Shown here: positions 1 to 64,000 of the stretch, one piece after another
Layout: each line of letters begins with the position of its first letter
How positions within the stretch are numbered: position 1 is the first letter of the stretch
Assembly (NCBI GenBank): GCA_004211435.1
Contig: SECS01000004.1
Coordinates: forward strand, 1 to 64,000
Reading direction: 5' to 3'
DNA length: 64,000 nucleotides
DNA from: Novosphingobium sp.
GTDB taxonomy: Bacteria > Pseudomonadota > Alphaproteobacteria > Sphingomonadales > Sphingomonadaceae
Program-made: the position numbers and the translations under genes
The notes under the pieces: model-generated
What the model saw: the letters and a program-made list of their open reading frames with translations, nothing else
The model's database searches: none
Told to the model about the DNA's origin: nothing

Positions 1-1290
1 CGCCAGCCCTGGTCGAGCGGCGCCATCGGCCAATACGGCTGCTCGAACACCGGTGACGCGGCGATGCACGCGATGACGGTCAACGCGCCGCACCTCAAGG
101 CGGTCTTCGCCGGCTGCTTCTCATGGAACAAGTACGACGCGATGCGCCGCGGCGGCATTTTCGCGCAGTGGGGCACCGGGCCCACGCGCACGATCGAGCA
201 GGACATGGCCGTGCCGCCCGTCGCGGGCGACGAGGGCAGGGTGCTGCTGCGTCAGGCGGCCGAGGAACACATGCGCGGCGTGCCGCTGTTCGAGCTGTGG
301 AAGAGCCTGCCCTATCGCGACAGCTTCGCGCCGTCGGTGCAGAGCACCTTCTGGGCCGAGGGCAGCGCTTCGAGCTATAAGCCGCAGATCCTGCAGGGCG
401 GGGCGGCGCTCTACATCGTCGGCGGCTGGCGCGACGAGCTGCGCGACCAGGGCCTGATCGCGCGGATGAACATTCCCGGCGCGCGCATCCTGATCGGCGA
501 CTGGCTGCACTGCGAGAACGAGGGCTTCGCGCTCGTCGAGGAGGCGCACCGCTTCTTCGATCGCCACCTCAAGCAGATCGATACTGGCATCGATCGCGAT
601 CCGCCGATCCACTATTTCGTCACGGGCGCGGACGAATGGCGCGCGACCAGCGATTGGCCGCTGCCACAGGCCCCGCAGGTGCCTTTCGCGCTGGCTAAGG
701 GCGGACTGGTGCAGGGCGCGGCACGCGGCGCCGCGCTGCGCCAGACGTTCGACGTCGACTACACCGTTCAGCCTTGCGCCGAGGCGGGATCGGGTTCGCG
801 CGTCCAGCCCTGCCATCTGTCCGGCCAGGGCCTGTCGCTCGCGGGCAAGGTGCTGGCGGCGCCGGTCGAGGTCACCGGTCACGGTCTTGCCGACCTCTGG
901 ATCGCGGCCGACACGCCGGACGCCAACCTGTTCCTGCTGCTTGAGGATGTCGCGCCAGACGGCACGATCAAGGTCGTCACCGAGGGCCGGCTCAAGGCCT
1001 CGCTGCGCAAGCTCGATCAGGCGCCCTGGGCGCTGCCGGGCCTGCCCTGGCACCGCGCCTTCGCCGCGGACGTTCAGCCGCTCCAGCCCGGCGTGCCCGT
1101 GCGGCTGCAGTTCGATCTGCTGCCCACGTCCTACGTCTTCGCCAAGGGCCACCGCATCCAGTTCACGCTCACCGGCTCCGACCACCGCGAACGCGCGCGC
1201 GACCCGCAGGCGCAGCCCGCGCGGATCACCTTGATCAGCGACAAGGCGCATCCGTCGGCGGTCAGTCTGCCCATCGCTTCGGAGAGATAG
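1..1290 (+). CDS. CocE/NonD-family serine hydrolase, 5'-truncated by window edge
   Basis: Alpha/beta hydrolase of the cocaine-esterase/X-Pro dipeptidyl-peptidase group; substrate (ester or acyl-peptide) unknown. The open frame runs in from before base 1. The first visible residues contain the nucleophile elbow GCSNTG, with the candidate catalytic Ser encoded at 43-45. A GGWRDEL stretch and the later GDWLHCENEG supply plausible Asp and His of the triad. The last ~170 residues look like the beta-rich, jelly-roll C-terminal domain of the family. The N-terminal part of the catalytic domain is missing from the window. The next gene starts 2 bases after the stop and its GGAGA ribosome site lies inside this gene, so the two are probably one operon. 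The downstream SDR, TonB receptor and oxidoreductase suggest catabolism, but that is inference. Confidence 0.85.
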   Translation, partial: RQPWSSGAIGQYGCSNTGDAAMHAMTVNAPHLKAVFAGCFSWNKYDAMRRGGIFAQWGTGPTRTIEQDMAVPPVAGDEGRVLLRQAAEEHMRGVPLFELWKSLPYRDSFAPSVQSTFWAEGSASSYKPQILQGGAALYIVGGWRDELRDQGLIARMNIPGARILIGDWLHCENEGFALVEEAHRFFDRHLKQIDTGIDRDPPIHYFVTGADEWRATSDWPLPQAPQVPFALAKGGLVQGAARGAALRQTFDVDYTVQPCAEAGSGSRVQPCHLSGQGLSLAGKVLAAPVEVTGHGLADLWIAADTPDANLFLLLEDVAPDGTIKVVTEGRLKASLRKLDQAPWALPGLPWHRAFAADVQPLQPGVPVRLQFDLLPTSYVFAKGHRIQFTLTGSDHRERARDPQAQPARITLISDKAHPSAVSLPIASER

Positions 1291-1292
1291 AC

Positions 1293-2786
1293 ATGCGCTT
1301 GATCGCCAGCCTCGCGCTCGGGCTTGCCGCGCTCGGATCGACCACCCGGGCCGCCGAGCCGCGCTGGACCGGGCCGATCGCCGAAACCTCGGCCTCGCGC
1401 ATCTTCGCCCCCGCCGTGCTCGCCGACACGCGCGAGGACGCGGCGCTCAAGGCCGCGGGCTATGTCCAGGAGGAATGGCTGCTTGCGGGCGAGGCCAACA
1501 TCTATGGCGAGAACCCCGACGGCAGTCTGTCTGTGCGCCAGGCCGAGGTACCCTATACCACCCGCCTGGTGATCCTGCGCCCGCGCGATCGCAGCAAGTT
1601 CAACGGCGTGGTCCAGCTCGGCTTCAATCACCCGCAGCTCGCCGGCGTGCAATGGGGGCGGATCGACAGCCATGTCCTGCGCAGCGGCAGCGCCTATGCC
1701 CTGCTGGTGATCGGCGGCGACGCGGGCACGCGCGCGCGTTCGACCGCGCAATGGCCGGTGACCACGCCCAAGCTCTTCGCCTGGTACGATCCCGCACGCT
1801 ACGCGGCGTTCCGCTGGCCCGAGGATGACGGCATCCGCTGGGACGTCATGGGCCAGACCGCGGCCCTGTTGCGCGATCCGGGCGCCTCGGGGCCGCTCGC
1901 GGGTTGGCCGGTGCGCCACGTCTACATGTCGGGCTGGTCGTTCCTCGGCTCGACCATTCGCTCGTGGATCAATTTCGGCTTCCACGAGCGTTACCGCCGG
2001 GCCGACGGCAGCCCAGCGATCGACGGCTACCTGATCGGCATTTCGGCCGGATCGGTCCCGCAGGGCCACACCCCGCTCAATTCGACCGATCCCGAGAAGG
2101 ACCGCCGGCGCGACCTGCTGCGTGTGATCGACCGACCCGTGATCGAACTGACCAGCGAGATGGAGGCGATCACCAACGTCAATCCGCAGCGCCCCGAACG
2201 CGACGCTGTGGCGGGCGGTCATCGCATTTACGAGCTCGGCGGGGTCAGCCACGGCGATTCCGGCGTCGCGGGGCAGGTGCGGGCGGTCTCGCTCCAACTC
2301 AAGGCGCGCGACCATCCCGCGGTCGAGGCGCCCGTCGCCTGCAGCGTGGCGGAGACCGACGTGCCGATGCGCGACGTCGCGCAGGCGGCGCTGGTCAATC
2401 TCAACCGCTGGGTCGAAACCGGTCAGGCGCCGCCGCGCGCATCGCGCTTGCAGGTGGCGGCGGGCGGCAAGGACTATGTCCGCGACGGCTTCGGCAATCC
2501 CGTGGGCGGCGTAAGGGCGGCGCAGCTCGACCTGCCGCTGGTCCGCTATGCCGAGCCGCCGGCCGACCTTTGCGGCGGCAAGATCCCGCGCCGCAGCCTG
2601 CGCCGCCTGCCGGTCGATCCCGCGCTGCTGCGCCAGGCCTATCCCGGCGGGCGCGCCGAATACCTCGCGAAATTCCGCGCGCGCCAGGCCGAGCTCGTTG
2701 CGCAGGGCTGGCTGGCCGCCGAGGACGCCCGCGCCGAGACCGCGACGGTCGAGCGCTACGCCGCGGCGGCCTTTCCCGGCAAGTAA
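1293..2786 (+). CDS. Secreted alpha/beta-hydrolase domain protein (Abhydrolase_10-like)
   Basis: 497 residues. A signal peptide (hydrophobic residues 3-20, cleavage near TRAA) predicts export. The rest resembles the alpha/beta-hydrolase domain family PF20091 by overall pattern, recognised by eye: an N-terminal segment with RLVILRPRDRSKFNG, a VVQLGFNHP strand and the elbow-like SGWSFLGS with candidate nucleophile Ser216. Its reaction is unknown. GGAGA sits 7 bases before the ATG. It directly follows the CocE-like hydrolase, so the pair may hydrolyse successive ester or amide bonds of one substrate. The stop codon abuts, with no gap, the stop of the convergent SDR gene. Confidence 0.75.
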   Translation: MRLIASLALGLAALGSTTRAAEPRWTGPIAETSASRIFAPAVLADTREDAALKAAGYVQEEWLLAGEANIYGENPDGSLSVRQAEVPYTTRLVILRPRDRSKFNGVVQLGFNHPQLAGVQWGRIDSHVLRSGSAYALLVIGGDAGTRARSTAQWPVTTPKLFAWYDPARYAAFRWPEDDGIRWDVMGQTAALLRDPGASGPLAGWPVRHVYMSGWSFLGSTIRSWINFGFHERYRRADGSPAIDGYLIGISAGSVPQGHTPLNSTDPEKDRRRDLLRVIDRPVIELTSEMEAITNVNPQRPERDAVAGGHRIYELGGVSHGDSGVAGQVRAVSLQLKARDHPAVEAPVACSVAETDVPMRDVAQAALVNLNRWVETGQAPPRASRLQVAAGGKDYVRDGFGNPVGGVRAAQLDLPLVRYAEPPADLCGGKIPRRSLRRLPVDPALLRQAYPGGRAEYLAKFRARQAELVAQGWLAAEDARAETATVERYAAAAFPGK

Positions 2787-3515
2787 TCAGGTCGCGCGCG
2801 CTTCCAGCATCAATTCGGTCACCGCGACGTCGGCAGGCAGGTCGATCAGCCAAGGCAGCATGTCCGCGACCGAGGCAAACTGGCTGACCGCGTTGTAGCC
2901 GATCTTGCGCTTGGCGCGCTCCTCGCGGAAGCGGGCGAAGACCTCGGGCGACATGTTCATCGTCATGCCCTCTTCCATCATGCCCGCCGCGCGCAGCATC
3001 GACACGCGGATGCCGCGCTCGGCCACTTCCTCGCGCAAGGTCTTGGTGAAGCGTTCGAGCCCGGCCTTGCTCGTCTGGTAGAGCGCGAGCATCACCGCCG
3101 GCTCGGCGACCGTGCGCGTGCTGATGTTGATGACGTGGCTGCCTTCGCCCATCTGCGCGAGCGCCGCGCGGGTGACGTGGATCGTGCCGGCGAGATTGGT
3201 GTCGAGCGCCTGGGCGATCTGTTCGTCGCTGCCTTCGTCGATCATGAAGGGCTCGTAGACCGCGGCGTTGTTGATCAGCACGTCGATGCGCGGCTCGTGC
3301 TTGGCGATTGCGGCGAAGGCCGAACGCACGCTCTCGACCGCGCCGACGTCGCAGGACAGGGCAAACGCGCCGCCACCGATCTCCTCGGCCACGGCCTCGA
3401 CCTTGGCCAGCGAGCGCCCGAGGAGCACGAGCCGGTGCCCCTCGCGTGCGAGCCTGCGCGCCATCGCCCGCCCGAGGCCCGAACCCGCGCCCGTAATCAC
3501 CACCACCTTGCCCAT
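2787..3515 (-). CDS. Short-chain dehydrogenase/reductase (SDR)
   Basis: Classical SDR, NAD(P)-dependent oxidoreductase of 242 residues. The N-terminal cofactor motif is TGAGSGLG, followed by a Rossmann pattern, NNA in VLINNAAVY, Ser in NISTRTV, and the catalytic Tyr/Lys in LYQTSKAG. The substrate cannot be read from sequence. The frame stays open further upstream, but AGGAG (3522-3526) lies 6 bases before the ATG at 3515 and the Rossmann motif starts a few residues in, so I chose that start. It converges with the hydrolase operon and is divergent from the TonB-dependent receptor gene. Confidence 0.88.
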   Translation of the reverse strand: MGKVVVITGAGSGLGRAMARRLAREGHRLVLLGRSLAKVEAVAEEIGGGAFALSCDVGAVESVRSAFAAIAKHEPRIDVLINNAAVYEPFMIDEGSDEQIAQALDTNLAGTIHVTRAALAQMGEGSHVINISTRTVAEPAVMLALYQTSKAGLERFTKTLREEVAERGIRVSMLRAAGMMEEGMTMNMSPEVFARFREERAKRKIGYNAVSQFASVADMLPWLIDLPADVAVTELMLEARAT

Positions 3516-3728
3516 CCGCATCTCCTGGATTCGTTTTTCGCGAAGATAGCTCCCACTATCGACAAACCAAGTCCACCGATGGTTTTCGTTCCAGACATCG
3601 TGCTGGAACCAGAGTGCCAAATGTCATAGACGTGGTGAAATAGAACCGCGGCGTACTGTTGAAGACGCGCGGCGTCGGCTTGGGAAAACGGGCGTCGGTA
3701 AAACACCGGGCCAACGTGGGAGGATGTG

Positions 3729-6110
3729 ATGAGGAACGCCGTCAAGCCCGGACTCCGTCTGGCAACCGCGATGCTGGCCGTATTGTCGGTCCCCGCCTAT
3801 GCGCAGGACAGCGCCGACAGCCGCGGCGTCAACGAGATCATCGTCACCGCGCAGCGCAAGCAGCAGTCCGTGCTCGACGTGCCGCTGTCGATCCAAGCGA
3901 CCAGTGCCGACCAGCTCGCCAATGCCGGCATCAAGCAGATGAGCGACCTCCAGCTCACCACCCCGGGCTTCGCCACGTCGAACGCCTCGGGCTACAACCA
4001 GATGTTCATCCGCGGCATCGGCAACTCGATCTTCGTCGGCGCCGATCCCTCGGTCGCGACCTTCATCGACGAAGTGCCGCGCGTGTTCGGCTCGATGGTC
4101 AACAACTTCGTCGACGTCGAGCGCGTCGAGGTGATCAAGGGCGCGCCGGGCGCGCTCTACGGCCGCAACGCCACGGGCGGCGCGGTCAACATCATCACCC
4201 GCCAGCCGAGCACCGAGACGCCCGCGGCGCTGTTCCGTGCCAGCTATGGCGAGAAGAACACCTTCCAGGCCTCGACCTACGTCAGCCTGCCGCTCAGCGA
4301 GCAGCTCGCCGTGTCGATGACCTTCGAGCGGCGCAGCCACGATGGCTACATCGACAACATCACCCCCAACGCCCAGGCCTATACCCCGGCGATGTTCCCG
4401 GCCAATCCGGCGCTCGGCGGGGCTGCGGGCATCCTCGGCTTCAGCGCGACGGGCGCGCCGATCCTGGGCACCGCGGCGCAGTTCGCGGCGCAGCTCAACG
4501 CGGGCCTCTCGGCCAAGGACAGCTACGTCACCGAGGACTTCACCGCGGTCGGCGGCAAGCTGCTGTTCCGCCCGAGCGACCGCTTCAAGATCACGGTGGC
4601 CGGCGACTACAGCGAGAAGAACGACGACAACGGCAACGGCCTCTACAACCTGACGCCCGGCTATGCCGTCGCGGTGGCCTCGAGCCTGTTCAACGCCAAT
4701 GCCGGGGCCAACACCACGCCGGCCGGGCTCTTCGCGATCGGCCAGCCGCAGGCCACGCGCAAGTTCACCACGGCCCAGCGCGGCGAGGGCTACGTCAAGC
4801 TCAAGGACTACGGCGTCTCGGGCACGGCCGTGCTGAGCCTCGACGCGATCGACCTGACCTCGATCACCGCCTACCGCGAGAACCACTCCAAGTTCCTGAC
4901 CGAGCTCGGCTTCCTGCCGTTCAACTTCCTCGCCGCGCGCGTGAACATCGACAAGTCGACCTTCTACCAAGAGCTGCGCGCCGCCTCGACCGGGGCGGGG
5001 CCGCTGAGCTGGATCCTGGGCGGATCCTATCTCCAGGCCAAGTTCGACGGCGGGCTTGAGACCACGATCTTCCGCGGCATTCCCTACCTTGCAAACCTGC
5101 CCTCGGGCTCGGGTCGCTATACGGTGACCAACTGGTCGGCCTATGCCCAGCTCGGTTACGACTTCACCGACAAGATCAACCTCACGGTCTCGGGCCGCTA
5201 CGTGAACGAGAAGAACGATGCGATCTCGTTCAACCCGATCGCCAATACCCAGGATCCCTTCGTGCTCAAGCAGACGAAGTTCCTGCCCTCGGCCACGCTC
5301 AAGTACGGTCTCGACGGCGGCGGCAACGTCTATGCGCGCTGGGCGCGCGGCTTCAAGGCGGGCGGCATCGTCCCCGTCGTGCCGACGAGCTTCTTCCCCG
5401 ATCCGATCAACCAGGGCGGCGCCTTCCGCGGCGAGACCGTCGACTCCTATGAAGTCGGCCTGCGCACGCCGCTGTTCGACCGCAAGGTCCAGCTGACCGC
5501 GGCGCTGTTCTACAACGACTACCGCGACGTCCAGGTCGCCGCGCACGTCTCGCCGACCTTCGCTTTCGCGCCCCTGGTCTCGATCTCGGTGGTCAACGCC
5601 GGTTCGGCGCGGACCTACGGCGCAGAATTGGGCCTGACAGCGAGAGTCGCCGAGCCGCTGACCTTGACCGCCTCGGCCGGCTATCTCAACGCCAAGTACA
5701 AGACCTTCCGCCTGGCCGGCAATCCGGTGCTTGATCCCTTCGACCTGTCGGGCACGCGAATGATTAACTCGCCCGAGTGGCAGGTCTCCTTCGGCGCCGA
5801 CCTGCAGCAGCCGGTCGGCGATCACTGGAAGATCGTCGGCAATGCGCTGGCGTCCTACACCGACGAGATCATCTGGCAGCAGTCGGGCCTGCCCGGCGTC
5901 CTGCCGGACTCGACGGGACCGTCCTACTGGCTGGTCAACGCGCGGCTGGGTCTGCGCACCGCCGACGATGCCCTCGAGCTCGCGGTCTATGCCAAGAACC
6001 TGTTCAACGCCGGCTACACGACCTTCGGCAATTCGAGCTCGAGCTACGGCAACATCCTCGCCTGGGGCGACCCGCGGATCGTCGGGGTCGAGGCGACGGT
6101 GAAGTTCTGA
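3729..6110 (+). CDS. TonB-dependent outer-membrane receptor
   Basis: 793 residues. Signal peptide ending in AYAQ, then a TonB box (NEIIVTAQR, about residues 32-40), a plug domain with FIRGIGNS and GRNATGGAVNI, and a long beta-barrel ending in the aromatic residue of ATVKF. This is the iron-complex receptor (FecA-like) superfamily that sphingomonads use for many non-iron substrates too. The hydrolase, SDR and oxidoreductase neighbours suggest import of an organic substrate, not a siderophore; that is inference. A GTG lies in frame one codon upstream, but GGGAGG at 3718-3723 spaces better with the ATG at 3729. A strong hairpin follows the stop. Confidence 0.92.
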   Translation: MRNAVKPGLRLATAMLAVLSVPAYAQDSADSRGVNEIIVTAQRKQQSVLDVPLSIQATSADQLANAGIKQMSDLQLTTPGFATSNASGYNQMFIRGIGNSIFVGADPSVATFIDEVPRVFGSMVNNFVDVERVEVIKGAPGALYGRNATGGAVNIITRQPSTETPAALFRASYGEKNTFQASTYVSLPLSEQLAVSMTFERRSHDGYIDNITPNAQAYTPAMFPANPALGGAAGILGFSATGAPILGTAAQFAAQLNAGLSAKDSYVTEDFTAVGGKLLFRPSDRFKITVAGDYSEKNDDNGNGLYNLTPGYAVAVASSLFNANAGANTTPAGLFAIGQPQATRKFTTAQRGEGYVKLKDYGVSGTAVLSLDAIDLTSITAYRENHSKFLTELGFLPFNFLAARVNIDKSTFYQELRAASTGAGPLSWILGGSYLQAKFDGGLETTIFRGIPYLANLPSGSGRYTVTNWSAYAQLGYDFTDKINLTVSGRYVNEKNDAISFNPIANTQDPFVLKQTKFLPSATLKYGLDGGGNVYARWARGFKAGGIVPVVPTSFFPDPINQGGAFRGETVDSYEVGLRTPLFDRKVQLTAALFYNDYRDVQVAAHVSPTFAFAPLVSISVVNAGSARTYGAELGLTARVAEPLTLTASAGYLNAKYKTFRLAGNPVLDPFDLSGTRMINSPEWQVSFGADLQQPVGDHWKIVGNALASYTDEIIWQQSGLPGVLPDSTGPSYWLVNARLGLRTADDALELAVYAKNLFNAGYTTFGNSSSSYGNILAWGDPRIVGVEATVKF

Positions 6111-6116
6111 ATCCAC

Positions 6117-6142
6117 GGCCCTCCCCTCGCCGGGGGAGGGCC
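6117..6142. terminator. Bidirectional hairpin terminator
   Basis: Perfect 10-bp inverted repeat (GGCCCTCCCC / GGGGAGGGCC) with a 6-base loop, lying between the convergent stops of the TonB receptor and the NTF2-like operon. There is no clear U-tract on either side, so efficiency is uncertain. Confidence 0.65.
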
Positions 6143-6147
6143 GATCG

Positions 6148-6627
6148 TCACATCACCTTCTCGTAGACCGTCCGCAGCCGGGTTAGCCGCGTCGACAGGA
6201 TTCGCCAGCCCACGGCGAGCTTCACGTAGCGCTCGTGATAATGGCCGAAGCCGAGCACGAAATGGGTGTCGCCGTTGAGCGGATGCTCCTTCGAGCGGTA
6301 GAGCCGGTCCTCCATCGCCGAGATGCCCGTGGCTTCGGTGGGCGAGACGATCTCGATGATCGGCGTGTGCCCGTGGTGGACCGAGACCTGATCGGCCGCC
6401 TGTTCGGCGACCCAGGTGATCATAGCGTCGCGCGGCTCGAGGGTCATGCCCATTTCGGGCACTTCGAGCCGGCCGTCGGGCGCCCAGACCTCGTCGCGCC
6501 AGAAGGTCCAGTCCTTGTGGTCGTAGCCGTAGAAGTAGCGCGCCTTGAGCTGCTCGATCTCGTGCACCGCGGTCAGGTACTCGACCGGCGTCATGTGGTC
6601 CGACCACTGTGTCTTGGGCTGGCCCAT
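6148..6627 (-). CDS. NTF2/SnoaL-like protein, downstream paralogue
   Basis: 159 residues with the alpha+beta NTF2-like fold pattern: helix EIEQLKARYFYGYDHKDW, then DGRLEVPE, HHGHTPIIEI and a C-terminal RLTRLR. Family members include polyketide cyclases, ketosteroid isomerases and dehydratases; no specific reaction can be assigned. It is clearly paralogous to the gene just upstream (shared QVSVHHGHTPII, GHYHE and RLTRLR), so the pair arose by tandem duplication. Its ATG shares one base with the upstream stop (TGATG), which suggests translational coupling. A second in-frame Met lies 11 codons in. Confidence 0.85.
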   Translation of the reverse strand: MGQPKTQWSDHMTPVEYLTAVHEIEQLKARYFYGYDHKDWTFWRDEVWAPDGRLEVPEMGMTLEPRDAMITWVAEQAADQVSVHHGHTPIIEIVSPTEATGISAMEDRLYRSKEHPLNGDTHFVLGFGHYHERYVKLAVGWRILSTRLTRLRTVYEKVM

Positions 6628-7076
6628 CACAGCACCCGCTTCATCTCGACGCGCAGCCGCGTCAGCCGGCTCGCGAGCAGGCGCCAGCCCTGCGGCAGCC
6701 GGACATAGGTCTCGTGGTAGTGGCCCCAGCCGTGGAGCCAGGTCGAGCCATCGTAGAGCGGATTTTCGGGCGTGCGGAACAGCCGGTCCTCCATCGCCCA
6801 GATCACCTTGGCTTCGTCGTCCGAGACGAAGTCGATGATCGGCGTATGGCCGTGGTGCACCGAGACCTGGTCCGCCGCGGCTTCGGAAGCGTATTTCAAC
6901 ACTTCCTCGAAGGGCGCGAAGGGTTCGGGCCGGAATTCGGGGACCTCGAGCCGCCCCTCCGGCGCCCAGACCTCGCGGCGCCACAGGTCCCAGTCCTTGT
7001 GGTCGAAGCCATAGAAGTACTTCGCCTTGACCTGCTTGATCGCCTCGATCGCGAGCAGCCGTTCGATTTCGGTCAT
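6627..7076 (-). CDS. NTF2/SnoaL-like protein, upstream paralogue
   Basis: 149 residues of the same NTF2-like family as its downstream neighbour. Shared landmarks are AKYFYGFDHKDW, WAPEGRLEVPEF, QVSVHHGHTPII and HGWGHYHETYVRLPQGW. Conserved His and Asp residues in the cavity-forming segments could act in acid-base chemistry, but this is inference. GGGAGA lies about 8 bases before the ATG. It is transcribed away from the LLM oxidoreductase gene, leaving a 53-bp divergent promoter space. The two paralogues may form a hetero-oligomer, since NTF2-like proteins are usually dimers or trimers. Confidence 0.85.
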   Translation of the reverse strand: MTEIERLLAIEAIKQVKAKYFYGFDHKDWDLWRREVWAPEGRLEVPEFRPEPFAPFEEVLKYASEAAADQVSVHHGHTPIIDFVSDDEAKVIWAMEDRLFRTPENPLYDGSTWLHGWGHYHETYVRLPQGWRLLASRLTRLRVEMKRVL

Positions 7077-7129
7077 GTCTTGTCTCTCCCGGCCTTATTG
7101 GGGATGGAAAGACGGGAAAGGTCAAGCGC

Positions 7130-8014
7130 ATGAGAATCGACAAGCTGGCGGTCTGGATCAACACGATCGGCTACCCCTCGGACGATCTCGTCGCTTTCGC
7201 GCGGCGGCTCGAGGGCTGGGGCTACGGCACCTTGTGGATCAACGATGGCATGGGCAGCGATCCGATGGTGCTCGCCGCCAAGATCCTGGCGGGGACCGAG
7301 CGTCTGCAGGTCGCGCTCGGTGTCGCCAATATCTATTCGCGCGATCCGACGATGATGCAGGGCGCGCAGTACGGGCTCAACGAGCAGTGGGGCGGCAGAT
7401 TCCTGCTCGGCCTCGGCGCCAGCCACCAGTTCATCGTCGAGGGGATGCGCGGACACGAAGCCTGGGGCAAGCCGGTGGCGACGATGCGCGCCTATCTAGA
7501 GGCGATGGCCGGCCTGACCTATGCCGGCCCGCCGCCGCCCGAGACGCCCACGACGGTAATCGCCGCGCTCGGGCCGAAGATGCTCGAACTCGCGCGCGAT
7601 CATGCCGACGGCGCGCATCCCTTCGCGACCACGCCCGAGCATACGGCCATGGCGCGCGGCATTCTCGGGCCGGGCAAGCTGCTGCTGGTCGAGCAGAAGA
7701 TCCTGCTCGAAACCAATGCCGAGCAGGCGCGCACCGTCGGGCGGGGGCTGGTCGCGGGGCTCGCGGGAATTCCCAATTATCGCAACAGCCTGTTGCGCAT
7801 CGGTTTCACCGAGGCGGAGCTGGGACCCGAGGTTTCGGATCGCGCCGCCGATGCCCTCGTTGCTTGGGGCGATGCCGTGGCGATCCGCCAGCGGATCGAG
7901 GCGCACTGGGATGCCGGCGCCGATCAGGTCGCGGTGCAGGTCATGCCCCGGGACGGCGGCCTGCTGACACCCGACGACGAGAAGGTGCTCGAAGCGCTCG
8001 CGACGGGTCTATGA
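7130..8014 (+). CDS. LLM-class flavin/F420-type oxidoreductase
   Basis: 294 residues of the luciferase-like (TIM-barrel) superfamily, most like the F420-dependent subfamily usually tagged TIGR03620. Visible family landmarks are WGYGTLWINDG near residue 32, GVANIYSRDPTMM, QWGGRFLLGLGASHQ and the C-terminal GADQVAVQV. Members use reduced FMN or F420 for oxidation or hydride transfer. Which cofactor is used here is unknown, and many proteobacteria lack F420. A purine-rich GGAAAGG precedes the ATG. It is divergent from the NTF2-like pair and followed by a hairpin terminator, so it is probably monocistronic. Confidence 0.87.
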   Translation: MRIDKLAVWINTIGYPSDDLVAFARRLEGWGYGTLWINDGMGSDPMVLAAKILAGTERLQVALGVANIYSRDPTMMQGAQYGLNEQWGGRFLLGLGASHQFIVEGMRGHEAWGKPVATMRAYLEAMAGLTYAGPPPPETPTTVIAALGPKMLELARDHADGAHPFATTPEHTAMARGILGPGKLLLVEQKILLETNAEQARTVGRGLVAGLAGIPNYRNSLLRIGFTEAELGPEVSDRAADALVAWGDAVAIRQRIEAHWDAGADQVAVQVMPRDGGLLTPDDEKVLEALATGL

Positions 8015-8032
8015 TCTGAAACGTCAAAGCAA

Positions 8033-8062
8033 GACCGGCAGCCCGTTGCGGGGCTGCCGGTC
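8033..8062. terminator. Hairpin terminator between convergent genes
   Basis: Perfect 12-bp stem (GACCGGCAGCCC / GGGCTGCCGGTC) with a 6-base loop. On the minus strand it is followed by a T-rich TTGCTTT, so it probably ends the 8091-8438 gene; on the plus strand it follows the LLM oxidoreductase. Confidence 0.75.
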
Positions 8063-8090
8063 GATGTTCGGACGTTATGTCCTGAGGCGT

Positions 8091-8438
8091 TTACTGGCTT
8101 GCAGCCGGGGCCGCGCTAGCGCCGGCACCCGCGATCGCTGCCTCGAGCTGCGACTTGGTCATGCCGATCGTCGGACCCTTGGGACCGCTGGCGAACGAAC
8201 TCAGCGGAACCGTGGCCTTGTTGGCGCCCGTCGAGATCACGGCGTTGGTGCCCTCGACGCTTTCGATCGTCGCGACGACTTCACCGGCCGAATCGTAGAC
8301 CGTGTCGCCGGCCTTGGCCGTTGCAGCCGTGGCGGCGGGTGCCTCTGCCTGCGGAGCGGCTGCGTCCTGAGCGAAAGCGGCAGGGGCGGCCATGGCGATG
8401 GCGGAAACCGAAAGGACTGCGGTGAGGATCTTCTTCAT
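8091..8438 (-). CDS. Small secreted protein of unknown function
   Basis: 115 residues. A clear signal peptide starts MKKILTAVLS and ends at AFAQ. An Ala/Pro-rich linker follows, then a small beta-rich module containing GDTVYDSAGEVVATIESVEG and STGANKATVPLSSF. That module resembles PRC-barrel/KOW-like folds and the small periplasmic proteins common in sphingomonads; the function is not known. GGAG lies 8 bases before the ATG. The frame is open further upstream, but the signal peptide and ribosome site set the start. It is monocistronic, ending at a 12-bp hairpin. Confidence 0.75.
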   Translation of the reverse strand: MKKILTAVLSVSAIAMAAPAAFAQDAAAPQAEAPAATAATAKAGDTVYDSAGEVVATIESVEGTNAVISTGANKATVPLSSFASGPKGPTIGMTKSQLEAAIAGAGASAAPAASQ

Positions 8439-8587
8439 GCGTGTATCTCCAGCTGTTGTGAACTTGCGAACTTCCAACGACCAAGGTGGCGCAAAGATGC
8501 CGTCAGGCGAGGCCAAATGCGATCAGTGGCGCGCTCGCGGCGATGGATCGACCCGACGAGAATCGGCGCTGCGGCAGGCTGAGCCGG

Positions 8588-11122
8588 CTAGGCGGCGGGC
8601 AGATTCTGCGCCGCGAATCCCCATCCCTTGAGGTCCTTGCGGCGCGCGCGCGTGATCAATTCGGTGGAATCAGCGATCGACCATTCGTGCGCGCTCTCGA
8701 CGTTCTCGAGTTCGTCCCAGGTGATGGGCACGGCGACCGGGGCGCCGTCGCGGGCGCGTGCCGAATAGGGCATCACCGCCGTGGAGCCGCGCTGGTTGCG
8801 CAGATAATCGATGAATATCTTGCCCTTACGCTTGGCCTTGGACAGCGTCGCGACGAAGCGGTCAGGCTCGGCCAGGCTCATCGCCTCGGCAAAGCGCTTC
8901 GAGAAGTCCTTGTGCGCCTCCCAATCATGCCCCGGCGTCAGCGGCACGACGACGTGCACGCCCTTGCCGCCCGAGACCATCGCGAAGCTCGTCAGGCCGA
9001 GTTCGGTCAACCGGTCGCGCAGATCGAAGGCGGCCTGCTTGACATGGGTCCAGTGGAGCCCCTCGTCGGGGTCAAGATCGAACACCATCCGATCCGGTGC
9101 CTCCACCTCGCTGGCGTGCGAGCCCCAGCCGTGGAACTCGATCGTGCCCATCTGCACGCAGGCCAGGATACCGGCGCTGTCCTCGACGTAGATGTAGTCC
9201 TCGTGGCCGCCGTCCTTCTCGCGGATCGGCACCTGGTGGACGTCCTTTCCGAACATTCCGGAATCGTGCTTCTGGAAGAAGCACTTCTTGGCGCGCCCCT
9301 GCGGACATCGAACCAGGCTGATCGGCCGACCGGCCATGTGCGGCAGCATCAGCGGCGCGACGGCGGCGTAGTAGTCGGCAAGCTGTCCCTTGGTGTGGCC
9401 GCTCTCGGGGAAGATCACGCGGTCGCGGTTGCTGATCTTGACCGCGGGTTCGGGCGCCGGCGCGGGCTGGGCCTTCTCGGGCTTCACCGCCTTGGCCGGC
9501 TTGTCGCTGCGCAGCCCGAGGAACGAGCCGTGGCGCACACGGCCCCCCCCAGGTTCATTGGCGGCGGTCATCTCGGCGAAGGCGATCTCGGCGACGAGTT
9601 TGGGTTCGATCCAATGGCCGCCGCGCGCCTCGACCCGCGGCACCTCGGCGGCTGGCGTGCCGCGCGCCAGCGGCTTCATCCGCGCGGCGAGATCGGCGAG
9701 CGTTTCAGTATCGAAGCCCGTGCCGACCTTGCCCTTGTAGACCAGCGTGTTGCCCTCGTGCTGGGCGAGGAACAGCGAGGCAAAGGGCCGCGCCTTGGCG
9801 CTCGACTGGGTCCAGCCGATCACGACGAACTCCTGTCGCCGCGTGCATTTGACCTTGACCCAGGACTTGGTGCGCGTGCCGCGATAGGGCGTGTCGATGC
9901 GCTTCGAGATGATCCCTTCCATGCCCGCCTGGCACATCGCCGCGTAGAGCTTCTCGCCCGCGCCGATCACGTGGTCGGCGACGCGGATCGGCGGCTCGGC
10001 TTGGGCAAGCAGCGCTTCGAGCCGCTCCTTGCGCTCGATCTGGGGAAGGGCCTTGAGGTCCTCGCCGTTGAGCGAGAGCAGATCGAAGGCATGGAAATCC
10101 ATGTGCGATTTCTGGCTGCCGTGGCCACGCTTGAGTTCGGCCTGCAGCGCCGAGAAGCTCGGGTTGCCGTCCTTGCCCGGCGCGGTGATCTCGCCGTCGA
10201 TCAGCGCGGGCGGCAGATCGAGCGCGGTCACCGCCTGGACCAGCGGGCCGAACTTGTCGGTCCAGTCTAGGCCCTTGCGCGTATAGACGCGCACCTTGGT
10301 CCCCGCGACTGCGACCAGCGCGCGGTATCCGTCGAACTTGATCTCGTGGAGCCAGTCGTTGCCCGCGGGCACGGCATCGACCAAGGTCGCGAGCTGCGGC
10401 GCGGCGAACTTCGGGGGCTTGCCCGCGGACCTTTTGGCGGCGGGCTTGGTGGCGCGCTTGTTGTGCGCGGCAGCCTTTTCCATCTCTGCCGCGAAGACCT
10501 CGCCCTTCTTTCCCTTGAGCGAGTGGCTGGCCTTCTTGTCGGCGGCGATCTCGGCCATCGAGCGGCCGGTGAGCACGCTCGACAACGCGCGTTCGACGAG
10601 ATCGCCCGCACCACCGGCATGTTTGTCGTCGATCTTGCGCAGCAGCCAATTCTCGCGCTTCTCGCCGGGCCGCGGCTTCATGCGGACGAGCAGCCATTCA
10701 CCCTTCATCCGCTCGCCGTGGAGCACGAAGTGCAGGTGCCCGTCCTCGATATCCTTGGCGCTCTTGCCGGGGATCGGGTCCCAGGTACCCTTGTCCCAGA
10801 GCATGACCGTGCCGCCGCCGTACTCGCCCTTGGGGATCGTCCCCTCGAACTCGGCATAGGACATCGGGTGGTCCTCGGTGCGCACCGCCAGCCGCTTATC
10901 CTCGGGATCGAGGCTCGGCCCCTTGGTCACGGCCCAGCTTTTGAGCACACCGTCGACCTCGAGCCGGAAGTCCCAGTGCAGCCGCGTCGCCGCGTGCTTC
11001 TGGACGATGAAGCGGTTGCCCTCGGGGCTCGACTGGCGCTTGCCCGCAGGCTCTGCGGTCTTCTTGAAATCGCGCTTGGCGTTGTAGGTCGCCAGCGGGT
11101 CCTTCCGCGCGCCGGCCGCCAT
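8588..11122 (-). CDS. ligD: Multifunctional ATP-dependent DNA ligase D
   Basis: 844-residue LigD for bacterial non-homologous end joining: it trims, fills and seals double-strand breaks brought together by Ku. Domain order is 3'-phosphoesterase (about 1-170), ligase (about 240-530), polymerase/primase (about 560-840). Phosphoesterase residues H43, H49, D51, R53 and H85 match the Pseudomonas enzyme pattern. The ligase nucleophile is K262 in EIKFDGYR. The polymerase has the metal-binding FDLDPDEG near residue 680. A Lys/Ala-rich linker separates the first two domains. The ATG lies one base after the ku stop, so the two are co-translated. Confidence 0.96.
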   Translation of the reverse strand: MAAGARKDPLATYNAKRDFKKTAEPAGKRQSSPEGNRFIVQKHAATRLHWDFRLEVDGVLKSWAVTKGPSLDPEDKRLAVRTEDHPMSYAEFEGTIPKGEYGGGTVMLWDKGTWDPIPGKSAKDIEDGHLHFVLHGERMKGEWLLVRMKPRPGEKRENWLLRKIDDKHAGGAGDLVERALSSVLTGRSMAEIAADKKASHSLKGKKGEVFAAEMEKAAAHNKRATKPAAKRSAGKPPKFAAPQLATLVDAVPAGNDWLHEIKFDGYRALVAVAGTKVRVYTRKGLDWTDKFGPLVQAVTALDLPPALIDGEITAPGKDGNPSFSALQAELKRGHGSQKSHMDFHAFDLLSLNGEDLKALPQIERKERLEALLAQAEPPIRVADHVIGAGEKLYAAMCQAGMEGIISKRIDTPYRGTRTKSWVKVKCTRRQEFVVIGWTQSSAKARPFASLFLAQHEGNTLVYKGKVGTGFDTETLADLAARMKPLARGTPAAEVPRVEARGGHWIEPKLVAEIAFAEMTAANEPGGGRVRHGSFLGLRSDKPAKAVKPEKAQPAPAPEPAVKISNRDRVIFPESGHTKGQLADYYAAVAPLMLPHMAGRPISLVRCPQGRAKKCFFQKHDSGMFGKDVHQVPIREKDGGHEDYIYVEDSAGILACVQMGTIEFHGWGSHASEVEAPDRMVFDLDPDEGLHWTHVKQAAFDLRDRLTELGLTSFAMVSGGKGVHVVVPLTPGHDWEAHKDFSKRFAEAMSLAEPDRFVATLSKAKRKGKIFIDYLRNQRGSTAVMPYSARARDGAPVAVPITWDELENVESAHEWSIADSTELITRARRKDLKGWGFAAQNLPAA

Positions 11123-11123
11123 G

Positions 11124-12038
11124 TCAGGCGCGCTTGCGGGCGATCGGCGCCTTGGCGGCGGGCTTGCGCGCGGCCGGCTTCTTCGCCGCAGCGGCGGTCT
11201 TCTTGGCCGGCGCTTTCTTCTCCTCCGCGTCGGCCGGCGGTTTCTTCTTGCCCTCGACCGAGGCCTTGAGCGCGGCCATCAGATCGATGACGTTCGACTT
11301 GCCGCTGACCGCGCCGGGCTCGTCGGTGTCCTCGATCACGCGCTTGCCCTTGGACTTGGCCTTCTTTTCGATCAACCGATGCAGCGCGTCGATGTAGCGG
11401 TTGTGGTATTCGCCCGCGTCGAACTGGCCCGACTTCTTGTCGATCAAGGTCGTGGCCAGGTCGAGCAGGTCCGCGTCCGGCTTCTTGTCGTGGATGTCGC
11501 GGAAATAGTTCGCGGCCTTGTTCACCTCGTCGGCATAGCGCAAGGTCTCGAGCACCAGCCCGCGCCCGCAGGGCTTGAGGCTGATCAGGTATTCCTGGCC
11601 GCGGATCGCCAACTGGCCGAGCCCGACCTTGCGCGCCTTCCGCAGTGCCTCGCGGAGCACGACATAGGCCTCTTCGGCCAGCTCGTCGGCGGGGACGACG
11701 TAATAGGGCTGGTCGAAATAGAGCACGTCGATCGCATCGGCATCGACGAACTGGACGAGATCGAGCGTGCGCTTGGACTCGAGCTTGACCGCTTCGATCT
11801 CGGCATCCTCGAGCAGCACGAAATTGCCCTTCGAGACCTCGTAGCCCTTGATGATCTCGTCGCGATCGACCGGGCCGACCCCGGGCACGACCTTCTCGTA
11901 CTTGATCGGCTTGCCCGAGGGCTCGTGGATCTGACGGAACGAGATCGAGGCGCCCGACTTGGTGGCCTTGTAGATCTCCACCGGGATCGAGACGAGGGCG
12001 AGGCGGATCTGTCCCTTCCAATATGCGCGAGCGGCCAT
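11124..12038 (-). CDS. ku: Ku protein, DNA end-binding
   Basis: 304-residue bacterial Ku. It forms a homodimeric ring on DNA ends and recruits LigD. Family landmarks: the N-terminal YWKGQIRLALVSIPVEIYKA, then QIHEPSGKPIKY, DADAIDVLYFDQPYYV and YADEVNKAANYF. The C-terminal ~45 residues are a Lys/Ala/Pro-rich tail, as in other Ku proteins where such tails contact DNA. GGAGG lies 5 bases before the ATG at 12038, favoured over a Met 7 codons upstream. ku is first in the ku-ligD operon, 78 bases from the end of a TonB receptor gene transcribed in the same direction. Confidence 0.96.
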   Translation of the reverse strand: MAARAYWKGQIRLALVSIPVEIYKATKSGASISFRQIHEPSGKPIKYEKVVPGVGPVDRDEIIKGYEVSKGNFVLLEDAEIEAVKLESKRTLDLVQFVDADAIDVLYFDQPYYVVPADELAEEAYVVLREALRKARKVGLGQLAIRGQEYLISLKPCGRGLVLETLRYADEVNKAANYFRDIHDKKPDADLLDLATTLIDKKSGQFDAGEYHNRYIDALHRLIEKKAKSKGKRVIEDTDEPGAVSGKSNVIDLMAALKASVEGKKKPPADAEEKKAPAKKTAAAAKKPAARKPAAKAPIARKRA

Positions 12039-12116
12039 GCGAACCTCCGGCCGAGTCAAGCTGCGGCGGGGGGATTGGTTCCAGGGCGGCGCGCGGGGCA
12101 GGGGGTTCCTTTCGCC

Positions 12117-14030
12117 TCAGAAGTCCGCCGTCACCGAGGCCACCGCCCGGCGCCCCTTCGCCAGGGTAAACCCGCCGCCTCCCGAAACCTGCCAGCCGTA
12201 GACGTCACCGAGGTTGCGAACCTGCATGCGGAACATCGTGGGGACCTTGCCGACGCGCGTGCGATAGCGTGCGCCAAGGTCGACGATCGTTCTTGCCGGA
12301 ATGGCCAGTGTGTCGGCGGCATCGGCAACGCGACGGCCTTCGTGAACGAGCCGGGCATCGAGCGAAAAGCCGGGCAGCGAGGACAGTTGGTAGTCGACTG
12401 CCGCATCGATGAGCAGACCGGTCCGGCCGATCGGTTTCGCACCGAGCCTGCCATCGGCAACGGCCTGGCCGCTGACGCGCGGGCGCAAAAGAACAGCGCC
12501 GACGATGAGGTTTAGGTTCGGAACGGGCCTGGCCGAGAGAGAGCCTTCCAGGCCGCGATGGGTTACCGATCCGAGCTGGCGATAGGCGCCGTCGCTCCGG
12601 TCGATCTCGAAGTAGGGTTTGGCAATGTCGAATGCGGCCAAGACGATGCGCCAGGTGCCGAGCGCATAGCGGGCGCCGAACTCGTATTGCCGGGTGCGCA
12701 GCGCGGGAAGGGCTTCGCCTCGGTTGGCGGCATTGCTCGGCGCGATGCCGCTTTCCTCGAGCCCGCGCGTCGTCGCGGCATAGAGCGTGAGGCGATCGGT
12801 CGGCATGAGTGCGAGCGCGGCATTCCACAGCCAGGGCCGGTCGTGCTGGTCGGTCCGGGGCAGGCCGGGCTGGTCGATGCGCTTGCGGTAGTCGGTGCGG
12901 GTGACCCCGAGATTCAACTCAGCAACGCGCGGCCAGCGCAACTCGTAGGCGAGCGCGTAGCTCAGGTGCCGCACGCGGTCGTGGGTCAGCGGACCATAGC
13001 CGAGAGCGGGTTCGGGCACCGGCGCCGGCACGCCGACCCGGCCGATGCCGAGATCGGCGACCGCATAGCCGCCATAGTCGGTCGCGACGCTGCGGCCGCG
13101 CGCCGAGGCGAGCAGGCGATGGCGGCGCGGTCCCTCGGCAAAGGTCCGGCTGACCCGGATTTCGCCCGAGGTCGAGGCGGCGCGCTGGTCGCGACCGCGG
13201 ATCACGAACGATCGGCCGAGGCCCTGGCCATCGACGCCTTCGAAATAGGCGGAGGCATAGTCGTCGCGCGCGAAGCGGCTGTTGAAGGCGCCCGCGGCGA
13301 TCTGCCAGGCGCCGAGATCGGCCTTCAGCATGGCGCCGTAGTTCTGCGCGTGCCCTGCCCATTGCCCCCAGTCCTGGCCGAAGAAGCGCCGGCGCTCGAT
13401 TTGCGGGGGCAGGTAGGCGCTGGCCGTGTAGATCGTCGGACCCTGTTCCTCGTCGCCGAAGTCGTAGCGCCCGAAGAAGCCGGTCAGTTCGACCCGGTCG
13501 ACCGGCTGCCAGCGCGCGACGCCGCCATAGCTGACGAACCAGCCGCCCGCGCCGTTCACGTACTGGTCGTCGAACAGGCCGAGGTCGAGATTGACGCTGA
13601 AGCGCTCGCTGACCGGCAGAGCGAGATCGGCGGTGAAGTCGGTACCGAGATATTCGCCGCTGCTCAGTTGCAGGCTCGCCACGGCGTCCTTGCCGGCGCG
13701 GCGCAGGTCGATGTCGACGATGCCGGTCGGCGCGGGCAGCGGATAGCCGAAAGCCGAGAGGCCGACACGAACGTTGGAGCCGCGCACGATCACGTCGGTG
13801 ACCGCGCCCTGCTTGTCGAAATAGAGCCCCTCGATCCGGTTGTTGCCCGCGTCGGACGCGCTGAAGCCGCGGACCTGGCCGCTCGCATAGATGCCGATCG
13901 ATTCGTTGCCGACGCTCGAGCCGAAGCCGTCCTCGGCCGTGCGCGCAGCATTGTCCGCGGTCCGCTGGGCCAGGGCCGGAGTCTCGCCCGAGCCCCAGGC
14001 AAGCAGCGCCGCGGAAACCAGCTTCCTCAT
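12117..14030 (-). CDS. TonB-dependent receptor, second of an overlapping pair
   Basis: 637 residues. Signal peptide ending TPALAQ, a plug-like region with GQVRGFSASDAGNNRIEGLY and VIVRGSNVRVG, and a beta-barrel ending in ASVTADF with terminal Phe. I see no classical TonB box (no IVVTG-like stretch), which is unusual. Its ATG overlaps the stop of the upstream receptor (ATGA), so the two are translated as a coupled pair. The ligand is unknown; the paired receptor is of siderophore type, and a divergent exporter operon shares the control region. It might bind the same ligand in another form. Confidence 0.88.
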   Translation of the reverse strand: MRKLVSAALLAWGSGETPALAQRTADNAARTAEDGFGSSVGNESIGIYASGQVRGFSASDAGNNRIEGLYFDKQGAVTDVIVRGSNVRVGLSAFGYPLPAPTGIVDIDLRRAGKDAVASLQLSSGEYLGTDFTADLALPVSERFSVNLDLGLFDDQYVNGAGGWFVSYGGVARWQPVDRVELTGFFGRYDFGDEEQGPTIYTASAYLPPQIERRRFFGQDWGQWAGHAQNYGAMLKADLGAWQIAAGAFNSRFARDDYASAYFEGVDGQGLGRSFVIRGRDQRAASTSGEIRVSRTFAEGPRRHRLLASARGRSVATDYGGYAVADLGIGRVGVPAPVPEPALGYGPLTHDRVRHLSYALAYELRWPRVAELNLGVTRTDYRKRIDQPGLPRTDQHDRPWLWNAALALMPTDRLTLYAATTRGLEESGIAPSNAANRGEALPALRTRQYEFGARYALGTWRIVLAAFDIAKPYFEIDRSDGAYRQLGSVTHRGLEGSLSARPVPNLNLIVGAVLLRPRVSGQAVADGRLGAKPIGRTGLLIDAAVDYQLSSLPGFSLDARLVHEGRRVADAADTLAIPARTIVDLGARYRTRVGKVPTMFRMQVRNLGDVYGWQVSGGGGFTLAKGRRAVASVTADF

Positions 14031-16108
14031 AGCGCGAACACGAGCCGTGCACGGACCGTGCGCGGCGCGCCCGGCGTGATCCAGACGTCGCTGTAGGAGC
14101 TCTCGATATAATAGGCGTCGAACAGGTTATCGACGTCGAGATGCGCCTTCAGACCCCGGGTCAGCTGATAGGAGAGGTTGAGGCGCGCCGTGACGTAGTC
14201 GGGCAGGCGAAAGCCGCTGGCGACGTCGTCGCCCGGCCGCCCGCCGACATAGGTCAGCCCCAGGCCGAGGCCGAGCGAGCCGGGCTCCTTCCCGTTTGAT
14301 TGCCAGAATGCCTGAACGGCGCCGCTATGCCGGGGCACGTTCGAAAGACCACTGTTCAGAAGCGCGGGGCGCGTGTCCTCGACGACCCTGGCGTCGGTAT
14401 AGGCATAGACCGCGGTCAGCGAGAACCGGTCATCGGGGCGGAAGTTGAGGTCGGCCTCGACGCCCTTGCTGCGCGCGCGACCGGCGGCGATCGAGAAGCC
14501 GGCATTGGCCGGATCGGTGACGAGGACATTGTCCTTGGTGATGCGGAACAGCGAGACGGTTCCGGTCAGCCTCTGCTCCGCCAGGGCGAACTTGATGCCG
14601 GCTTCGAGCGCCTCGCCGCGTTCGGGGGCGAAGGGGTTCGAGGCCGCGTCTATGCCCTGATTGAACCGGAACGACTTGCCCCAGCTGACATAGGCCGAGA
14701 GGTTCTCGGTCGGCGCGAAAGTGAAGGCCGCGCGCGGCGAGGTGACCGAGGGGGCCTGCCGGTCGGTGCGGTTCGTGCGGTAGTTGACGTTGGCCTGGCG
14801 GATCCGGTCGTGGCGAATGCCGAGCAGCAGCGAGAAGCGCTTGCCGAGCGTGACGAGATCCTGCGCGTAGACGCTTTCGCCGTGAAGCTGTTCGAGCAGG
14901 TCCTGGTTGAGCGGAGCGACCGGCTTCGGCTGGCCGTAGACGGGGTTGAAGATGTCGATGCCGTAAGGCGTCGTCGCGGTCGGGCTGAAGCGGTAGAAGA
15001 TCCGGCGCTGATCATAGTCGAAAGCGTCGCCGCCGAGGCGGAACTGGTGCTCGAGCCCGAACAGATCGCCGTTGGCGCTGAGCTCGACGCGGCCCGACAG
15101 GTCCTGCCATTCGTAATCGTGTATCCGCAACTGCCGGCGCAACGTGGTGCCGACGAGCGCCGCGTTGTGCGTCGACTGGCCCGACATCTGCCCGTCGCGA
15201 TATTGCACGCCGGCCTCCAGCGCGACGCCGGGCGCCAGGTCGACATAAATCGTGCCCTGGTGCTGCGCGGTGCGCTGGGTGATCTGCCCGTCGTTTGGCT
15301 CACCGAAAAAGCGGCTGCGCGGCAGCGCCTTGGGATCGCCGTTCACCGCGACGAGGCCGCGATCGTGGGTGAAGTGCACGAGGTTGTATTCGAGCTGATA
15401 GAGCAGCCGCACCGCTTCGCTCGGCTTCCACGCGATCGACGGGGCGAGGAGCAGCCGGTCGGTCTTGTTGAAATCGCGGAAGCTGTCGCCCTGCTGGTAG
15501 ACGCCGATGACGCGCGCCGAGAGGCCGTCGCTGGCCGGCCCGCCCAGATCGAAGACGCCGCGGCGCGTATCGAAGCTGCCATAGGACAGCTCCCCGGATG
15601 CGTGGAACCGATCTTGCGGGGCCTTGGTGACGACGTTGATCGATCCACCCGGCTCGCCTTTGCCCGATAGCGCCGAGGCTGGACCCTTGAGCACCTGAAA
15701 GCTCTCGAGCGTGGCGACGTCGCGCCGGGCGTTGAAGCCGCGGTTCGCGGTGAAGCGGTTGATCAGGAGATCGGGCCCCTGGTTGATGTCGCCCGAGAAT
15801 CCGCGGATCGCATAGGCGTCCCAGGCGCCGCCGAAGCTGTTCTGCCGCGCCATGCCGCCGGCGAGATCGAACAGTTGCGAAAGGTCTGTGTAGCCGGTCT
15901 GTTCGACGAGCTCCTTGTCGAGGACGCGCACGTTCTGCGGCAGCAGGATCGGCGCGATCGAGAGGCCGTTGATGCTGGCGTTGGCCTCTCGCGACCCGGT
16001 GACGACGATCTGATCGCGCTCTCCATCGGCGTCTTCGCTCTCCTCGGCAAAAGCCGGGACAGGCATCAGCAATACGCTCGGTAGCAGCCAGTGCTTCCAT
16101 CCACTCAT
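14027..16108 (-). CDS. TonB-dependent siderophore-type receptor
   Basis: 693 residues. Signal peptide MSGWKHWLLPSVLLMPVPAF, TonB box DQIVVTGSREAN (about residues 32-43), a plug with AYAIRGFSGDI and KGPASALSGKGEPGGSINVV, and a barrel ending in LVFAL. The plug motifs fit the TonB-dependent siderophore receptor subfamily. The ATG at 16108 follows a G-rich GGGGG; another Met lies 11 codons upstream but inside the palindrome at 16124-16142, so I prefer 16108. The gene overlaps the next receptor by 4 bases. It is divergent from an ABC exporter operon across a 138-bp control region. Confidence 0.92.
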   Translation of the reverse strand: MSGWKHWLLPSVLLMPVPAFAEESEDADGERDQIVVTGSREANASINGLSIAPILLPQNVRVLDKELVEQTGYTDLSQLFDLAGGMARQNSFGGAWDAYAIRGFSGDINQGPDLLINRFTANRGFNARRDVATLESFQVLKGPASALSGKGEPGGSINVVTKAPQDRFHASGELSYGSFDTRRGVFDLGGPASDGLSARVIGVYQQGDSFRDFNKTDRLLLAPSIAWKPSEAVRLLYQLEYNLVHFTHDRGLVAVNGDPKALPRSRFFGEPNDGQITQRTAQHQGTIYVDLAPGVALEAGVQYRDGQMSGQSTHNAALVGTTLRRQLRIHDYEWQDLSGRVELSANGDLFGLEHQFRLGGDAFDYDQRRIFYRFSPTATTPYGIDIFNPVYGQPKPVAPLNQDLLEQLHGESVYAQDLVTLGKRFSLLLGIRHDRIRQANVNYRTNRTDRQAPSVTSPRAAFTFAPTENLSAYVSWGKSFRFNQGIDAASNPFAPERGEALEAGIKFALAEQRLTGTVSLFRITKDNVLVTDPANAGFSIAAGRARSKGVEADLNFRPDDRFSLTAVYAYTDARVVEDTRPALLNSGLSNVPRHSGAVQAFWQSNGKEPGSLGLGLGLTYVGGRPGDDVASGFRLPDYVTARLNLSYQLTRGLKAHLDVDNLFDAYYIESSYSDVWITPGAPRTVRARLVFAL

Positions 16109-16123
16109 TTTCGAAACCCCCAC

Positions 16124-16142
16124 AATGATATGATGTATCATT
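16124..16142. promoter_or_regulatory. Palindromic operator candidate in divergent control region
   Basis: Inverted repeat AATGATA-5-TATCATT, with a run of C on the left and of G on the right. It sits between a possible minus-strand -10 and the start of the siderophore-type receptor gene. The AT-rich palindromic style recalls Fur-type metal-responsive operators; the regulator itself is inferred. Confidence 0.5.
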
Positions 16143-16171
16143 GGGGTAGAGCGCTCCAATACGGCCGTCAA
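16143..16171 (-). promoter_or_regulatory. Candidate promoter for the TonB receptor pair
   Basis: Minus strand TTGACG (16166-16171), 17-base spacer, then TACCCC (16143-16148). The -35 is good, the -10 poor. The downstream edge abuts the palindrome at 16124-16142, a position that suits repression. Confidence 0.4.
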
Positions 16172-16177
16172 TGTTAT

Positions 16178-16190
16178 GATATAATATATC
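16178..16190 (+). promoter_or_regulatory. -10 box inside a 13-bp palindrome, exporter operon promoter
   Basis: GATATA-A-TATATC is a perfect 13-bp palindrome that contains a consensus TATAAT (16180-16185) on the plus strand, 62 bases before the ABC ATPase start. No clear -35 is visible. A repressor binding the palindrome would block the promoter, so the exporter and receptors may be co-regulated. Confidence 0.45.
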
Positions 16191-16246
16191 TCTTGACCGG
16201 AGTGCGCTTGGCCGCGAAATGTGGGCTCCTGACGAAGGAGAATCCC

Positions 16247-16981
16247 ATGCCCGAGCCCGTTTCGGCTCCAATCGACCTGTCCGCTGTCGCGCTCTCCTAT
16301 GGATCGCACCGTGTGCTCGACGGCCTCACGCTCCAGGTCGCCCGCGGCAGCATCTATGCGCTGCTCGGCGGCAACGGCGCGGGTAAGTCGACCACGCTCT
16401 CGGTGCTGCTCGGCTTCGCGAAGCCCGAAGCGGGCAGGGTGCAGATCGCTGGGATCGATCCGGGTGCCGATGCGGATGCAGCGCGTCGCAGGATCGCCTA
16501 TCTTCCCGAGAACGTGGCGCTCTATGAGCATCTCTCCGCCTTCGAGAACGCTGACTACCTGCTGGCGCTCTCGGGCGAGCGCCAGTCGCGCGATGCCGTC
16601 CTCGGCGCTTTCGCCGCCGCGGGCCTGCAGGAGCGGGCCTGGGACCAGCGGCTCGGCGGTTTTTCGAAGGGTATGCGTCAGAAGGTGGCGATCGCCGTGG
16701 CGCTGCTGCGCGAAGTGCCCGTGCTGCTGCTCGACGAGCCGACCTCCGGCCTCGATCCGCGCGCGACGGCCGACTTCAACACGCTGCTCGCCTCGGTTCG
16801 CGGGCGCGGTACCGCGGTGCTGATGGTGACGCACGACCTGATGAGCGCCGCCGACGTCGCCGATCGCATCGGTTGCATCGCTGCCGGCCGGATCGCCGAC
16901 GAGGTGGCGGCTGCGGGCCGCGAGCGGTTCGATCTGCGCGAATTGCACGCGCGCTTCGCGGGCGAGAGGGCCGCGGCATGA
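16247..16981 (+). CDS. ABC transporter ATP-binding protein
   Basis: 244 residues, a complete nucleotide-binding domain. Walker A GGNGAGKST (41-49), signature FSKGM (139-143), Walker B VLLLDEP (159-165), D-loop SGLD and switch His196 in VTHD. It is of the ABC-2/drug-exporter subfamily, not the importer type, and has no fused membrane domain. GAAGGAG lies 6 bases before the ATG. The stop overlaps the next gene's start by 4 bases (ATGA), linking it to two permeases. It presumably energises those permeases for export of an unknown small molecule or for an envelope maturation step. Confidence 0.93.
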   Translation: MPEPVSAPIDLSAVALSYGSHRVLDGLTLQVARGSIYALLGGNGAGKSTTLSVLLGFAKPEAGRVQIAGIDPGADADAARRRIAYLPENVALYEHLSAFENADYLLALSGERQSRDAVLGAFAAAGLQERAWDQRLGGFSKGMRQKVAIAVALLREVPVLLLDEPTSGLDPRATADFNTLLASVRGRGTAVLMVTHDLMSAADVADRIGCIAAGRIADEVAAAGRERFDLRELHARFAGERAAA

Positions 16982-18414
16982 ACCCGGCGCTGCTCGTGGC
17001 CCGCGACGAACTGCGCCTGATGCGGCGCAATCGCGTCGCCGTCATCGCCTTCGCCCTGCTCGTGCTCCTGACCTTGACCGCGGTGGTCACCGCCTGGAGC
17101 CACCGCCAGGGCATCGACGCTCTGCGCACGCGTCACCAGGCCGCGGCCGATCGCGCCTTCGACGCGCAGCCCGATCGTCACCCACACCGCGTCGTCCACT
17201 ACGGCACCTTCATCTTCCGCCCGCTCGGTCTGCTCGCGGCGTTCGATCCGGGGGTGGACGCCTTCACCGGCAATTCCATGTTTCTCGAAGGTCACCGGCA
17301 GAACACCGCCAATTTCGGCGACGTGCGCCAGAGCTCGCTGCTGATCCGCTTCGGCCAGCTCACTCCGGCCTTCGTCCTGCAGGCGGTCGCGCCGCTGCTG
17401 CTCATCTTCCTTGGCTATGGCGCGATCGCGCGCGAGCGCGAAAGGGGTACGCTGCGGCCCCTGATGCTGCAGGGGGCGTCGAGCGGCCAGATCGTTGCCG
17501 GCAAGCTCGTCGCGCTCGGGCTGGTGGCGCTCCTGGCCGGTCTTCCGGCGATGCTCGGCTTCGCGCTGATCGCGGGCCAGCCGGGCGCCCAGTCCGCGCC
17601 GATGGCGCTGATCGCGATCGGCTACGGTGTCTACCTCGCGCTGTGGTCGGCGCTGATCCTGTTCCTGTCGGCGCTGATGCGGCGCAGCCGCGACGCGCTG
17701 ATCGCCTTGCTCGCGCTGTGGGCCGTGCTCGTCGTGCTGCTGCCGCGCGTGGCGCCGGACGTGGCCGGCGCCATGGTGCCGCTGAGCAACCGCCTTCAGA
17801 CCGATATCGCCATCGCGCGCGACCTGCGCGGCCTGGGCGATAGCCACGATCCCGCCGATCCGCACTTCGCGCGGTTCAAGCAGTCGGTGCTCGACCGCTA
17901 CGGCGTCACCCGTGTCGAAGAGCTTCCCGTGAACTACAAGGGCATCCTCGCCGTGGAGGGCGAAAGGCTGACCTCGGACCTGTTCGACCGCTACGCGGCG
18001 CGGAGCTTCGACGCGCAGGTTCGGCAGAACGACGTGGTCCATTCGCTCGGCCTGCTGAGCCCGGCCATCGCGCTGCGTACGCTGTCGATGGCGGCGGCGG
18101 GAACCGACTTTGCGGGCCATCGCCGCTTTCTCGAGCAGGCCGAAGCCTATCGCTTCGATCTGGTCCAGCGCCTCAATCGCCTCCAGGCCAATGCCGTGAG
18201 CTATGCCGACGACACGGCCCGGGATGCCGACGCCGACCGGCGCAAGCGCGTTTCGGAGCAGACCTGGCAGGCCATGCCCGATTTCCGGTTCCGCCAGCCC
18301 GCCGGTTCCACGCTCGCCCTGGCGGCGCTGCCGTGGCTCGGCGTGCTGGCGGCGTGGCTTCTCGTGGCAGCCGCCGCGCTCGTCTTCGCGACGCGCCGTC
18401 TGGGAGGCCGCTGA
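16978..18414 (+). CDS. ABC-2 type permease, DUF3526-like (first)
   Basis: 478 residues. An N-terminal membrane helix (about 22-42) is followed by a ~100-residue extracytoplasmic segment, then a cluster of helices (VAPLLLIFLGYGAIARERERG through ALIALLALWAVLVVLLP), a second soluble region and a final helix near the C-terminus (LPWLGVLAAWLLVAAAALVF). This layout fits ABC-2/DUF3526 permeases related to NosY-type transporters. IARERERGTLRPLMLQ is the typical coupling segment. The gene overlaps both neighbours (4 bases upstream, 1 base downstream), so the three exporter genes form one unit. Substrate unknown. Confidence 0.85.
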   Translation: MNPALLVARDELRLMRRNRVAVIAFALLVLLTLTAVVTAWSHRQGIDALRTRHQAAADRAFDAQPDRHPHRVVHYGTFIFRPLGLLAAFDPGVDAFTGNSMFLEGHRQNTANFGDVRQSSLLIRFGQLTPAFVLQAVAPLLLIFLGYGAIARERERGTLRPLMLQGASSGQIVAGKLVALGLVALLAGLPAMLGFALIAGQPGAQSAPMALIAIGYGVYLALWSALILFLSALMRRSRDALIALLALWAVLVVLLPRVAPDVAGAMVPLSNRLQTDIAIARDLRGLGDSHDPADPHFARFKQSVLDRYGVTRVEELPVNYKGILAVEGERLTSDLFDRYAARSFDAQVRQNDVVHSLGLLSPAIALRTLSMAAAGTDFAGHRRFLEQAEAYRFDLVQRLNRLQANAVSYADDTARDADADRRKRVSEQTWQAMPDFRFRQPAGSTLALAALPWLGVLAAWLLVAAAALVFATRRLGGR

Positions 18415-19664
18415 TGCGCATCTGGATGTACGAAGCGCGGCTGCTGTTCCGCGCCCGGCTCGCGGTCGGCGCCCTGGCATTGCTCGCGGTCCTGAGCCTG
18501 GCCGCGGTCGGCGCAGGGCTGGCCGAAGTGGCGCGCCAGCACGGGGCCATCGCGGCGATCGCCGAACCGCAGAAGCAGGACATCGCCGCGATCGCCGCCT
18601 GGGTGGACAAAGACAAGGATGCCGGCAGCGCTGCCTATTACACGTTCCATCCGACCTGGGACGCGCCGTCGCCGCTCGCTTTCGCCGCGATCGGCATGCG
18701 CGACGTCTCGCCCTACATCCTGCGCGTGCGGGCGTTGGGCCTGGAAGCGCAGATCTACGACGGCGACGTGTTCAATCCCGAACTGGCCTTGCCGGGGAGG
18801 TTCGACTTCTCGTTCCTGCTCGTGTTTCTCGCGCCGCTTTTCGTGATCGCGCTGTTCCACGATCTCATTTCCGGCGAGCGGGAGGCCGGCCGTGCCCGCA
18901 TGCTTTCCGCCCTGCCGGGCGCGCGACGACTCTGGTTCCGGCGCGCGCTGCTGCGCTTCGGCCTGGTCTTCGCGGTGATCATGGCGCCGTTTCTCGTCGC
19001 TGCCATCTGGTCGGCCGTTCCCGTAGGGTCGGTAGCGCTGATCGTGCTGGCCGCCGCCGCCTATCTGCTGTTCTGGATCGCGCTCGCGCTGCTGGTGGGC
19101 CGGCTCGGCGCGAGCTCGACCGCCAATGCCGCGACTCTCGCGGGCGCTTGGCTGGTGCTGACGCTCGTTCTGCCCACTCTCGCACATGTGGCGATCAATC
19201 AGGCCGTGCCGATCGATCAGGGCTCGGAAATCGCGCTGGCGCAGCGCGAGAAGGTCAACGCAGCATGGGAAATCCCGCGCGAGGAAACCATGCGCCAGTT
19301 CTACGCAAGCCATCCGCAGTGGTCCGGCTCTCCACCGCTCGGCCCGGATTTCCACTACAAATGGTACCTGGCCTTCCATCAGGTCGGCGACGAAAGCGTG
19401 GCGCGGCAGGTGCAGGCCTACAAGGCCGGCCTGAAGAAGCGCGATGCCGCGGCGCGGACGGTGGGATGGGCCTTGCCGCCCGTCGGTCTGCAGGCGTTGC
19501 TGACCGGGCTCGCCGGTACCGATCTCGCCGCGCAACTGGCCTACCAGGAGCGCATCCGCGCCTTCCACCGCGACCTGCGCGAGTTCTACTATGGCTACCT
19601 TTTCACCGATCGCCCCTTTGCCAAGGCAGACTTCGCGAAGGCGCCCAGGTTCGAAGGATCGTGA
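18414..19664 (+). CDS. ABC-2 type permease, DUF3526-like (second)
   Basis: 416 residues, paralogous in layout to the preceding permease: an N-terminal helix (about 15-38), a soluble loop, helices around FSFLLVFLAPLFVIALFHD with the coupling segment ISGEREAGRARML, further helices through LAGAWLVLTLVLPTLAHV, then a ~130-residue soluble C-terminal region. Unlike the first permease it lacks a clear last helix. The start codon shares one base with the previous stop (TGATG). The two permeases probably form a heterodimer with the ATPase. 91 bases separate it from the radical SAM gene. Confidence 0.85.
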   Translation: MRIWMYEARLLFRARLAVGALALLAVLSLAAVGAGLAEVARQHGAIAAIAEPQKQDIAAIAAWVDKDKDAGSAAYYTFHPTWDAPSPLAFAAIGMRDVSPYILRVRALGLEAQIYDGDVFNPELALPGRFDFSFLLVFLAPLFVIALFHDLISGEREAGRARMLSALPGARRLWFRRALLRFGLVFAVIMAPFLVAAIWSAVPVGSVALIVLAAAAYLLFWIALALLVGRLGASSTANAATLAGAWLVLTLVLPTLAHVAINQAVPIDQGSEIALAQREKVNAAWEIPREETMRQFYASHPQWSGSPPLGPDFHYKWYLAFHQVGDESVARQVQAYKAGLKKRDAAARTVGWALPPVGLQALLTGLAGTDLAAQLAYQERIRAFHRDLREFYYGYLFTDRPFAKADFAKAPRFEGS

Positions 19665-19755
19665 ATGGCCGGCTCGCCGCCATTGAGCGGTGGACAGGCT
19701 TTCGCGCATGGTCGATCATGTCGGGAGGTATCGATTGATTTTCTGATAGGGGAAC

Positions 19756-21498
19756 ATGGACAAAGTCTTGTCAGCGCCGGCGCTTCGCGAAGGCCTCGAA
19801 GGTTCGCGGGTGGCGGCCGGCTCGCCGCGCCGGAAGGTTCTCTTCGTCGTCGTCACGCATCTGCGCTCGGAAGGCAATGCGGGGAACATCCAGGACTATC
19901 CCTATGGCGTCCTGTCGATCATCAAGCATAATCAGGGGCTTGCTGATTTCGACATCATGGACGTGGCCATCGATCACGATGGCATCGCGCGGCTCGAGGG
20001 CGATCTGCGCGCCAAGCTCGAAGCGTTCCAGCCCGATATCCTCGGGGTATCGGTCATGTTCGACAATGCCTATTTCGCCATCGCGCCGGTCCTGAAGGTC
20101 GCCAAGCAGGTCTCGCCGGACATCCTGACGGTGTGCGGCGGGCCGGCGGTTTCCCCCGTCGCCAAGAAGATCCTGCAGAACCAGCCCGACCTTGACGCGA
20201 TCTGCTTCTCCGAAGGCGAACTGCCGTTCCACGATCTGCTGATGGCCGAGAACCTGCTCCAGGAGGTCGAGGATCACGCCACCTGGGTGTCGCGCAAGGA
20301 TATCGCCAGCCCCAAGGGCCCGCAGAAGAAGCTGCTGACCGACATCAGCGAGGTCATCGACATCGACTATTCGCTGATCGACGTGGCCAGCTACGATCGC
20401 CGGGTGTCGTTCAATCCGCTCGACGACCGCTATCTCGACAGTCTGCGCGCGTTTCCGATCGTCACCTCGCGCGGTTGCCCGTTCAAGTGCTCGTTCTGCT
20501 GGCATTCGGGTGAAAACGACAAGTCGATGCGCTATTCGGGCGTCGACGAACTGATCGCCCATGTCGAGAACATCGTGGCGCGCTATGGCGCCAACTGCCT
20601 GATCTTCTACGACGACATGCTGCTGCTGGCGCGCGATCGCGCCAAGGAAATCTTCCGCCGGCTCGCGCCCTTCAACCTTCGCATCGAATTGCCGAACGGC
20701 CTTTCGCCCACCTACATGGACGAGGAGCTGATCGAGCTGATGTACAAGGCCGGGGTCCGATCGGTCCGCATCGCGGTGGAATCGGGCGACGAATGGGTCA
20801 TTCGCAACCTCGTCAACAAGCCGATGAAGATCGCCCATGTCCAGCCCGTCGTCGATGCCCTGCGCAGGCACAACATCTGGATCGTGGCCTTCATCGTGGT
20901 CGGCCTGCCCGGCGAGACCGACCAGCATCGCCAGACAACGCGCGACAAGATCCTCGAATGGGGCATCGACCTCTGCAGCATATCGGTGGCTAGTCCGATC
21001 AAGGGCTCGCTGCTCTATGAGCAGTGCCTCGAGGAAGGCTATATCGACCCCAACGCGGAATTCCTCGTGTCCGGCTTCCTCTATGGCGAGAACGTCATCA
21101 ACACGAAGGAGTTCTCTGCCGAATACATCTCCGATGCGGCCTATGTGATGAATCTCGACGTCAATTTCGTCAATTCATACCGCTTGCAGAACGGCGACTA
21201 CGCCGCGGCCGATTCCTACTTCGAATATGTCACGCGAACCTATCAGAACCACGCCTTCGGCCACTATTGCCTGGCGCTGACCAAGGGCCAGCTGAACCAG
21301 CCCGAAGCCGCCGCGCGCCATTGGGCGGAAGCGGTGCGCATCGGCCGGGCCGACCCGCTCTGGGCCGGCTATTTCGACCGCTTCGGCATCACGCTGGGCC
21401 AGGACTACGACGAGTTCGTCGCCCTGACCCTGATGCGCGGCCATGGCGCAACGCAACTGAGCTATGTCGGAAGCACGGGAACCCTGATGAGCGCTTGA
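19756..21498 (+). CDS. Cobalamin-binding-type radical SAM protein with TPR-like tail
   Basis: 580 residues. An N-terminal Rossmann-like B12-binding domain (about 27-160, with PDILGVSVMF and TVCGGPAVSP) lacks the DxHxxG cobalamin-ligand motif, as in many of this class. The radical SAM core has CPFKCSFC with cluster cysteines C241, C245 and C248. The C-terminal ~110 residues (GDYAAADSYFEYVTRTYQ, LNQPEAAARHWAEAV) look like TPR helices. Such enzymes often methylate unactivated carbons or form rings; the substrate here is unknown. It lies 91 bases after the exporter operon, on the same strand, preceded by AGGGG. No precursor-peptide gene is seen beside it. Confidence 0.88.
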   Translation: MDKVLSAPALREGLEGSRVAAGSPRRKVLFVVVTHLRSEGNAGNIQDYPYGVLSIIKHNQGLADFDIMDVAIDHDGIARLEGDLRAKLEAFQPDILGVSVMFDNAYFAIAPVLKVAKQVSPDILTVCGGPAVSPVAKKILQNQPDLDAICFSEGELPFHDLLMAENLLQEVEDHATWVSRKDIASPKGPQKKLLTDISEVIDIDYSLIDVASYDRRVSFNPLDDRYLDSLRAFPIVTSRGCPFKCSFCWHSGENDKSMRYSGVDELIAHVENIVARYGANCLIFYDDMLLLARDRAKEIFRRLAPFNLRIELPNGLSPTYMDEELIELMYKAGVRSVRIAVESGDEWVIRNLVNKPMKIAHVQPVVDALRRHNIWIVAFIVVGLPGETDQHRQTTRDKILEWGIDLCSISVASPIKGSLLYEQCLEEGYIDPNAEFLVSGFLYGENVINTKEFSAEYISDAAYVMNLDVNFVNSYRLQNGDYAAADSYFEYVTRTYQNHAFGHYCLALTKGQLNQPEAAARHWAEAVRIGRADPLWAGYFDRFGITLGQDYDEFVALTLMRGHGATQLSYVGSTGTLMSA

Positions 21499-21560
21499 GA
21501 ACGGGCAGGACGAGTATCGACCCAGGTCGCCGCGCCGAAGATCGTCGCAGCGGCTAGTCC

Positions 21561-21716
21561 TCAGACGTCCTTCCTGGCCTTGTGTTCGCTCAGAAGGCGG
21601 TCGAGCTCTGCTATGCGTATGCGTTCGGGGGTGTCCTTGGCGAGCCCCTTGAGCCGGCAGGCCGCCCATAGGCTCCTGCGTTCGGATTCGAGTGCTTTCA
21701 AATAGAGATCGGCCAT
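21561..21716 (-). CDS. Small helical protein, 51 residues
   Basis: A 51-residue open frame beginning MADLYLKALESERR and ending EHKARKDV. It is rich in charged and Leu residues, predicted mostly helical, with no signal or membrane segment. An AAGGA site lies about 7 bases before the ATG. It lies 36 bases downstream of rsgA on the same strand, so it may be the second gene of that operon, and it converges with the radical SAM gene. I do not recognise the family. Confidence 0.6.
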   Translation of the reverse strand: MADLYLKALESERRSLWAACRLKGLAKDTPERIRIAELDRLLSEHKARKDV

Positions 21717-21752
21717 TTGCTTTCCTTGATGTCGGGTGGTGTCGCCAGGGCG

Positions 21753-22814
21753 CTATCGACGCGGTCCCTTGCCAGGTTTCTTCGCATGAGACTGCGCCCG
21801 TCTTTCGGCAGCATCGGCGCGATCTCGCCGCGTTGTGCTTCGCCCGGAATTCGCGGTGTCTTCCGATGCCAGCTTGCACCAACGATCGAAGCGATCGCGA
21901 TCGATCTGCCCGGTTGCCAAAGCGGGCCGCACGCTGCAGCCGGGCTCGGCTTCGTGAGAACAGTTCGAAAAGCGGCACTGCCGGGTAATGGCGACGATAT
22001 CGTCGAAGACCTCGGCCAGGCCCGCGGCCGTATCCGCCAGTTGCAGTTCTCGCATTCCCGGAGTGTCGAGCAGCCATCCGCCCCGCTCCAGGCGATGCAT
22101 CTCTCGTACGGTCGTCGTATGGCGACCTTTGCCGTCCTCCTCGCGGACCGCTTGCGTTGCGATGTTGTCGGAGCCGCGCAGCGTGTTGACCAAGGTCGAT
22201 TTGCCGACGCCGGATGAGCCCACCAAGGCGACGGTCTGGCCTTCACCGCACCAATCGGCAAGCCTCGCGACGCTGGCAGCATCGCGCGCGTTTACGGTTT
22301 CCACGGCAAGGTCCGGTCGAAAGCGCCGTACCTCTTCGGCAAACCGCTCGGGCTCGTCGGCCAAGTCCATCTTGGTGAGGACGACGACCGCAGGCACTTG
22401 CACCTCCTGCGCGAGGACGAGATAGCGCTCGATCCGCGCGATGTTGAAGTCCTGGTTGCAGCTTGCGACGATGAACACGGTATCCACGTTCGCGGCGATC
22501 ACTTGCAGCTTCTGGCGGCCTCCCGCGGCGATGCGCTTGAACAGACTGGCCCGGCGCAGGAGCCGCACCGGCTGGAGGTTTTCGCGGTGGAGCAGCAACC
22601 AGTCGCCCGTGGCGGGGCGATGTTCTTCCGCATCGGCCCCGGGGATGCGTGGTTCGATGAGTGCTTCCATCCCCGCGCCCGCTACCGCGATCTTCCCGCG
22701 ATGAACCGCCATGACGCGAACGGGCAGGCAGTCTGTTTCCTCCTCGCTGGAGATCTGTGCGCTGAAGAAGGGTTTCCAGCCCAGTTCAGCCAGTCGGGGA
22801 TCGAATAAGGCCAT
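21753..22814 (-). CDS. rsgA: Small-ribosomal-subunit GTPase RsgA
   Basis: 353 residues. RsgA (YjeQ) is a circularly permuted GTPase that tests 30S subunit maturation. Order seen: N-terminal OB-like domain, G4 motif TKMD (147-150), then P-loop GSSGVGKS (199-206), the switch region GRHTTT and G3 DTPGMREL, and a zinc site with C280, C285, H287 and C293. The C-terminus is a basic tail. The ATG at 22814 has no strong ribosome site; the frame stays open upstream, but the family pattern begins near LGWKPFFSAQ, so this start is the most sensible. It is not part of the ribosomal supercluster. Confidence 0.92.
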   Translation of the reverse strand: MALFDPRLAELGWKPFFSAQISSEEETDCLPVRVMAVHRGKIAVAGAGMEALIEPRIPGADAEEHRPATGDWLLLHRENLQPVRLLRRASLFKRIAAGGRQKLQVIAANVDTVFIVASCNQDFNIARIERYLVLAQEVQVPAVVVLTKMDLADEPERFAEEVRRFRPDLAVETVNARDAASVARLADWCGEGQTVALVGSSGVGKSTLVNTLRGSDNIATQAVREEDGKGRHTTTVREMHRLERGGWLLDTPGMRELQLADTAAGLAEVFDDIVAITRQCRFSNCSHEAEPGCSVRPALATGQIDRDRFDRWCKLASEDTANSGRSTTRRDRADAAERRAQSHAKKPGKGPRR

Positions 22815-23005
22815 GAGCTTTGGTTGTGGGCTTTCGCGAGCAGGGGTGCCTTGACTGCCGAACGGTGCGGGATCGATCGATGGGTCGCAGCGGGAGAAGA
22901 GCGCATTGTAAATACGAGCGCTCGGTCTCTCGATAAGAGCCCGTACAGAGCAAATGCCCGCTTGCCTATGGCGCTGATCACCATTCCGGGTGCGCAGGCG
23001 CGACT

Positions 23006-23046
23006 GGACTTCATCTGGCTCGAAGGAACCGAGCCGGATGAAGTCC
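23006..23046. repeat. Long inverted repeat downstream of haem peroxidase
   Basis: 17-bp arms with one wobble mismatch: GGACTTCATCTGGCTCG (23006-23022) and CGAGCCGGATGAAGTCC (23030-23046), with a 7-base loop. It starts 13 bases after the peroxidase stop codon on the minus strand. No U-tract follows, so it may stabilise the mRNA end, terminate weakly, or be a repeat element. Confidence 0.75.
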
Positions 23047-23059
23047 GTCATGTCGTCGC

Positions 23060-24547
23060 TCAGGCGACGCCGGCAAATCGCAGCAGGTCGATTATCAGGA
23101 AGTCGTCGCCGGTCCGTCCTGCATCGATCGTCGGCAGTGACGGCTGCCATTCGGGATCCTGGGACAGATACGACGTGCCATCGCCCTGCATCAGGCCAAT
23201 GAACACCTCTGCGATGATCCTGCCGCCGACCGGGCCGAGCGTCTTTCCTTCGGCCAGCACTGCCGCCTCCCGCAGGATGTAGAACCAAAGCGGGGTTCGG
23301 TCATCGAGACCATAGGGTTTCAGGTCGGCCAAGTCCCCCTTGGATAGGATCGGCAGTTCCATCGCCTTCGCCACGCGCTGACCCGAGGGCAAGGAGAAGG
23401 TGAGGTGGCGCAGCAGGTTGCGCTGGGCGAGCGAAGCCGGGTTGGATTTCGCCGCCGCGTTCGGCACCACCGATCCGGGCAGCCGGAACATGGCCGTCGA
23501 CAGGATGCTGTCTATCGCCTTGTTGGGTCGAACGTTGCCGTCGCCGAAGTCGAAGAACGTCGGCCAGTCGATGAAGCGTCGCGGTGCGCGGTGACCGCCG
23601 GACAGATCGTCCGGATCGTTCGGGTTCGACGGGGTGGGCGTGAAGATCATCCCGAAAAACGGTTGTCCGCCAGGATTGCCCGTGAAATTGGCGCGATAGG
23701 AAGGGCGCACCTGGCTGTGGCCGAAGCGGTAGGCCGCGACCGAGAATTCCACCGGGACGAACGGCTCGTTGTGCCACTTGTAATGCTTGCGGCCGTTGGC
23801 GAGAATGTCTTCGACGACCGCGGCGCCGCAGGTCTTCTTCAGGAATTCGTGGATCACGATCCATTGGTAGTGCCAGCGCACCAGGCGTTGCGCCTCGTTG
23901 AAGATCTCGTCGGGGTTGGTCAGTTTGACCTTCGTCTTGACGTGATCGATCGCCGCATTGTGAAACTTGAGGAAGGCCACCTGGAGCTGCGAGATGATCA
24001 GGTTCTCGTCATCGCGCGGATCGCCGATGAGGGCGACGTTCTGGCTGTTGCGCGGCACGTCGAACTTGCCCGGCGTACCGGTTTCCTCGAGCAGGAACTT
24101 GATCCCTTTCCCGGCACCCTGATCGTACAGATGCGGACTGCCGCCGGGGCCGGAGCCGTACACGTTGTCGAGCGCGAGCGACGGCGTGCGGAAGTTGGAG
24201 ATGTGCTCGGGATCCGCCTGTCGCTCGAGGCTGGAGGTCGGGTCGAACGTCATGTCGTGATCGAGGAACTGCCCCAGAAAGGTAAAGCCGGCAGTGAGCT
24301 GCGGGTTGTTCGGATTCTTGGCCGACAGGGCCGGCTCGGTGATCAGTTTGATAGGGCCTTCGGACAGTTTGTCCTTGGCATCCATGATCCCGCCGGGCTT
24401 GCCGATGTCGATCAGGGCTTCGCGAATTTCGGGTGTGTCCGATGAAAATGCAGGCAGCTGCGGGAAGAGTCTCCCGAATCTTCCGGAATCGAAATACTTT
24501 GATTTTGGCGGAACTATATCGTGCGGATAAATACCGTGACGAGCCAT
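23060..24547 (-). CDS. Animal-type haem peroxidase (peroxidase-cyclooxygenase superfamily)
   Basis: 495 residues. The fold resembles myeloperoxidase and bacterial peroxicins. Catalytic landmarks are all present: LGQFLDHDMTF with D96, distal H97 and Ca-binding D98; GDPRDDEN with R178 and E181; and YRFGHSQVRPSY with proximal H277. D96 and E181 match the residues that covalently anchor haem in the mammalian enzymes. It should oxidise halides or phenols with peroxide. No signal peptide is seen, so it is cytosolic or leaves by another route. GGAGG precedes the ATG. It is followed by a long inverted repeat and then rsgA. Horizontal gain is possible but not shown. Confidence 0.9.
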   Translation of the reverse strand: MARHGIYPHDIVPPKSKYFDSGRFGRLFPQLPAFSSDTPEIREALIDIGKPGGIMDAKDKLSEGPIKLITEPALSAKNPNNPQLTAGFTFLGQFLDHDMTFDPTSSLERQADPEHISNFRTPSLALDNVYGSGPGGSPHLYDQGAGKGIKFLLEETGTPGKFDVPRNSQNVALIGDPRDDENLIISQLQVAFLKFHNAAIDHVKTKVKLTNPDEIFNEAQRLVRWHYQWIVIHEFLKKTCGAAVVEDILANGRKHYKWHNEPFVPVEFSVAAYRFGHSQVRPSYRANFTGNPGGQPFFGMIFTPTPSNPNDPDDLSGGHRAPRRFIDWPTFFDFGDGNVRPNKAIDSILSTAMFRLPGSVVPNAAAKSNPASLAQRNLLRHLTFSLPSGQRVAKAMELPILSKGDLADLKPYGLDDRTPLWFYILREAAVLAEGKTLGPVGGRIIAEVFIGLMQGDGTSYLSQDPEWQPSLPTIDAGRTGDDFLIIDLLRFAGVA

Positions 24548-24834
24548 CTCATCCTCCTGTCAATCGATTGTTATTTTTTTGGGGATGCGACCGAGGAGTG
24601 GAGTGCGACATCGTCATTGCAAGAAGGCGTAAGTTTCGAGTTAACTTATGATTAGCCGTCCTATACGCGGCAAGTCGTGGTTTTGCGGGGATGAAATCAT
24701 GTGTTGCCAGTCGTGACGTCGATCCGATTTGATGCGGGCGTTGTCGGCTGGAAGGTTCACCGACGAGTGAAATCGGGTTGGATCGGTTTGGATCCCAGCC
24801 ACCCCTGAAGGGTTGAGGCACTGAAGGAGTAGCC

Positions 24835-25170
24835 ATGCCACACGCCAGCAATGTCGTTTACTGCGACGGCCCGGACTGTCCGCACGCATTCGACATGATC
24901 GCTCTTCAGCCACGAAACGGCGCGCTTGACGCGCTGTGCCCTCGGTGTCGAGGCCATGGCAGCTGGAACGCCCAGATCGATCTCGTGACGTTCCGCTGCC
25001 GTCGCGCGATCTGCGATCGTTGCAACGGCGCAGGCTGGCTTGAGACCGGAGATGATCCCGTGGCGATTCCCGACATAGAGTTGGGACCCGGCGGTGAGCC
25101 GCGTTGGACCTTGCGTTACCTTCGCAAGGAGGATGCGGACGACATCGATCCGGGTCCCCTGTCGGGATGA
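24835..25170 (+). CDS. Small zinc-finger-like protein, DnaJ-type CxxCxGxG repeats
   Basis: 111 residues. Seven cysteines: C10, C15, C35, C38, C55, C60 and C63. CPRCRGHG (35-42) and CDRCNGAG (60-67) match the CxxCxGxG motif that binds zinc in DnaJ and in several small metal-binding proteins. The N-terminal YCDGPDC could form part of a further site. The rest is acidic and Pro-rich. GAAGGAG lies before the ATG. It stands alone between the divergent peroxidase gene and a convergent SDR. Role unknown; redox or chaperone function would be a guess. Confidence 0.7.
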   Translation: MPHASNVVYCDGPDCPHAFDMIALQPRNGALDALCPRCRGHGSWNAQIDLVTFRCRRAICDRCNGAGWLETGDDPVAIPDIELGPGGEPRWTLRYLRKEDADDIDPGPLSG

Positions 25171-25216
25171 GGCGGCACGGGCGGGTCAGGCTGATCGACA
25201 ATTGGGATGATAGCGA

Positions 25217-25996
25217 TCAGGCTGTCGGCACCGTGCCACCATCGATGACATATTCTGTGCCGGTGATCGTTCCTGCCCGGTCCGACGCGAGGAAGGCGAT
25301 CAGGCTGGCGACCTCGTCCGGCGTGGAAGGCCGGCCGATCGGGATGCCACCCAGAGAGGCCATGATCATGCGCTTGCCTTCTGCGACATCGGCGCCGTGT
25401 TCCGCCGCCAGGCGCACCGCGAGGTCGACGGACGCCTCGGTCTCGATCCAGCCAGGTGACACGCGCACGACGCGAACGCCTTGGGGCGAGACCTCTTTCG
25501 AGAGGCTCTTGCTGTAGGTCGAGAGCGCGGCCTTGGCAGCCGCGTAAGCCGTGGTCGCCTCGGGAAGAGGCAGCGCGCGCTGGATGGACGTGACGTGGAT
25601 CACGACGCCGCGGCCGCGCGCCGTCATATCGGGCACCAGTTCGCGATCAAGCCGTACCGCAGGCATGAGGTTGAGGTCGAGTTCCCGATTCCATTCCGCA
25701 TCTCCAAGCGCCGCGAAGCCGCCGGCCGGCGCCGACGAGCCGCCCAGCATGTGGACGATGATGTCCACGCCGCCCAGGCGTTCCCGCACGGCTTTGGCGA
25801 GGACTGCGCAGTCCTCGGGACGCGTGAGATCGGCTGCGACGAACTCGAACGCGCTCGGTGTGGGAGGCGGCGTGCGGGCGGTCGTCAGCACGTGGGCGCC
25901 CAGTTCCTGGAACAGCGCCACGGTGGCGGCTCCTGCGCCGCGGGTGCCCGAGGTGATCAGGGCGCGCCTGCCTTCGAGGCTGATGAATGGCTTCAT
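25217..25996 (-). CDS. SDR-family oxidoreductase
   Basis: 259 residues. Cofactor motif SGTRGAGAA near residues 16-24 (the usual TGG is here TSG), an AADL segment for the adenine ring, catalytic Ser in HVTSIQ and Tyr/Lys in [11 protein letters not shown], and a C-terminal [12 protein letters not shown] typical of classical SDRs. GGAGG lies 7 bases before the ATG. The start overlaps the upstream NTF2-like gene by 4 bases, so they form a two-gene operon. It is divergent from, and probably controlled by, the LysR-type regulator. Substrate unknown. Confidence 0.88.
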
Positions 25997-26322
25997 GGGA
26001 TCACCTCCAGTTCGGCGATCTTCTGGCCATCCAGGACGAAGAAGTAGCGCAGGTCGGCTGGGCTGCCCGGAAAGTCCCCGACGAGATGGTTGGTGACGGC
26101 CATCCGGCCGTTTTCCTCGGCGATCGTCCGCGGTTCTGACGTGTAGGTGTATTTCGCAGAGGACTCGACCTTCCACCGATGGATGGCCGCGCGCCCGGTG
26201 TAGGTGCGCCCTTCGTCTTTCACGACGGCCGTAGGGGTGAAGCATTGCGCAATGGCATCGGCACTCGAGCCTGCGTCGGCCGAAAAATAGTCGGCGATGG
26301 GTTGGGGTAAAACGATAGCCAT
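25993..26322 (-). CDS. NTF2-like small protein
   Basis: 109 residues with the NTF2-like pattern: [32 protein letters not shown] and [15 protein letters not shown] at the end. It is shorter than the two NTF2-like proteins near 6-7 kb and not obviously derived from them. AGGAG lies 7 bases before the ATG. It is first gene of the two-gene operon with the SDR, and the NTF2/SDR pairing opposite a LysR gene is a common catabolic or detoxification arrangement. Enzymatic role unproven. Confidence 0.82.
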
Positions 26323-26387
26323 TTGCTGCTCCTGGGATGGAATGAGCCAGGTTCCTGTTCCTGGCCCTGAGCAATCTAGCTATGGAC

Positions 26388-26402
26388 ATTGATGTCGATA
26401 AT
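26388..26402. promoter_or_regulatory. Candidate LysR box (T-N11-A)
   Basis: ATT-9-AAT gives the T-N11-A pattern used by LysR-type regulators. It lies in the 119-bp space between the divergent NTF2/SDR operon and the LysR gene. The inner bases are only weakly palindromic. Confidence 0.35.
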
Positions 26403-26441
26403 CGGGACAAAACTGGACGAAGTATTCCGATTGGAGGGATC

Positions 26442-27353
26442 ATGTCGCGGCCGAGCCTTGTCGAACTCGATGCGGTGCTCGCGATCGTGCGACGCGGTTC
26501 GTTCCGTGGCGCTGCGCTCGAGCTCGAAATGTCCACGACCGCGCTCAGCAACGCGATCGGCAAGCTGGAACGTCAGCTGGGTGTGCGCTTGTTCCATCGC
26601 ACCACCCGTAGCGTCTCGCTGACCGATGCCGGTCGCAATTTCGTCGGGCAGGTAGGGCCGGCGATGCAGGACATCCACGATGCGATACATGCGGCCCAAT
26701 CACAGCAGGAAATCCCTTCGGGAACCTTGCGGATCAACGCGTTCGCAACGGCGGCGCGAGAAATTCTCTCACCGTTGATATTCGAGTTCCTGCGGGCCTA
26801 TCCGCAGGTGCACATCGACCTGGTCACGGAGGGGCGGCTCGTCGACGTCGTGGCCGAAGGTTTCGACTTCGGAATACGCGCCGGAGATCTCGTGCCCAGC
26901 GACATGATCGCCCTGCCATTGGGGCCGCCGCGGCGTAACGTGGTGGTCGCCTCGCCAGCCTATTTCCAGGCGCACGGCAAGCCATTGGTCCCGCCCGACC
27001 TCTTGCGTCACGCTTGCCTCAAGGTGCGGCTTCCGAACGGGGCTCCCTATCGCTGGCAGTTCGCGAAAGATGGTCAATCCCTGCAGATCGACGTCGTGGG
27101 TCCCATCACGCTCGATGAAGCGAGCCTGTCACGACGGGCGGCGTTGGCAGGGATCGGCATCTGTTACACGATGGAATCCGAGGTGAAGGAGGATGTCGAG
27201 GCCGGTCGGCTGGAGGCAGTCTTGGAAGACTGGACGCCGCCACTAGCGCCCCTGTCGCTCTACTACCCAGGAAGAAGGCATCCTTCGGCGGCGTTCAAGG
27301 CCTTTGTCGATCTTGCCCGCGCGTTTTCAAAACGATCTGGCGGCAGGCGCTAA
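26442..27353 (+). CDS. LysR-family transcriptional regulator
   Basis: 303 residues. N-terminal winged helix-turn-helix: [20 protein letters not shown] then [20 protein letters not shown]; the C-terminal part fits the LysR substrate-binding fold ([24 protein letters not shown]). I start at the ATG at 26442 because GGAGG lies 5 bases before it and the HTH begins at once; the frame also has an ATG 20 codons upstream, inside the candidate operator. It faces away from the NTF2/SDR operon, its likely target. The inducer is unknown. Confidence 0.92.
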
Positions 27354-27370
27354 CGCGGGGGCCGCGGTGA

Positions 27371-28849
27371 TCAATCGCGCGGCATGCGGTTCCAGGCGTC
27401 GAGCGCTGCGATCTTGTAGGCCTCCGCGAGCGTCGGATAGTTGAACGTGTTCTCGATGAAGTAGTCGACCGTGCCTTTGAGGTTGAGCACGGCCTGGCCG
27501 ATGTGGATCAGCTCGGTCGCGCCTTCGCCGAGGATCTGCACGCCGAGCAGGCGGCGCGTCTTGATCGAGAAGATCATCTTCATCATGCCCTGGTCGAGAC
27601 CCATGATGTGGCCGCGGCTGGTCTCGCGCATGCGCGCGATGCCGCATTCGTAGTTGATCTTCTTGTCGCGCACTTCCTGTTCGCTCATGCCCACGGTGCT
27701 GATCTCGGGCACGGCGTAGATGCCGTAAGGGAAATAGGCCGGGGCGGGGGGCAGCGGCAGGCCGAAGGCGTGGCAGGCGGCGATCCGGCCCTGTTCCATC
27801 GAGGTCGAGGCCAGGCTGGGGAAGCCGATGACGTCGCCCGTGGCATAGACGTGCGGGACCTCGGTCTGGAAGGTGTCGGGATCGACCTTGAGCCGGCCGC
27901 GGTTGTCGGTCGCAAGGCCGCAGGCGTCGAGCCCGAGTTGCCCGGTCGCGCCGAGGCGGCCCGCGCAATAGAGCAGCATGTCGGTGCGCACGGTGCGGCC
28001 GTCACCGGTCTTGGTCACGACCTTGCCCTGCGCGTCCTTCGTCACCGAGACCACCGGTGCGCCGAGGCGGAAGGCGACGCCGCGATCGCGCAACTGGTGG
28101 ACGAATTCGTCGAGGATCTCGCGGTCGATGAAGTCCAGGAAGGTTTCGCGCGGCTCGACGATCGTCACCTGAACGTCGAGCGCCGAGAAGATCGTCGCAT
28201 ATTCGATGCCGATCACGCCGGCGCCCACCACGGTGATCGAACGCGGCAGCTTGGGCAGGTCGATCACCTCGTCGCTGTCGAGGATCTGGTCGCAGGAGAA
28301 GTCGATATTGTCAGGGCGGAACGGCACGGTGCCGACGGCGATGAGGATGCGCTCGCCCGCGACGACGAGTTCGCTGCCGTCGGGCGATGTGACGACCAGG
28401 CGGTGTGCATCCTCGAAGCGCGCGAAGCCTTCCATCGTATGGACGCCGTTGCGCAGGAACTGGTGTTCGAGAACGTCGACCTCATGCTCGAGCGTCTTGC
28501 CCAGCCGCATCGACAGGTCCTCGCTGCCGATCTCCTTCTTCACGCGGTACGAGCGGCCGTAGAAGCCGCGCTCGCGCCAGCCCGTGAGATTGAGCGCGGT
28601 CTCGCGCAGCGTCTTCGAGGGAATCGTGCCGGTGTGGACCGAAACGCCGCCGACTTTCTTGCGGCCTTCGACGACGAGCACCGACTTGCCGAGCTTGGCG
28701 GCCTGGATCGCGGCGCGGCGCCCCGAGGGGCCGCTGCCGATGACGATGAAGTCGTATTGGGCGGCTGTGCGCTGCTGCCGGATCAATTCGACGGGGACTT
28801 CGGCGCTTTCGAGCCCGGCCTTCGACTTGGGGAAGGGGAAATGCTGCAT
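27371..28849 (-). CDS. sthA: Soluble pyridine nucleotide transhydrogenase
   Basis: 492-residue flavoprotein of the dihydrolipoamide dehydrogenase family. FAD-binding GSGPSG (38-43), NAD(P)-binding GAGVIGIEY, and a C-terminal dimer domain. At the site where disulfide reductases have two cysteines it has GGVSVHTGTIPSK with no Cys, the mark of SthA, which transfers hydride between NADPH and NAD. The annotation rests mainly on this loss and on end-to-end similarity. It converges with the LysR gene, and is divergent from the ModE-like regulator. Confidence 0.9.
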   Translation of the reverse strand: MQHFPFPKSKAGLESAEVPVELIRQQRTAAQYDFIVIGSGPSGRRAAIQAAKLGKSVLVVEGRKKVGGVSVHTGTIPSKTLRETALNLTGWRERGFYGRSYRVKKEIGSEDLSMRLGKTLEHEVDVLEHQFLRNGVHTMEGFARFEDAHRLVVTSPDGSELVVAGERILIAVGTVPFRPDNIDFSCDQILDSDEVIDLPKLPRSITVVGAGVIGIEYATIFSALDVQVTIVEPRETFLDFIDREILDEFVHQLRDRGVAFRLGAPVVSVTKDAQGKVVTKTGDGRTVRTDMLLYCAGRLGATGQLGLDACGLATDNRGRLKVDPDTFQTEVPHVYATGDVIGFPSLASTSMEQGRIAACHAFGLPLPPAPAYFPYGIYAVPEISTVGMSEQEVRDKKINYECGIARMRETSRGHIMGLDQGMMKMIFSIKTRRLLGVQILGEGATELIHIGQAVLNLKGTVDYFIENTFNYPTLAEAYKIAALDAWNRMPRD

Positions 28850-28982
28850 CGCCTGTGTCTTTCGCTGCCCGGGACACGGTTCGGTCCAAGCAGCAATAAC
28901 GGCATATTAGCCATATTTTTCAGCCCGGAGGCAGACGCGGCAGCCGCTTCCCCCTTGTGCGAACCGGCGCTAGACAGATGCC

Positions 28983-29363
28983 ATGACCGGCGAGGCGATA
29001 CTCAAGCTCAAGATCCAGCTCTATTGCGGTGACGAGATCGCGATGGGGCCGGGCAAGGCCGACCTGCTCGATGCGATCGCGCAGCACGGCTCGATCTCCG
29101 CCGCCGGGCGGGCGATGGGCATGTCCTATCGTCGCGCCTGGCTGCTGGTCGATGCGATGAATCGCTGCTGGCAGCAGCCGCTGGTCGAGACTTCGCCGGG
29201 CATGGCCCACGGCGGCGGCGCGCGGTTGAGCGCGTCGGGGCGCGAGGTGCTCGCGCATTACCGCGCGCTCCAGGCGCGGATCGACGGCGCCGCCGAATGC
29301 CGCGACTTCGTGGCGCTGCGCGAAGCTATCCTGCCCGCCCCGCGCGCCAGCCAGAAGGCCTGA
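28983..29363 (+). CDS. ModE-like winged-helix regulator
   Basis: 126 residues. The pattern DLLDAIAQHGSISAAGRAMG, followed by MSYRRAWLLVDAMNRC, is the DNA-binding N-terminal half of ModE, the molybdate regulator. The molybdate-binding C-terminal domain is absent, so it is a short, ModE-N-only form; such stand-alone proteins also occur with molybdenum or other regulons. There is no strong ribosome site before the ATG. The 133-bp gap to divergent sthA probably holds both promoters. No molybdate transporter gene is next to it. Confidence 0.82.
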   Translation: MTGEAILKLKIQLYCGDEIAMGPGKADLLDAIAQHGSISAAGRAMGMSYRRAWLLVDAMNRCWQQPLVETSPGMAHGGGARLSASGREVLAHYRALQARIDGAAECRDFVALREAILPAPRASQKA

Positions 29364-29893
29364 TCCTTACGAATAGGCCGGCGTTTTACTGCTCGACCGG
29401 CGCGGCACACAGTAATCGCCAAGAAATACTAAGCCTGCTTAGTAAAATATTCCCCGGGATTACCGAAGGCTAGGTCGGGTTTCTGCTTGACCTTTGCATC
29501 CGATTCTGAACAATTCGTTACATAAGAACCGGCCGGCTCAAGCACCTTAAAAGCGCTGAGATCGGACCAGGGAACGGGATGGAGGCGATGAAGGGAATTT
29601 CGCCAGATCAAGCAGGTTGCAGCGCCGTTCGGCGCGCGTGATGCCGTCGTGCATCGCGCCGGATGGCGGACGAGTTCAGGCGAGTTAGAGGATCGAAGGC
29701 AGTAGTAAGGGCAGGCGACAGCTGCGGGTCTTGTTGCCTGCCAGCGCTTTTCTTTGCGTCTTCTGTGAATTTTCGAAACTGGCCCCCGTACGATCGCCGG
29801 GGGACAGGGGGAAGCGGTCGATCCGCACCGGCCGCTTCCCTTCCAGCTTTGAGGCCGGCGGGTTCTCGCGTCGTCGGGCGGGGGCTGCCCGGT
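29364..29893. other. Gene-poor stretch, 530 bp
   Basis: No convincing coding frame: the open frames here lack ribosome sites and family features. It holds an AT-rich inverted repeat at 29427-29444 and a GC-rich hairpin (GGGAAGCGG 29809-29817 / CCGCTTCCC 29832-29840). The part near 29420-29530 is clearly less GC-rich than the surroundings, so it may carry a promoter or small RNA, or be decayed sequence. Confidence 0.5.
29427..29444. repeat. AT-rich inverted repeat
   Basis: TACTAAG (29427-29433), 4-base loop, CTTAGTA (29438-29444), followed by AAAAT. It could be an operator or a weak hairpin. Confidence 0.5.
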
Positions 29894-30079
29894 TCAGGTC
29901 GTGGCGAGCAAGGACCAGTCGTGCGGTGCGTCCGGTTCGCGATCGATGTCGCGTACCGCCTCCGCGGTCAGCAGGTCGGCCCTCTTGCGATGCAGGCGTT
30001 CGTCCTCGGGACTGTCGGCGCCGAGTGCCAGCAGAACCTCTTCGCGTGCGCGCTTGAGGCACAGGGTCAGCTCCGTCAT
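29894..30079 (-). CDS. Small helical protein, 61 residues
   Basis: A 61-residue frame starting MTELTLCLKRAREEV. It is a charged, probably helical protein with no signal peptide or membrane segment. GAGGAGAA lies before the ATG with good spacing, the main support for it being real. The 8 codons upstream are also open. It is divergent from the entericidin gene across ~200 bp, including a GGCAGC-5-GCTGCC hairpin at 30159-30175. Family not recognised. Confidence 0.6.
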   Translation of the reverse strand: MTELTLCLKRAREEVLLALGADSPEDERLHRKRADLLTAEAVRDIDREPDAPHDWSLLATT

Positions 30080-30277
30080 GGCCGTTCTCCTCTCGCGTGC
30101 CATGGTGGGGCCTCAGGCTAACACGGCCTCCGAGTCCCGCCGAATCGTTTCGTCGTCTGGCAGCGCCCGGCTGCCGTGAAATGCGTCGCGGTCATTTCCA
30201 GGGCCCGGCCGGCTTGCCGTGCGTCGCGGCGCTGCCTAGGAACGCGAGCGGGTCCGAAGGATATGGCGGGAAGACGC

Positions 30278-30415
30278 ATGAACACTGCTCGTAAGCTACT
30301 GATCGCTGCCCTGCTGGGCGGTCTGCTCGCCCCGCTCGGCGCGTGCAACACGGTCAAGGGCGTGGGTCGCGACATCGAGTCCGTCGGCGAGGCCGGTGCC
30401 CGCGCGCTCAAGTGA
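30278..30415 (+). CDS. Entericidin A/B-like small lipoprotein
   Basis: 45 residues: an N-terminal basic stretch, hydrophobic segment LLIAALLGGLLAPL and lipobox LGAC, then CNTVKGVGRDIESVG, the signature of entericidin-type lipoproteins (membrane-associated peptides of the EcnAB antidote/toxin group). Only one member is present here; no second copy is beside it. After lipidation the mature peptide would be about 23 residues. Its stop shares one base with the next start codon (TGATG), linking it to the GFA-family gene. An in-frame ATG lies 5 codons upstream. Confidence 0.8.
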   Translation: MNTARKLLIAALLGGLLAPLGACNTVKGVGRDIESVGEAGARALK

Positions 30416-30882
30416 TGGCCGATCTGCCCGAACTCCCGATCGAAGGCGGGTGCCGCTGCGGCCGGGTGCGCTTTCGCCTGACCGCAGCGCCGTGGATGGA
30501 AACCGTCTGCCACTGCCGCGGCTGTCAGCGGATGACGGCAAGCGCCTTCTCGACCACCGTGATCATGCCCGAGGCGGGCTTTGCGGTGATCGCGGGTGAT
30601 ACCGTCGTCGGCGGTCTGCACGGTGACGAGGCCGACCACCATCACTGCGATTGGTGCAAGTCCTGGGTGTTCACCAAGCCGCGAGGTGCGGTGGGCTTCG
30701 TGAACGTGCGCGCGACGATGCTCGACGATGCGACCTGGTTCGCGCCTTGGGCCGAAACGCAGGTTGCCGAGAAGCTGCCATGGGCCGAAACCGGCGCGGT
30801 CCGCAGCTTCGATCGTTTTCCCGGCATGGAAGACTATGAAAGCCTGATCGCGGCCTACCGGGCTGAACGCGGCATCGCTTGA
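30415..30882 (+). CDS. GFA-family zinc protein (glutathione-dependent formaldehyde-activating enzyme-like)
   Basis: 155 residues of the Mss4-like Gfa fold. The zinc ligands are visible: CxC at C13 and C15, CHCRGC at C32, C34 and C37, and CDWC at C78 and C81. Family members add glutathione to formaldehyde or are of unknown role; this one has no neighbouring formaldehyde dehydrogenase, so the substrate is not known. The start codon overlaps the entericidin stop by one base, implying translational coupling. The str operon begins 283 bases downstream. Confidence 0.87.
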   Translation: MADLPELPIEGGCRCGRVRFRLTAAPWMETVCHCRGCQRMTASAFSTTVIMPEAGFAVIAGDTVVGGLHGDEADHHHCDWCKSWVFTKPRGAVGFVNVRATMLDDATWFAPWAETQVAEKLPWAETGAVRSFDRFPGMEDYESLIAAYRAERGIA

Positions 30883-30907
30883 CCCGCCGGCCGAATCCTC
30901 TTAAGGG
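30879..30907 (+). promoter_or_regulatory. Candidate str operon promoter
   Basis: TTGACC (30879-30884), 17-base spacer, TAAGGG (30902-30907), at the end of the GFA gene. It closely resembles the promoter candidate in front of rpsM (TTGACA-17-TAAGCG). It would give a leader of about 250 bases before rpsL. Inferred from pattern only. Confidence 0.35.
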
Positions 30908-31165
30908 CGCCGGCTTCCGGAGCAGGATATCCTTCTGCCCAGGACTATAGAGCTGAACATTGGCGGTGCGCGCGAGGGATGACCTCGTGTCAGTCGTCAA
31001 AGTAACCCGGCGGTTCGACCGGGTGGAGGGTTTCGGCTCACGATGCAGGCAATGCTCCCAGGGGGCGTGCCGCGCATTCGTGATGCCTCACCTTCCATCG
31101 GCTATCGAAACGTCATTTCCGGACGGCAATTCCGTCGTTCGGGCAACACAGGTGAAGAGCACTTC

Positions 31166-31537
31166 ATGCCCACTATCAACCAGCTGATCCGCAAGGGTCG
31201 CGTTCCGCAGAAGGCCAAGTCGAAGGTCCCTGCGATGGAGCAGAACCCGCAGAAGCGCGGCGTCTGCACCCGCGTCTACACGACGACCCCGAAGAAGCCG
31301 AACTCGGCACTTCGCAAGGTGGCCAAGATCCGTCTGACCAACAGCCGCGAAGTCATCTCGTACATTCCGGGCGAAGGCCACAACCTGCAGGAGCACTCGG
31401 TTGTGCTGATCCGCGGTGGCCGTGTTCGCGATCTTCCCGGCGTTCGCTACCACGTCCTGCGCGGCGTGCTCGATACGCAGGGCGTCAAGGATCGCAAGCA
31501 GTCGCGCTCGAAGTACGGCGCCAAGCGTCCGAAGTGA
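31166..31537 (+). CDS. rpsL: 30S ribosomal protein S12
   Basis: 123 residues (E. coli 124). Sits at the decoding centre. Conserved [11 protein letters not shown] (42-52) and [10 protein letters not shown] present. Residue 88 is Arg (GGRVRDLPG) where E. coli has Lys88; Arg at this place is a known streptomycin-resistance form. First gene of the str operon rpsL-rpsG-fusA-tuf. In many alphaproteobacteria rpoC lies shortly upstream of rpsL; here the neighbour is a GFA gene. GAAGAG lies before the ATG at 31166. Confidence 0.97.
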
Positions 31538-31628
31538 TGGCGCGCGGCGCCCCGCGCCGCCGCTGCCTCACGTTGGTTTAACGGGCTGGCCATTTGCATG
31601 GCGCCCCGAGATTTAAGGAATTCAAGCG

Positions 31629-32099
31629 ATGTCACGTCGTCGTCGTCCCGAGAAGCGGGAAATCCTGCCGGATCCCAAGTTCGGGGATCAGATCCTGTCG
31701 AAGTTCATGAACAACCTCATGCTCGACGGTAAGAAGTCGGTCGCGGAAAGCATCGTCTACGGTGCGCTCGAGACCATGGAAACGCGCGCCAAGGCCGATC
31801 CGGTCGGCCTGTTCCACAACGCGCTCGAGAACGTGAAGCCGCAGATCGAAGTGCGTTCGCGCCGTGTCGGTGGTGCCACCTATCAGGTTCCGGTCGAGGT
31901 TCGCCCCGAGCGTGCTCAGGCTCTTGCCATCCGCTGGCTCATCACGGCTGCGCGCAACCGTTCGGAAACGACGATGTCGGCGCGTCTTTCGGCCGAGCTG
32001 CTCGACGCCGCCAACAACCGCGGCAACGCGGTGAAGAAGCGCGAAGACACCCACCGCATGGCCGACGCCAACCGCGCGTTCAGCCACTACCGCTGGTAA
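31629..32099 (+). CDS. rpsG: 30S ribosomal protein S7
   Basis: 156 residues. Primary 16S rRNA binder of the 30S head, and the str-operon feedback repressor in E. coli. The motif PRPERAQA-like [14 protein letters not shown] and the C-terminal [21 protein letters not shown] fit the family end to end. AAGGA lies 10 bases before the ATG. The 91-base gap after rpsL is larger than usual within this operon and could hold a regulatory structure, but I saw no strong hairpin. Confidence 0.97.
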
Positions 32100-32189
32100 T
32101 ATCGGCGGGGGCAGTCTTCAAACTGCAACGTTAATCACCATATGGGCGGAGCCGCACAACGGCTCCCCCACATCTCCGAGGAACTCATC

Positions 32190-34283
<2,094 letters not shown>

Positions 34284-34373
34284 GCGGCAAGATCAGATTA
34301 GGGGCGGCGCCTGTTTCAGCGGGTGCCGACTCCGTCCCGCAGATTCAATTCAAGCGAAAAGAAGGTTGGAACA

Positions 34374-35564
34374 ATGGCCAAGGCAAAGTTTGAGCGGAAT
34401 AAGCCGCACTGCAACATCGGCACCATCGGTCACGTTGACCACGGCAAGACCACGCTGACCGCAGCGATCACCAAGGTTATGGCTGAAATCAATGGCGGTG
34501 AAGCCGTTGACTTCGCGAACATCGACAAGGCTCCGGAAGAGCGCGAGCGCGGCATCACGATCTCGACGGCTCACGTCGAGTACGAGACCGCTGCCCGTCA
34601 CTACGCGCACGTCGACTGCCCGGGTCACGCCGACTACGTGAAGAACATGATCACCGGTGCCGCCCAGATGGACGGCGCGATCCTGGTCGTGAACGCTGCT
34701 GACGGCCCGATGCCGCAGACCCGCGAGCACATCCTGCTCGCCCGCCAGGTCGGCGTGCCGGCTCTGGTCGTTTACATGAACAAGGTCGACCAGGTCGACG
34801 ACGCCGAGATCCTCGAGCTCGTCGAGCTCGAAATCCGCGAGCTGCTCAGCTCGTACGGCTTCGACGGCGACAACATCCCCGTGATCCCGGGTTCGGCTCT
34901 TGCCGCTCTCGAAGGCCGCGACGAGAACATCGGCAAGGAATCGATCATTGCCCTGATGAACGCCGTCGACACCGCGATCCCGCAGCCGCCGCGCCCGACC
35001 GACAAGCCGTTCCTGATGCCCGTCGAAGACGTGTTCTCGATCTCGGGTCGTGGTACGGTCGTCACCGGTCGCGTCGAGACCGGCATCGTCAAGGTTGGCG
35101 AGGAAGTCGAAGTCATCGGCATCCGCGACACGCAGAAGACCACGGTCACCGGCGTCGAAATGTTCCGCAAGCTGCTCGATCAGGGTGAAGCCGGCGACAA
35201 CATCGGCGCGCTGGTTCGCGGTCTGAAGCGCGACGACGTCGAGCGTGGCCAGGTTCTGGCCAAGCCCGGTTCGGTCACGCCGCACACCGAGTTCTCGGCT
35301 GAGGTCTACGTGCTGTCGAAGGACGAAGGTGGCCGTCACACGCCGTTCTTCGCCAACTACCGCCCGCAGTTCTACTTCCGCACCACGGACGTCACCGGCG
35401 AGGTCATCCTCCCCGAGGGCACCGAGATGGTCATGCCGGGCGACAACATCGCGCTGTCGGTCAAGCTGATCGCGCCGATCGCCATGGACGAGGGTCTCCG
35501 CTTCGCAATTCGCGAAGGCGGCCGTACCGTCGGTTCGGGCGTCGTTGCCAAGATCACGAAGTAA
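34374..35564 (+). CDS. tuf: Elongation factor Tu
   Basis: 396 residues. Delivers aminoacyl-tRNA. G1 GHVDHGKT (19-26), G3 DCPGHADY, G4 NKVD and domains II and III through [16 protein letters not shown] are complete. GAAGG precedes the ATG. The codon use is strongly biased, as in other highly expressed genes. A terminator-like hairpin follows, so the str operon ends here. A second tuf copy elsewhere cannot be judged from this window. Confidence 0.98.
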
Positions 35565-35587
35565 GCTTCGCGATCTGATGGGTTCTG

Positions 35588-35623
35588 AAGGCCCGGTCTT
35601 CCTTGGGGAGGCCGGGCCTTTGC
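35588..35623 (+). terminator. Terminator after tuf
   Basis: AAGGCCCGG (35588-35596) pairs with CCGGGCCTT (35612-35620), with extra pairing in the arms (CTTCC/GGAGG). Only a short run of T follows, so it is good in shape but not a perfect intrinsic terminator. Confidence 0.65.
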
Positions 35624-35797
35624 CCGTCTGACGGGACCTGCCCGCAGTGTTTCGCGGCGATCCTGGTGGTGATTCGCGGCTTGCATCTGCCGCCGACGGC
35701 CTCTGGTCGCGAATCTCCCGAGATCCGCGGATTTTCTGAGGCAAAAGCCCTTGCGCGAATCCCCGAAGCTTAGTAGGGGCGCGCTTCGCAATTGATC

Positions 35798-35811
35798 GGG
35801 CGCATGCGCCC
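35798..35811. promoter_or_regulatory. 14-bp palindrome in rpsJ leader
   Basis: Perfect palindrome GGGCGCATGCGCCC, 28 bases before the rpsJ ATG. In the mRNA it could dimerise or form part of a leader structure; in DNA it could be an operator. No regulator is known for it. Confidence 0.4.
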
Positions 35812-35838
35812 AAGGCTCTTTCTCATCGGTAGTTGGAC

Positions 35839-36150
35839 ATGGAAGCTCAGAATATCCGCATTCGCCTCAAGGCATTCGATCATCGCGTGCTGGACCAGGC
35901 GACTGGCGAAATCGCGGACACCGCTCGTCGTACCGGCGCGCTGATCCGGGGCCCCATTCCTCTGCCGACCAAGATCGAGAAGTTCTGCGTCAACCGCGGT
36001 CCGCACATCGACAAGAAGTCGCGTGAGCAGTTCGAGGTTCGTACCTACAAGCGGCTGCTCGACATCGTGCAGCCGAACGCTGCCACCGTCGATGCGCTGA
36101 TGAAGCTCGACCTGGCTGCCGGCGTGAACGTCGAGATCAAGCTCGCCTAA
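35839..36150 (+). CDS. rpsJ: 30S ribosomal protein S10
   Basis: 103 residues, the same as E. coli. Assembly protein of the 30S head and transcription antitermination factor NusE. Matches from [18 protein letters not shown] to the C-terminal [10 protein letters not shown] start at the ATG at 35839; a TTG lies two codons upstream, and the ribosome site is weak (TTGGAC). First gene of the S10 operon. A 270-base gap with strong secondary structure follows before rplC. Confidence 0.96.
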
Positions 36151-36420
36151 GGCGTGCTGAACAAGTTTTCGGTCTTCGGACCACCTTCCTTCCGGCCTCG
36201 GCCGGTTAGGCGGACCTCCCAAGTGGATGTGTCTGCCGGGACATAGGGATACCTCCGGTCTCGCCCCTCGGGGCACTTGGCCGGGCAAGCGTCCCCCGTC
36301 TCGTCATCCAGAGCCCCAGGGCAGCGGATGGCACTCAGCCCGGACGGGGCTCGCTTCACATCTAGGGCTGAACACGCCTGCGGGGATGGTCCTCGTAGGC
36401 CTCTGTATGGAGAATGGATC
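36151..36420 (+). other. Structured 270-bp gap between rpsJ and rplC
   Basis: No coding frame of note. Several GC-rich inverted repeats: CCGGC-CTCG-GCCGG (36192-36205), and AGCCCC (36312-36317) with GGGGCT (36346-36351), among others. This is the place where a leader or attenuator controlling the rest of the S10 operon could sit, so rpsJ may be transcribed partly apart. Confidence 0.55.
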
Positions 36421-37179
36421 ATGCGCACAGGCGTGATCGCCAAGAAGGTGGGGATGACCCGCCTTTTCCAGGAGGACGGTCGGCACGTGCCGGTAACCGT
36501 CTTGGCGCTGGAAGATAACCAGGTTGTCCAGGTCCGCACCACGGAGCGCGACGGTTACGTCGCCGTCCAGCTCGGTGCTGGCGAGGCCAAGCAGAAGAAC
36601 GTCGCCAAGCCGCAGCGCGAGCACTTCGCCAAGGCGCAGGTGCCGCTCAAGCAGCGTCTGGTCGAGTTCCGCGTCGCAGACGACGCCGTTCTCGAAGTCG
36701 GCGCGACGATCGCCGCCTCGCACTTCGTGCCGGGTCAGCTGGTCGATGTCGCCGGTCACACGCAGGGCAAGGGCTTTGCCGGTGCGATGAAGCGCTGGGG
36801 CTTCGGCGGTATGCGCGCCACCCACGGCGTCTCGATCAGCCACCGTGCTCACGGTTCGACGGGTAACCGCCAGGATCCGGGTCGCGTCTTCAAGAACAAG
36901 AAGATGGCCGGTCACATGGGTGATCGCGAGCGTACCCAGCAGAACCTCGAGATCGTGCGCGTCGATGACGAGCGCGGCCTGATCTTCGTCAAGGGCTCGG
37001 TCCCCGGTTCGAAGAACACCTGGCTGACCGTGGTCGACTCGGTGAAGGTCGCACGCCACGCCGAGGCTCCCTATCCCGCCGGCCTGAAGAGCGCCGCCAA
37101 CAGCAATGATTCGGCTCCCGCCGACACGCCGGCCGAAGAGGCCGTCGCTGTCGAAACGGCCGAAGGCCAGGAGGGCTAA
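36421..37179 (+). CDS. rplC: 50S ribosomal protein L3
   Basis: 252 residues, longer than the 209 of E. coli. The core runs from [16 protein letters not shown] through [22 protein letters not shown] to [10 protein letters not shown]3 reaches the peptidyl-transferase region. The surplus is a C-terminal tail, rich in Ala, Glu and Asp (from about residue 220), of a kind often seen in alphaproteobacterial L3. A GGAGAATG ribosome site precedes the ATG. Confidence 0.97.
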
Positions 37180-37182
37180 GTC

Positions 37183-37809
37183 GTGAAGGTCAAGCTTTCC
37201 AACATCGATGGTTCGGCCGGCAAGGGCGACATCGAGCTTTCGGATGCCGTGTTCGGTCTCGAACCGCGCGCCGACATCCTGCACCGCGTCGTCACCTGGC
37301 AGCTCGAAAATCGTCGCGGCATCGCCCGCGCGACCCGCGAGCGTTCGGACGTTGCCCGCACGGGCAAGAAGTTCGGCCGCCAGAAGGGGGGCGGTACCGC
37401 CCGTCACGGCGATCGTGCCGCTCCGGTCTTCATCGGCGGTGGTAAGGCTCACGGCGCCCGTCGCCGCGAGTTCGACATCTCGCTGAACAAGAAGATCCGC
37501 GCGCTCGGTCTCAAGATGGCGCTCTCGGCCAAGGCTCAGTCGGGTCTGATCGTGGTCGACACGCTCGAGCTCAAGGACGCCAAGACCAAGGCACTTTCGC
37601 TGCAGCTCGCCAAGGCGGGCTTCGGCAAGAAGGTCCTGATCATCGATGGCGAGCAGGTTGACGCCGGCTTCGCCCGCGCTGCCGGCAACCTCATCGGCGT
37701 GAACGTGCTCCCGGCCGTGGGCGCCAACGTCTACGACATCCTGAAGCATGATACGCTGGTGCTGACGCGCGCCGCGGTCGAAAAGCTGGAGGCGCGTTTC
37801 AATGGCTAA
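37183..37809 (+). CDS. rplD: 50S ribosomal protein L4
   Basis: 208 residues, GTG start 4 bases after the rplC stop, with AGGAGGG before it. L4 lines the exit tunnel through its extended loop, here the basic [16 protein letters not shown]. In E. coli L4 represses the S10 operon; the structured gap before rplC is a candidate target, by inference only. It overlaps rplW by 8 bases. Confidence 0.97.
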
Positions 37810-38107
37810 GGACGCAATCGACACGCGTCACTACGACGTGATCGTGGCTCCCCACATCACCGAGAAGTCGACGCTGCTCAGCGAACACAACGCCGTGGTC
37901 TTCAAGGTTGCCGACAAGGCCACCAAGCCCGAGATCAAGGCTGCCGTCGAGGCGCTGTTCGATGTCAAGGTGGTGAGCGTGAACACGCTGACCCAGAAGG
38001 GCAAGACCAAGCGGTGGAAGGGCAAGCCCTATCGCCGTTCGGACGTCAAGAAGGCTGTCGTGACGCTGGCTGCAGGCCAGTCGATCGACGTCACCAGCGG
38101 AATCTGA
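37802..38107 (+). CDS. rplW: 50S ribosomal protein L23
   Basis: 101 residues (E. coli 100). L23 sits at the tunnel exit and is the docking site for SRP and trigger factor. Landmarks: [14 protein letters not shown] near the N-terminus and [19 protein letters not shown] in the extended loop. The start overlaps rplD by 8 bases. 10 bases separate it from rplB. Confidence 0.97.
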
Positions 38108-38117
38108 GGCGCGGATC

Positions 38118-38954
38118 ATGGCACTCAAGAACTATAACCCGACCAGCCCCGCGCGCCGCGGTCTGATCCTCGTCGACAAGTCGTCGCTTTGGAAGGGCAA
38201 GCCCCTCAAGGCGCTGACCGAAGGCCAGAGCAAGACCGGTGGCCGCAACAACAAGGGCCACGTGACCTCGCGCGGCATCGCCGGCGGCCACAAGCAGAAG
38301 TACCGCTTCATCGACTTCAAGCGTCGCAAGTGGGACCAGCCGGCCACCGTCGAGCGTCTGGAATACGATCCCAACCGCACGGCGTTCATCGCCCTCGTCA
38401 AGTACGAGGACGGCGAGCAGACCTACATCATCGCGCCGCAGCGTCTCGCGGTCGGTGACACGATCGTCGCCGGCGAAAAGACCGACGTGAAGCCGGGCAA
38501 TGCCATGCTTCTGTCGCAGATCCCGGTCGGCACCATCATCCACAACGTGGAGATGAAGCCGGGCAAGGGCGGGCAGATCGCCCGTTCGGCAGGCACCTAT
38601 GTCCAGCTCGTCGGTCGTGACCGCGGCATGGTCATCGTCCGTCTGAACTCGGGTGAGCAGCGCTACCTGCGCGGCGATTGCATGGGCACGGTTGGCGCGG
38701 TCTCGAACCCCGACAACTCGAACCAGAACCTCGCCAAGGCCGGTCGCAATCGCTGGAAGGGCATCCGCCCGCTGACCCGCGGCGTCGCCAAGAACCCGGT
38801 CGACCACCCGCACGGCGGTGGTGAAGGCCGGACCTCGGGCGGCCGTCACCCGGTCACGCCTTGGGGCAAGCCGACCAAGGGTGCGCGCACCCGCAACAAC
38901 AAGCAGACGGACAAGATGATTATCCGTTCGCGTCACGCGAAGAAGAAGAGGTAA
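38118..38954 (+). CDS. rplB: 50S ribosomal protein L2
   Basis: 278 residues (E. coli 273). L2 is needed for subunit association and peptidyl transfer. Landmarks: [10 protein letters not shown] at the N-terminus, the [20 protein letters not shown] loop, [17 protein letters not shown], the conserved C-terminal segment with the key His, and the basic tail SRHAKKKR. Directly before rpsS with 5 bases between. Confidence 0.98.
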
Positions 38955-38959
38955 CCGCC

Positions 38960-39238
38960 ATGGCACGTTCCGTCTGGAAAGGCCCCTTCGTCGACCTGCA
39001 CCTGCTCAAGAAGGCGGAAGCCGCGCAGGATGCCGGCAGCCGCGCTGGTCCGATCAAAACCTGGTCGCGCCGCTCGACGATCCTGCCGCAGTTCGTTGGT
39101 CTGACGTTCACCGTCTACAACGGTCACAAGTTCATCCCGGTCTCGGTCAACGAGGACATGGTCGGCCACAAGCTCGGTGAATTCGCGCCCACGCGCACGT
39201 TCCCCGGTCACGCCGCCGACAAGAAGGGCAAGCGCTAA
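38960..39238 (+). CDS. rpsS: 30S ribosomal protein S19
   Basis: 92 residues, as in E. coli. Head protein that contacts the A-site region with S13. [16 protein letters not shown] at the start and [15 protein letters not shown] near the end mark the family. GAAGAGG precedes the ATG at 38960. Its TAA shares one base with the rplV ATG. Confidence 0.97.
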
Positions 39239-39615
39239 TGGGCAAGGAAAAAGCTCCCCGTCGCGTCGGCGACAAGGAAGCCCTGTCGGTCGGCACGCAG
39301 ATCCGCGGTTCGGCCCAGAAGCTGAACCTGGTCGCTGCGCTGATCCGTGGCCGCAAGGCCGAGGACGCACTCAACATCCTGTCCTTCTCGAAGAAGGCCA
39401 TGGCGGTTGACGCGAAGAAGGTTCTCGCATCGGCGATCGCCAATGCCGAGAACAACCACAACCTGGACGTCGACGCCCTCGTGGTCGCCGAAGCCAGCGT
39501 GGGCAAGTCGATCACCATGAAGCGTTTCCACACGCGCGGCCGTGGCAAGTCCACGCGCATCCTGAAGCCGTTCAGCCGGCTGCGCATCGTGGTCCGCGAA
39601 GTCGAGGAGGCCTGA
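39238..39615 (+). CDS. rplV: 50S ribosomal protein L22
   Basis: 125 residues (E. coli 110). Its hairpin loop lines the exit tunnel. Landmarks: [20 protein letters not shown] and [20 protein letters not shown], with the [14 protein letters not shown] end. The ~15 extra residues are at the N-terminus ([18 protein letters not shown]). Starts in the stop codon of rpsS. Confidence 0.96.
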
Positions 39616-39618
39616 TCC

Positions 39619-40329
39619 ATGGGTCATAAGAGCAACCCGATCGGCCTGCGTCTGCAGATCAACCGGACCTGGGACAGCCGCTGGTACGCCGAAGGCAAGA
39701 GCTATGCGTCGATGCTTGAGGAAGACCTCAAGATGCGCAAGTTCATCATGACCTCGCTGCCGCAGGCCGCGATCTCCAAGGTCGTGATCGAGCGTCCCGC
39801 CAAGCTGTGCCGCGTGTCGATCTATGCCGCTCGTCCGGGCGTCATCATCGGCAAGAAGGGCGCCGACATCGAGAAGCTGCGCTCCGCGCTGGCCAAGCTG
39901 ACCAGCAGCGAAGTGAAGCTGAACATCGTCGAGATCCGCAAGCCGGAAGTCGATGCCAAGCTCGTTGCCCAGGGCATCGCCGACCAGCTCGTTCGCCGCG
40001 TGGCCTTCCGCCGTGCGATGAAGCGTGCCGTGCAGTCGGCTCTGCGTCTCGGTGCCGAAGGCATCAAGATCACCTGCGGTGGCCGTCTCGGCGGCGCCGA
40101 GATCGCTCGCGTCGAATGGTATCGCGAAGGTCGCGTGCCGCTCCACACGCTGCGCGCGCACATCGACTATGCCGAAGCCGAGGCGCTGACCGCCTATGGC
40201 ATCATCGGCATCAAGTGCTGGATCTTCAAGGGTGAGATCCTGGGCCACGATCCGTTGGCGCAGGAACGGCTGATGATGGAGGCTCAGACCTCCGGCGTGC
40301 GCCCGGCGCGCGAAGACCGCAGGAACTAA
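39619..40329 (+). CDS. rpsC: 30S ribosomal protein S3
   Basis: 236 residues (E. coli 233). mRNA entry-channel protein with two KH-like domains: [20 protein letters not shown] at the start, the KH GXXG-type loop [13 protein letters not shown], and the C-terminal [14 protein letters not shown]-like spacing, 3 bases after rplV. Confidence 0.98.
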
Positions 40330-40332
40330 GCC

Positions 40333-40767
40333 ATGCTGCAACCTAAGAAAACCAAGTTCCGCAAGGCCTTCAAGGGCCGGATCAAGGGCGACGCCAAGGG
40401 CGGCACCGATCTGAACTTCGGTTCCTACGGCCTCAAGGCCCTGGAGCCCGAGCGGATCACCGCGCGCCAGATCGAAGCGGCTCGTCGTGCGATCACGCGT
40501 CACATCAAGCGCCAGGGTCGTCTCTGGATCCGCATCTTCCCGGACGTGCCGGTGACGAAGAAGCCCGCCGAAGTCCGCCAGGGCAAGGGCAAGGGTTCGA
40601 TCGAATACTGGGCAGCCCGCGTGAAGCCGGGTCGCATCCTGTTCGAGCTCGACGGCGTTGCCGGCCCGCTGGCCGCCGAGGCCTTCAGCCGCGCGGCGAT
40701 GAAGCTGCCGATCAAGACCAAGGTCGTCGCCCGTCTCGGCGACACCTCGCACCTGGGAGGCGAATGA
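40333..40767 (+). CDS. rplP: 50S ribosomal protein L16
   Basis: 144 residues (E. coli 136). Organises the A site; landmarks [29 protein letters not shown] and [16 protein letters not shown]. The overlapping rpmC begins in its stop codon. Three bases separate it from rpsC. Confidence 0.98.
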
Positions 40768-40988
40768 TGGCCGCCGCTAAGAACTCGAACAAGGTCGGTG
40801 ACTTCCGCGCCAAGACCGACGACCAGCTTTCGGCTGACCTCGGCGATCTGAAGCGCGAGGCGTTCAACCTGCGCTTCCAGGCCGCGACGAACCAGCTGGA
40901 GCGTCCGGCGCGCATCAAGGAAGTGCGCCGCGATATCGCCCGTATCAAGACGCTGCAGACTGAGCGTACTCAGTCGCCCAAGGCGTAA
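40767..40988 (+). CDS. rpmC: 50S ribosomal protein L29
   Basis: 73 residues from the ATG at 40767 (E. coli 63); a Met one codon upstream is possible. GGGAGG at 40755-40760 spaces 6 bases from 40767 and only 3 from 40764. L29 sits at the tunnel exit next to L23. [20 protein letters not shown] is the family helix pair. The ATG shares a base with the rplP stop. Confidence 0.95.
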
Positions 40989-40998
40989 GGAGCCAACG

Positions 40999-41268
40999 AT
41001 GCCCAAGCGTATCCTCGTCGGGACCGTTGTTTCCGATAAGACCGACAAGACCGTGGTCGTGAAGGTCGAGCGTAAGGTGAAGCACCCGCTCTACGGGAAG
41101 ATCATCCGCCGTTCGAAGAAGTATCACGCCCACGACGAAGACAATGCCTACAAGGCCGGCGAGACCGTGCGCATCGAGGAAACTCGGCCGCTGTCGAAGC
41201 TGAAGACGTGGAAGGTCATCGACCGCGTCCAGGCCGGCAAGGGCACCGCGATCGAAGCGGACGTCTAA
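40999..41268 (+). CDS. rpsQ: 30S ribosomal protein S17
   Basis: 89 residues (E. coli 84). OB-fold primary 16S binder; [20 protein letters not shown] and [14 protein letters not shown] are the family signature. AAGGAG precedes the ATG. A 62-base gap to rplN follows, the usual S10/spc operon boundary, without a terminator that I can see. Confidence 0.97.
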
Positions 41269-41330
41269 GTCAGACTATTTCGGAACTGCCGGGCATGTCT
41301 CGGTAAGCCAGTTGAGAAGGAACCGGATCA

Positions 41331-41699
41331 ATGATCCAGATGCAGTCCAATCTCGACGTCGCGGACAACAGCGGCGCAAAGCGCGTCCAGTGCATCAAGG
41401 TGCTGGGCGGGTCTAAGCGTCGTTTTGCCGGCGTCGGCGACATCATCGTGGTGTCGATCAAGGAAGCCCAGCCGCGCGCACGCGTGAAGAAGGGCGACGT
41501 TCACCGTGCGGTTATCGTGCGTACCCGCAAGGACGTACGCCGTGCCGACGGTTCGGTGATCCGCTTCGACAGCAACGCTGCCGTGCTGATCAACAAGAAC
41601 GAGGAGCCCATCGGCACCCGTATCTTCGGCCCCGTGGTGCGCGAACTGCGCGGCCGTGGCTTCATGAAGATCATCTCGCTCGCGCCGGAGGTGCTGTAA
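41331..41699 (+). CDS. rplN: 50S ribosomal protein L14
   Basis: 122 residues (E. coli 123). Interface protein; [20 protein letters not shown] and [14 protein letters not shown] are family ends. First gene of the classical spc operon. GAAGG-type ribosome site. The stop overlaps the rplX start by one base. Confidence 0.98.
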
Positions 41700-42019
41700 T
41701 GGCCGCCGCTAAGATCAAGAAGGGCGACTCCGTCGTCGTCCGCTCGGGCAAGGACAAGGGCCGTACCGGTACCGTCCTTCAGGTGCTGCCGAAGGACGAA
41801 AAGGTGCTCGTTTCGGGCATCAACGTCGCGACGCGTCACAAGAAGCCCACGCAGGGTGACCCCAACGGCGGCATCGACCGTCGCGAGGCGCCGATGCACA
41901 TTTCGAAGGTGAGCCTGGCCGATCCCAAGGATGGCAAGGCGACCCGCGTCCGTTTCGAAACCAAGGACGGCAAGAAGGTCCGTGTGGCCGTGAAGTCCGG
42001 GGAGACGATCGATGGCTGA
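41699..42019 (+). CDS. rplX: 50S ribosomal protein L24
   Basis: 106 residues (E. coli 104). KOW-motif initiator of 50S assembly: [20 protein letters not shown] near the start. Starts in the rplN stop codon and overlaps rplE by 8 bases. Confidence 0.97.
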
Positions 42020-42593
42020 TAAGTACACGCCGCGCCTTCGTACCAAGTACGATGAGCAGATCGCCAAGGCTATGACCGAGAAGTTCGGTTACAAGAACGC
42101 CATGGAGATCCCCAAGATCGAGAAGATCACGCTCAACATGGGCGTGGGCGAGGGCACGCAGGACCGCAAGAAGGTCACGACTGCCGTCGAGGAAATGGAA
42201 AAGATCGCCGGCCAGAAGGCCGTGGTCACCAAGGCCAAGAAGTCGATCGCCCAGTTCAAGCTGCGCGAAGGCATGGCGATCGGCTGCAAGGTCACCTTGC
42301 GTCGTGAGCGCATGTACGAGTTCCTCGACCGTCTGATCACGGTCGCGATGCCCCGCATCCGCGACTTCCGTGGCCTGAACCCGAAGAGCTTCGACGGTCG
42401 CGGCAACTACGCGATGGGTCTCAAGGAACAGATCATCTTCCCCGAGATCAGCTACGACCAGATCGAGAAGGTGCGTGGCATGGACATCATCGTCACCACC
42501 ACCGCGAAGACCGACGAGGAAGCGCGCGAGCTGCTTCGCCTGTTCGGTTTCCCGTTCCCGCAGGATGCTGCTGAACAGCAGCAGGCCGCGTGA
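42012..42593 (+). CDS. rplE: 50S ribosomal protein L5
   Basis: 193 residues (E. coli 179). Binds 5S rRNA. Landmarks: [31 protein letters not shown] and [14 protein letters not shown]. The extra length is mostly a C-terminal tail with QQQAA. Overlaps rplX by 8 bases; 29 bases to rpsN. Confidence 0.97.
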
Positions 42594-42622
42594 TCCAGAT
42601 TTGAAGAAGAGAGCTTAAGTCC

Positions 42623-42928
42623 ATGGCGAAACTGAGTTCCGTGAACAAGAACGAGAAGCGCAAGAAGCTCGTTCAGAAGTATGCCGCGAAGTACGCTGCG
42701 CTCAAGGCCCAGGCCAACGATGAATCGCTCGACGAAACCGAGCGCCTCATTGCCCGCCTGAAGCTGGCCGAGATCCCGCGGAACGGCAATCCGACCCGGG
42801 TGCGCAACCGCTGCGCCACCACCGGCCGCCCGCGCGGCTATTATCGCAAGTTCGGCCTTTGCCGTATCGAGCTGCGGGACAAGGGCAACAAGGGCCTTAT
42901 CCCCGGCCTGACGAAGTCGAGCTGGTAA
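42623..42928 (+). CDS. rpsN: 30S ribosomal protein S14
   Basis: 101 residues, the long form without the four-cysteine zinc motif, as in E. coli. [20 protein letters not shown] and the C-terminal GLTKSSW fix the family. Head protein near S19. Preceded by GAAGAAGAGAG. Confidence 0.97.
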
Positions 42929-42937
42929 GGAATAGCG

Positions 42938-43333
42938 ATGGCACTGACCGATCCCCTGGGTGATATGCTCACCCGCATCCGCAACGGCCAGCGGGCGAAG
43001 AAGGACGCAGTCCTTTCGCCGGCGTCGAAGCTGCGTGCGAACGTGCTCGAGGTCCTCCAGCGTGAGGGCTACATCCGCGGCTACAGCGAGGACGCCACCG
43101 GCGCCCACCCGCAGCTGCGCATCGAGCTCAAGTATTTCGAAGGCGAGCCGGCGATCAAGCACGTCGCTCGCGTCTCCAAGCCGGGCCGCCGCGTCTACTC
43201 GGGTTCCAAGGAACTTCCGGTGATCCGCAACGGTCTTGGCATCACCATCGTCTCGACGCCCAAGGGCGTGCTTTCGGATGCCGAAGCACGCGCCCAGAAC
43301 GTCGGCGGCGAAGTGCTCGCGGAGGTGTTCTGA
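42938..43333 (+). CDS. rpsH: 30S ribosomal protein S8
   Basis: 131 residues (E. coli 130). Binds 16S helix 21; in E. coli it is the spc operon repressor. [16 protein letters not shown] at the start and [19 protein letters not shown] near the end. Its stop shares a base with the rplF ATG. Confidence 0.97.
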
Positions 43334-43866
43334 TGAGCCGCATTGGTAAAGTGCCGGTCACGGTGCCCGCGGGTGTAACCGCGGACATCGCCAACGGCGT
43401 CCTCACCGTGAAGGGCCCCAAGGGCACTCTCACGCTCGCTCTGCGCGACGAGATCAGCTATTCGGTCGAAGACGGCAAGATCCTGGTCAAGCCGGCCAAC
43501 GACACCAAGCAGGCACGTGCCTTCTGGGGCATGCAGCGCACTCTGGTCAGCAACCTGGTGACGGGCGTCACCGACGGTTACTCGAAGACCCTGCTGATCA
43601 CCGGTGTCGGCTATCGTGCCAATTCGCAGGGCAAGAACCTGAAGCTGCAGCTCGGCTACAGCCACGACGTCGACTTCGCGATCCCCGAGGGGATCGAGAT
43701 CAAGACCCCGGATAACACCACGGTCGAGATCATCGGCATCGACAAGCAGAAGGTCGGGCAGGTTGCGGCCGAGATCCGTCGCTGGCGCAAGCCCGAGCCT
43801 TACAAGGGCAAGGGTATCAAGTACCGCGGCGAGTTCATCTTCCGCAAGGAAGGGAAGAAGAAGTAA
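43333..43866 (+). CDS. rplF: 50S ribosomal protein L6
   Basis: 177 residues, as in E. coli. Near the factor-binding site. [30 protein letters not shown] and [11 protein letters not shown] mark the family. Starts in the rpsH stop codon and ends in the rplR start codon. Confidence 0.98.
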
Positions 43867-44216
43867 TGGCCAAGCTTTCGCTTTTCGATCGCCGCAAGCG
43901 GCGTGTCCGCACCGCCCTGAAGGCTCGCGCCGGTGGGCGTCCCCGTCTGTCCGTGCATCGCTCGGGCCGGCACATCTATGCCCAGATCATCGACGACGCC
44001 GAGGGCCGTACGGTCGCCGCTGCGTCGACGCTGACCAAGGGCAGCAAGGGTCCCGGCGCCACGACCGAGGCGGCCGCCAAGGTGGGCAAGGAGCTCGCCG
44101 AGGCCGCCAAGAAGGCTGGCGTGACCACCGTCGTGTTCGATCGCGGCGGCTTCCTGTTCCATGGCCGCGTCAAGGCGCTGGCCGACGCCGCGCGTGAAGG
44201 CGGGCTGGAGTTCTGA
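43866..44216 (+). CDS. rplR: 50S ribosomal protein L18
   Basis: 116 residues (E. coli 117). 5S rRNA binder: [20 protein letters not shown] and the C-terminal [20 protein letters not shown]. One-base overlaps on both sides. Confidence 0.97.
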
Positions 44217-45031
44217 TGATGGCAGACGAAAACAACAACGAAGCGCCGGCCGTCGACACGCCGATCGCTGCGGAAAACCCGCAGGGTGCCGACAACGCTG
44301 GCGAAACGCGCGAAACCAGCGCGGGCAGCGCGCCTTCGGGCGGTCGTGGTCCTGGTGGCCCCGGCGGCAACCGTGGTCCCGGCGGCGGTCGTGGCCGTGG
44401 CGGCAACGATCGTGGCGGCGGTGGCCGTGACGGCAACCGTGGCCGTGGTGGTCGCGACGATCGTCGTGGCGGCCGTGGCGGCGACGACGAGGGCGGCGAA
44501 GAGCTGATCGAGAAGCTGGTTCACATCAACCGCGTCTCGAAGACGGTCAAGGGCGGCAAGCGCTTCGGCTTCGCGGCGCTGGTCGTCGTGGGCGACGGCA
44601 AGGGCCGTGTCGGCTTCGGTCATGGCAAGGCGCGCGAAGTGCCGGAAGCCATCACCAAGGCGACGGCTTCGGCCAAGAAGAAGATGGTCCGCGTTCCGCT
44701 CAAGGAAGGCCGCACCCTGCATCACGACGGCAAGGGCCGTTTCGGTGCCGGCAAGGTCAACCTGCGCTCGGCTCCGGCCGGTACGGGCATCATCGCCGGT
44801 GGCCCGATGCGCGCCGTCTTCGAGAGCCTGGGCGTTGCCGACGTGGTGACCAAGTCGGTCGGCACTTCGAACCCCTACAACATGATCCGCGCCACCTTCG
44901 ACGCTCTGGTCGAGCAGACCTCGCCGAAGTCGGTCGCGCAGCGTCGCGGCAAGAAGGTCGCCGACCTGCTCGGTCGCGGTGGTGCCACCACGGTGGAGGC
45001 TGAAGCCGCCGCCGAAGCGATTACGGAGTAA
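44216..45031 (+). CDS. rpsE: 30S ribosomal protein S5 with RG-rich N-terminal extension
   Basis: 271 residues, about 100 more than E. coli S5 (167). The S5 core begins near residue 96 ([19 protein letters not shown]) and is complete ([36 protein letters not shown]). Residues 1-40 are acidic/Ala-rich and residues about 42-90 form an Arg/Gly tract with many RGG repeats, like RNA-binding disordered regions. The first ATG shares a base with the rplR stop; a second Met follows at once. The reading frame is intact, so this is a real extension, not a frameshift. Confidence 0.95.
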
Positions 45032-45036
45032 GCGCG

Positions 45037-45213
45037 ATGGCCAAGATCAAGATCAAGCAGATCGGTTCGCCGATCCGTCGGCCGGAAAGCCAGAAGAAGA
45101 TCCTCATCGGCCTCGGCCTCGGCAAGATGAATCGTGTCGTCGAGCTCGAGGACACCGCTGAGGTTCGTGGCGCGATCGCCAAGCTGCCGCACATGGTGGC
45201 CGTGGTCGACTGA
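45037..45213 (+). CDS. rpmD: 50S ribosomal protein L30
   Basis: 58 residues (E. coli 59). [20 protein letters not shown] and [18 protein letters not shown] match the family. It starts 5 bases after rpsE. In most bacteria rplO follows at once; here an intrinsic terminator lies 29 bases after the stop and rplO is about 3.9 kb further on. Confidence 0.95.
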
Positions 45214-45242
45214 TCGCTTCGCCGACATAGCGAAACAACAGG

Positions 45243-45269
45243 AAGCTCCGACGAAAGTCGGGGCTTTTT
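45243..45269 (+). terminator. Intrinsic terminator after rpmD
   Basis: AAGCTCCGAC (45243-45252), GAAA tetraloop, GTCGGGGCTT (45257-45266), with a run of five T spanning 45265-45269. Ten continuous pairs with one G-T wobble. One of the best-formed intrinsic terminators in the window. Confidence 0.9.
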
Positions 45270-45353
45270 GTTTGTCTTACGTTCTCTCCGAAAGGGCGAT
45301 TTCAGGATTTTGTTAGGCAAGTTTTGTCAAAAACACCGACATGCGAGGCGATC

Positions 45354-47525
45354 GTGCGGTGTCCTGACAGAGCGGAAAACGAAGCCGAGAGGCTTCGTGC
45401 CCTGGCCGAATACGGCCTGGATCCGCAGGCGGGCTTGCCCAGCCTCGATCCCATCGTCGACCTCGCCGCGCGCCTGTTCGACTGCCCGGCTGCGGCGGTC
45501 AACATGATCGGCGACGACCACGTGTTCCTCGCCGCCAATCACGGCATCGGCGAATGCGACCTGCGCCGGGACGTCTCGTTCTGCGCCCATGCGATCAATC
45601 AGGACGAGGTCATGGTGGTCGAGGACGCCACGCTCGATCCGCGCTTCCACGACAATCCGATCGTCGCCGCCGGCATGATCCGCTTCTACGCCGGTGTCGC
45701 GCTGCGTTCGCCCTCGGGCCATGCGCTCGGCGCGCTCTGCGTGCTCGACGACAAGCCGCGTGCCGGCTTCTCGCAGCGCGATCGTACGCAGCTGCGCGAA
45801 CTTGCGGGGCTGGTCTCCGACAAGCTCGAACTGCGCCGCATCGGAGCGCTGGCCGAGATGAGCCCGAACCGTTTCGAGGCGAGCGCGGCGACTTCGCCCA
45901 AGGCGATCCTCTGTTTCGACGAAAGCGGGCTGATCAGCACCTGCAACACCGCCGCCTGCCTGATGTTCGATCGCAGCCTCGACGAAATGGTCGGGCAGTC
46001 CATCGACGTTCTGATAGATTCCGGCGACCGCGCGCTCGCCCATTCGGCCATCGCCCGCGTTCGCAGCGGCGGTCTGCCGCTCAACGTGGGCACGCCGATG
46101 ATCGGGCTGCGCCGCGACGGCTCGCAGTTTCCGGGCGAACTCCACTGGTCGCGTTGGTACGAAGGCGACGACATGCATTTCGGCGTGATCGTCGAGGACA
46201 TGACCGAGAAGCGGCGCGAGCACGACGCGCTCTACCACCTCGCCAACTACGACGCGCTGACCGACCTGCCGAACCGGAACCTGCTCCATCGCCGGATGGA
46301 GGAAACCCTGGTCGAGGGTGGCACGGCGGCGGTGATCTTCACCGATCTCGACGGGCTGACCGACATCAACAACACGCTCGGCCATGGCGCCGGCGACCGC
46401 GTGCTGGCGCTGGCCGCCGAGCAGATTCGCGCCGCCTTGCCCGCCAGCGCGGTTCTGGCGCGGGTCGGCGATGCCGAGTTCGCGACCCTGCTGGCCGATT
46501 GCGACCCGGGGACCATCGGCGCGATAGCGCGCACGATCAATGCCGCGGCGGCGCGTCCGATCCTGGTCGATGGGCACGAGGTCCGCCTCGTCGGCAGTTC
46601 GGGCATGGCGATCGCGCCCGAGCACGGCCAGACCGCCGAGGCCCTGATGGGCAGTGCCGAGCTCGCATTGTTCCACGCCCACAGCACCGGCCGCGGCGCG
46701 ACCGTGCTCTACATGCCCAGCCTGCGGGCCGAGGCCGTCGCCAGGCGCATGTACGATGCCGAACTCCACCGGGCCTGGGAGCGCAAGGAATTCGTCCTGT
46801 TCTACCAGCCGCAGGTGCGGCTCGCGGACGGCACGGTGACTGGCGCCGAGGCGCTGATCCGCTGGCGCCATCCGGTGCGTGGCCTGTTGCCGCCCGCCGC
46901 GTTCCTGCCCGCGCTCGAGGCCGGCGTGCTGGCCGCGCCCGTCGGGCAATGGGTGATCGAGACCGCCTGTGCCCAGGCAGCGCTCTGGCGCAAGTCGCAA
47001 CCGAACTTCCGCATGAGCGTGAATCTGTCCGCGGCGCAGTTCCGCGAGGGCGATCTGCCGGGCAAGGTCGCTTCTGCGCTTGCCGCGCACGGACTGCCGC
47101 CCGAGGCGCTCGAACTCGAGATCACCGAGAACATCATCCTCGATCAGCAGGACACGCTGCTCGGCCAGCTCGAGCAGTTGCGCGCGCTCGGCGTCGTGCT
47201 CTCGTTCGACGATTTCGGCACGGGTTTCGCGTCGCTCAATCTGCTGCGCAACTTCCCGGTGACTCAGATCAAGATCGACAAGGGCTTCACCCAGCTCATG
47301 CAGACCTCGCCCAAGGACCAGGTCATCGTCGTCGGATTGATCAACATGGCGCACCAGCTCGGCCTCACGGTCGTGGCCGAGGGCATCGAGAATCGCGCCG
47401 ACGCCGAGTTCCTGAGCGCGCACGGCTGCGAGAAGGGGCAGGGCTATGCCTTCGGCAAGCCCGTGCCCGCGGCGCTTTTTGCCGAGTGCTTCTGCCCGCG
47501 CCGCGACGACCTGCGCAGCGCCTGA
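45354..47525 (+). CDS. GAF-PAS-GGDEF-EAL cyclic-di-GMP signalling protein
   Basis: About 723 residues. Order: GAF domain (about 15-165), PAS (about 180-290), GGDEF (about 300-460), EAL (about 475-715). The GGDEF site is degenerate (RVGDAEF in place of GGDEF), so cyclase activity is unlikely. The EAL domain looks active: EALIRWRHP, LSFDDFGTGF, KIDKGF and AEGIE are kept. It is thus probably a c-di-GMP phosphodiesterase tuned by GAF/PAS input and perhaps by GTP at the GGDEF domain. The GTG at 45354 has GAGG 5 bases upstream; a TTG 10 codons earlier is an alternative. It sits inside the spc operon, convergent with a glycosyltransferase. Confidence 0.9.
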   Translation: MRCPDRAENEAERLRALAEYGLDPQAGLPSLDPIVDLAARLFDCPAAAVNMIGDDHVFLAANHGIGECDLRRDVSFCAHAINQDEVMVVEDATLDPRFHDNPIVAAGMIRFYAGVALRSPSGHALGALCVLDDKPRAGFSQRDRTQLRELAGLVSDKLELRRIGALAEMSPNRFEASAATSPKAILCFDESGLISTCNTAACLMFDRSLDEMVGQSIDVLIDSGDRALAHSAIARVRSGGLPLNVGTPMIGLRRDGSQFPGELHWSRWYEGDDMHFGVIVEDMTEKRREHDALYHLANYDALTDLPNRNLLHRRMEETLVEGGTAAVIFTDLDGLTDINNTLGHGAGDRVLALAAEQIRAALPASAVLARVGDAEFATLLADCDPGTIGAIARTINAAAARPILVDGHEVRLVGSSGMAIAPEHGQTAEALMGSAELALFHAHSTGRGATVLYMPSLRAEAVARRMYDAELHRAWERKEFVLFYQPQVRLADGTVTGAEALIRWRHPVRGLLPPAAFLPALEAGVLAAPVGQWVIETACAQAALWRKSQPNFRMSVNLSAAQFREGDLPGKVASALAAHGLPPEALELEITENIILDQQDTLLGQLEQLRALGVVLSFDDFGTGFASLNLLRNFPVTQIKIDKGFTQLMQTSPKDQVIVVGLINMAHQLGLTVVAEGIENRADAEFLSAHGCEKGQGYAFGKPVPAALFAECFCPRRDDLRSA

Positions 47526-47531
47526 GGCGCG

Positions 47532-48998
47532 TCAGCCTCGACAATCGCCCCAGACGACGATGGCGTCCGTGCCCAGCCGCTCAGGCACCCGCACGGCCTT
47601 GATCAGCCGGCAGTGCCGTCCGACGTAGTCGAGCACCAGGCGGTGCGTTTCTTCGTTGACCGGCGCGTTGCGGATCGGTTCGGCCATGACCACCGCGCCC
47701 GGCCGCAGCGCCAGCAGGCGCCGCGTTTCATCCAGGGTCGAGAACTGGCTGACGTTCTTCTCGATCAGGTGACTCAGGTGGGTGGGGAACACCAGCGGCG
47801 TGATCAGCGGCTGCCCGGTCAGGCGATAGATTTGCGGCGGGCCGTCGTAGCTGAGCAGTGGCCCGCGGCCGACGTGGGCCCGCACGGTCGCGACCAGCTC
47901 GGCGATCGCGGCGCGCGACTGGCGCGTATGTGCGAAGTCGAAAGGCGGTGCGAGGACGAAGGACAGCGCGGCGATCACCACCATCCACAGCCGCCCGCGC
48001 AGCGCCAGGAAGGGCGCGGCGGCGATGCAGAGCGGCACGAGCAGCGGCATGCCGTAGTGCAGGTAGAAATTGGGCACGGCGCAGAGCCCCGCGAAAGCCG
48101 CGATGAGCCAGAGCAGCACGAAGCGTCGTGGTTCCGGTGCGGTCAGCCGCAAGCCGAAGCTCGCGATGGCCAGGAACGGCAGGAGCATCACGGCCATGAT
48201 GCCGAGGCGGATGAGCGAGGTCAGCGCGTGCGGTGTCTTGGCGAGGTTCGAGACGACCATCGCGTGCCAGAATTCGGGCCAGTGCCCGCTTGCCGCATAG
48301 CCGCCCGCGATCAGCAGGGTGGGGACCGCGCCGAGCGCCATCCACAGCAGCACGGCACAGACCACGCGCCCGCGCGGGGCGGACGAGCGCCAGAGAGTCC
48401 AGCCGCAGACCAGGCCGAGGAAGGCGCCTTCGAACAGCGCCGTCGTCTTGATCGCGATTCCGAGCCCGGCAAGCAGCATCGCCAGCGCTGCGACCGCCGG
48501 TGCGCGGCCTTCGCGAAGTGCGGGCATGGCGCGCAGCACGAGCAGCGCGGCCAGGGCGATGAACAGGTTGTAGAACACCGGGCTCTGGCCGCCGAAGCCT
48601 TGCAGAGGGGCGAGCCACAACAGGTAGCAGATTCCGGCCAGAAGCCCCCCGACTTCCCGCCCGGCCTCGGGACGAAGGCGGGTGGCGATGCTGTCGATGG
48701 TGGAGGCGGTGGCAGCCGCGAACAGCGTCGCCACGAGCTGATAGGCCAGTGGTGCGGTCGAGATCGCGGTGATCAGGTAGTAGATCGCGAAAAGCCCGAA
48801 AGGCTTGCGATCCCACAGGTCGACATAGGGCAAGGCGCCATGATGCATGGCGATGCCGACGGTGTGATAGAACACCTCGTCGCCGTGGAGATTGGGATCG
48901 CCGAAGGTGTCGCAGCGCAGGACCAGCGCGACCAGCAAGAGGATTGCGAAGCGCACGAGCGGCGAGAATCGATCGGGCCAGATCGATGGACTGGGCAT
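47532..48998 (-). CDS. Multi-pass glycosyltransferase, GT39/ArnT-like
   Basis: 488 residues with about 10-12 hydrophobic helices. The first periplasmic loop has the acidic LHGDEVFYHTVG and DLWDRKPFG, like the catalytic region of ArnT/PMT-type (GT-C) enzymes that use polyprenyl-phosphate sugars. It would act at the inner membrane on a lipid, glycan or protein. It is the only minus-strand gene within the ribosomal cluster, 6 bases from the stop of the convergent EAL gene. 161 bases separate its start from rplO, leaving room for divergent promoters. Confidence 0.8.
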   Translation of the reverse strand: MPSPSIWPDRFSPLVRFAILLLVALVLRCDTFGDPNLHGDEVFYHTVGIAMHHGALPYVDLWDRKPFGLFAIYYLITAISTAPLAYQLVATLFAAATASTIDSIATRLRPEAGREVGGLLAGICYLLWLAPLQGFGGQSPVFYNLFIALAALLVLRAMPALREGRAPAVAALAMLLAGLGIAIKTTALFEGAFLGLVCGWTLWRSSAPRGRVVCAVLLWMALGAVPTLLIAGGYAASGHWPEFWHAMVVSNLAKTPHALTSLIRLGIMAVMLLPFLAIASFGLRLTAPEPRRFVLLWLIAAFAGLCAVPNFYLHYGMPLLVPLCIAAAPFLALRGRLWMVVIAALSFVLAPPFDFAHTRQSRAAIAELVATVRAHVGRGPLLSYDGPPQIYRLTGQPLITPLVFPTHLSHLIEKNVSQFSTLDETRRLLALRPGAVVMAEPIRNAPVNEETHRLVLDYVGRHCRLIKAVRVPERLGTDAIVVWGDCRG

Positions 48999-49159
48999 TG
49001 TCGACGGTTCCCCCTGGTGCCCCGTCTTGCCTCAGTCGGCCGGGCCTGGAAAGGGCGTGGATGTCGGGCTTGCCGAAAAGGGGTGACAGGGCGCCCCGCT
49101 TCGCCTAAGGGGCCGCCTTTCCAACCAAGCGCGACCAAAGCGAAAGCGAGTGCAGACCC

Positions 49160-49708
49160 ATGACTTTCAAACTCAACGATCTCCGTGACAATGCCGGTGC
49201 CCGCAAGAGCCGCATGCGTGTCGGCCGTGGTATCGGCTCGGGCAAGGGCAAGACTGCCGGCCGCGGCCAGAAGGGTGCCAAGGCACGCTCGGGCGTCAGC
49301 ATCAACGGGTTCGAGGGTGGCCAGATGCCGCTCCACATGCGCATCCCGAAGCGTGGCTTCAACAACATCTTCGCCAAGGACTATGCCGAGGTGAACCTGG
49401 GCCTGATCCAGAAGGCGATCGACGCCGGCAAGCTCGACGCCAAGGCCGACATCGATCACGCCGCTCTGAAGGCGGCCGGTCTTGCCCGTGGCGGCAAGGA
49501 CGGCGTCCGCCTGCTGGGCAAGGGCGAGTTCACCGCCAAGGTCAGCTTCAAGGTCGACGGCGTGTCGAAGGGCGCGCGCGAGGCGGTCGAGAAGCTCGGC
49601 GGTTCGGTGACCGTGCCCGAGGCCGGCCCGAGCGAGCACGAGAAGAAGACGGCGCGCCGCGAAGCCAACAAGGCTGCCAAGGCCGCTCCGAAGGCCGCCA
49701 AGGCCTAA
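49160..49708 (+). CDS. rplO: 50S ribosomal protein L15
   Basis: 182 residues (E. coli 144). Core from [20 protein letters not shown] through [12 protein letters not shown] to the [18 protein letters not shown] end. The extra 30-odd residues are a Lys/Ala-rich tail. Because it is cut off from rpmD by a terminator and two other genes, rplO must have its own promoter, probably in the 161 bases before it; I see no textbook -35/-10 there. Confidence 0.97.
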
Positions 49709-49725
49709 ATTATCAGGACAAAGCC

Positions 49726-49776
49726 GGGCGGGGTTCTTGCATCCCCGCCCGCGCCCTATATGGGCCTTTCCCATAT
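49726..49776 (+). other. Tandem hairpins between rplO and secY
   Basis: First stem GGGCGGGG (49726-49733) / CCCCGCCC (49743-49750); second stem ATATGGG (49758-49764) / CCCATAT (49770-49776). Neither is followed by a strong T-run, so they could be partial terminators, RNA-stabilising elements or a leader for secY. Confidence 0.55.
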
Positions 49777-49855
49777 GGACTGAGGATGACCGGCCCTGCC
49801 GAGACTCGAAGCTTCGAGACTCGGCTCCGGCGCCCAAAGCAAGGCTAATCCCTAA

Positions 49856-51205
49856 ATGGCATCACGCGCCGACAACATCGCGAGCAACCTGAACCTCGCC
49901 AACTTCTCGAAAGCCACCGAGCTCAAGAAGCGCATCTGGTTCACGGTCGGCGCGCTGATCGTCTTCCGTTTCCTCACGTTCGTGCCGCTGCCGGGTATCA
50001 ACCCCGTGGCGCTGAAGCAGTTCCTGGATCGCAGCGCTGGCGGCATCCTCGACTTCTTCAACATGTTCTCGGGCGGCGCGCTGTCGAACTACAGCCTGAT
50101 CAGTCTCGGCGTGATGCCCTACATCACCGCTTCGATCGTGGTGCAGCTTGCAGCCTCGCTGCATCCCTCGCTCGCCGCGCTCAAGAAGGAAGGCGATTCG
50201 GGGCGCAAGAAGCTCAACCAGTATTCGCGCTACGGCGCCGTGCTGCTCGCGGTGATCCAGGGCTTCGCGATTCTCAAGAACGCCGAAGTCCAGGGCTTCG
50301 CGGTCAATCCGGGCACGCTGTTCTACGTCGCCGGCCTGATTTCGCTCGTTGGCGGCACGATGTTCCTGCTGTGGATCGGTGAGCAGATCACCTCGCGCGG
50401 CATCGGCAACGGCACCTCGCTGATCATCATGGCCGGTATCGTCGCGCAGATGCCGACGGCGATCGTCAACATGTTCGAAGGTGGCCGCACCGGTTCGGTC
50501 AACGGCTTCCTCATCGCCGGCATGCTGTTGCTGCTCGTGGCCATGGTCTTGCTGATCTGCTTCATGGAGCGTGCCCAGCGCCGCCTGCTGATCCAGTATC
50601 CCAAGCGCGCGACCCAGCGCGGCATGATGCAGGCCGATCGCAGTCACCTGCCGCTCAAGCTCAACACCGCCGGCGTCATTCCGCCGATCTTCGCCAGCTC
50701 GCTGCTGCTGCTGCCGCTGACGATCAGCCAGTTCGCCGGTTCCTCGCTGTCGCCCGACACCACCTTCGGTTCGATCGTCCAGCGCGTGAACCAGTACCTG
50801 CAGCACGGCCAGCCCATCTACATGGTGCTCTACGCCGCAGGCATCATCTTCTTCAGCTTCTTCTACACCGCCGTGGTCTTCAATCCCGAGGAAACGTCGG
50901 AGAACCTCAAGAAGAACGGCGGTTTCATCCCCGGCATCCGTCCGGGCAAGAACACCGAGAAGTATCTCGACTACGTGCTGACGCGCATCACCGTGATCGG
51001 TGCCGGCTACCTGACCCTGGTCTGCGTGCTGCCCGAATGGGTTATCGCGCAGACGGGGGTGCACTTCCTCGTCGCCGGCGGCACGAGCCTGCTGATCGTG
51101 GTCAACGTCACGGTCGACACGATCACCCAGATCCAGTCGCACCTGCTGGCGCACCAGTACGGCGACCTGATCAAGAAGGCCAAACTCAAGGGACGCATGC
51201 GCTGA
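49856..51205 (+). CDS. secY: Protein translocase subunit SecY
   Basis: 449 residues (E. coli 443), ten predicted membrane helices. Landmarks: IWFTVGALIVFRFLTFVPLP, ISLGVMPYITASIVVQ, LLIQYPKRATQRG and PLKLNTAGVIPPIFASS. Channel of the Sec system. A 148-base gap with two hairpins precedes it. No rpmJ follows, as usual in this class; adk starts 42 bases after the stop. Confidence 0.98.
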   Translation: MASRADNIASNLNLANFSKATELKKRIWFTVGALIVFRFLTFVPLPGINPVALKQFLDRSAGGILDFFNMFSGGALSNYSLISLGVMPYITASIVVQLAASLHPSLAALKKEGDSGRKKLNQYSRYGAVLLAVIQGFAILKNAEVQGFAVNPGTLFYVAGLISLVGGTMFLLWIGEQITSRGIGNGTSLIIMAGIVAQMPTAIVNMFEGGRTGSVNGFLIAGMLLLLVAMVLLICFMERAQRRLLIQYPKRATQRGMMQADRSHLPLKLNTAGVIPPIFASSLLLLPLTISQFAGSSLSPDTTFGSIVQRVNQYLQHGQPIYMVLYAAGIIFFSFFYTAVVFNPEETSENLKKNGGFIPGIRPGKNTEKYLDYVLTRITVIGAGYLTLVCVLPEWVIAQTGVHFLVAGGTSLLIVVNVTVDTITQIQSHLLAHQYGDLIKKAKLKGRMR

Positions 51206-51246
51206 TCGGGGCGCGTGCGGATTGAAAAGATAAAAGGGGCGATGAC

Positions 51247-51891
51247 GTGAATATCATCCTGCTGGGACCGCCGGGGGCGGGCAAGGGCACGCAGGCGCAG
51301 CGCCTGGTCGAAAGCCGCGGCATGGTCCAGCTCTCCACCGGCGACATGCTGCGCGAGACGCGCAAGGCCGACACCCCGCTGGGTCGTCAGGTTGCCGAAG
51401 TCATGGATTCGGGCGCGCTCGTCTCGGACGAGATCGTCTCGGCCATGATCGACGAGAAGCTCGCGGGCCTGCCGGCCGAGACCGGCGTGATCTTCGACGG
51501 CTATCCGCGCACCGCCGCCCAGGCTCACTCGCTCGACGACATCCTGGCCGGCCGCGGTCGCAAGCTCGACAGCGTGATCGAACTCGACGTCAACGAGGAC
51601 GCGCTCGTCGAGCGCATCACCGGTCGCTACACCTGCGCGAGCTGCGGCAAGGGCTATCACGACACGTTCGAGCAGCCCAAGGTCGAGAACACCTGCGACA
51701 AGTGCGGTGGTCACGAGTTCAAGCGCCGGCCCGACGACAACGAGGACACCGTGCGCACGCGCATGGCCGAGTATCGCGCCAAGACCGCGCCGATCCTGCC
51801 GATCTACGAAGCGCGCGGCATCGTCTCGCGGGTGGACGGCATGGCGCCGATGGACGATGTCACCGGAGCGATCGAGAAGATCCTCGGCTAG
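51247..51891 (+). CDS. adk: Adenylate kinase
   Basis: 214 residues, long form with a zinc lid. P-loop GPPGAGKGT (7-15), DGYPRT, and lid cysteines C130, C133, C150 and C153. Starts with GTG 42 bases after secY, with AAGGGG before it. Balances AMP, ADP and ATP. Followed 25 bases on by a secreted SRPBCC gene instead of rpsM. Confidence 0.96.
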   Translation: MNIILLGPPGAGKGTQAQRLVESRGMVQLSTGDMLRETRKADTPLGRQVAEVMDSGALVSDEIVSAMIDEKLAGLPAETGVIFDGYPRTAAQAHSLDDILAGRGRKLDSVIELDVNEDALVERITGRYTCASCGKGYHDTFEQPKVENTCDKCGGHEFKRRPDDNEDTVRTRMAEYRAKTAPILPIYEARGIVSRVDGMAPMDDVTGAIEKILG

Positions 51892-51916
51892 CGGCCGGGC
51901 AGGGGGAGACGGGAAG

Positions 51917-52510
51917 ATGCGTGGTCTGGTTCTTGCGCTGCTCTCGCTGACCCTTACCGTCCCCGCGCAGGCGGAGGTCGTTGCCAGGACCGACGCCGGT
52001 TTCGTCTCGCGCCAGGTCGCGGAAGTCACGGCCAGTCCCGAAGAAGCCTGGAAGGTCCTCGTCGATCCTGCCGAATGGTGGAACGGCGAGCACAGCTTCT
52101 CGGGCGACGCCAAGAACCTCTCGCTCGATGCGCGCGCCGGTGGCTGCTTCTGCGAAGCGCTGCCCGGTGAAGGCGAGAAGGGCTGGCTCAATCCGCGCGG
52201 TGGCGTCGAGCACATGCGCGTGGTCTTCGTCGACAAGGGCAAGGCGCTGCGCATGAGCGGCGCGCTCGGTCCCCTGCAGTCCGAAGCGCTCACGGGCGCG
52301 CTGACGATCACGCTCAAGCCCGTCGAGGGCGGCACCCGGCTGACCTGGGAATATGTCGTCGGCGGCTACATGCGCTACAAGCCCGAGCAGATCGTGCCTG
52401 CGGTAGACAAGGTGCTCGGCGATCAGCTCTCGCGCCTGGCCGACAAGCTCGGTCGCAAGGTTTCGACCGAGGCGCCGAAGCCGCAGCCGGGGATGGAAGC
52501 GGGCCGCTGA
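51917..52510 (+). CDS. Secreted SRPBCC-fold protein (AHSA1/START-like)
   Basis: 197 residues. Signal peptide MRGLVLALLSLTLTVPAQAE, then the SRPBCC fold: VSRQVAEVTASPEEAWKVLV, PAEWWNGEH, ALTGALTITLKPVEGGTRLTW. Members bind hydrophobic ligands or activate Hsp90; an exported one is unusual for AHSA1 proteins. Function unknown. GGGGGAG lies before the ATG. It lies 25 bases after adk on the same strand, so it is probably cotranscribed. It separates adk from rpsM. Confidence 0.83.
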   Translation: MRGLVLALLSLTLTVPAQAEVVARTDAGFVSRQVAEVTASPEEAWKVLVDPAEWWNGEHSFSGDAKNLSLDARAGGCFCEALPGEGEKGWLNPRGGVEHMRVVFVDKGKALRMSGALGPLQSEALTGALTITLKPVEGGTRLTWEYVVGGYMRYKPEQIVPAVDKVLGDQLSRLADKLGRKVSTEAPKPQPGMEAGR

Positions 52511-52622
52511 CCGTTCTCGAATATGGTGGACAAGGCTGCGGATGGGGCGGGGCGACGGTGATCTCGCTTTGACCTCGCGGGGCCGATCCTGTATGGCGAA
52601 TGCACCAAGCGCGATGCCGCCG

Positions 52623-52648
52623 AAACCCTGCGTTGAGCTGGGGTTTTT
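52623..52648 (+). terminator. Possible terminator after the SRPBCC gene
   Basis: AAACCC (52623-52628) / GGGTTT (52641-52646) with a 12-base loop and two further T. The T-run is used in the stem, so this is weak. Confidence 0.35.
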
Positions 52649-52660
52649 CCTCGCGCGGCG

Positions 52661-52689
52661 TTGACAGTATCGGCGAATCGCCGTAAGCG
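52661..52689 (+). promoter_or_regulatory. Candidate alpha operon promoter
   Basis: TTGACA (52661-52666), 17-base spacer, TAAGCG (52684-52689). Consensus -35, weak -10, the same style as the candidate before rpsL. It would give a leader of about 135 bases before the rpsM start. Confidence 0.5.
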
Positions 52690-52790
52690 CGCCCTTCATT
52701 CGACAGAAATGGTTGAGTCCGGCAGGCGACTGCATGATGCACGCCGACCGGGCTTTTGCCTGTGTTTTCCGTGGAATGACGCGTTGAGAT

Positions 52791-52814
52791 AGGGATCGCG
52801 GACCCGCTGTCCCT
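52791..52814 (+). promoter_or_regulatory. Leader hairpin before rpsM
   Basis: AGGGA (52791-52795) / TCCCT (52810-52814), with an inner GCG/CGC stem. It ends 8 bases before the AGGAG ribosome site of rpsM, a position suited to translational control such as ribosomal-protein feedback. This is inference. Confidence 0.4.
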
Positions 52815-52832
52815 GTGGAGCAGGAGAATTAA

Positions 52833-53201
52833 GTGGCTCGTATTGCCGGGGTGAACATCCCCACCAACAAGCGCGTGATCATCGCGCTGACCTACATTCA
52901 CGGTATCGGCTCGTTCAAGGCCCGCCAGATCGTCGACAAGCTGGGCATCGATCATGCCCGCCGCGTGCAGGACCTGAGCGATCAGGAAGTCCTCCACATC
53001 CGCGAAGCGATCGACGCCGAGCACACGGTCGAGGGTGACCTTCGCCGCGAAACCGCGATGAACATCAAGCGTCTGATGGACCTGGCCTGCTATCGCGGCC
53101 TGCGTCACCGCAAGGGCCTCCCGGTCCGCGGCCAGCGCACGCACACGAACGCCCGCACCCGCAAGGGCAAGGCCAAGCCCATCGCCGGCAAGAAGAAGTA
53201 A
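52833..53201 (+). CDS. rpsM: 30S ribosomal protein S13
   Basis: 122 residues (E. coli 118). GTG start, AGGAG 6 bases before. Bridges head to 50S and touches P-site t[21 protein letters not shown] and [17 protein letters not shown] mark it. First gene of the alpha operon. A dispersed repeat element lies right after the stop. Confidence 0.97.
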
Positions 53202-53207
53202 GCTCAC

Positions 53208-53240
53208 TTCGAGAAGCTCAGTACGAGCGGATCGAAGCGA
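53208..53240. repeat. Dispersed repeat, copy 1
   Basis: Begins CTTCGAGAAGCTCAGTACG and ends GGATCGAAGCG. It shares the start CTTCGA-AAGCTCAG with the element at 60539-60563. Such short repeats are scattered in sphingomonad genomes. It lies between rpsM and rpsK. Confidence 0.6.
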
Positions 53241-53278
53241 ACCTCTTTTCCTTCCGAGACACGACAGGATAACCGATC

Positions 53279-53668
53279 ATGGCACGCGAACCTCAGCGCA
53301 TTAAGCGCCGCGAGCGCAAGAACATCACGAGCGGCATCGCGCACGTGAATGCGAGCTTCAACAACACGATGGTCACCATCACCGACGCCCAGGGCAATGC
53401 GATCAGCTGGTCCTCGGCCGGCATGATGGGCTTCAAGGGCAGCCGCAAGTCGACCCCGTATGCCGCTCAGGTGGCCGCGGACGACGCCGGCAAGAAGGCC
53501 GCCGAACACGGCGTCCGCACCCTCGAGGTCGAAGTCAAGGGCCCGGGTTCGGGCCGTGAAAGCGCGCTGCGCGCTCTGCAGGCGGTGGGCTTCACCATCA
53601 CCTCGATCCGCGACGTGACGCCGATCCCGCACAACGGGGTCCGGCCGTCCAAGCGTCGCCGCGTCTGA
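53279..53668 (+). CDS. rpsK: 30S ribosomal protein S11
   Basis: 129 residues (E. coli 129). Platform protein at the E site. [19 protein letters not shown] and [19 protein letters not shown] mark it. No rpsD follows (in E. coli rpsD comes next); alphaproteobacteria usually keep rpsD elsewhere. Two strong hairpins lie between it and rpoA. Confidence 0.97.
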
Positions 53669-53678
53669 TCGAGTCTTT

Positions 53679-53704
53679 TGGCGGAGCTCGTCTCCGCCAC
53701 TTTT
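53679..53704 (+). terminator. Hairpin with T-run between rpsK and rpoA
   Basis: TGGCGGAG (53679-53686), 5-base loop, CTCCGCCA (53692-53699), then C and four T. Shaped like an intrinsic terminator inside the alpha operon; it may attenuate rpoA-rplQ transcription. Confidence 0.7.
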
Positions 53705-53710
53705 CGGATC

Positions 53711-53738
53711 GGCCGCGGCCCGCAATGGGCCCGCGGCC
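53711..53738 (+). other. Very GC-rich hairpin before rpoA
   Basis: GGCCGCGGCCC (53711-53721), 5-base loop, GGGCCCGCGGCC (53727-53738) with one bulged base. Second strong hairpin in the 118-bp gap. It might act with the first as an attenuator or processing site. Confidence 0.7.
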
Positions 53739-53786
53739 GCAGCCGCAAGAACAAGCCCTAGGGCCAAAATTCATTAGGGGACACCC

Positions 53787-54854
53787 ATGACTGTCAACAT
53801 CAAGAACTGGCAGGAACTGAAGAAGCCCAACAACCTCGAAGTGAAGGCGGGCAACGACCCCAAGCGCCGCGCGACCTTCGTCGCGGAGCCTCTCGAGCGC
53901 GGCTTCGGTCTGACGCTCGGTAACGCGCTGCGCCGCGTGTTGCTCTCGTCGCTGCAGGGTGCGGCGATCACCTCGATCAAGATCGAGAACGTTCTGCACG
54001 AGTTCTCGAGCCTCGCCGGCGTGCGCGAGGACGTGACCGACATCGTCCTCAACGTGAAGCAGATCGCCCTGAAGATGCAGGGCGAAGGTCCGAAGCGTCT
54101 TCAGCTTTCGGCCACCGGCCCGGCCGAAGTCACCGCCGGTGACATCGCCGTGACCGGCGACATCGAGGTCATGAACAAGGACCTCGTGATCTGCCACCTC
54201 GACGAGGGTGCGACGCTCAACATGGAGCTGACCGCCGACGTGGGTAAGGGTTACGTTCCCGCCGTGGGCAACCGCCCGGTCGACGCGCCGATCGGCCTGA
54301 TCCCGATCGACTCGCTCTACTCGCCGGTCCGTCAGGTGTCGTACAAGGTCGACAACGCGCGTATCGGGCAGGAGCTGGACTTCGATAAGCTGAACCTCAC
54401 CGTCGAGACCGACGGTACGGTGACGCCCGAGGACGCCGTGGCCTATGCCGCGCGCATCCTGCAGGACCAGCTCGCGCTGTTCGTCCACTTCGAGGACGTG
54501 GCTCCGATCGGCGCTTCGCCGATGATCGGCATCGCTGCCGGCGGCGCCGCCGCTGCGGACGAGGGCGATACCAACCAGCTCAACCGTTACCTTCTCAAGA
54601 AGGTCGACGAGCTCGAGCTGTCGGTGCGTTCGGCCAACTGCCTCAAGAACGACAACATCATCTACATCGGCGACCTGGTCCAGAAGACCGAGGCCGAGAT
54701 GCTCCGCACGCCGAACTTCGGCCGCAAGTCGCTCAACGAGATCAAGGAAGTCCTGAGCTCGATGGGTCTGCGCCTCGGCATGGACATCCCTGGCTGGCCG
54801 CCCGAGAACATCGAAGAAATGGCCAAGAAGCTCGAGCAGGAACTGCTCGGCTAA
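53787..54854 (+). CDS. rpoA: RNA polymerase subunit alpha
   Basis: 355 residues (E. coli 329). N-terminal assembly domain ([36 protein letters not shown]), linker, and C-terminal DNA/activator-binding domain ([31 protein letters not shown]). GGGGACAC before the ATG. It is separated from rpsK by two hairpins, and rplQ follows after 121 bases, longer than usual. Confidence 0.98.
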
Positions 54855-54867
54855 GGCCGCAAGGTCT

Positions 54868-54889
54868 CACCCCGGCGACGGTCGGGGTG
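54868..54889 (+). other. Hairpin between rpoA and rplQ
   Basis: CACCCCG (54868-54874) / CGGGGTG (54883-54889), 8-base loop. No T-run. Possibly stabilises the rpoA mRNA end. Confidence 0.45.
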
Positions 54890-54975
54890 GGAACCTGAAG
54901 GGTGACGGCGGCGGCCCCAAGCGCTGCCTGGTCTGGGCTACCTCACACGGGCCCCTAACGAACGGAGTATAGAAC

Positions 54976-55398
54976 ATGCGTCACAAACACGGTCATCGTA
55001 AGCTTCAGCGCACCTCGTCGCACCGCGCCGCTCTGCTGCGCAACATGGCAGCCGCACTGATCAAGCACGAGCAGATCACCACCACGACCTCGAAGGCGCG
55101 CGAACTGCGTCCCTACGTCGAGAAGCTGATCACGCTCGGCAAGCGCGGCGGCCTGTCGAACCGCCGTCTGGCCCACGCCCGTCTGCTCGACGACGCGCAG
55201 CTGGTGAAGCTGTTCGACACGCTGGCGACGCGCTACGCCGGTCGCGACGGTGGCTACACCCGCATCATCAAGGCCGGCTTCCGCCAGTCGGACGCCGCCC
55301 CGATCGCGGTGATCGAACTGGTCGACCGCGACACCTCGGCCAAGGGCCAGGATTCGGGTCCGGTCTACAGCGAGGAAGAGGACTTCGCCGAGGCGTAA
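54976..55398 (+). CDS. rplQ: 50S ribosomal protein L17
   Basis: 140 residues (E. coli 127). [20 protein letters not shown] is the family start, and the core ends near IELVDRD. A ~20-residue acidic tail follows. Last gene of the alpha operon; a strong intrinsic terminator comes 40 bases after the stop. Confidence 0.97.
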
Positions 55399-55438
55399 GT
55401 CCTGCACCGGGCTTCGGCCCGGCCACGAGATTGCAAAG

Positions 55439-55477
55439 GCGGTCGCGAGTGCTAGGCTCGCGGCCGCTTTTGCTTTT
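55439..55477 (+). terminator. Intrinsic terminator after rplQ
   Basis: GCGGTCGCGAG (55439-55449), 7-base loop, CTCGCGGCCGC (55457-55467), then TTTTGCTTTT (55468-55477). Eleven pairs with one wobble and a T-rich tail. The ribosome site of the next gene begins at 55478, so there is no room for a promoter between them. Confidence 0.9.
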
Positions 55478-55487
55478 GGAGAAGAGG

Positions 55488-57647
<2,160 letters not shown>

Positions 57648-57718
57648 GGCGGTTCAGCCCTGCGAAAGCACGCCTGGCCTATGGACCTTCAGATTGGGCT
57701 ATCAGGGGTTTGCTGGCC

Positions 57719-58246
57719 ATGACGCTTTTCCGTTCCCGTACCGCCGCCGCGCTCGCCGCCGCGGCCGCGCTTTCGCTTTCGGCCACGCCTGCCATGGCGC
57801 GGGGCTGGAACCGTCATCATGATCGCGGCGGTCTCGACGCCGGCGACGTGTTCGGCGGCCTGCTGATCATCGGCGGCGTCGCCGCCATCGCCAGCGCCGT
57901 GTCGAAGTCGAACAAGGATCGTCAGGTCCGCGATAACGCGAACTATCCCGACCAGGCGCGCTACGACGATCAATATTATCGCGACGCGCGCGGTGACGAA
58001 GGGGCCGACTACGGCCGCGACGACTATCGCGCACCGCCGGCGAGTTCGTGGCGCTCGGGCGTGAGTGTGGACGCCGCGGTCGATGCCTGCGTTGGCGAGG
58101 TCGAGCGCGACCGATCGATCGACAGCGTCGATGCGGTCAACCGCGAGAGCGATGGCTGGCGCGTCTCGGGCCGCGTGCGCGACGGTGGCGACTTCTCGTG
58201 CTCGGTCGATGGCAGCGGTCGCGTGCGGAACGTCGCCGGGCTCTAG
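57719..58246 (+). CDS. Secreted or membrane-anchored hypothetical protein
   Basis: 175 residues. Signal peptide ending AMARG, a hydrophobic segment GGLLIIGGVAAIASA (about 44-58), an Asp/Arg/Tyr-rich stretch, and a small C-terminal domain with two cysteines (DACVGEV, DFSCSVDG) that could form a disulfide. Similar small exported proteins are common in sphingomonads, but I do not know the function. No strong ribosome site is visible. It overlaps the convergent TRIC gene by 4 bases (CTAG serves both stops). Confidence 0.7.
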   Translation: MTLFRSRTAAALAAAAALSLSATPAMARGWNRHHDRGGLDAGDVFGGLLIIGGVAAIASAVSKSNKDRQVRDNANYPDQARYDDQYYRDARGDEGADYGRDDYRAPPASSWRSGVSVDAAVDACVGEVERDRSIDSVDAVNRESDGWRVSGRVRDGGDFSCSVDGSGRVRNVAGL

Positions 58247-58899
58247 TTTTCCGCGATGCGGTTGTAGGCAGGGATCGCCAGCGACCAGTGGATGGAGGCA
58301 CCGCGCAGCGTGAAGCCCGCGAGGGCGGCGACCGGCCAGACGATTTCGTTGGGCAGAGACAGCAGCGCGCCCGCCACGGCGAGCGCCGAGCTCAGCGCCG
58401 CCGCGGTCACGTAGAGTTCGCGCCGCATCAGGATCGAGGGCTGGCCGGCGAGCACGTCGCGGATGATGCCGCCGACGCAGCCGGTTATCACGCCCATCAG
58501 CGCTGCCGGAACCGGCGGCGTGCCATAGCCGAGCGCCTTGACCGTGCCGAGCACGGCATAGGCGCTGAGGCCCACGGCATCGGCCCATTCGAGCAATTGG
58601 CCCTGCCACCAGCGGTGCGGGGTGAGCCAGGCCAGCACGGCGACGGCGAGGCAGGTCGGCGCGACCAGCGGATCGCGGATCCAGAACACCGGCGCGCCGA
58701 TCAGCAGGTCGCGCACCGAACCGCCGCCGACGCCGGTGACCAGCGCGAAGAAGGCCATGGTCACGAAGTCCTGCCGCAGACGCGCCGCGAGCAGCGCGCC
58801 CGACAGCGCGAAGACGGCGATGCCGGCAACGTCGAGGAAACGGATGATCGCGGGCAGGTCGGCAAGCGGCATCGCGCGGCTATAACCGGACCCGCCCAT
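58243..58899 (-). CDS. TRIC-type/UPF0126 membrane protein
   Basis: 218 residues, seven membrane helices. The two internal repeats carry GVGGGSVRDLLIG and GCVGGIIRDVLAG, the glycine-rich GxGGGxxRD motifs of prokaryotic trimeric intracellular cation (TRIC) channels. Probably a K+-conducting homotrimer in the inner membrane. I start at the ATG at 58899; a TTG three codons upstream and an ATG 9 codons downstream are options. The 35-residue peptide gene ends 12 bases upstream on the same strand. Confidence 0.88.
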   Translation of the reverse strand: MGGSGYSRAMPLADLPAIIRFLDVAGIAVFALSGALLAARLRQDFVTMAFFALVTGVGGGSVRDLLIGAPVFWIRDPLVAPTCLAVAVLAWLTPHRWWQGQLLEWADAVGLSAYAVLGTVKALGYGTPPVPAALMGVITGCVGGIIRDVLAGQPSILMRRELYVTAAALSSALAVAGALLSLPNEIVWPVAALAGFTLRGASIHWSLAIPAYNRIAEN

Positions 58900-58911
58900 G
58901 CAGGACAATCT

Positions 58912-59019
58912 CTAGCGCTTCAGCGCATCGCGCAGCGAAGCAGCGCCGAGCACGACGGCAAAGGATCCGAATGCGACCAGAACCAGCACTTCGAAATGCG
59001 CACCTACGAAGCCGAACAT
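58912..59019 (-). CDS. 35-residue membrane peptide
   Basis: MFGFVGAHFEVLVLVAFGSF starts it; the first ~28 residues are one hydrophobic helix, and the end LRDALKR is basic. A single-pass inner-membrane small protein by look. GGGAGGG lies 6 bases before the ATG, an excellent ribosome site, but it is also the 3' arm of a terminator hairpin. It sits between lpdA and the TRIC channel gene on the same strand and may be its partner or leader. Family not recognised. Confidence 0.6.
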   Translation of the reverse strand: MFGFVGAHFEVLVLVAFGSFAVVLGAASLRDALKR

Positions 59020-59020
59020 G

Positions 59021-59070
59021 AAAAACCCTCCCTGACGGAACCGCATCCTTGTGCGGTCCATCGGGGAGGG
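59021..59070 (-). terminator. Intrinsic terminator after lpdA, overlapping a ribosome site
   Basis: On the minus strand CCCTCCC (59070-59064) pairs with GGGAGGG (59032-59026), with an inner stem CCGCA/TGCGG, then TTTTT (59025-59021). Starts 45 bases past the lpdA stop. The 3' arm GGGAGGG is also the Shine-Dalgarno of the 35-residue gene. Confidence 0.8.
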
Positions 59071-59115
59071 CTTCCTTGATCGAGATCAAAGGGTGAGACT
59101 TGCCCGCCGCATCGA

Positions 59116-60516
59116 TCAGATGTGAATGGGCTTTCCGCGCACGGCCATCGCCGCTTCCTTGATCGCTTCCGAATGGGTCGGGTGCGCGTGGCAGGTATAG
59201 GCGATGTCCTCGCTGGTCGCACCGAATTCCATGGCCTGTGCGGCCTGGGCAATCATCGTGCCGGCGACCGAGGCAATGCACCAGACGCCGAGCACGCGAT
59301 CGGTCTCGGCATCGGCGATGACCTTGACGAAGCCGTCGGTCTCGCGGTTGGTCTTGGCGCGGCTGTTGGCGAGCATCGGGAACTTGCCGACCTTGATCTC
59401 GCCGCGTTCCTTGGCCTGTTCCTCGGTCAGGCCGACGCCGGCGATCTCGGGGAAGGTGTAGACGACGCTCGGGATCACGGCGTGGTTCACGATGCCGATC
59501 TGGCCGGCGATGTTCTCGGCCACGGCAATGCCTTCGTCCTCGGCCTTGTGCGCGAGCATCGGGCCGGGGATGACGTCGCCGATCGCCCAGACGCCGGCGA
59601 CCTTGGTGCGGAAGTCGTGGTCGGTTTCGATCTGGCCGCGCTTGTTGAGTTCGAGGCCGATCTTGTCGAGGCCGAGGCCTTCGGTGTTCGGCCGGCGGCC
59701 GATCGAAACGAGGACGGCATCGGCCTCTAGCGTCTCGGTGTCGCCGCCCGCCGCGGGTTCGAGCGACAGCGTGACCTTCTTGCCCTTGACCGTCGCCTGG
59801 GTGACCTTGGTCGAAAGCTTGAGCTCCATGCCCTGCTTCTTGAACAGCTTGCCCGCTTCCTTGCGGACCTCGCCGTCCATGCCGGGCAGCAACTGGTCGA
59901 GGAATTCGACGACGGTGACCTTGGCGCCGAGGCGGCGCCAGACAGAACCGAGCTCGAGCCCGATCACGCCGCCGCCGATGACCACGAGGTGGTCGGGCAC
60001 GCGGTCGAGCGCGAGCGCGCCCGTGCTGTCGACGATCAGGCCTTTTTCGTTGTCGACTGCGACGCCGGGGAGCGGGGTGACCGACGAGCCGGTCGCCACG
60101 ATCACGTTCTTGGCGGTCACGGTCTTGCCGGCGACGTCGACGGTGTGCGCGTCCTGGAAGCTGGCGCGGCCCTTGAGCCAGTCGATCTTGTTCTTCTTGA
60201 ACAGGTATTCGATGCCGCCGGTCAGTTCCTTGACCGCGGCGGCCTTCTCGCCCTGGAGCACGGGCAGGTCGAGTTCGACCTTGCCGGTCTTGACGCCGAA
60301 CTTGGCGAGCGTGCCGTGCGCGGCTTCCTCGAACAGCTCGGAGCCGTGGAGCAGCGCCTTGGAAGGGATGCAGCCGACGTTGAGGCAGGTGCCGCCCAGC
60401 GTCTCGCGACTTTCGGCGCAGGCGGTCTTGAGCCCGAGCTGGGCCGCGCGCACCGCGGCGACATAGCCGCCGGGGCCGGCACCGATGACGAGGACGTCGT
60501 AGTCGTATTCAGCCAT
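59116..60516 (-). CDS. lpdA: Dihydrolipoyl dehydrogenase (E3)
   Basis: 466 residues. FAD site GAGPGG (12-17), redox disulfide GGTCLNVGCIPSK with C44 and C49, NAD site GGGVIGLELGS, and the C-terminal HPTHSEAI with the His-Glu acid/base pair. Reoxidises the lipoyl groups of 2-oxoglutarate dehydrogenase. Same strand and just after sucB, 93 bases, the gap holding a dispersed repeat. A strong terminator follows. Confidence 0.96.
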   Translation of the reverse strand: MAEYDYDVLVIGAGPGGYVAAVRAAQLGLKTACAESRETLGGTCLNVGCIPSKALLHGSELFEEAAHGTLAKFGVKTGKVELDLPVLQGEKAAAVKELTGGIEYLFKKNKIDWLKGRASFQDAHTVDVAGKTVTAKNVIVATGSSVTPLPGVAVDNEKGLIVDSTGALALDRVPDHLVVIGGGVIGLELGSVWRRLGAKVTVVEFLDQLLPGMDGEVRKEAGKLFKKQGMELKLSTKVTQATVKGKKVTLSLEPAAGGDTETLEADAVLVSIGRRPNTEGLGLDKIGLELNKRGQIETDHDFRTKVAGVWAIGDVIPGPMLAHKAEDEGIAVAENIAGQIGIVNHAVIPSVVYTFPEIAGVGLTEEQAKERGEIKVGKFPMLANSRAKTNRETDGFVKVIADAETDRVLGVWCIASVAGTMIAQAAQAMEFGATSEDIAYTCHAHPTHSEAIKEAAMAVRGKPIHI

Positions 60517-60538
60517 TTGGGCCTCCGTGGCGCGCGGG

Positions 60539-60563
60539 CTTCGACAAGCTCAGCCTGAGCGGG
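60539..60563. repeat. Dispersed repeat, copy 2
   Basis: CTTCGACAAGCTCAGCCTG then AGCGGG. Shares CTTCGA-AAGCTCAG with copy 1 at 53208-53240. Lies between sucB and lpdA. Confidence 0.65.
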
Positions 60564-60609
60564 TCTGGCAATTATTGGGCAGAAGAAAAGTCGCGCAAAC
60601 GCCTCGGCC

Positions 60610-61848
60610 TTACAGGTCGATCAGCAGGCGCGTCGGATCCTCGATCGCTTCCTTGATCGTCTTGAGCGCGGTCACAGCCTCGCGGCCGTCGATCAGGCGG
60701 TGGTCGTACGACAGCGCGATATACATCATCGGGCGGATGACGATCTCGCCGTTGCGGACCACGGCGCGGTCCTCGATGCGGTGCAGGCCGAGCACGGCCG
60801 ACTGCGGCGGGTTGATGATCGGCGTCGACATCAGGCCGCCGAACACGCCGCCGTTGGAGATCGTGAAGGTGCCGCCCTTCATGTCGTCGAGCGTCAGGGT
60901 GCCGTCCTTGGCCTTCTTGCCGTATTCGGCGATCGCCTTCTCGATGTCGGCGAAGGAAAGCTGGTCGACGTTGCGGACCACCGGCACGACCAGGCCGTTG
61001 GGGGCCGAGACCGCGACCGAGAGATCGATGTAGTCGTGATAGACGATCTCATCGCCCTGGATCTGGGCGTTGACCGCCGGAATGTCCTTGAGCGCCAGGA
61101 CCGAGGCCTTGGCGAAGAAGGACATGAAACCGAGCTTCACGCCATGCTTCTTGACGAAAAGGTCCTTGTAGCGATCGCGCGCGGCGATCACTTCGGTCAT
61201 GTCGACGTCGTTGAACGTGGTCAGCAGCGCTGCGGTATTCTGCGCATCCTTGAGCCGCTTGGCGATGGTCTGGCGCAGGCGCGTCATCTTGACGCGCTCT
61301 TCGCGACGCTCACCGGCGGGAGCTGCGGGCACCGAGGCCGGAGCCGGCGAAGCAGCAGCCGTCGTGGCGGGAGCGGGCGTGGCCTGCTTGGCCTGCGCGG
61401 CGTGAACGATGTCCTCCTTGGTCAGGCGGCCGTCCTTGCCGGTGCCCTTGACGCTCGAAGGATCGATGCCGTGCTCCAGCACCGCGCGGCGCACCGAGGG
61501 GGAGAGCGCGGCATCGCCGGCATCCTCGCCCTTGGGCGGCAGCGTGTCGGAGGCCGGCGGGATCGCCTTCTCGGCGCGCGGGGCAACCGGAGCGGCGCCC
61601 GCAACCGCGGTCGAATCCTCGATCGTGGCGATCAGCGCGCCGACCGCGACGGTATCGCCTTCCTTGGCGATATGCGCGCCCATGACGCCGGCCGCGGGGG
61701 CCATGACGTCGATCGCGACCTTGTCGGTTTCGAGGCTGGCGATCGGCTCGTCGAGCACGACGGCCTCGCCGGGCTGCTTGAGCCACTGGCCGATCGTCGC
61801 TTCGGAGACCGATTCACCCAGAACGGGAACTTTGACTTCGCTGGACAT
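60610..61848 (-). CDS. sucB: 2-oxoglutarate dehydrogenase E2 (dihydrolipoyllysine succinyltransferase)
   Basis: 412 residues. One lipoyl domain (1-78, lipoyl K43 in ETDKVA), Ala/Pro-rich linker, subunit-binding domain ([20 protein letters not shown]), second linker, and catalytic domain with the active-site [12 protein letters not shown] near the C-terminus. Forms the core of the complex. Follows sucA after 32 bases on the same strand. Confidence 0.97.
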
Positions 61849-61880
61849 GCTGGACCTTCCTGAGACCTATGGGCCTGCGA

Positions 61881-64000
61881 TCACTTCTTGCCGGTGCGGC
61901 GGCGAATTTCGGAGCGGACCGAGAGGCCCAGGGCATCGGCAACGAGCGCGCCCTGTTCGTTCTCATGCCGCTTGGCGAGACCGGTAGCGGGCGAGGCGCT
62001 GGCCGAGCGGCCGGCATAGCGCGGACGCGCGATCTTGCACTTGGCCGCGGCGAGCGCTTCCTCGATGAAGGGCTCGACGAACGACCAGGCGCCCTGGTTC
62101 TTGGGCTCTTCCTGGCACCAGACGACCTCTTCGAGGTTGGTCAGGCGCTCGATGCGCGCGGTCAGCGGCTCGCCGGGGAACGGATAGAGCTGCTCGACGC
62201 GAACCACCGTGGTGTCCTTGAGCTCGGCGGCGTCGCGCGCCTCCATCAGGTCGTAGCCGACCTTGCCCGAGCAGAGGACGAGCTTCTTGACGTCCTTGTC
62301 CGCGGGCGGCGTGCGATCGGCCATCAGGCGGCGGAAGTGGCTGTTGCCGACGAAGTCCTCGAGTTCGGACTTGGCCAGCGGATGCCGCAGCAGCGACTTC
62401 GGCGTCATGATCACCAGCGGCTTGCGGAACGAGCGGTGCATCTGGCGGCGCAGAACGTGGAAGTAGTTCGACGGCGTCGTGATGTTGCAGACCTGGATGT
62501 TGTCCTGCGCGCAGAGCTGCAGGAAGCGTTCCAGGCGCGCCGAAGAGTGCTCGGGCCCCTGGCCCTCGTAACCGTGCGGCAGCAGCAGGACGAGGCCGTT
62601 GGCGCGCAGCCACTTGGCTTCGGCCGCGGCGATGTACTGGTCGATGATGATCTGCGCGCCGTTCGCGAAATCGCCGAACTGCGCTTCCCACAGGACCAGG
62701 GTCTTGGGATCGGTCATCGCATAGCCGTACTCGAAGCCGAGCACGCCATATTCGCTGAGCGGGCTGTCGAGCACTTCGAAGCGGCCGTGGGGCACGGTCG
62801 AGAGCGGCACGTACTTGCGCTCGTCGGTCTGGTCGACCCAGACGGCATGACGCTGGCTGAAGGTGCCGCGGCCCGAATCCTGGCCGGACAGGCGTACGCC
62901 GTAGCCTTCGGATACCAGGCTGCCGAAGGCCAGGGCCTCGCCGGTCGCCCAGTCGAAGCCTTCACCCGACTTGAACGCGGCGCGCTTGGCGTCGAGCACG
63001 CGGTTCAGCGTCTTGTGGATCGTCAGGTCGTCGGGAACCGTGGTCAAGGTGCGACCGAGGCTCTCGAACAGCTTGTTCTCGATGCCGGTCGGCGCGTTGC
63101 GGCGCGCGCCTTCGGGATCGTTGGGGCGGTTGAAGCCGCTCCAGCGACCGGCGAACCAGTCGGCCTCGTTGGCCTTGTAGGTCTTGGAAGCTTCGAATTC
63201 TTCCTCGAGATTGGCGACGAAACCTTCGGCATATTCGCCGAGATAGCCGCCTTCGACCACGCCTTCCTCGACCAGCCGCTTGGCATAGATCTCGGACACC
63301 GGCGGATGCTGGCGGATCTGCGAATACATCAGCGGCTGCGTGAAGCTCGGCTCGTCACCTTCGTTGTGACCGAAGCGGCGATAGCACCACATGTCGATCA
63401 CGACGTCCTTGTCGAACTTCTGGCGGAAGTCGACGGCCATCTTGCAGGCGAAGGTCACGGCTTCGGGATCGTCGCCGTTGACGTGGAAGATCGGGGCCTG
63501 GACGCCCTTGGCGACGTCCGAGGGGTAGGGCGAGTTGCGCGCGAACTGCGGGCTCGTCGTGAAGCCGATCTGGTTGTTGATGATGAAGTGCAGGCAGCCA
63601 CCGGTGGCGTAGCCGCGGATGCCCTGGAAGCCCAGGCATTCCCAGACGATGCCCTGGCCTGCGAAGGCCGCGTCGCCGTGCAGCAGCACGGGCAGGACCT
63701 GGTCCATCTCCTCGAGGTCGTCGCGCATGGTCAAGGTCGCACGGACCTTGCCGAGCACGACGGGGTCCACGGTTTCGAGGTGCGAGGGGTTGGGCACCAG
63801 GCTCATGTGCACCTTGATCCCGTCGAACTCGCGGTCGGTCGAGGTGCCCAGGTGATACTTGACGTCGCCCGATCCGCCGACGTCCTCGGGATTGGCGGTG
63901 CCGCCCGAGAACTCGTGAAAGATGACCTTGTAGGGCTTGGCCATGACGTTCGCGAGCACGTTCAGGCGGCCGCGGTGGGCCATGCCGACGACGATCTCGC
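61881..64000 (-). CDS. sucA: 2-oxoglutarate dehydrogenase E1, 5'-truncated by window edge
   Basis: The frame runs out of the window at 64000; about 705 C-terminal residues are visible of a family length near 930-990. Thiamine-diphosphate enzyme that decarboxylates 2-oxoglutarate. Landmarks: GMAHRGRLNVLANV near the edge, HGDAAFAGQGIVWE, INNQIGFTTSP, and in the C-terminal part QFGDFANGAQIIIDQYI and HGYEGQGPEHSSARLERFL. First gene seen of sucA-sucB-lpdA; its start and promoter are outside the window. Confidence 0.96.
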   Translation of the reverse strand, partial: EIVVGMAHRGRLNVLANVMAKPYKVIFHEFSGGTANPEDVGGSGDVKYHLGTSTDREFDGIKVHMSLVPNPSHLETVDPVVLGKVRATLTMRDDLEEMDQVLPVLLHGDAAFAGQGIVWECLGFQGIRGYATGGCLHFIINNQIGFTTSPQFARNSPYPSDVAKGVQAPIFHVNGDDPEAVTFACKMAVDFRQKFDKDVVIDMWCYRRFGHNEGDEPSFTQPLMYSQIRQHPPVSEIYAKRLVEEGVVEGGYLGEYAEGFVANLEEEFEASKTYKANEADWFAGRWSGFNRPNDPEGARRNAPTGIENKLFESLGRTLTTVPDDLTIHKTLNRVLDAKRAAFKSGEGFDWATGEALAFGSLVSEGYGVRLSGQDSGRGTFSQRHAVWVDQTDERKYVPLSTVPHGRFEVLDSPLSEYGVLGFEYGYAMTDPKTLVLWEAQFGDFANGAQIIIDQYIAAAEAKWLRANGLVLLLPHGYEGQGPEHSSARLERFLQLCAQDNIQVCNITTPSNYFHVLRRQMHRSFRKPLVIMTPKSLLRHPLAKSELEDFVGNSHFRRLMADRTPPADKDVKKLVLCSGKVGYDLMEARDAAELKDTTVVRVEQLYPFPGEPLTARIERLTNLEEVVWCQEEPKNQGAWSFVEPFIEEALAAAKCKIARPRYAGRSASASPATGLAKRHENEQGALVADALGLSVRSEIRRRTGKK

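Follow-up and report, generated by a model that had tools for sequence, protein, structure and literature searches.

Do the receptor, transporter and radical SAM genes that lie together on this Novosphingobium contig work as one system, or do they belong to separate units that happen to adjoin? A first-pass annotation of the window, the whole 64,000-nucleotide stretch of DNA analyzed here, grouped them into one block for synthesis or processing plus transport of a metallophore or other small molecule. All six genes that it claimed were confirmed, with refined coordinates (Table 1). Gene calls likewise supported a receptor pair, overlapping by 4 bases, divergent from genes for an ATPase and two permease proteins that overlap consecutively. 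The block start placed at 14027 holds for TBDR2, whereas TBDR1 lies outside it. The longest open reading frame of TBDR2 (973 aa, to 16948) would run into the ATPase gene, and the start at 16108, preceded by GGGGG, is preferred. Searches of the window with Rfam at gathering threshold gave no match, and a tRNA scan found no gene in it. We favor, with a probability of about 0.8, two unrelated adjoining units: a zinc-starvation block of the znuK/znuGHI kind (12117-19664) and a solo radical SAM gene (19756-21498).

Table 1. Genes and sequence elements of the locus, numbered by position in the window.
Feature	Position	Strand	Remarks
TBDR1	12117-14030	-	Second TonB-dependent receptor, 637 aa; PF00593 barrel, E 1e-23
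TBDR2	14027-16108	-	Siderophore-type TonB-dependent receptor, 693 aa; ZnuK position
Operator-like palindrome 1, TGATATGATGTATCA	16126-16140		Starts 18 bases upstream of the TBDR2 start
Operator-like palindromes 2 and 3, TGTTATGATATAATA and TGATATAATATATCT, overlapping	16172-16191		Cover a TATAAT
ABC ATPase	16247-16981	+	PF00005, E 2e-31; ZnuG position
DUF3526 ABC-2 permease 1	16978-18414	+	PF12040, E 1e-36; ZnuH position
DUF3526 ABC-2 permease 2	18414-19664	+	PF12040, E 6e-37; ZnuI position
Leader travelling with the radical SAM gene	19682-19755	+	DNA shared with L055 begins at 19682; aligned in four genomes
Promoter-like TGGACA-17-GATCAT	19691-19719	+	9/12 matches; aligned counterpart in nearest relative
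Radical SAM gene, B12-binding-type, helical tail	19756-21498	+	PF02310 45.9 bits, PF04055 70.1 bits, both above cut-off

Receptors and ABC transporter around one control region recur as a conserved block, which bears out that part of the annotation. A TBDR2-like gene lies at most 900 bases from the ATPase gene in 23 of 30 relatives' loci; these comprise 22 loci from 21 of 26 other genomes of the family, two class genomes and six of 12 plasmid records, with two of the loci (L044 and L046) in the same genome. Among 14 named control genomes, DUF3526 was present in one, Caulobacter. TBDR2 reaches 313 bits against TIGR01783 (curated cut-off 223.5), so that the label siderophore-type was justified for one receptor, and its nearest solved chains by sequence are the enantio-pyochelin receptor (E 9e-42) and the metal-pseudopaline receptor CntO (E 2e-41). 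TBDR1 stays under the same cut-off at 105 bits, and Pfam recognized its barrel alone and not its plug domain. Its homologues occur in 5 of the 30 loci, and in four of these (L049, L053, L054 and L162) they lie directly 3' of permease 2 on the same strand. Against relatives that share 72-73% identity in permease 1, identity of the receptor falls to 35-37%. By sequence, the transporter is kept constant and its receptors are swapped, an unexpected pattern.

Zinc-related genes accompany the block in some of these genomes. Genes of the Zur, DUF1826, MerC or ZigA type lie near it in 10 of the 30 relatives' loci and in 0 of 79 control loci; since the queries were taken from L050, L053 and this genome, the query-independent count is 8 of 28 loci. 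Within the window none of these marker genes was found.

The divergent genes are separated by 138 bases (16109-16246). Sites of the form TGATATNNNATATCA with at most one mismatch occur twice in the 4.49-Mb genome, both times inside this region, and the reversed pattern occurs nowhere in the same genome; a looser pattern gives 7 places genome-wide versus 4 for its reversed control. Block promoters (15.3 kb, 29 scanned loci) hold 25 looser-pattern sites with up to two mismatches, 3 of them from the window itself and some overlapping, versus 0 for the reversed pattern, and 12 of the 29 loci with a scanned promoter carry no operator-like site. Compared by eye, 16 of the 19 bases at 16170-16188 agree with the Zur site of Caulobacter znuG. 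The 138-base region likely carries a Zur-type operator. Two changes would turn the sphingomonad operator TGATATNNNATATCA into the Zur form, and two would turn it into the Fur form, TGATAANNNTTATCA.

The last comparison bears on whether the block answers to iron (Fur) or copper instead, as a siderophore receptor pair with a siderophore transporter. Such a system would suit a siderophore-type TBDR2 whose best match among solved chains is the enantio-pyochelin receptor; two changes separate palindrome 1 from the Fur consensus, a Fur is encoded in the genome, and the NosY similarity described below could suit copper. We nevertheless consider it unlikely, given the match to the znuG site and the zinc-type neighbors that control loci lack. 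Besides Fur, the genome encodes a second Fur-family protein (L151:5375-5836) that exceeds the Pfam FUR cut-off and has Zur NF008646 as its best NCBIfam match, at 60 bits versus a curated cut-off of 167. The product of this second gene is probably the repressor of the block.

In the zinc-starvation block that we favor, a Zur-type repressor would, in ample zinc, sit on the palindromes at 16126-16191 and keep both divergent transcripts off. Under zinc shortage, the receptors TBDR2 and TBDR1 would take zinc itself, or a small molecule that binds it, through the outer membrane, and the ATPase with the DUF3526 pair would act on the same substrate, as importer or exporter, as a NosFY-like ABC-2 transporter of the inner membrane. 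Of the proposed transport of a small molecule, the theme of metal scavenging survives, with zinc fitting best, and the radical SAM gene drops out of it. Metallophore synthesis found no backing, as none of the six proteins matches NRPS/PKS, a nicotianamine-like synthase or similar above cut-off.

The solved relatives of the ATPase include ABCA-type ATPases (E 1e-47) and NosF (E 2e-36). Family profiles relate permease 1 (E 3e-7) and permease 2 (E 5e-5) to NosY, and by this measure the DUF3526 permeases resemble NosY, which we had not expected. NosFY (PDB 7o0y) is a metal-related ABC transporter similar in sequence to the permeases and ATPase here; however, the present transporter combines two distinct DUF3526 permeases that have a large additional domain, the NosY similarity spans about 125 residues, and no NosD is found among the six genes. 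Permease 1 carries five histidines (H68, H70, H74, H106 and H290) that are invariant in 19 of 19 aligned rows and lie outside hydrophobic segments; the permease alignments had 22 rows (A3) and 19 rows (A6). The structure model of permease 2 (mean pLDDT 49.6) was too poor for use, and a search on DUF3526 within a limited literature collection found nothing. Tentatively, the ZnuGHI/DUF3526 pair might be a NosFY-like exporter or mechanical motor and not an importer, one that sends a carrier, stripped of its zinc, back to the periplasm or handles periplasmic metal via the five-histidine site; it would then be a fixed engine whose metallophore receptors are swapped by gene exchange.

The radical SAM gene is distributed separately. 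It occurs in 0 of the 30 relatives' loci of the block, and this genome alone carries it among 199 genomes of the family (E 1e-60) and among 59 of the genus (E 1e-40). The gene falls in a clade of four with full support. That the gene might be found apart in relatives had been named as grounds against a link, and this is largely what we see, as its three close relatives carry nothing related to the block genes within 10 kb (E 1e-6). In both Xaviernesmea it sits between the two genes of a cobalamin adenosyltransferase/ETF-beta pair; in 18 of 26 other genomes these two genes are 126-1049 bases apart and lack the radical SAM gene between them. DNA common to the window and the nearest relative, Novosphingobium L055, spans 19682-21500, that is, the gene and a 74-base leader. 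RsgA stands beside permease 2 in no relative's locus examined, so no empty site is shown. A plasmid collection searched with the protein gave 108 records, none reaching 60% identity (27% at best among those listed), so it offers no known close copy. Taken by sequence, the radical SAM gene is probably an independent solo gene that arrived on its own with its own leader.

How firmly, then, can the gene be set apart from the block? Because it lies 91 bases from permease 2 (19665-19755), on the same strand and with no terminator-like site between them (19664-19756), it may be co-transcribed. The same arrangement would suit one system built on a molecule that binds zinc or another metal: the radical SAM enzyme would make or modify it, the ABC transporter would export it and the two receptors would retrieve it. 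Receptor relatives that are metallophore receptors and NosY-like permeases suited to export would fit as well. L055 also has a TonB-dependent receptor (933 aa, 1665-4466) and an MFS transporter (4675-6117) 4-8 kb upstream of its radical SAM gene, but this receptor, about 5.5 kb from the gene, is of a different kind and gave no tblastn match to TBDR1 or TBDR2. We hold such a single system to be very improbable. A metallophore system that includes the enzyme was rejected on the separate distribution and on the shared DNA that ends at the gene's own leader, and the wider family lies near genes of other kinds (see below).

Read-through from permease 2 could also induce a foreign radical SAM enzyme under zinc starvation with no shared pathway, which is compatible with two adjoining units. 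The lack of a terminator-like site would allow it, but a promoter-like element of the gene's own aligns with a counterpart in the nearest relative, and we regard this as possible but somewhat doubtful. An own promoter with unrelated regulation had likewise been named as evidence of independence; the promoter-like element in the shared leader agrees with the former. In the two-unit reading, the gene would have been acquired with its leader and would stand outside the function of the zinc block.

The protein itself was correctly described as B12-binding-type radical SAM, with PF02310 and PF04055 above cut-off and CxxxCxxC at residues 241-248; C241, C245 and C248 are invariant across 28 rows (alignment A4 holds 27 of 79 loci and the window). 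Its tail is all-helical from about residue 455 in a structure model (mean pLDDT 83), so the helices of the reported TPR-like tail stand, while the TPR label goes by appearance only, with no Pfam TPR model matching at E 0.001. AprD4, TsrM, CysS and TokK resemble it in fold (E 8e-19 to 6e-14), CxxxCxxC motif and B12-binding-type domain, whereas the protein here is 15-19% identical to them and has an extra helical tail. The top fold match is AprD4, titled diol dehydratase. AprD4 is not known to use cobalamin, and for that reason cobalamin binding by the present protein is only putative. Identity with an NCBIfam equivalog (Sden_1168, HpnJ, AprD4) was rejected, all 24 listed models scoring far below their cut-offs.

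The best 80 of 176 family matches give 79 loci, or 77 after removal of L111 and L126, which had no called gene at the match. Most of this wider family, 59 of the 77 loci, lies near sugar-, methyltransferase- or flagellin-type genes, with neighbors called by a simple script and clusters named via a Pfam scan of one representative each. The enzyme probably modifies a sugar or sugar-like substrate. A literature search on radical SAM proteins with tetratricopeptide, cobalamin-binding and flagellin found nothing related.

Together our data give a sphingomonad receptor/exporter block, so far unexplained, a concrete and testable candidate role in zinc starvation. They show a constant transporter with exchanged receptors, and they put zinc import by ZnuGHI in question. 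A false lead is also removed, as position alone is no ground for calling the radical SAM enzyme a metallophore enzyme. A literature search combining ABC-2 permease, TonB-dependent receptor, Zur and sphingomonads found nothing.

Among known systems, the block is closest to one of C. crescentus. There, according to the portion of the report available, the receptor gene znuK (CC1517) adjoins znuG-H-I (ABC-2 ATPase, permease and permease, CC1518-1520), one Zur site overlapping the -10 region is printed on both strands for znuK and znuGHI, and Zur binds this promoter in vitro and represses both when zinc is plentiful (PMC4176598). A znuK mutant formed no colonies at 850 uM EDTA unless zinc was supplied (PMC4176598), whereas, in the portion available of a second study, disrupting Zur-regulon genes one at a time in Caulobacter at 300 uM EDTA reportedly caused no noteworthy fitness defect except for zrpW (PMC11870441). 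Our locus likewise has a receptor beside an ABC-2 ATPase and two permeases, and, as judged from sequence, a Zur-type operator in the shared promoter. Unlike in znuK/znuGHI, a second receptor overlaps the first, and there are two operator places, not one, of a form closer to TGATATNNNATATCA. A putative correspondence to CC1517-CC1520 is drawn from layout, family and operator, not from sequence alignment. P. aeruginosa offers two further parallels, again from the portion of the source available: zrmABCD/cntOLMI (pseudopaline), in which a TonB-dependent receptor for a metal chelate is under Zur control, and PA2911-PA2914/PA4063-PA4066, a Zur-regulated ABC system annotated as an importer and later re-read as an exporter (PMC11481552). 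The TonB-dependent receptor is common to the former and to our block, CntO resembling TBDR2; our block differs from both in having no recognized synthesis genes and an ABC transporter of the ABC-2/DUF3526 and not the MacB type.

Translation and family scans bore out the six genes that the first-pass annotation had tentatively joined into one small-molecule or metallophore system. Genes adjacent on each strand overlap throughout the five receptor/transporter genes, and 91 bases separate permease 2 from the radical SAM gene. Our reading, held with a probability of about 0.8, is that the receptor/transporter block is a member of the known znuK/znuGHI zinc kind, adjoining an unrelated radical SAM gene.

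Genes of the receptor/transporter block and the adjoining radical SAM gene (TBDR, TonB-dependent receptor)
Feature	Position	Strand	Basis
TBDR1	12117-14030	-	translation and family scans
TBDR2	14027-16108	-	translation and family scans
ATPase	16247-16981	+	translation and family scans
DUF3526 permease 1	16978-18414	+	translation and family scans
DUF3526 permease 2	18414-19664	+	translation and family scans
B12-binding-type radical SAM protein	19756-21498	+	translation and family scans

Core chromosome genes are found not far from the block: 32142-45031 (+) encodes elongation factors G and Tu and ribosomal proteins L3, L2, S3, L5, L6 and S5, as named from the 8 genes scanned there. The genes adjoining TBDR1 (8588-12059, -) are Ku-like and LigD-like, types that serve bacterial end joining; they were named from translations rather than by family scan. 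Past the radical SAM gene come an RsgA-like gene, likewise named from translation, and an animal-type haem peroxidase (23060-24547, -; PF03098, E 2e-22). A 794-aa ORF at 3726-6110 (+), which tblastn matches weakly to TBDR2 (25%), is probably a further TonB-dependent receptor.

Of 199 genomes sampled from the family, 27, counting this one, have relatives of permease 2 (E up to 1e-10). DUF3526 is rare, being present in 4/385 sampled genomes of the class and in one of 14 named control genomes, that of Caulobacter. We collected 30 block loci of 11-20 kb (22 from these family genomes, 2 from genomes elsewhere in the class and 6 from plasmids) and searched them by tblastn at E 1e-6. In 23 of the 30 the ATPase has a TBDR2-like gene no more than 900 bases away, and TBDR1-like genes occur in five. 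Receptor, ATPase and two DUF3526 genes are consecutive on annotated plasmids of Eleftheria and Comamonas; a Hymenobacter plasmid has the same order with one small ORF separating the permeases, and a Methylocystis plasmid carries the ABC set, with no receptor within the stretch shown. The radical SAM gene was found in none of the 30 loci, so that relatives keep the block without it, contrary to the single system first proposed.

Searches for the radical SAM gene itself came up empty in the remaining 198 sampled genomes of the family (E 1e-60) and in the remaining 58 of the genus (E 1e-40); within the class, 4/384 other genomes carry relatives of 29-38% identity. A pattern scan over a collection of 84,980 species gave 79 loci from the best 80 of 176 matches. 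Among these 80, the close relatives are Novosphingobium sp. JCM 18896 (91%; locus L055), Xaviernesmea rhizosphaerae (79%) and X. oryzae (80%), and the next stands at 39%. In a tree of 28 rows the gene of the window and these three group together with full support, on a long branch. Within 10 kb of the gene, tblastn found no block gene in the three close relatives, which sets it apart from the block there too. Window and L055 share 19682-21500 at 88.5%, that is, a 74-base leader, the gene and two bases beyond the stop; further L055 matches of 61 and 81 bases fall within 3833-4186, in the receptor-resembling ORF. The leader contains a promoter-like TGGACA-17-GATCAT, and the four genomes all align at TGGACA or TAGACA. 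The gene and the nearby peroxidase both have a G+C content of 61.4%, below the 66-70% of the five block genes; at third positions the gene (0.838) is similar to the block genes.

In L055 the gene neighbours a carboxylic acid reductase and a molybdenum aldehyde oxidoreductase, both over NCBIfam cut-offs, and 4-8 kb upstream stands a TonB-dependent receptor of a different type, together with an MFS transporter. Sphingomonads are rich in TonB-dependent receptors, and we therefore give this one little weight. Both Xaviernesmea carry the gene between cobalamin adenosyltransferase and ETF-beta (L056:9264-12861; L057). Of 26 other genomes, 18 have that pair 126-1049 bases apart with no radical SAM gene in between (the remaining 8 have no ETF-beta within the 1.5-kb flank), so the placing of a B12-type enzyme next to an adenosyltransferase may be coincidental. 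Judged by its distribution, which lends the proposed link to receptors and transporter no support, the radical SAM gene appears to be an independent acquired gene.

Its protein matches the folds of AprD4, CysS, TsrM and TokK at low identity. Among 77 wider-family loci (from the best 80 of 176 matches), 59 carry two or more families of sugar, methyltransferase or flagellin type in the six genes to each side, and the three close relatives carry none over that span. Sugar modification as its reaction is therefore a guess drawn from the family, and the solo clade may have a substrate other than the wider family's. In several cases two family copies share a contig, ~6-16 kb from each other: on G539:C6 (L033, L036) and on Chromobacterium contigs (L077/L126, L093/L107, L089/L111).

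The receptor gene znuK and the ABC-2 set znuGHI of C. crescentus are under direct repression by Zur, for which a single site is tabulated on both strands as GATGTTATATCATAACAAT and ATTGTTATGATATAACATC (PMC4176598). The window has AATGTTATGATATAATATA at 16170-16188, which includes TATAAT and matches that site, as given there, at 16/19 positions. Allowing up to one mismatch, the 4.49-Mb genome contains TGTTATNNNATAACA twice, once in the block promoter (reversed control, 1 place), and TGATATNNNATATCA twice, both times in the block promoter (control, 0). A looser W pattern is unselective alone, with 7 places in the genome, 3 of them in the block promoter, versus 4 for the control. Across 15.3 kb of block promoters from 29 loci, the window among them, we counted 25 W sites (up to 2 mismatches), some overlapping one another, versus 0 for the reversed pattern; 17 loci have a site and 12 have none. 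Two Fur-family genes of this genome exceed the Pfam cut-off; their best NCBIfam matches, both under cut-off, are one Fur and one Zur.

Zinc-related genes accompany the block in relatives. Locus L053 encodes on one strand a ZigA-like GTPase (588 bits, slightly below the cut-off of 600), DUF1826, TBDR2, ATPase, permease 1, permease 2 and TBDR1, with a palindrome (3077-3091) immediately ahead of the GTPase ORF. Locus L050 has a predicted large zinc-starvation cluster in one run (L050:12994-18429), where TBDR2 precedes DUF1826, one MerC-type and one Zur-like protein, and a MacB/FtsX-type ABC set. This Zur-like protein (57 bits, cut-off 167; no Pfam match) is 41% identical to that of the present genome. 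DUF1826 is listed with Zur-regulated clusters in a figure legend (PMC2770081) and appears in part of a Zur RNA-seq account of Francisella (PMC5786701). Zur-like genes occur in 5 of the 30 block loci, DUF1826 in 7 and ZigA-like genes in 3; at least one marker is present in 10/30, versus 0/79 control loci, which surround homologues of the radical SAM gene in other taxa. Because L050, L053 and this genome supplied the queries, independent finds number 8 in 28 loci. The window itself holds none of these markers.

Profile searches against solved structures matched both permease families to NosY (permease 1, E 3e-7; permease 2, E 5e-5) and the ATPase to ABCA-type ATPases and NosF. H68, H70, H74, H106 and H290 of permease 1 are invariant in 19/19 rows and lie outside hydrophobic segments, as does the one such invariant histidine of permease 2, H385; under the usual ABC-2 topology these parts would be periplasmic. 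The section on znuGHI calls it an 'uptake system', a label without a transport assay there (PMC4176598); a later study reports, in its part on single Zur-regulon mutants, no noteworthy defect at 300 uM EDTA, zrpW excepted (PMC11870441); and a Pseudomonas Zur-regulated ABC transporter was re-read from importer to exporter (PMC11481552). For these reasons znuGHI-type transport may be either import or export.

The unrelated receptor in L055 and the 12 of 29 promoters without a site slightly lower our confidence in two separate units. Permease 1 is 72-73% identical to its counterparts in L041, L044, L045 and L165, versus only 35-37% for TBDR2, so some lineages have replaced the receptor and kept the transporter; the TBDR2 genes of L044, L045 and L165 are mutually 68-70% identical, with L041 apart. 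To the known znuK/znuGHI kind, the present block adds this receptor swap.
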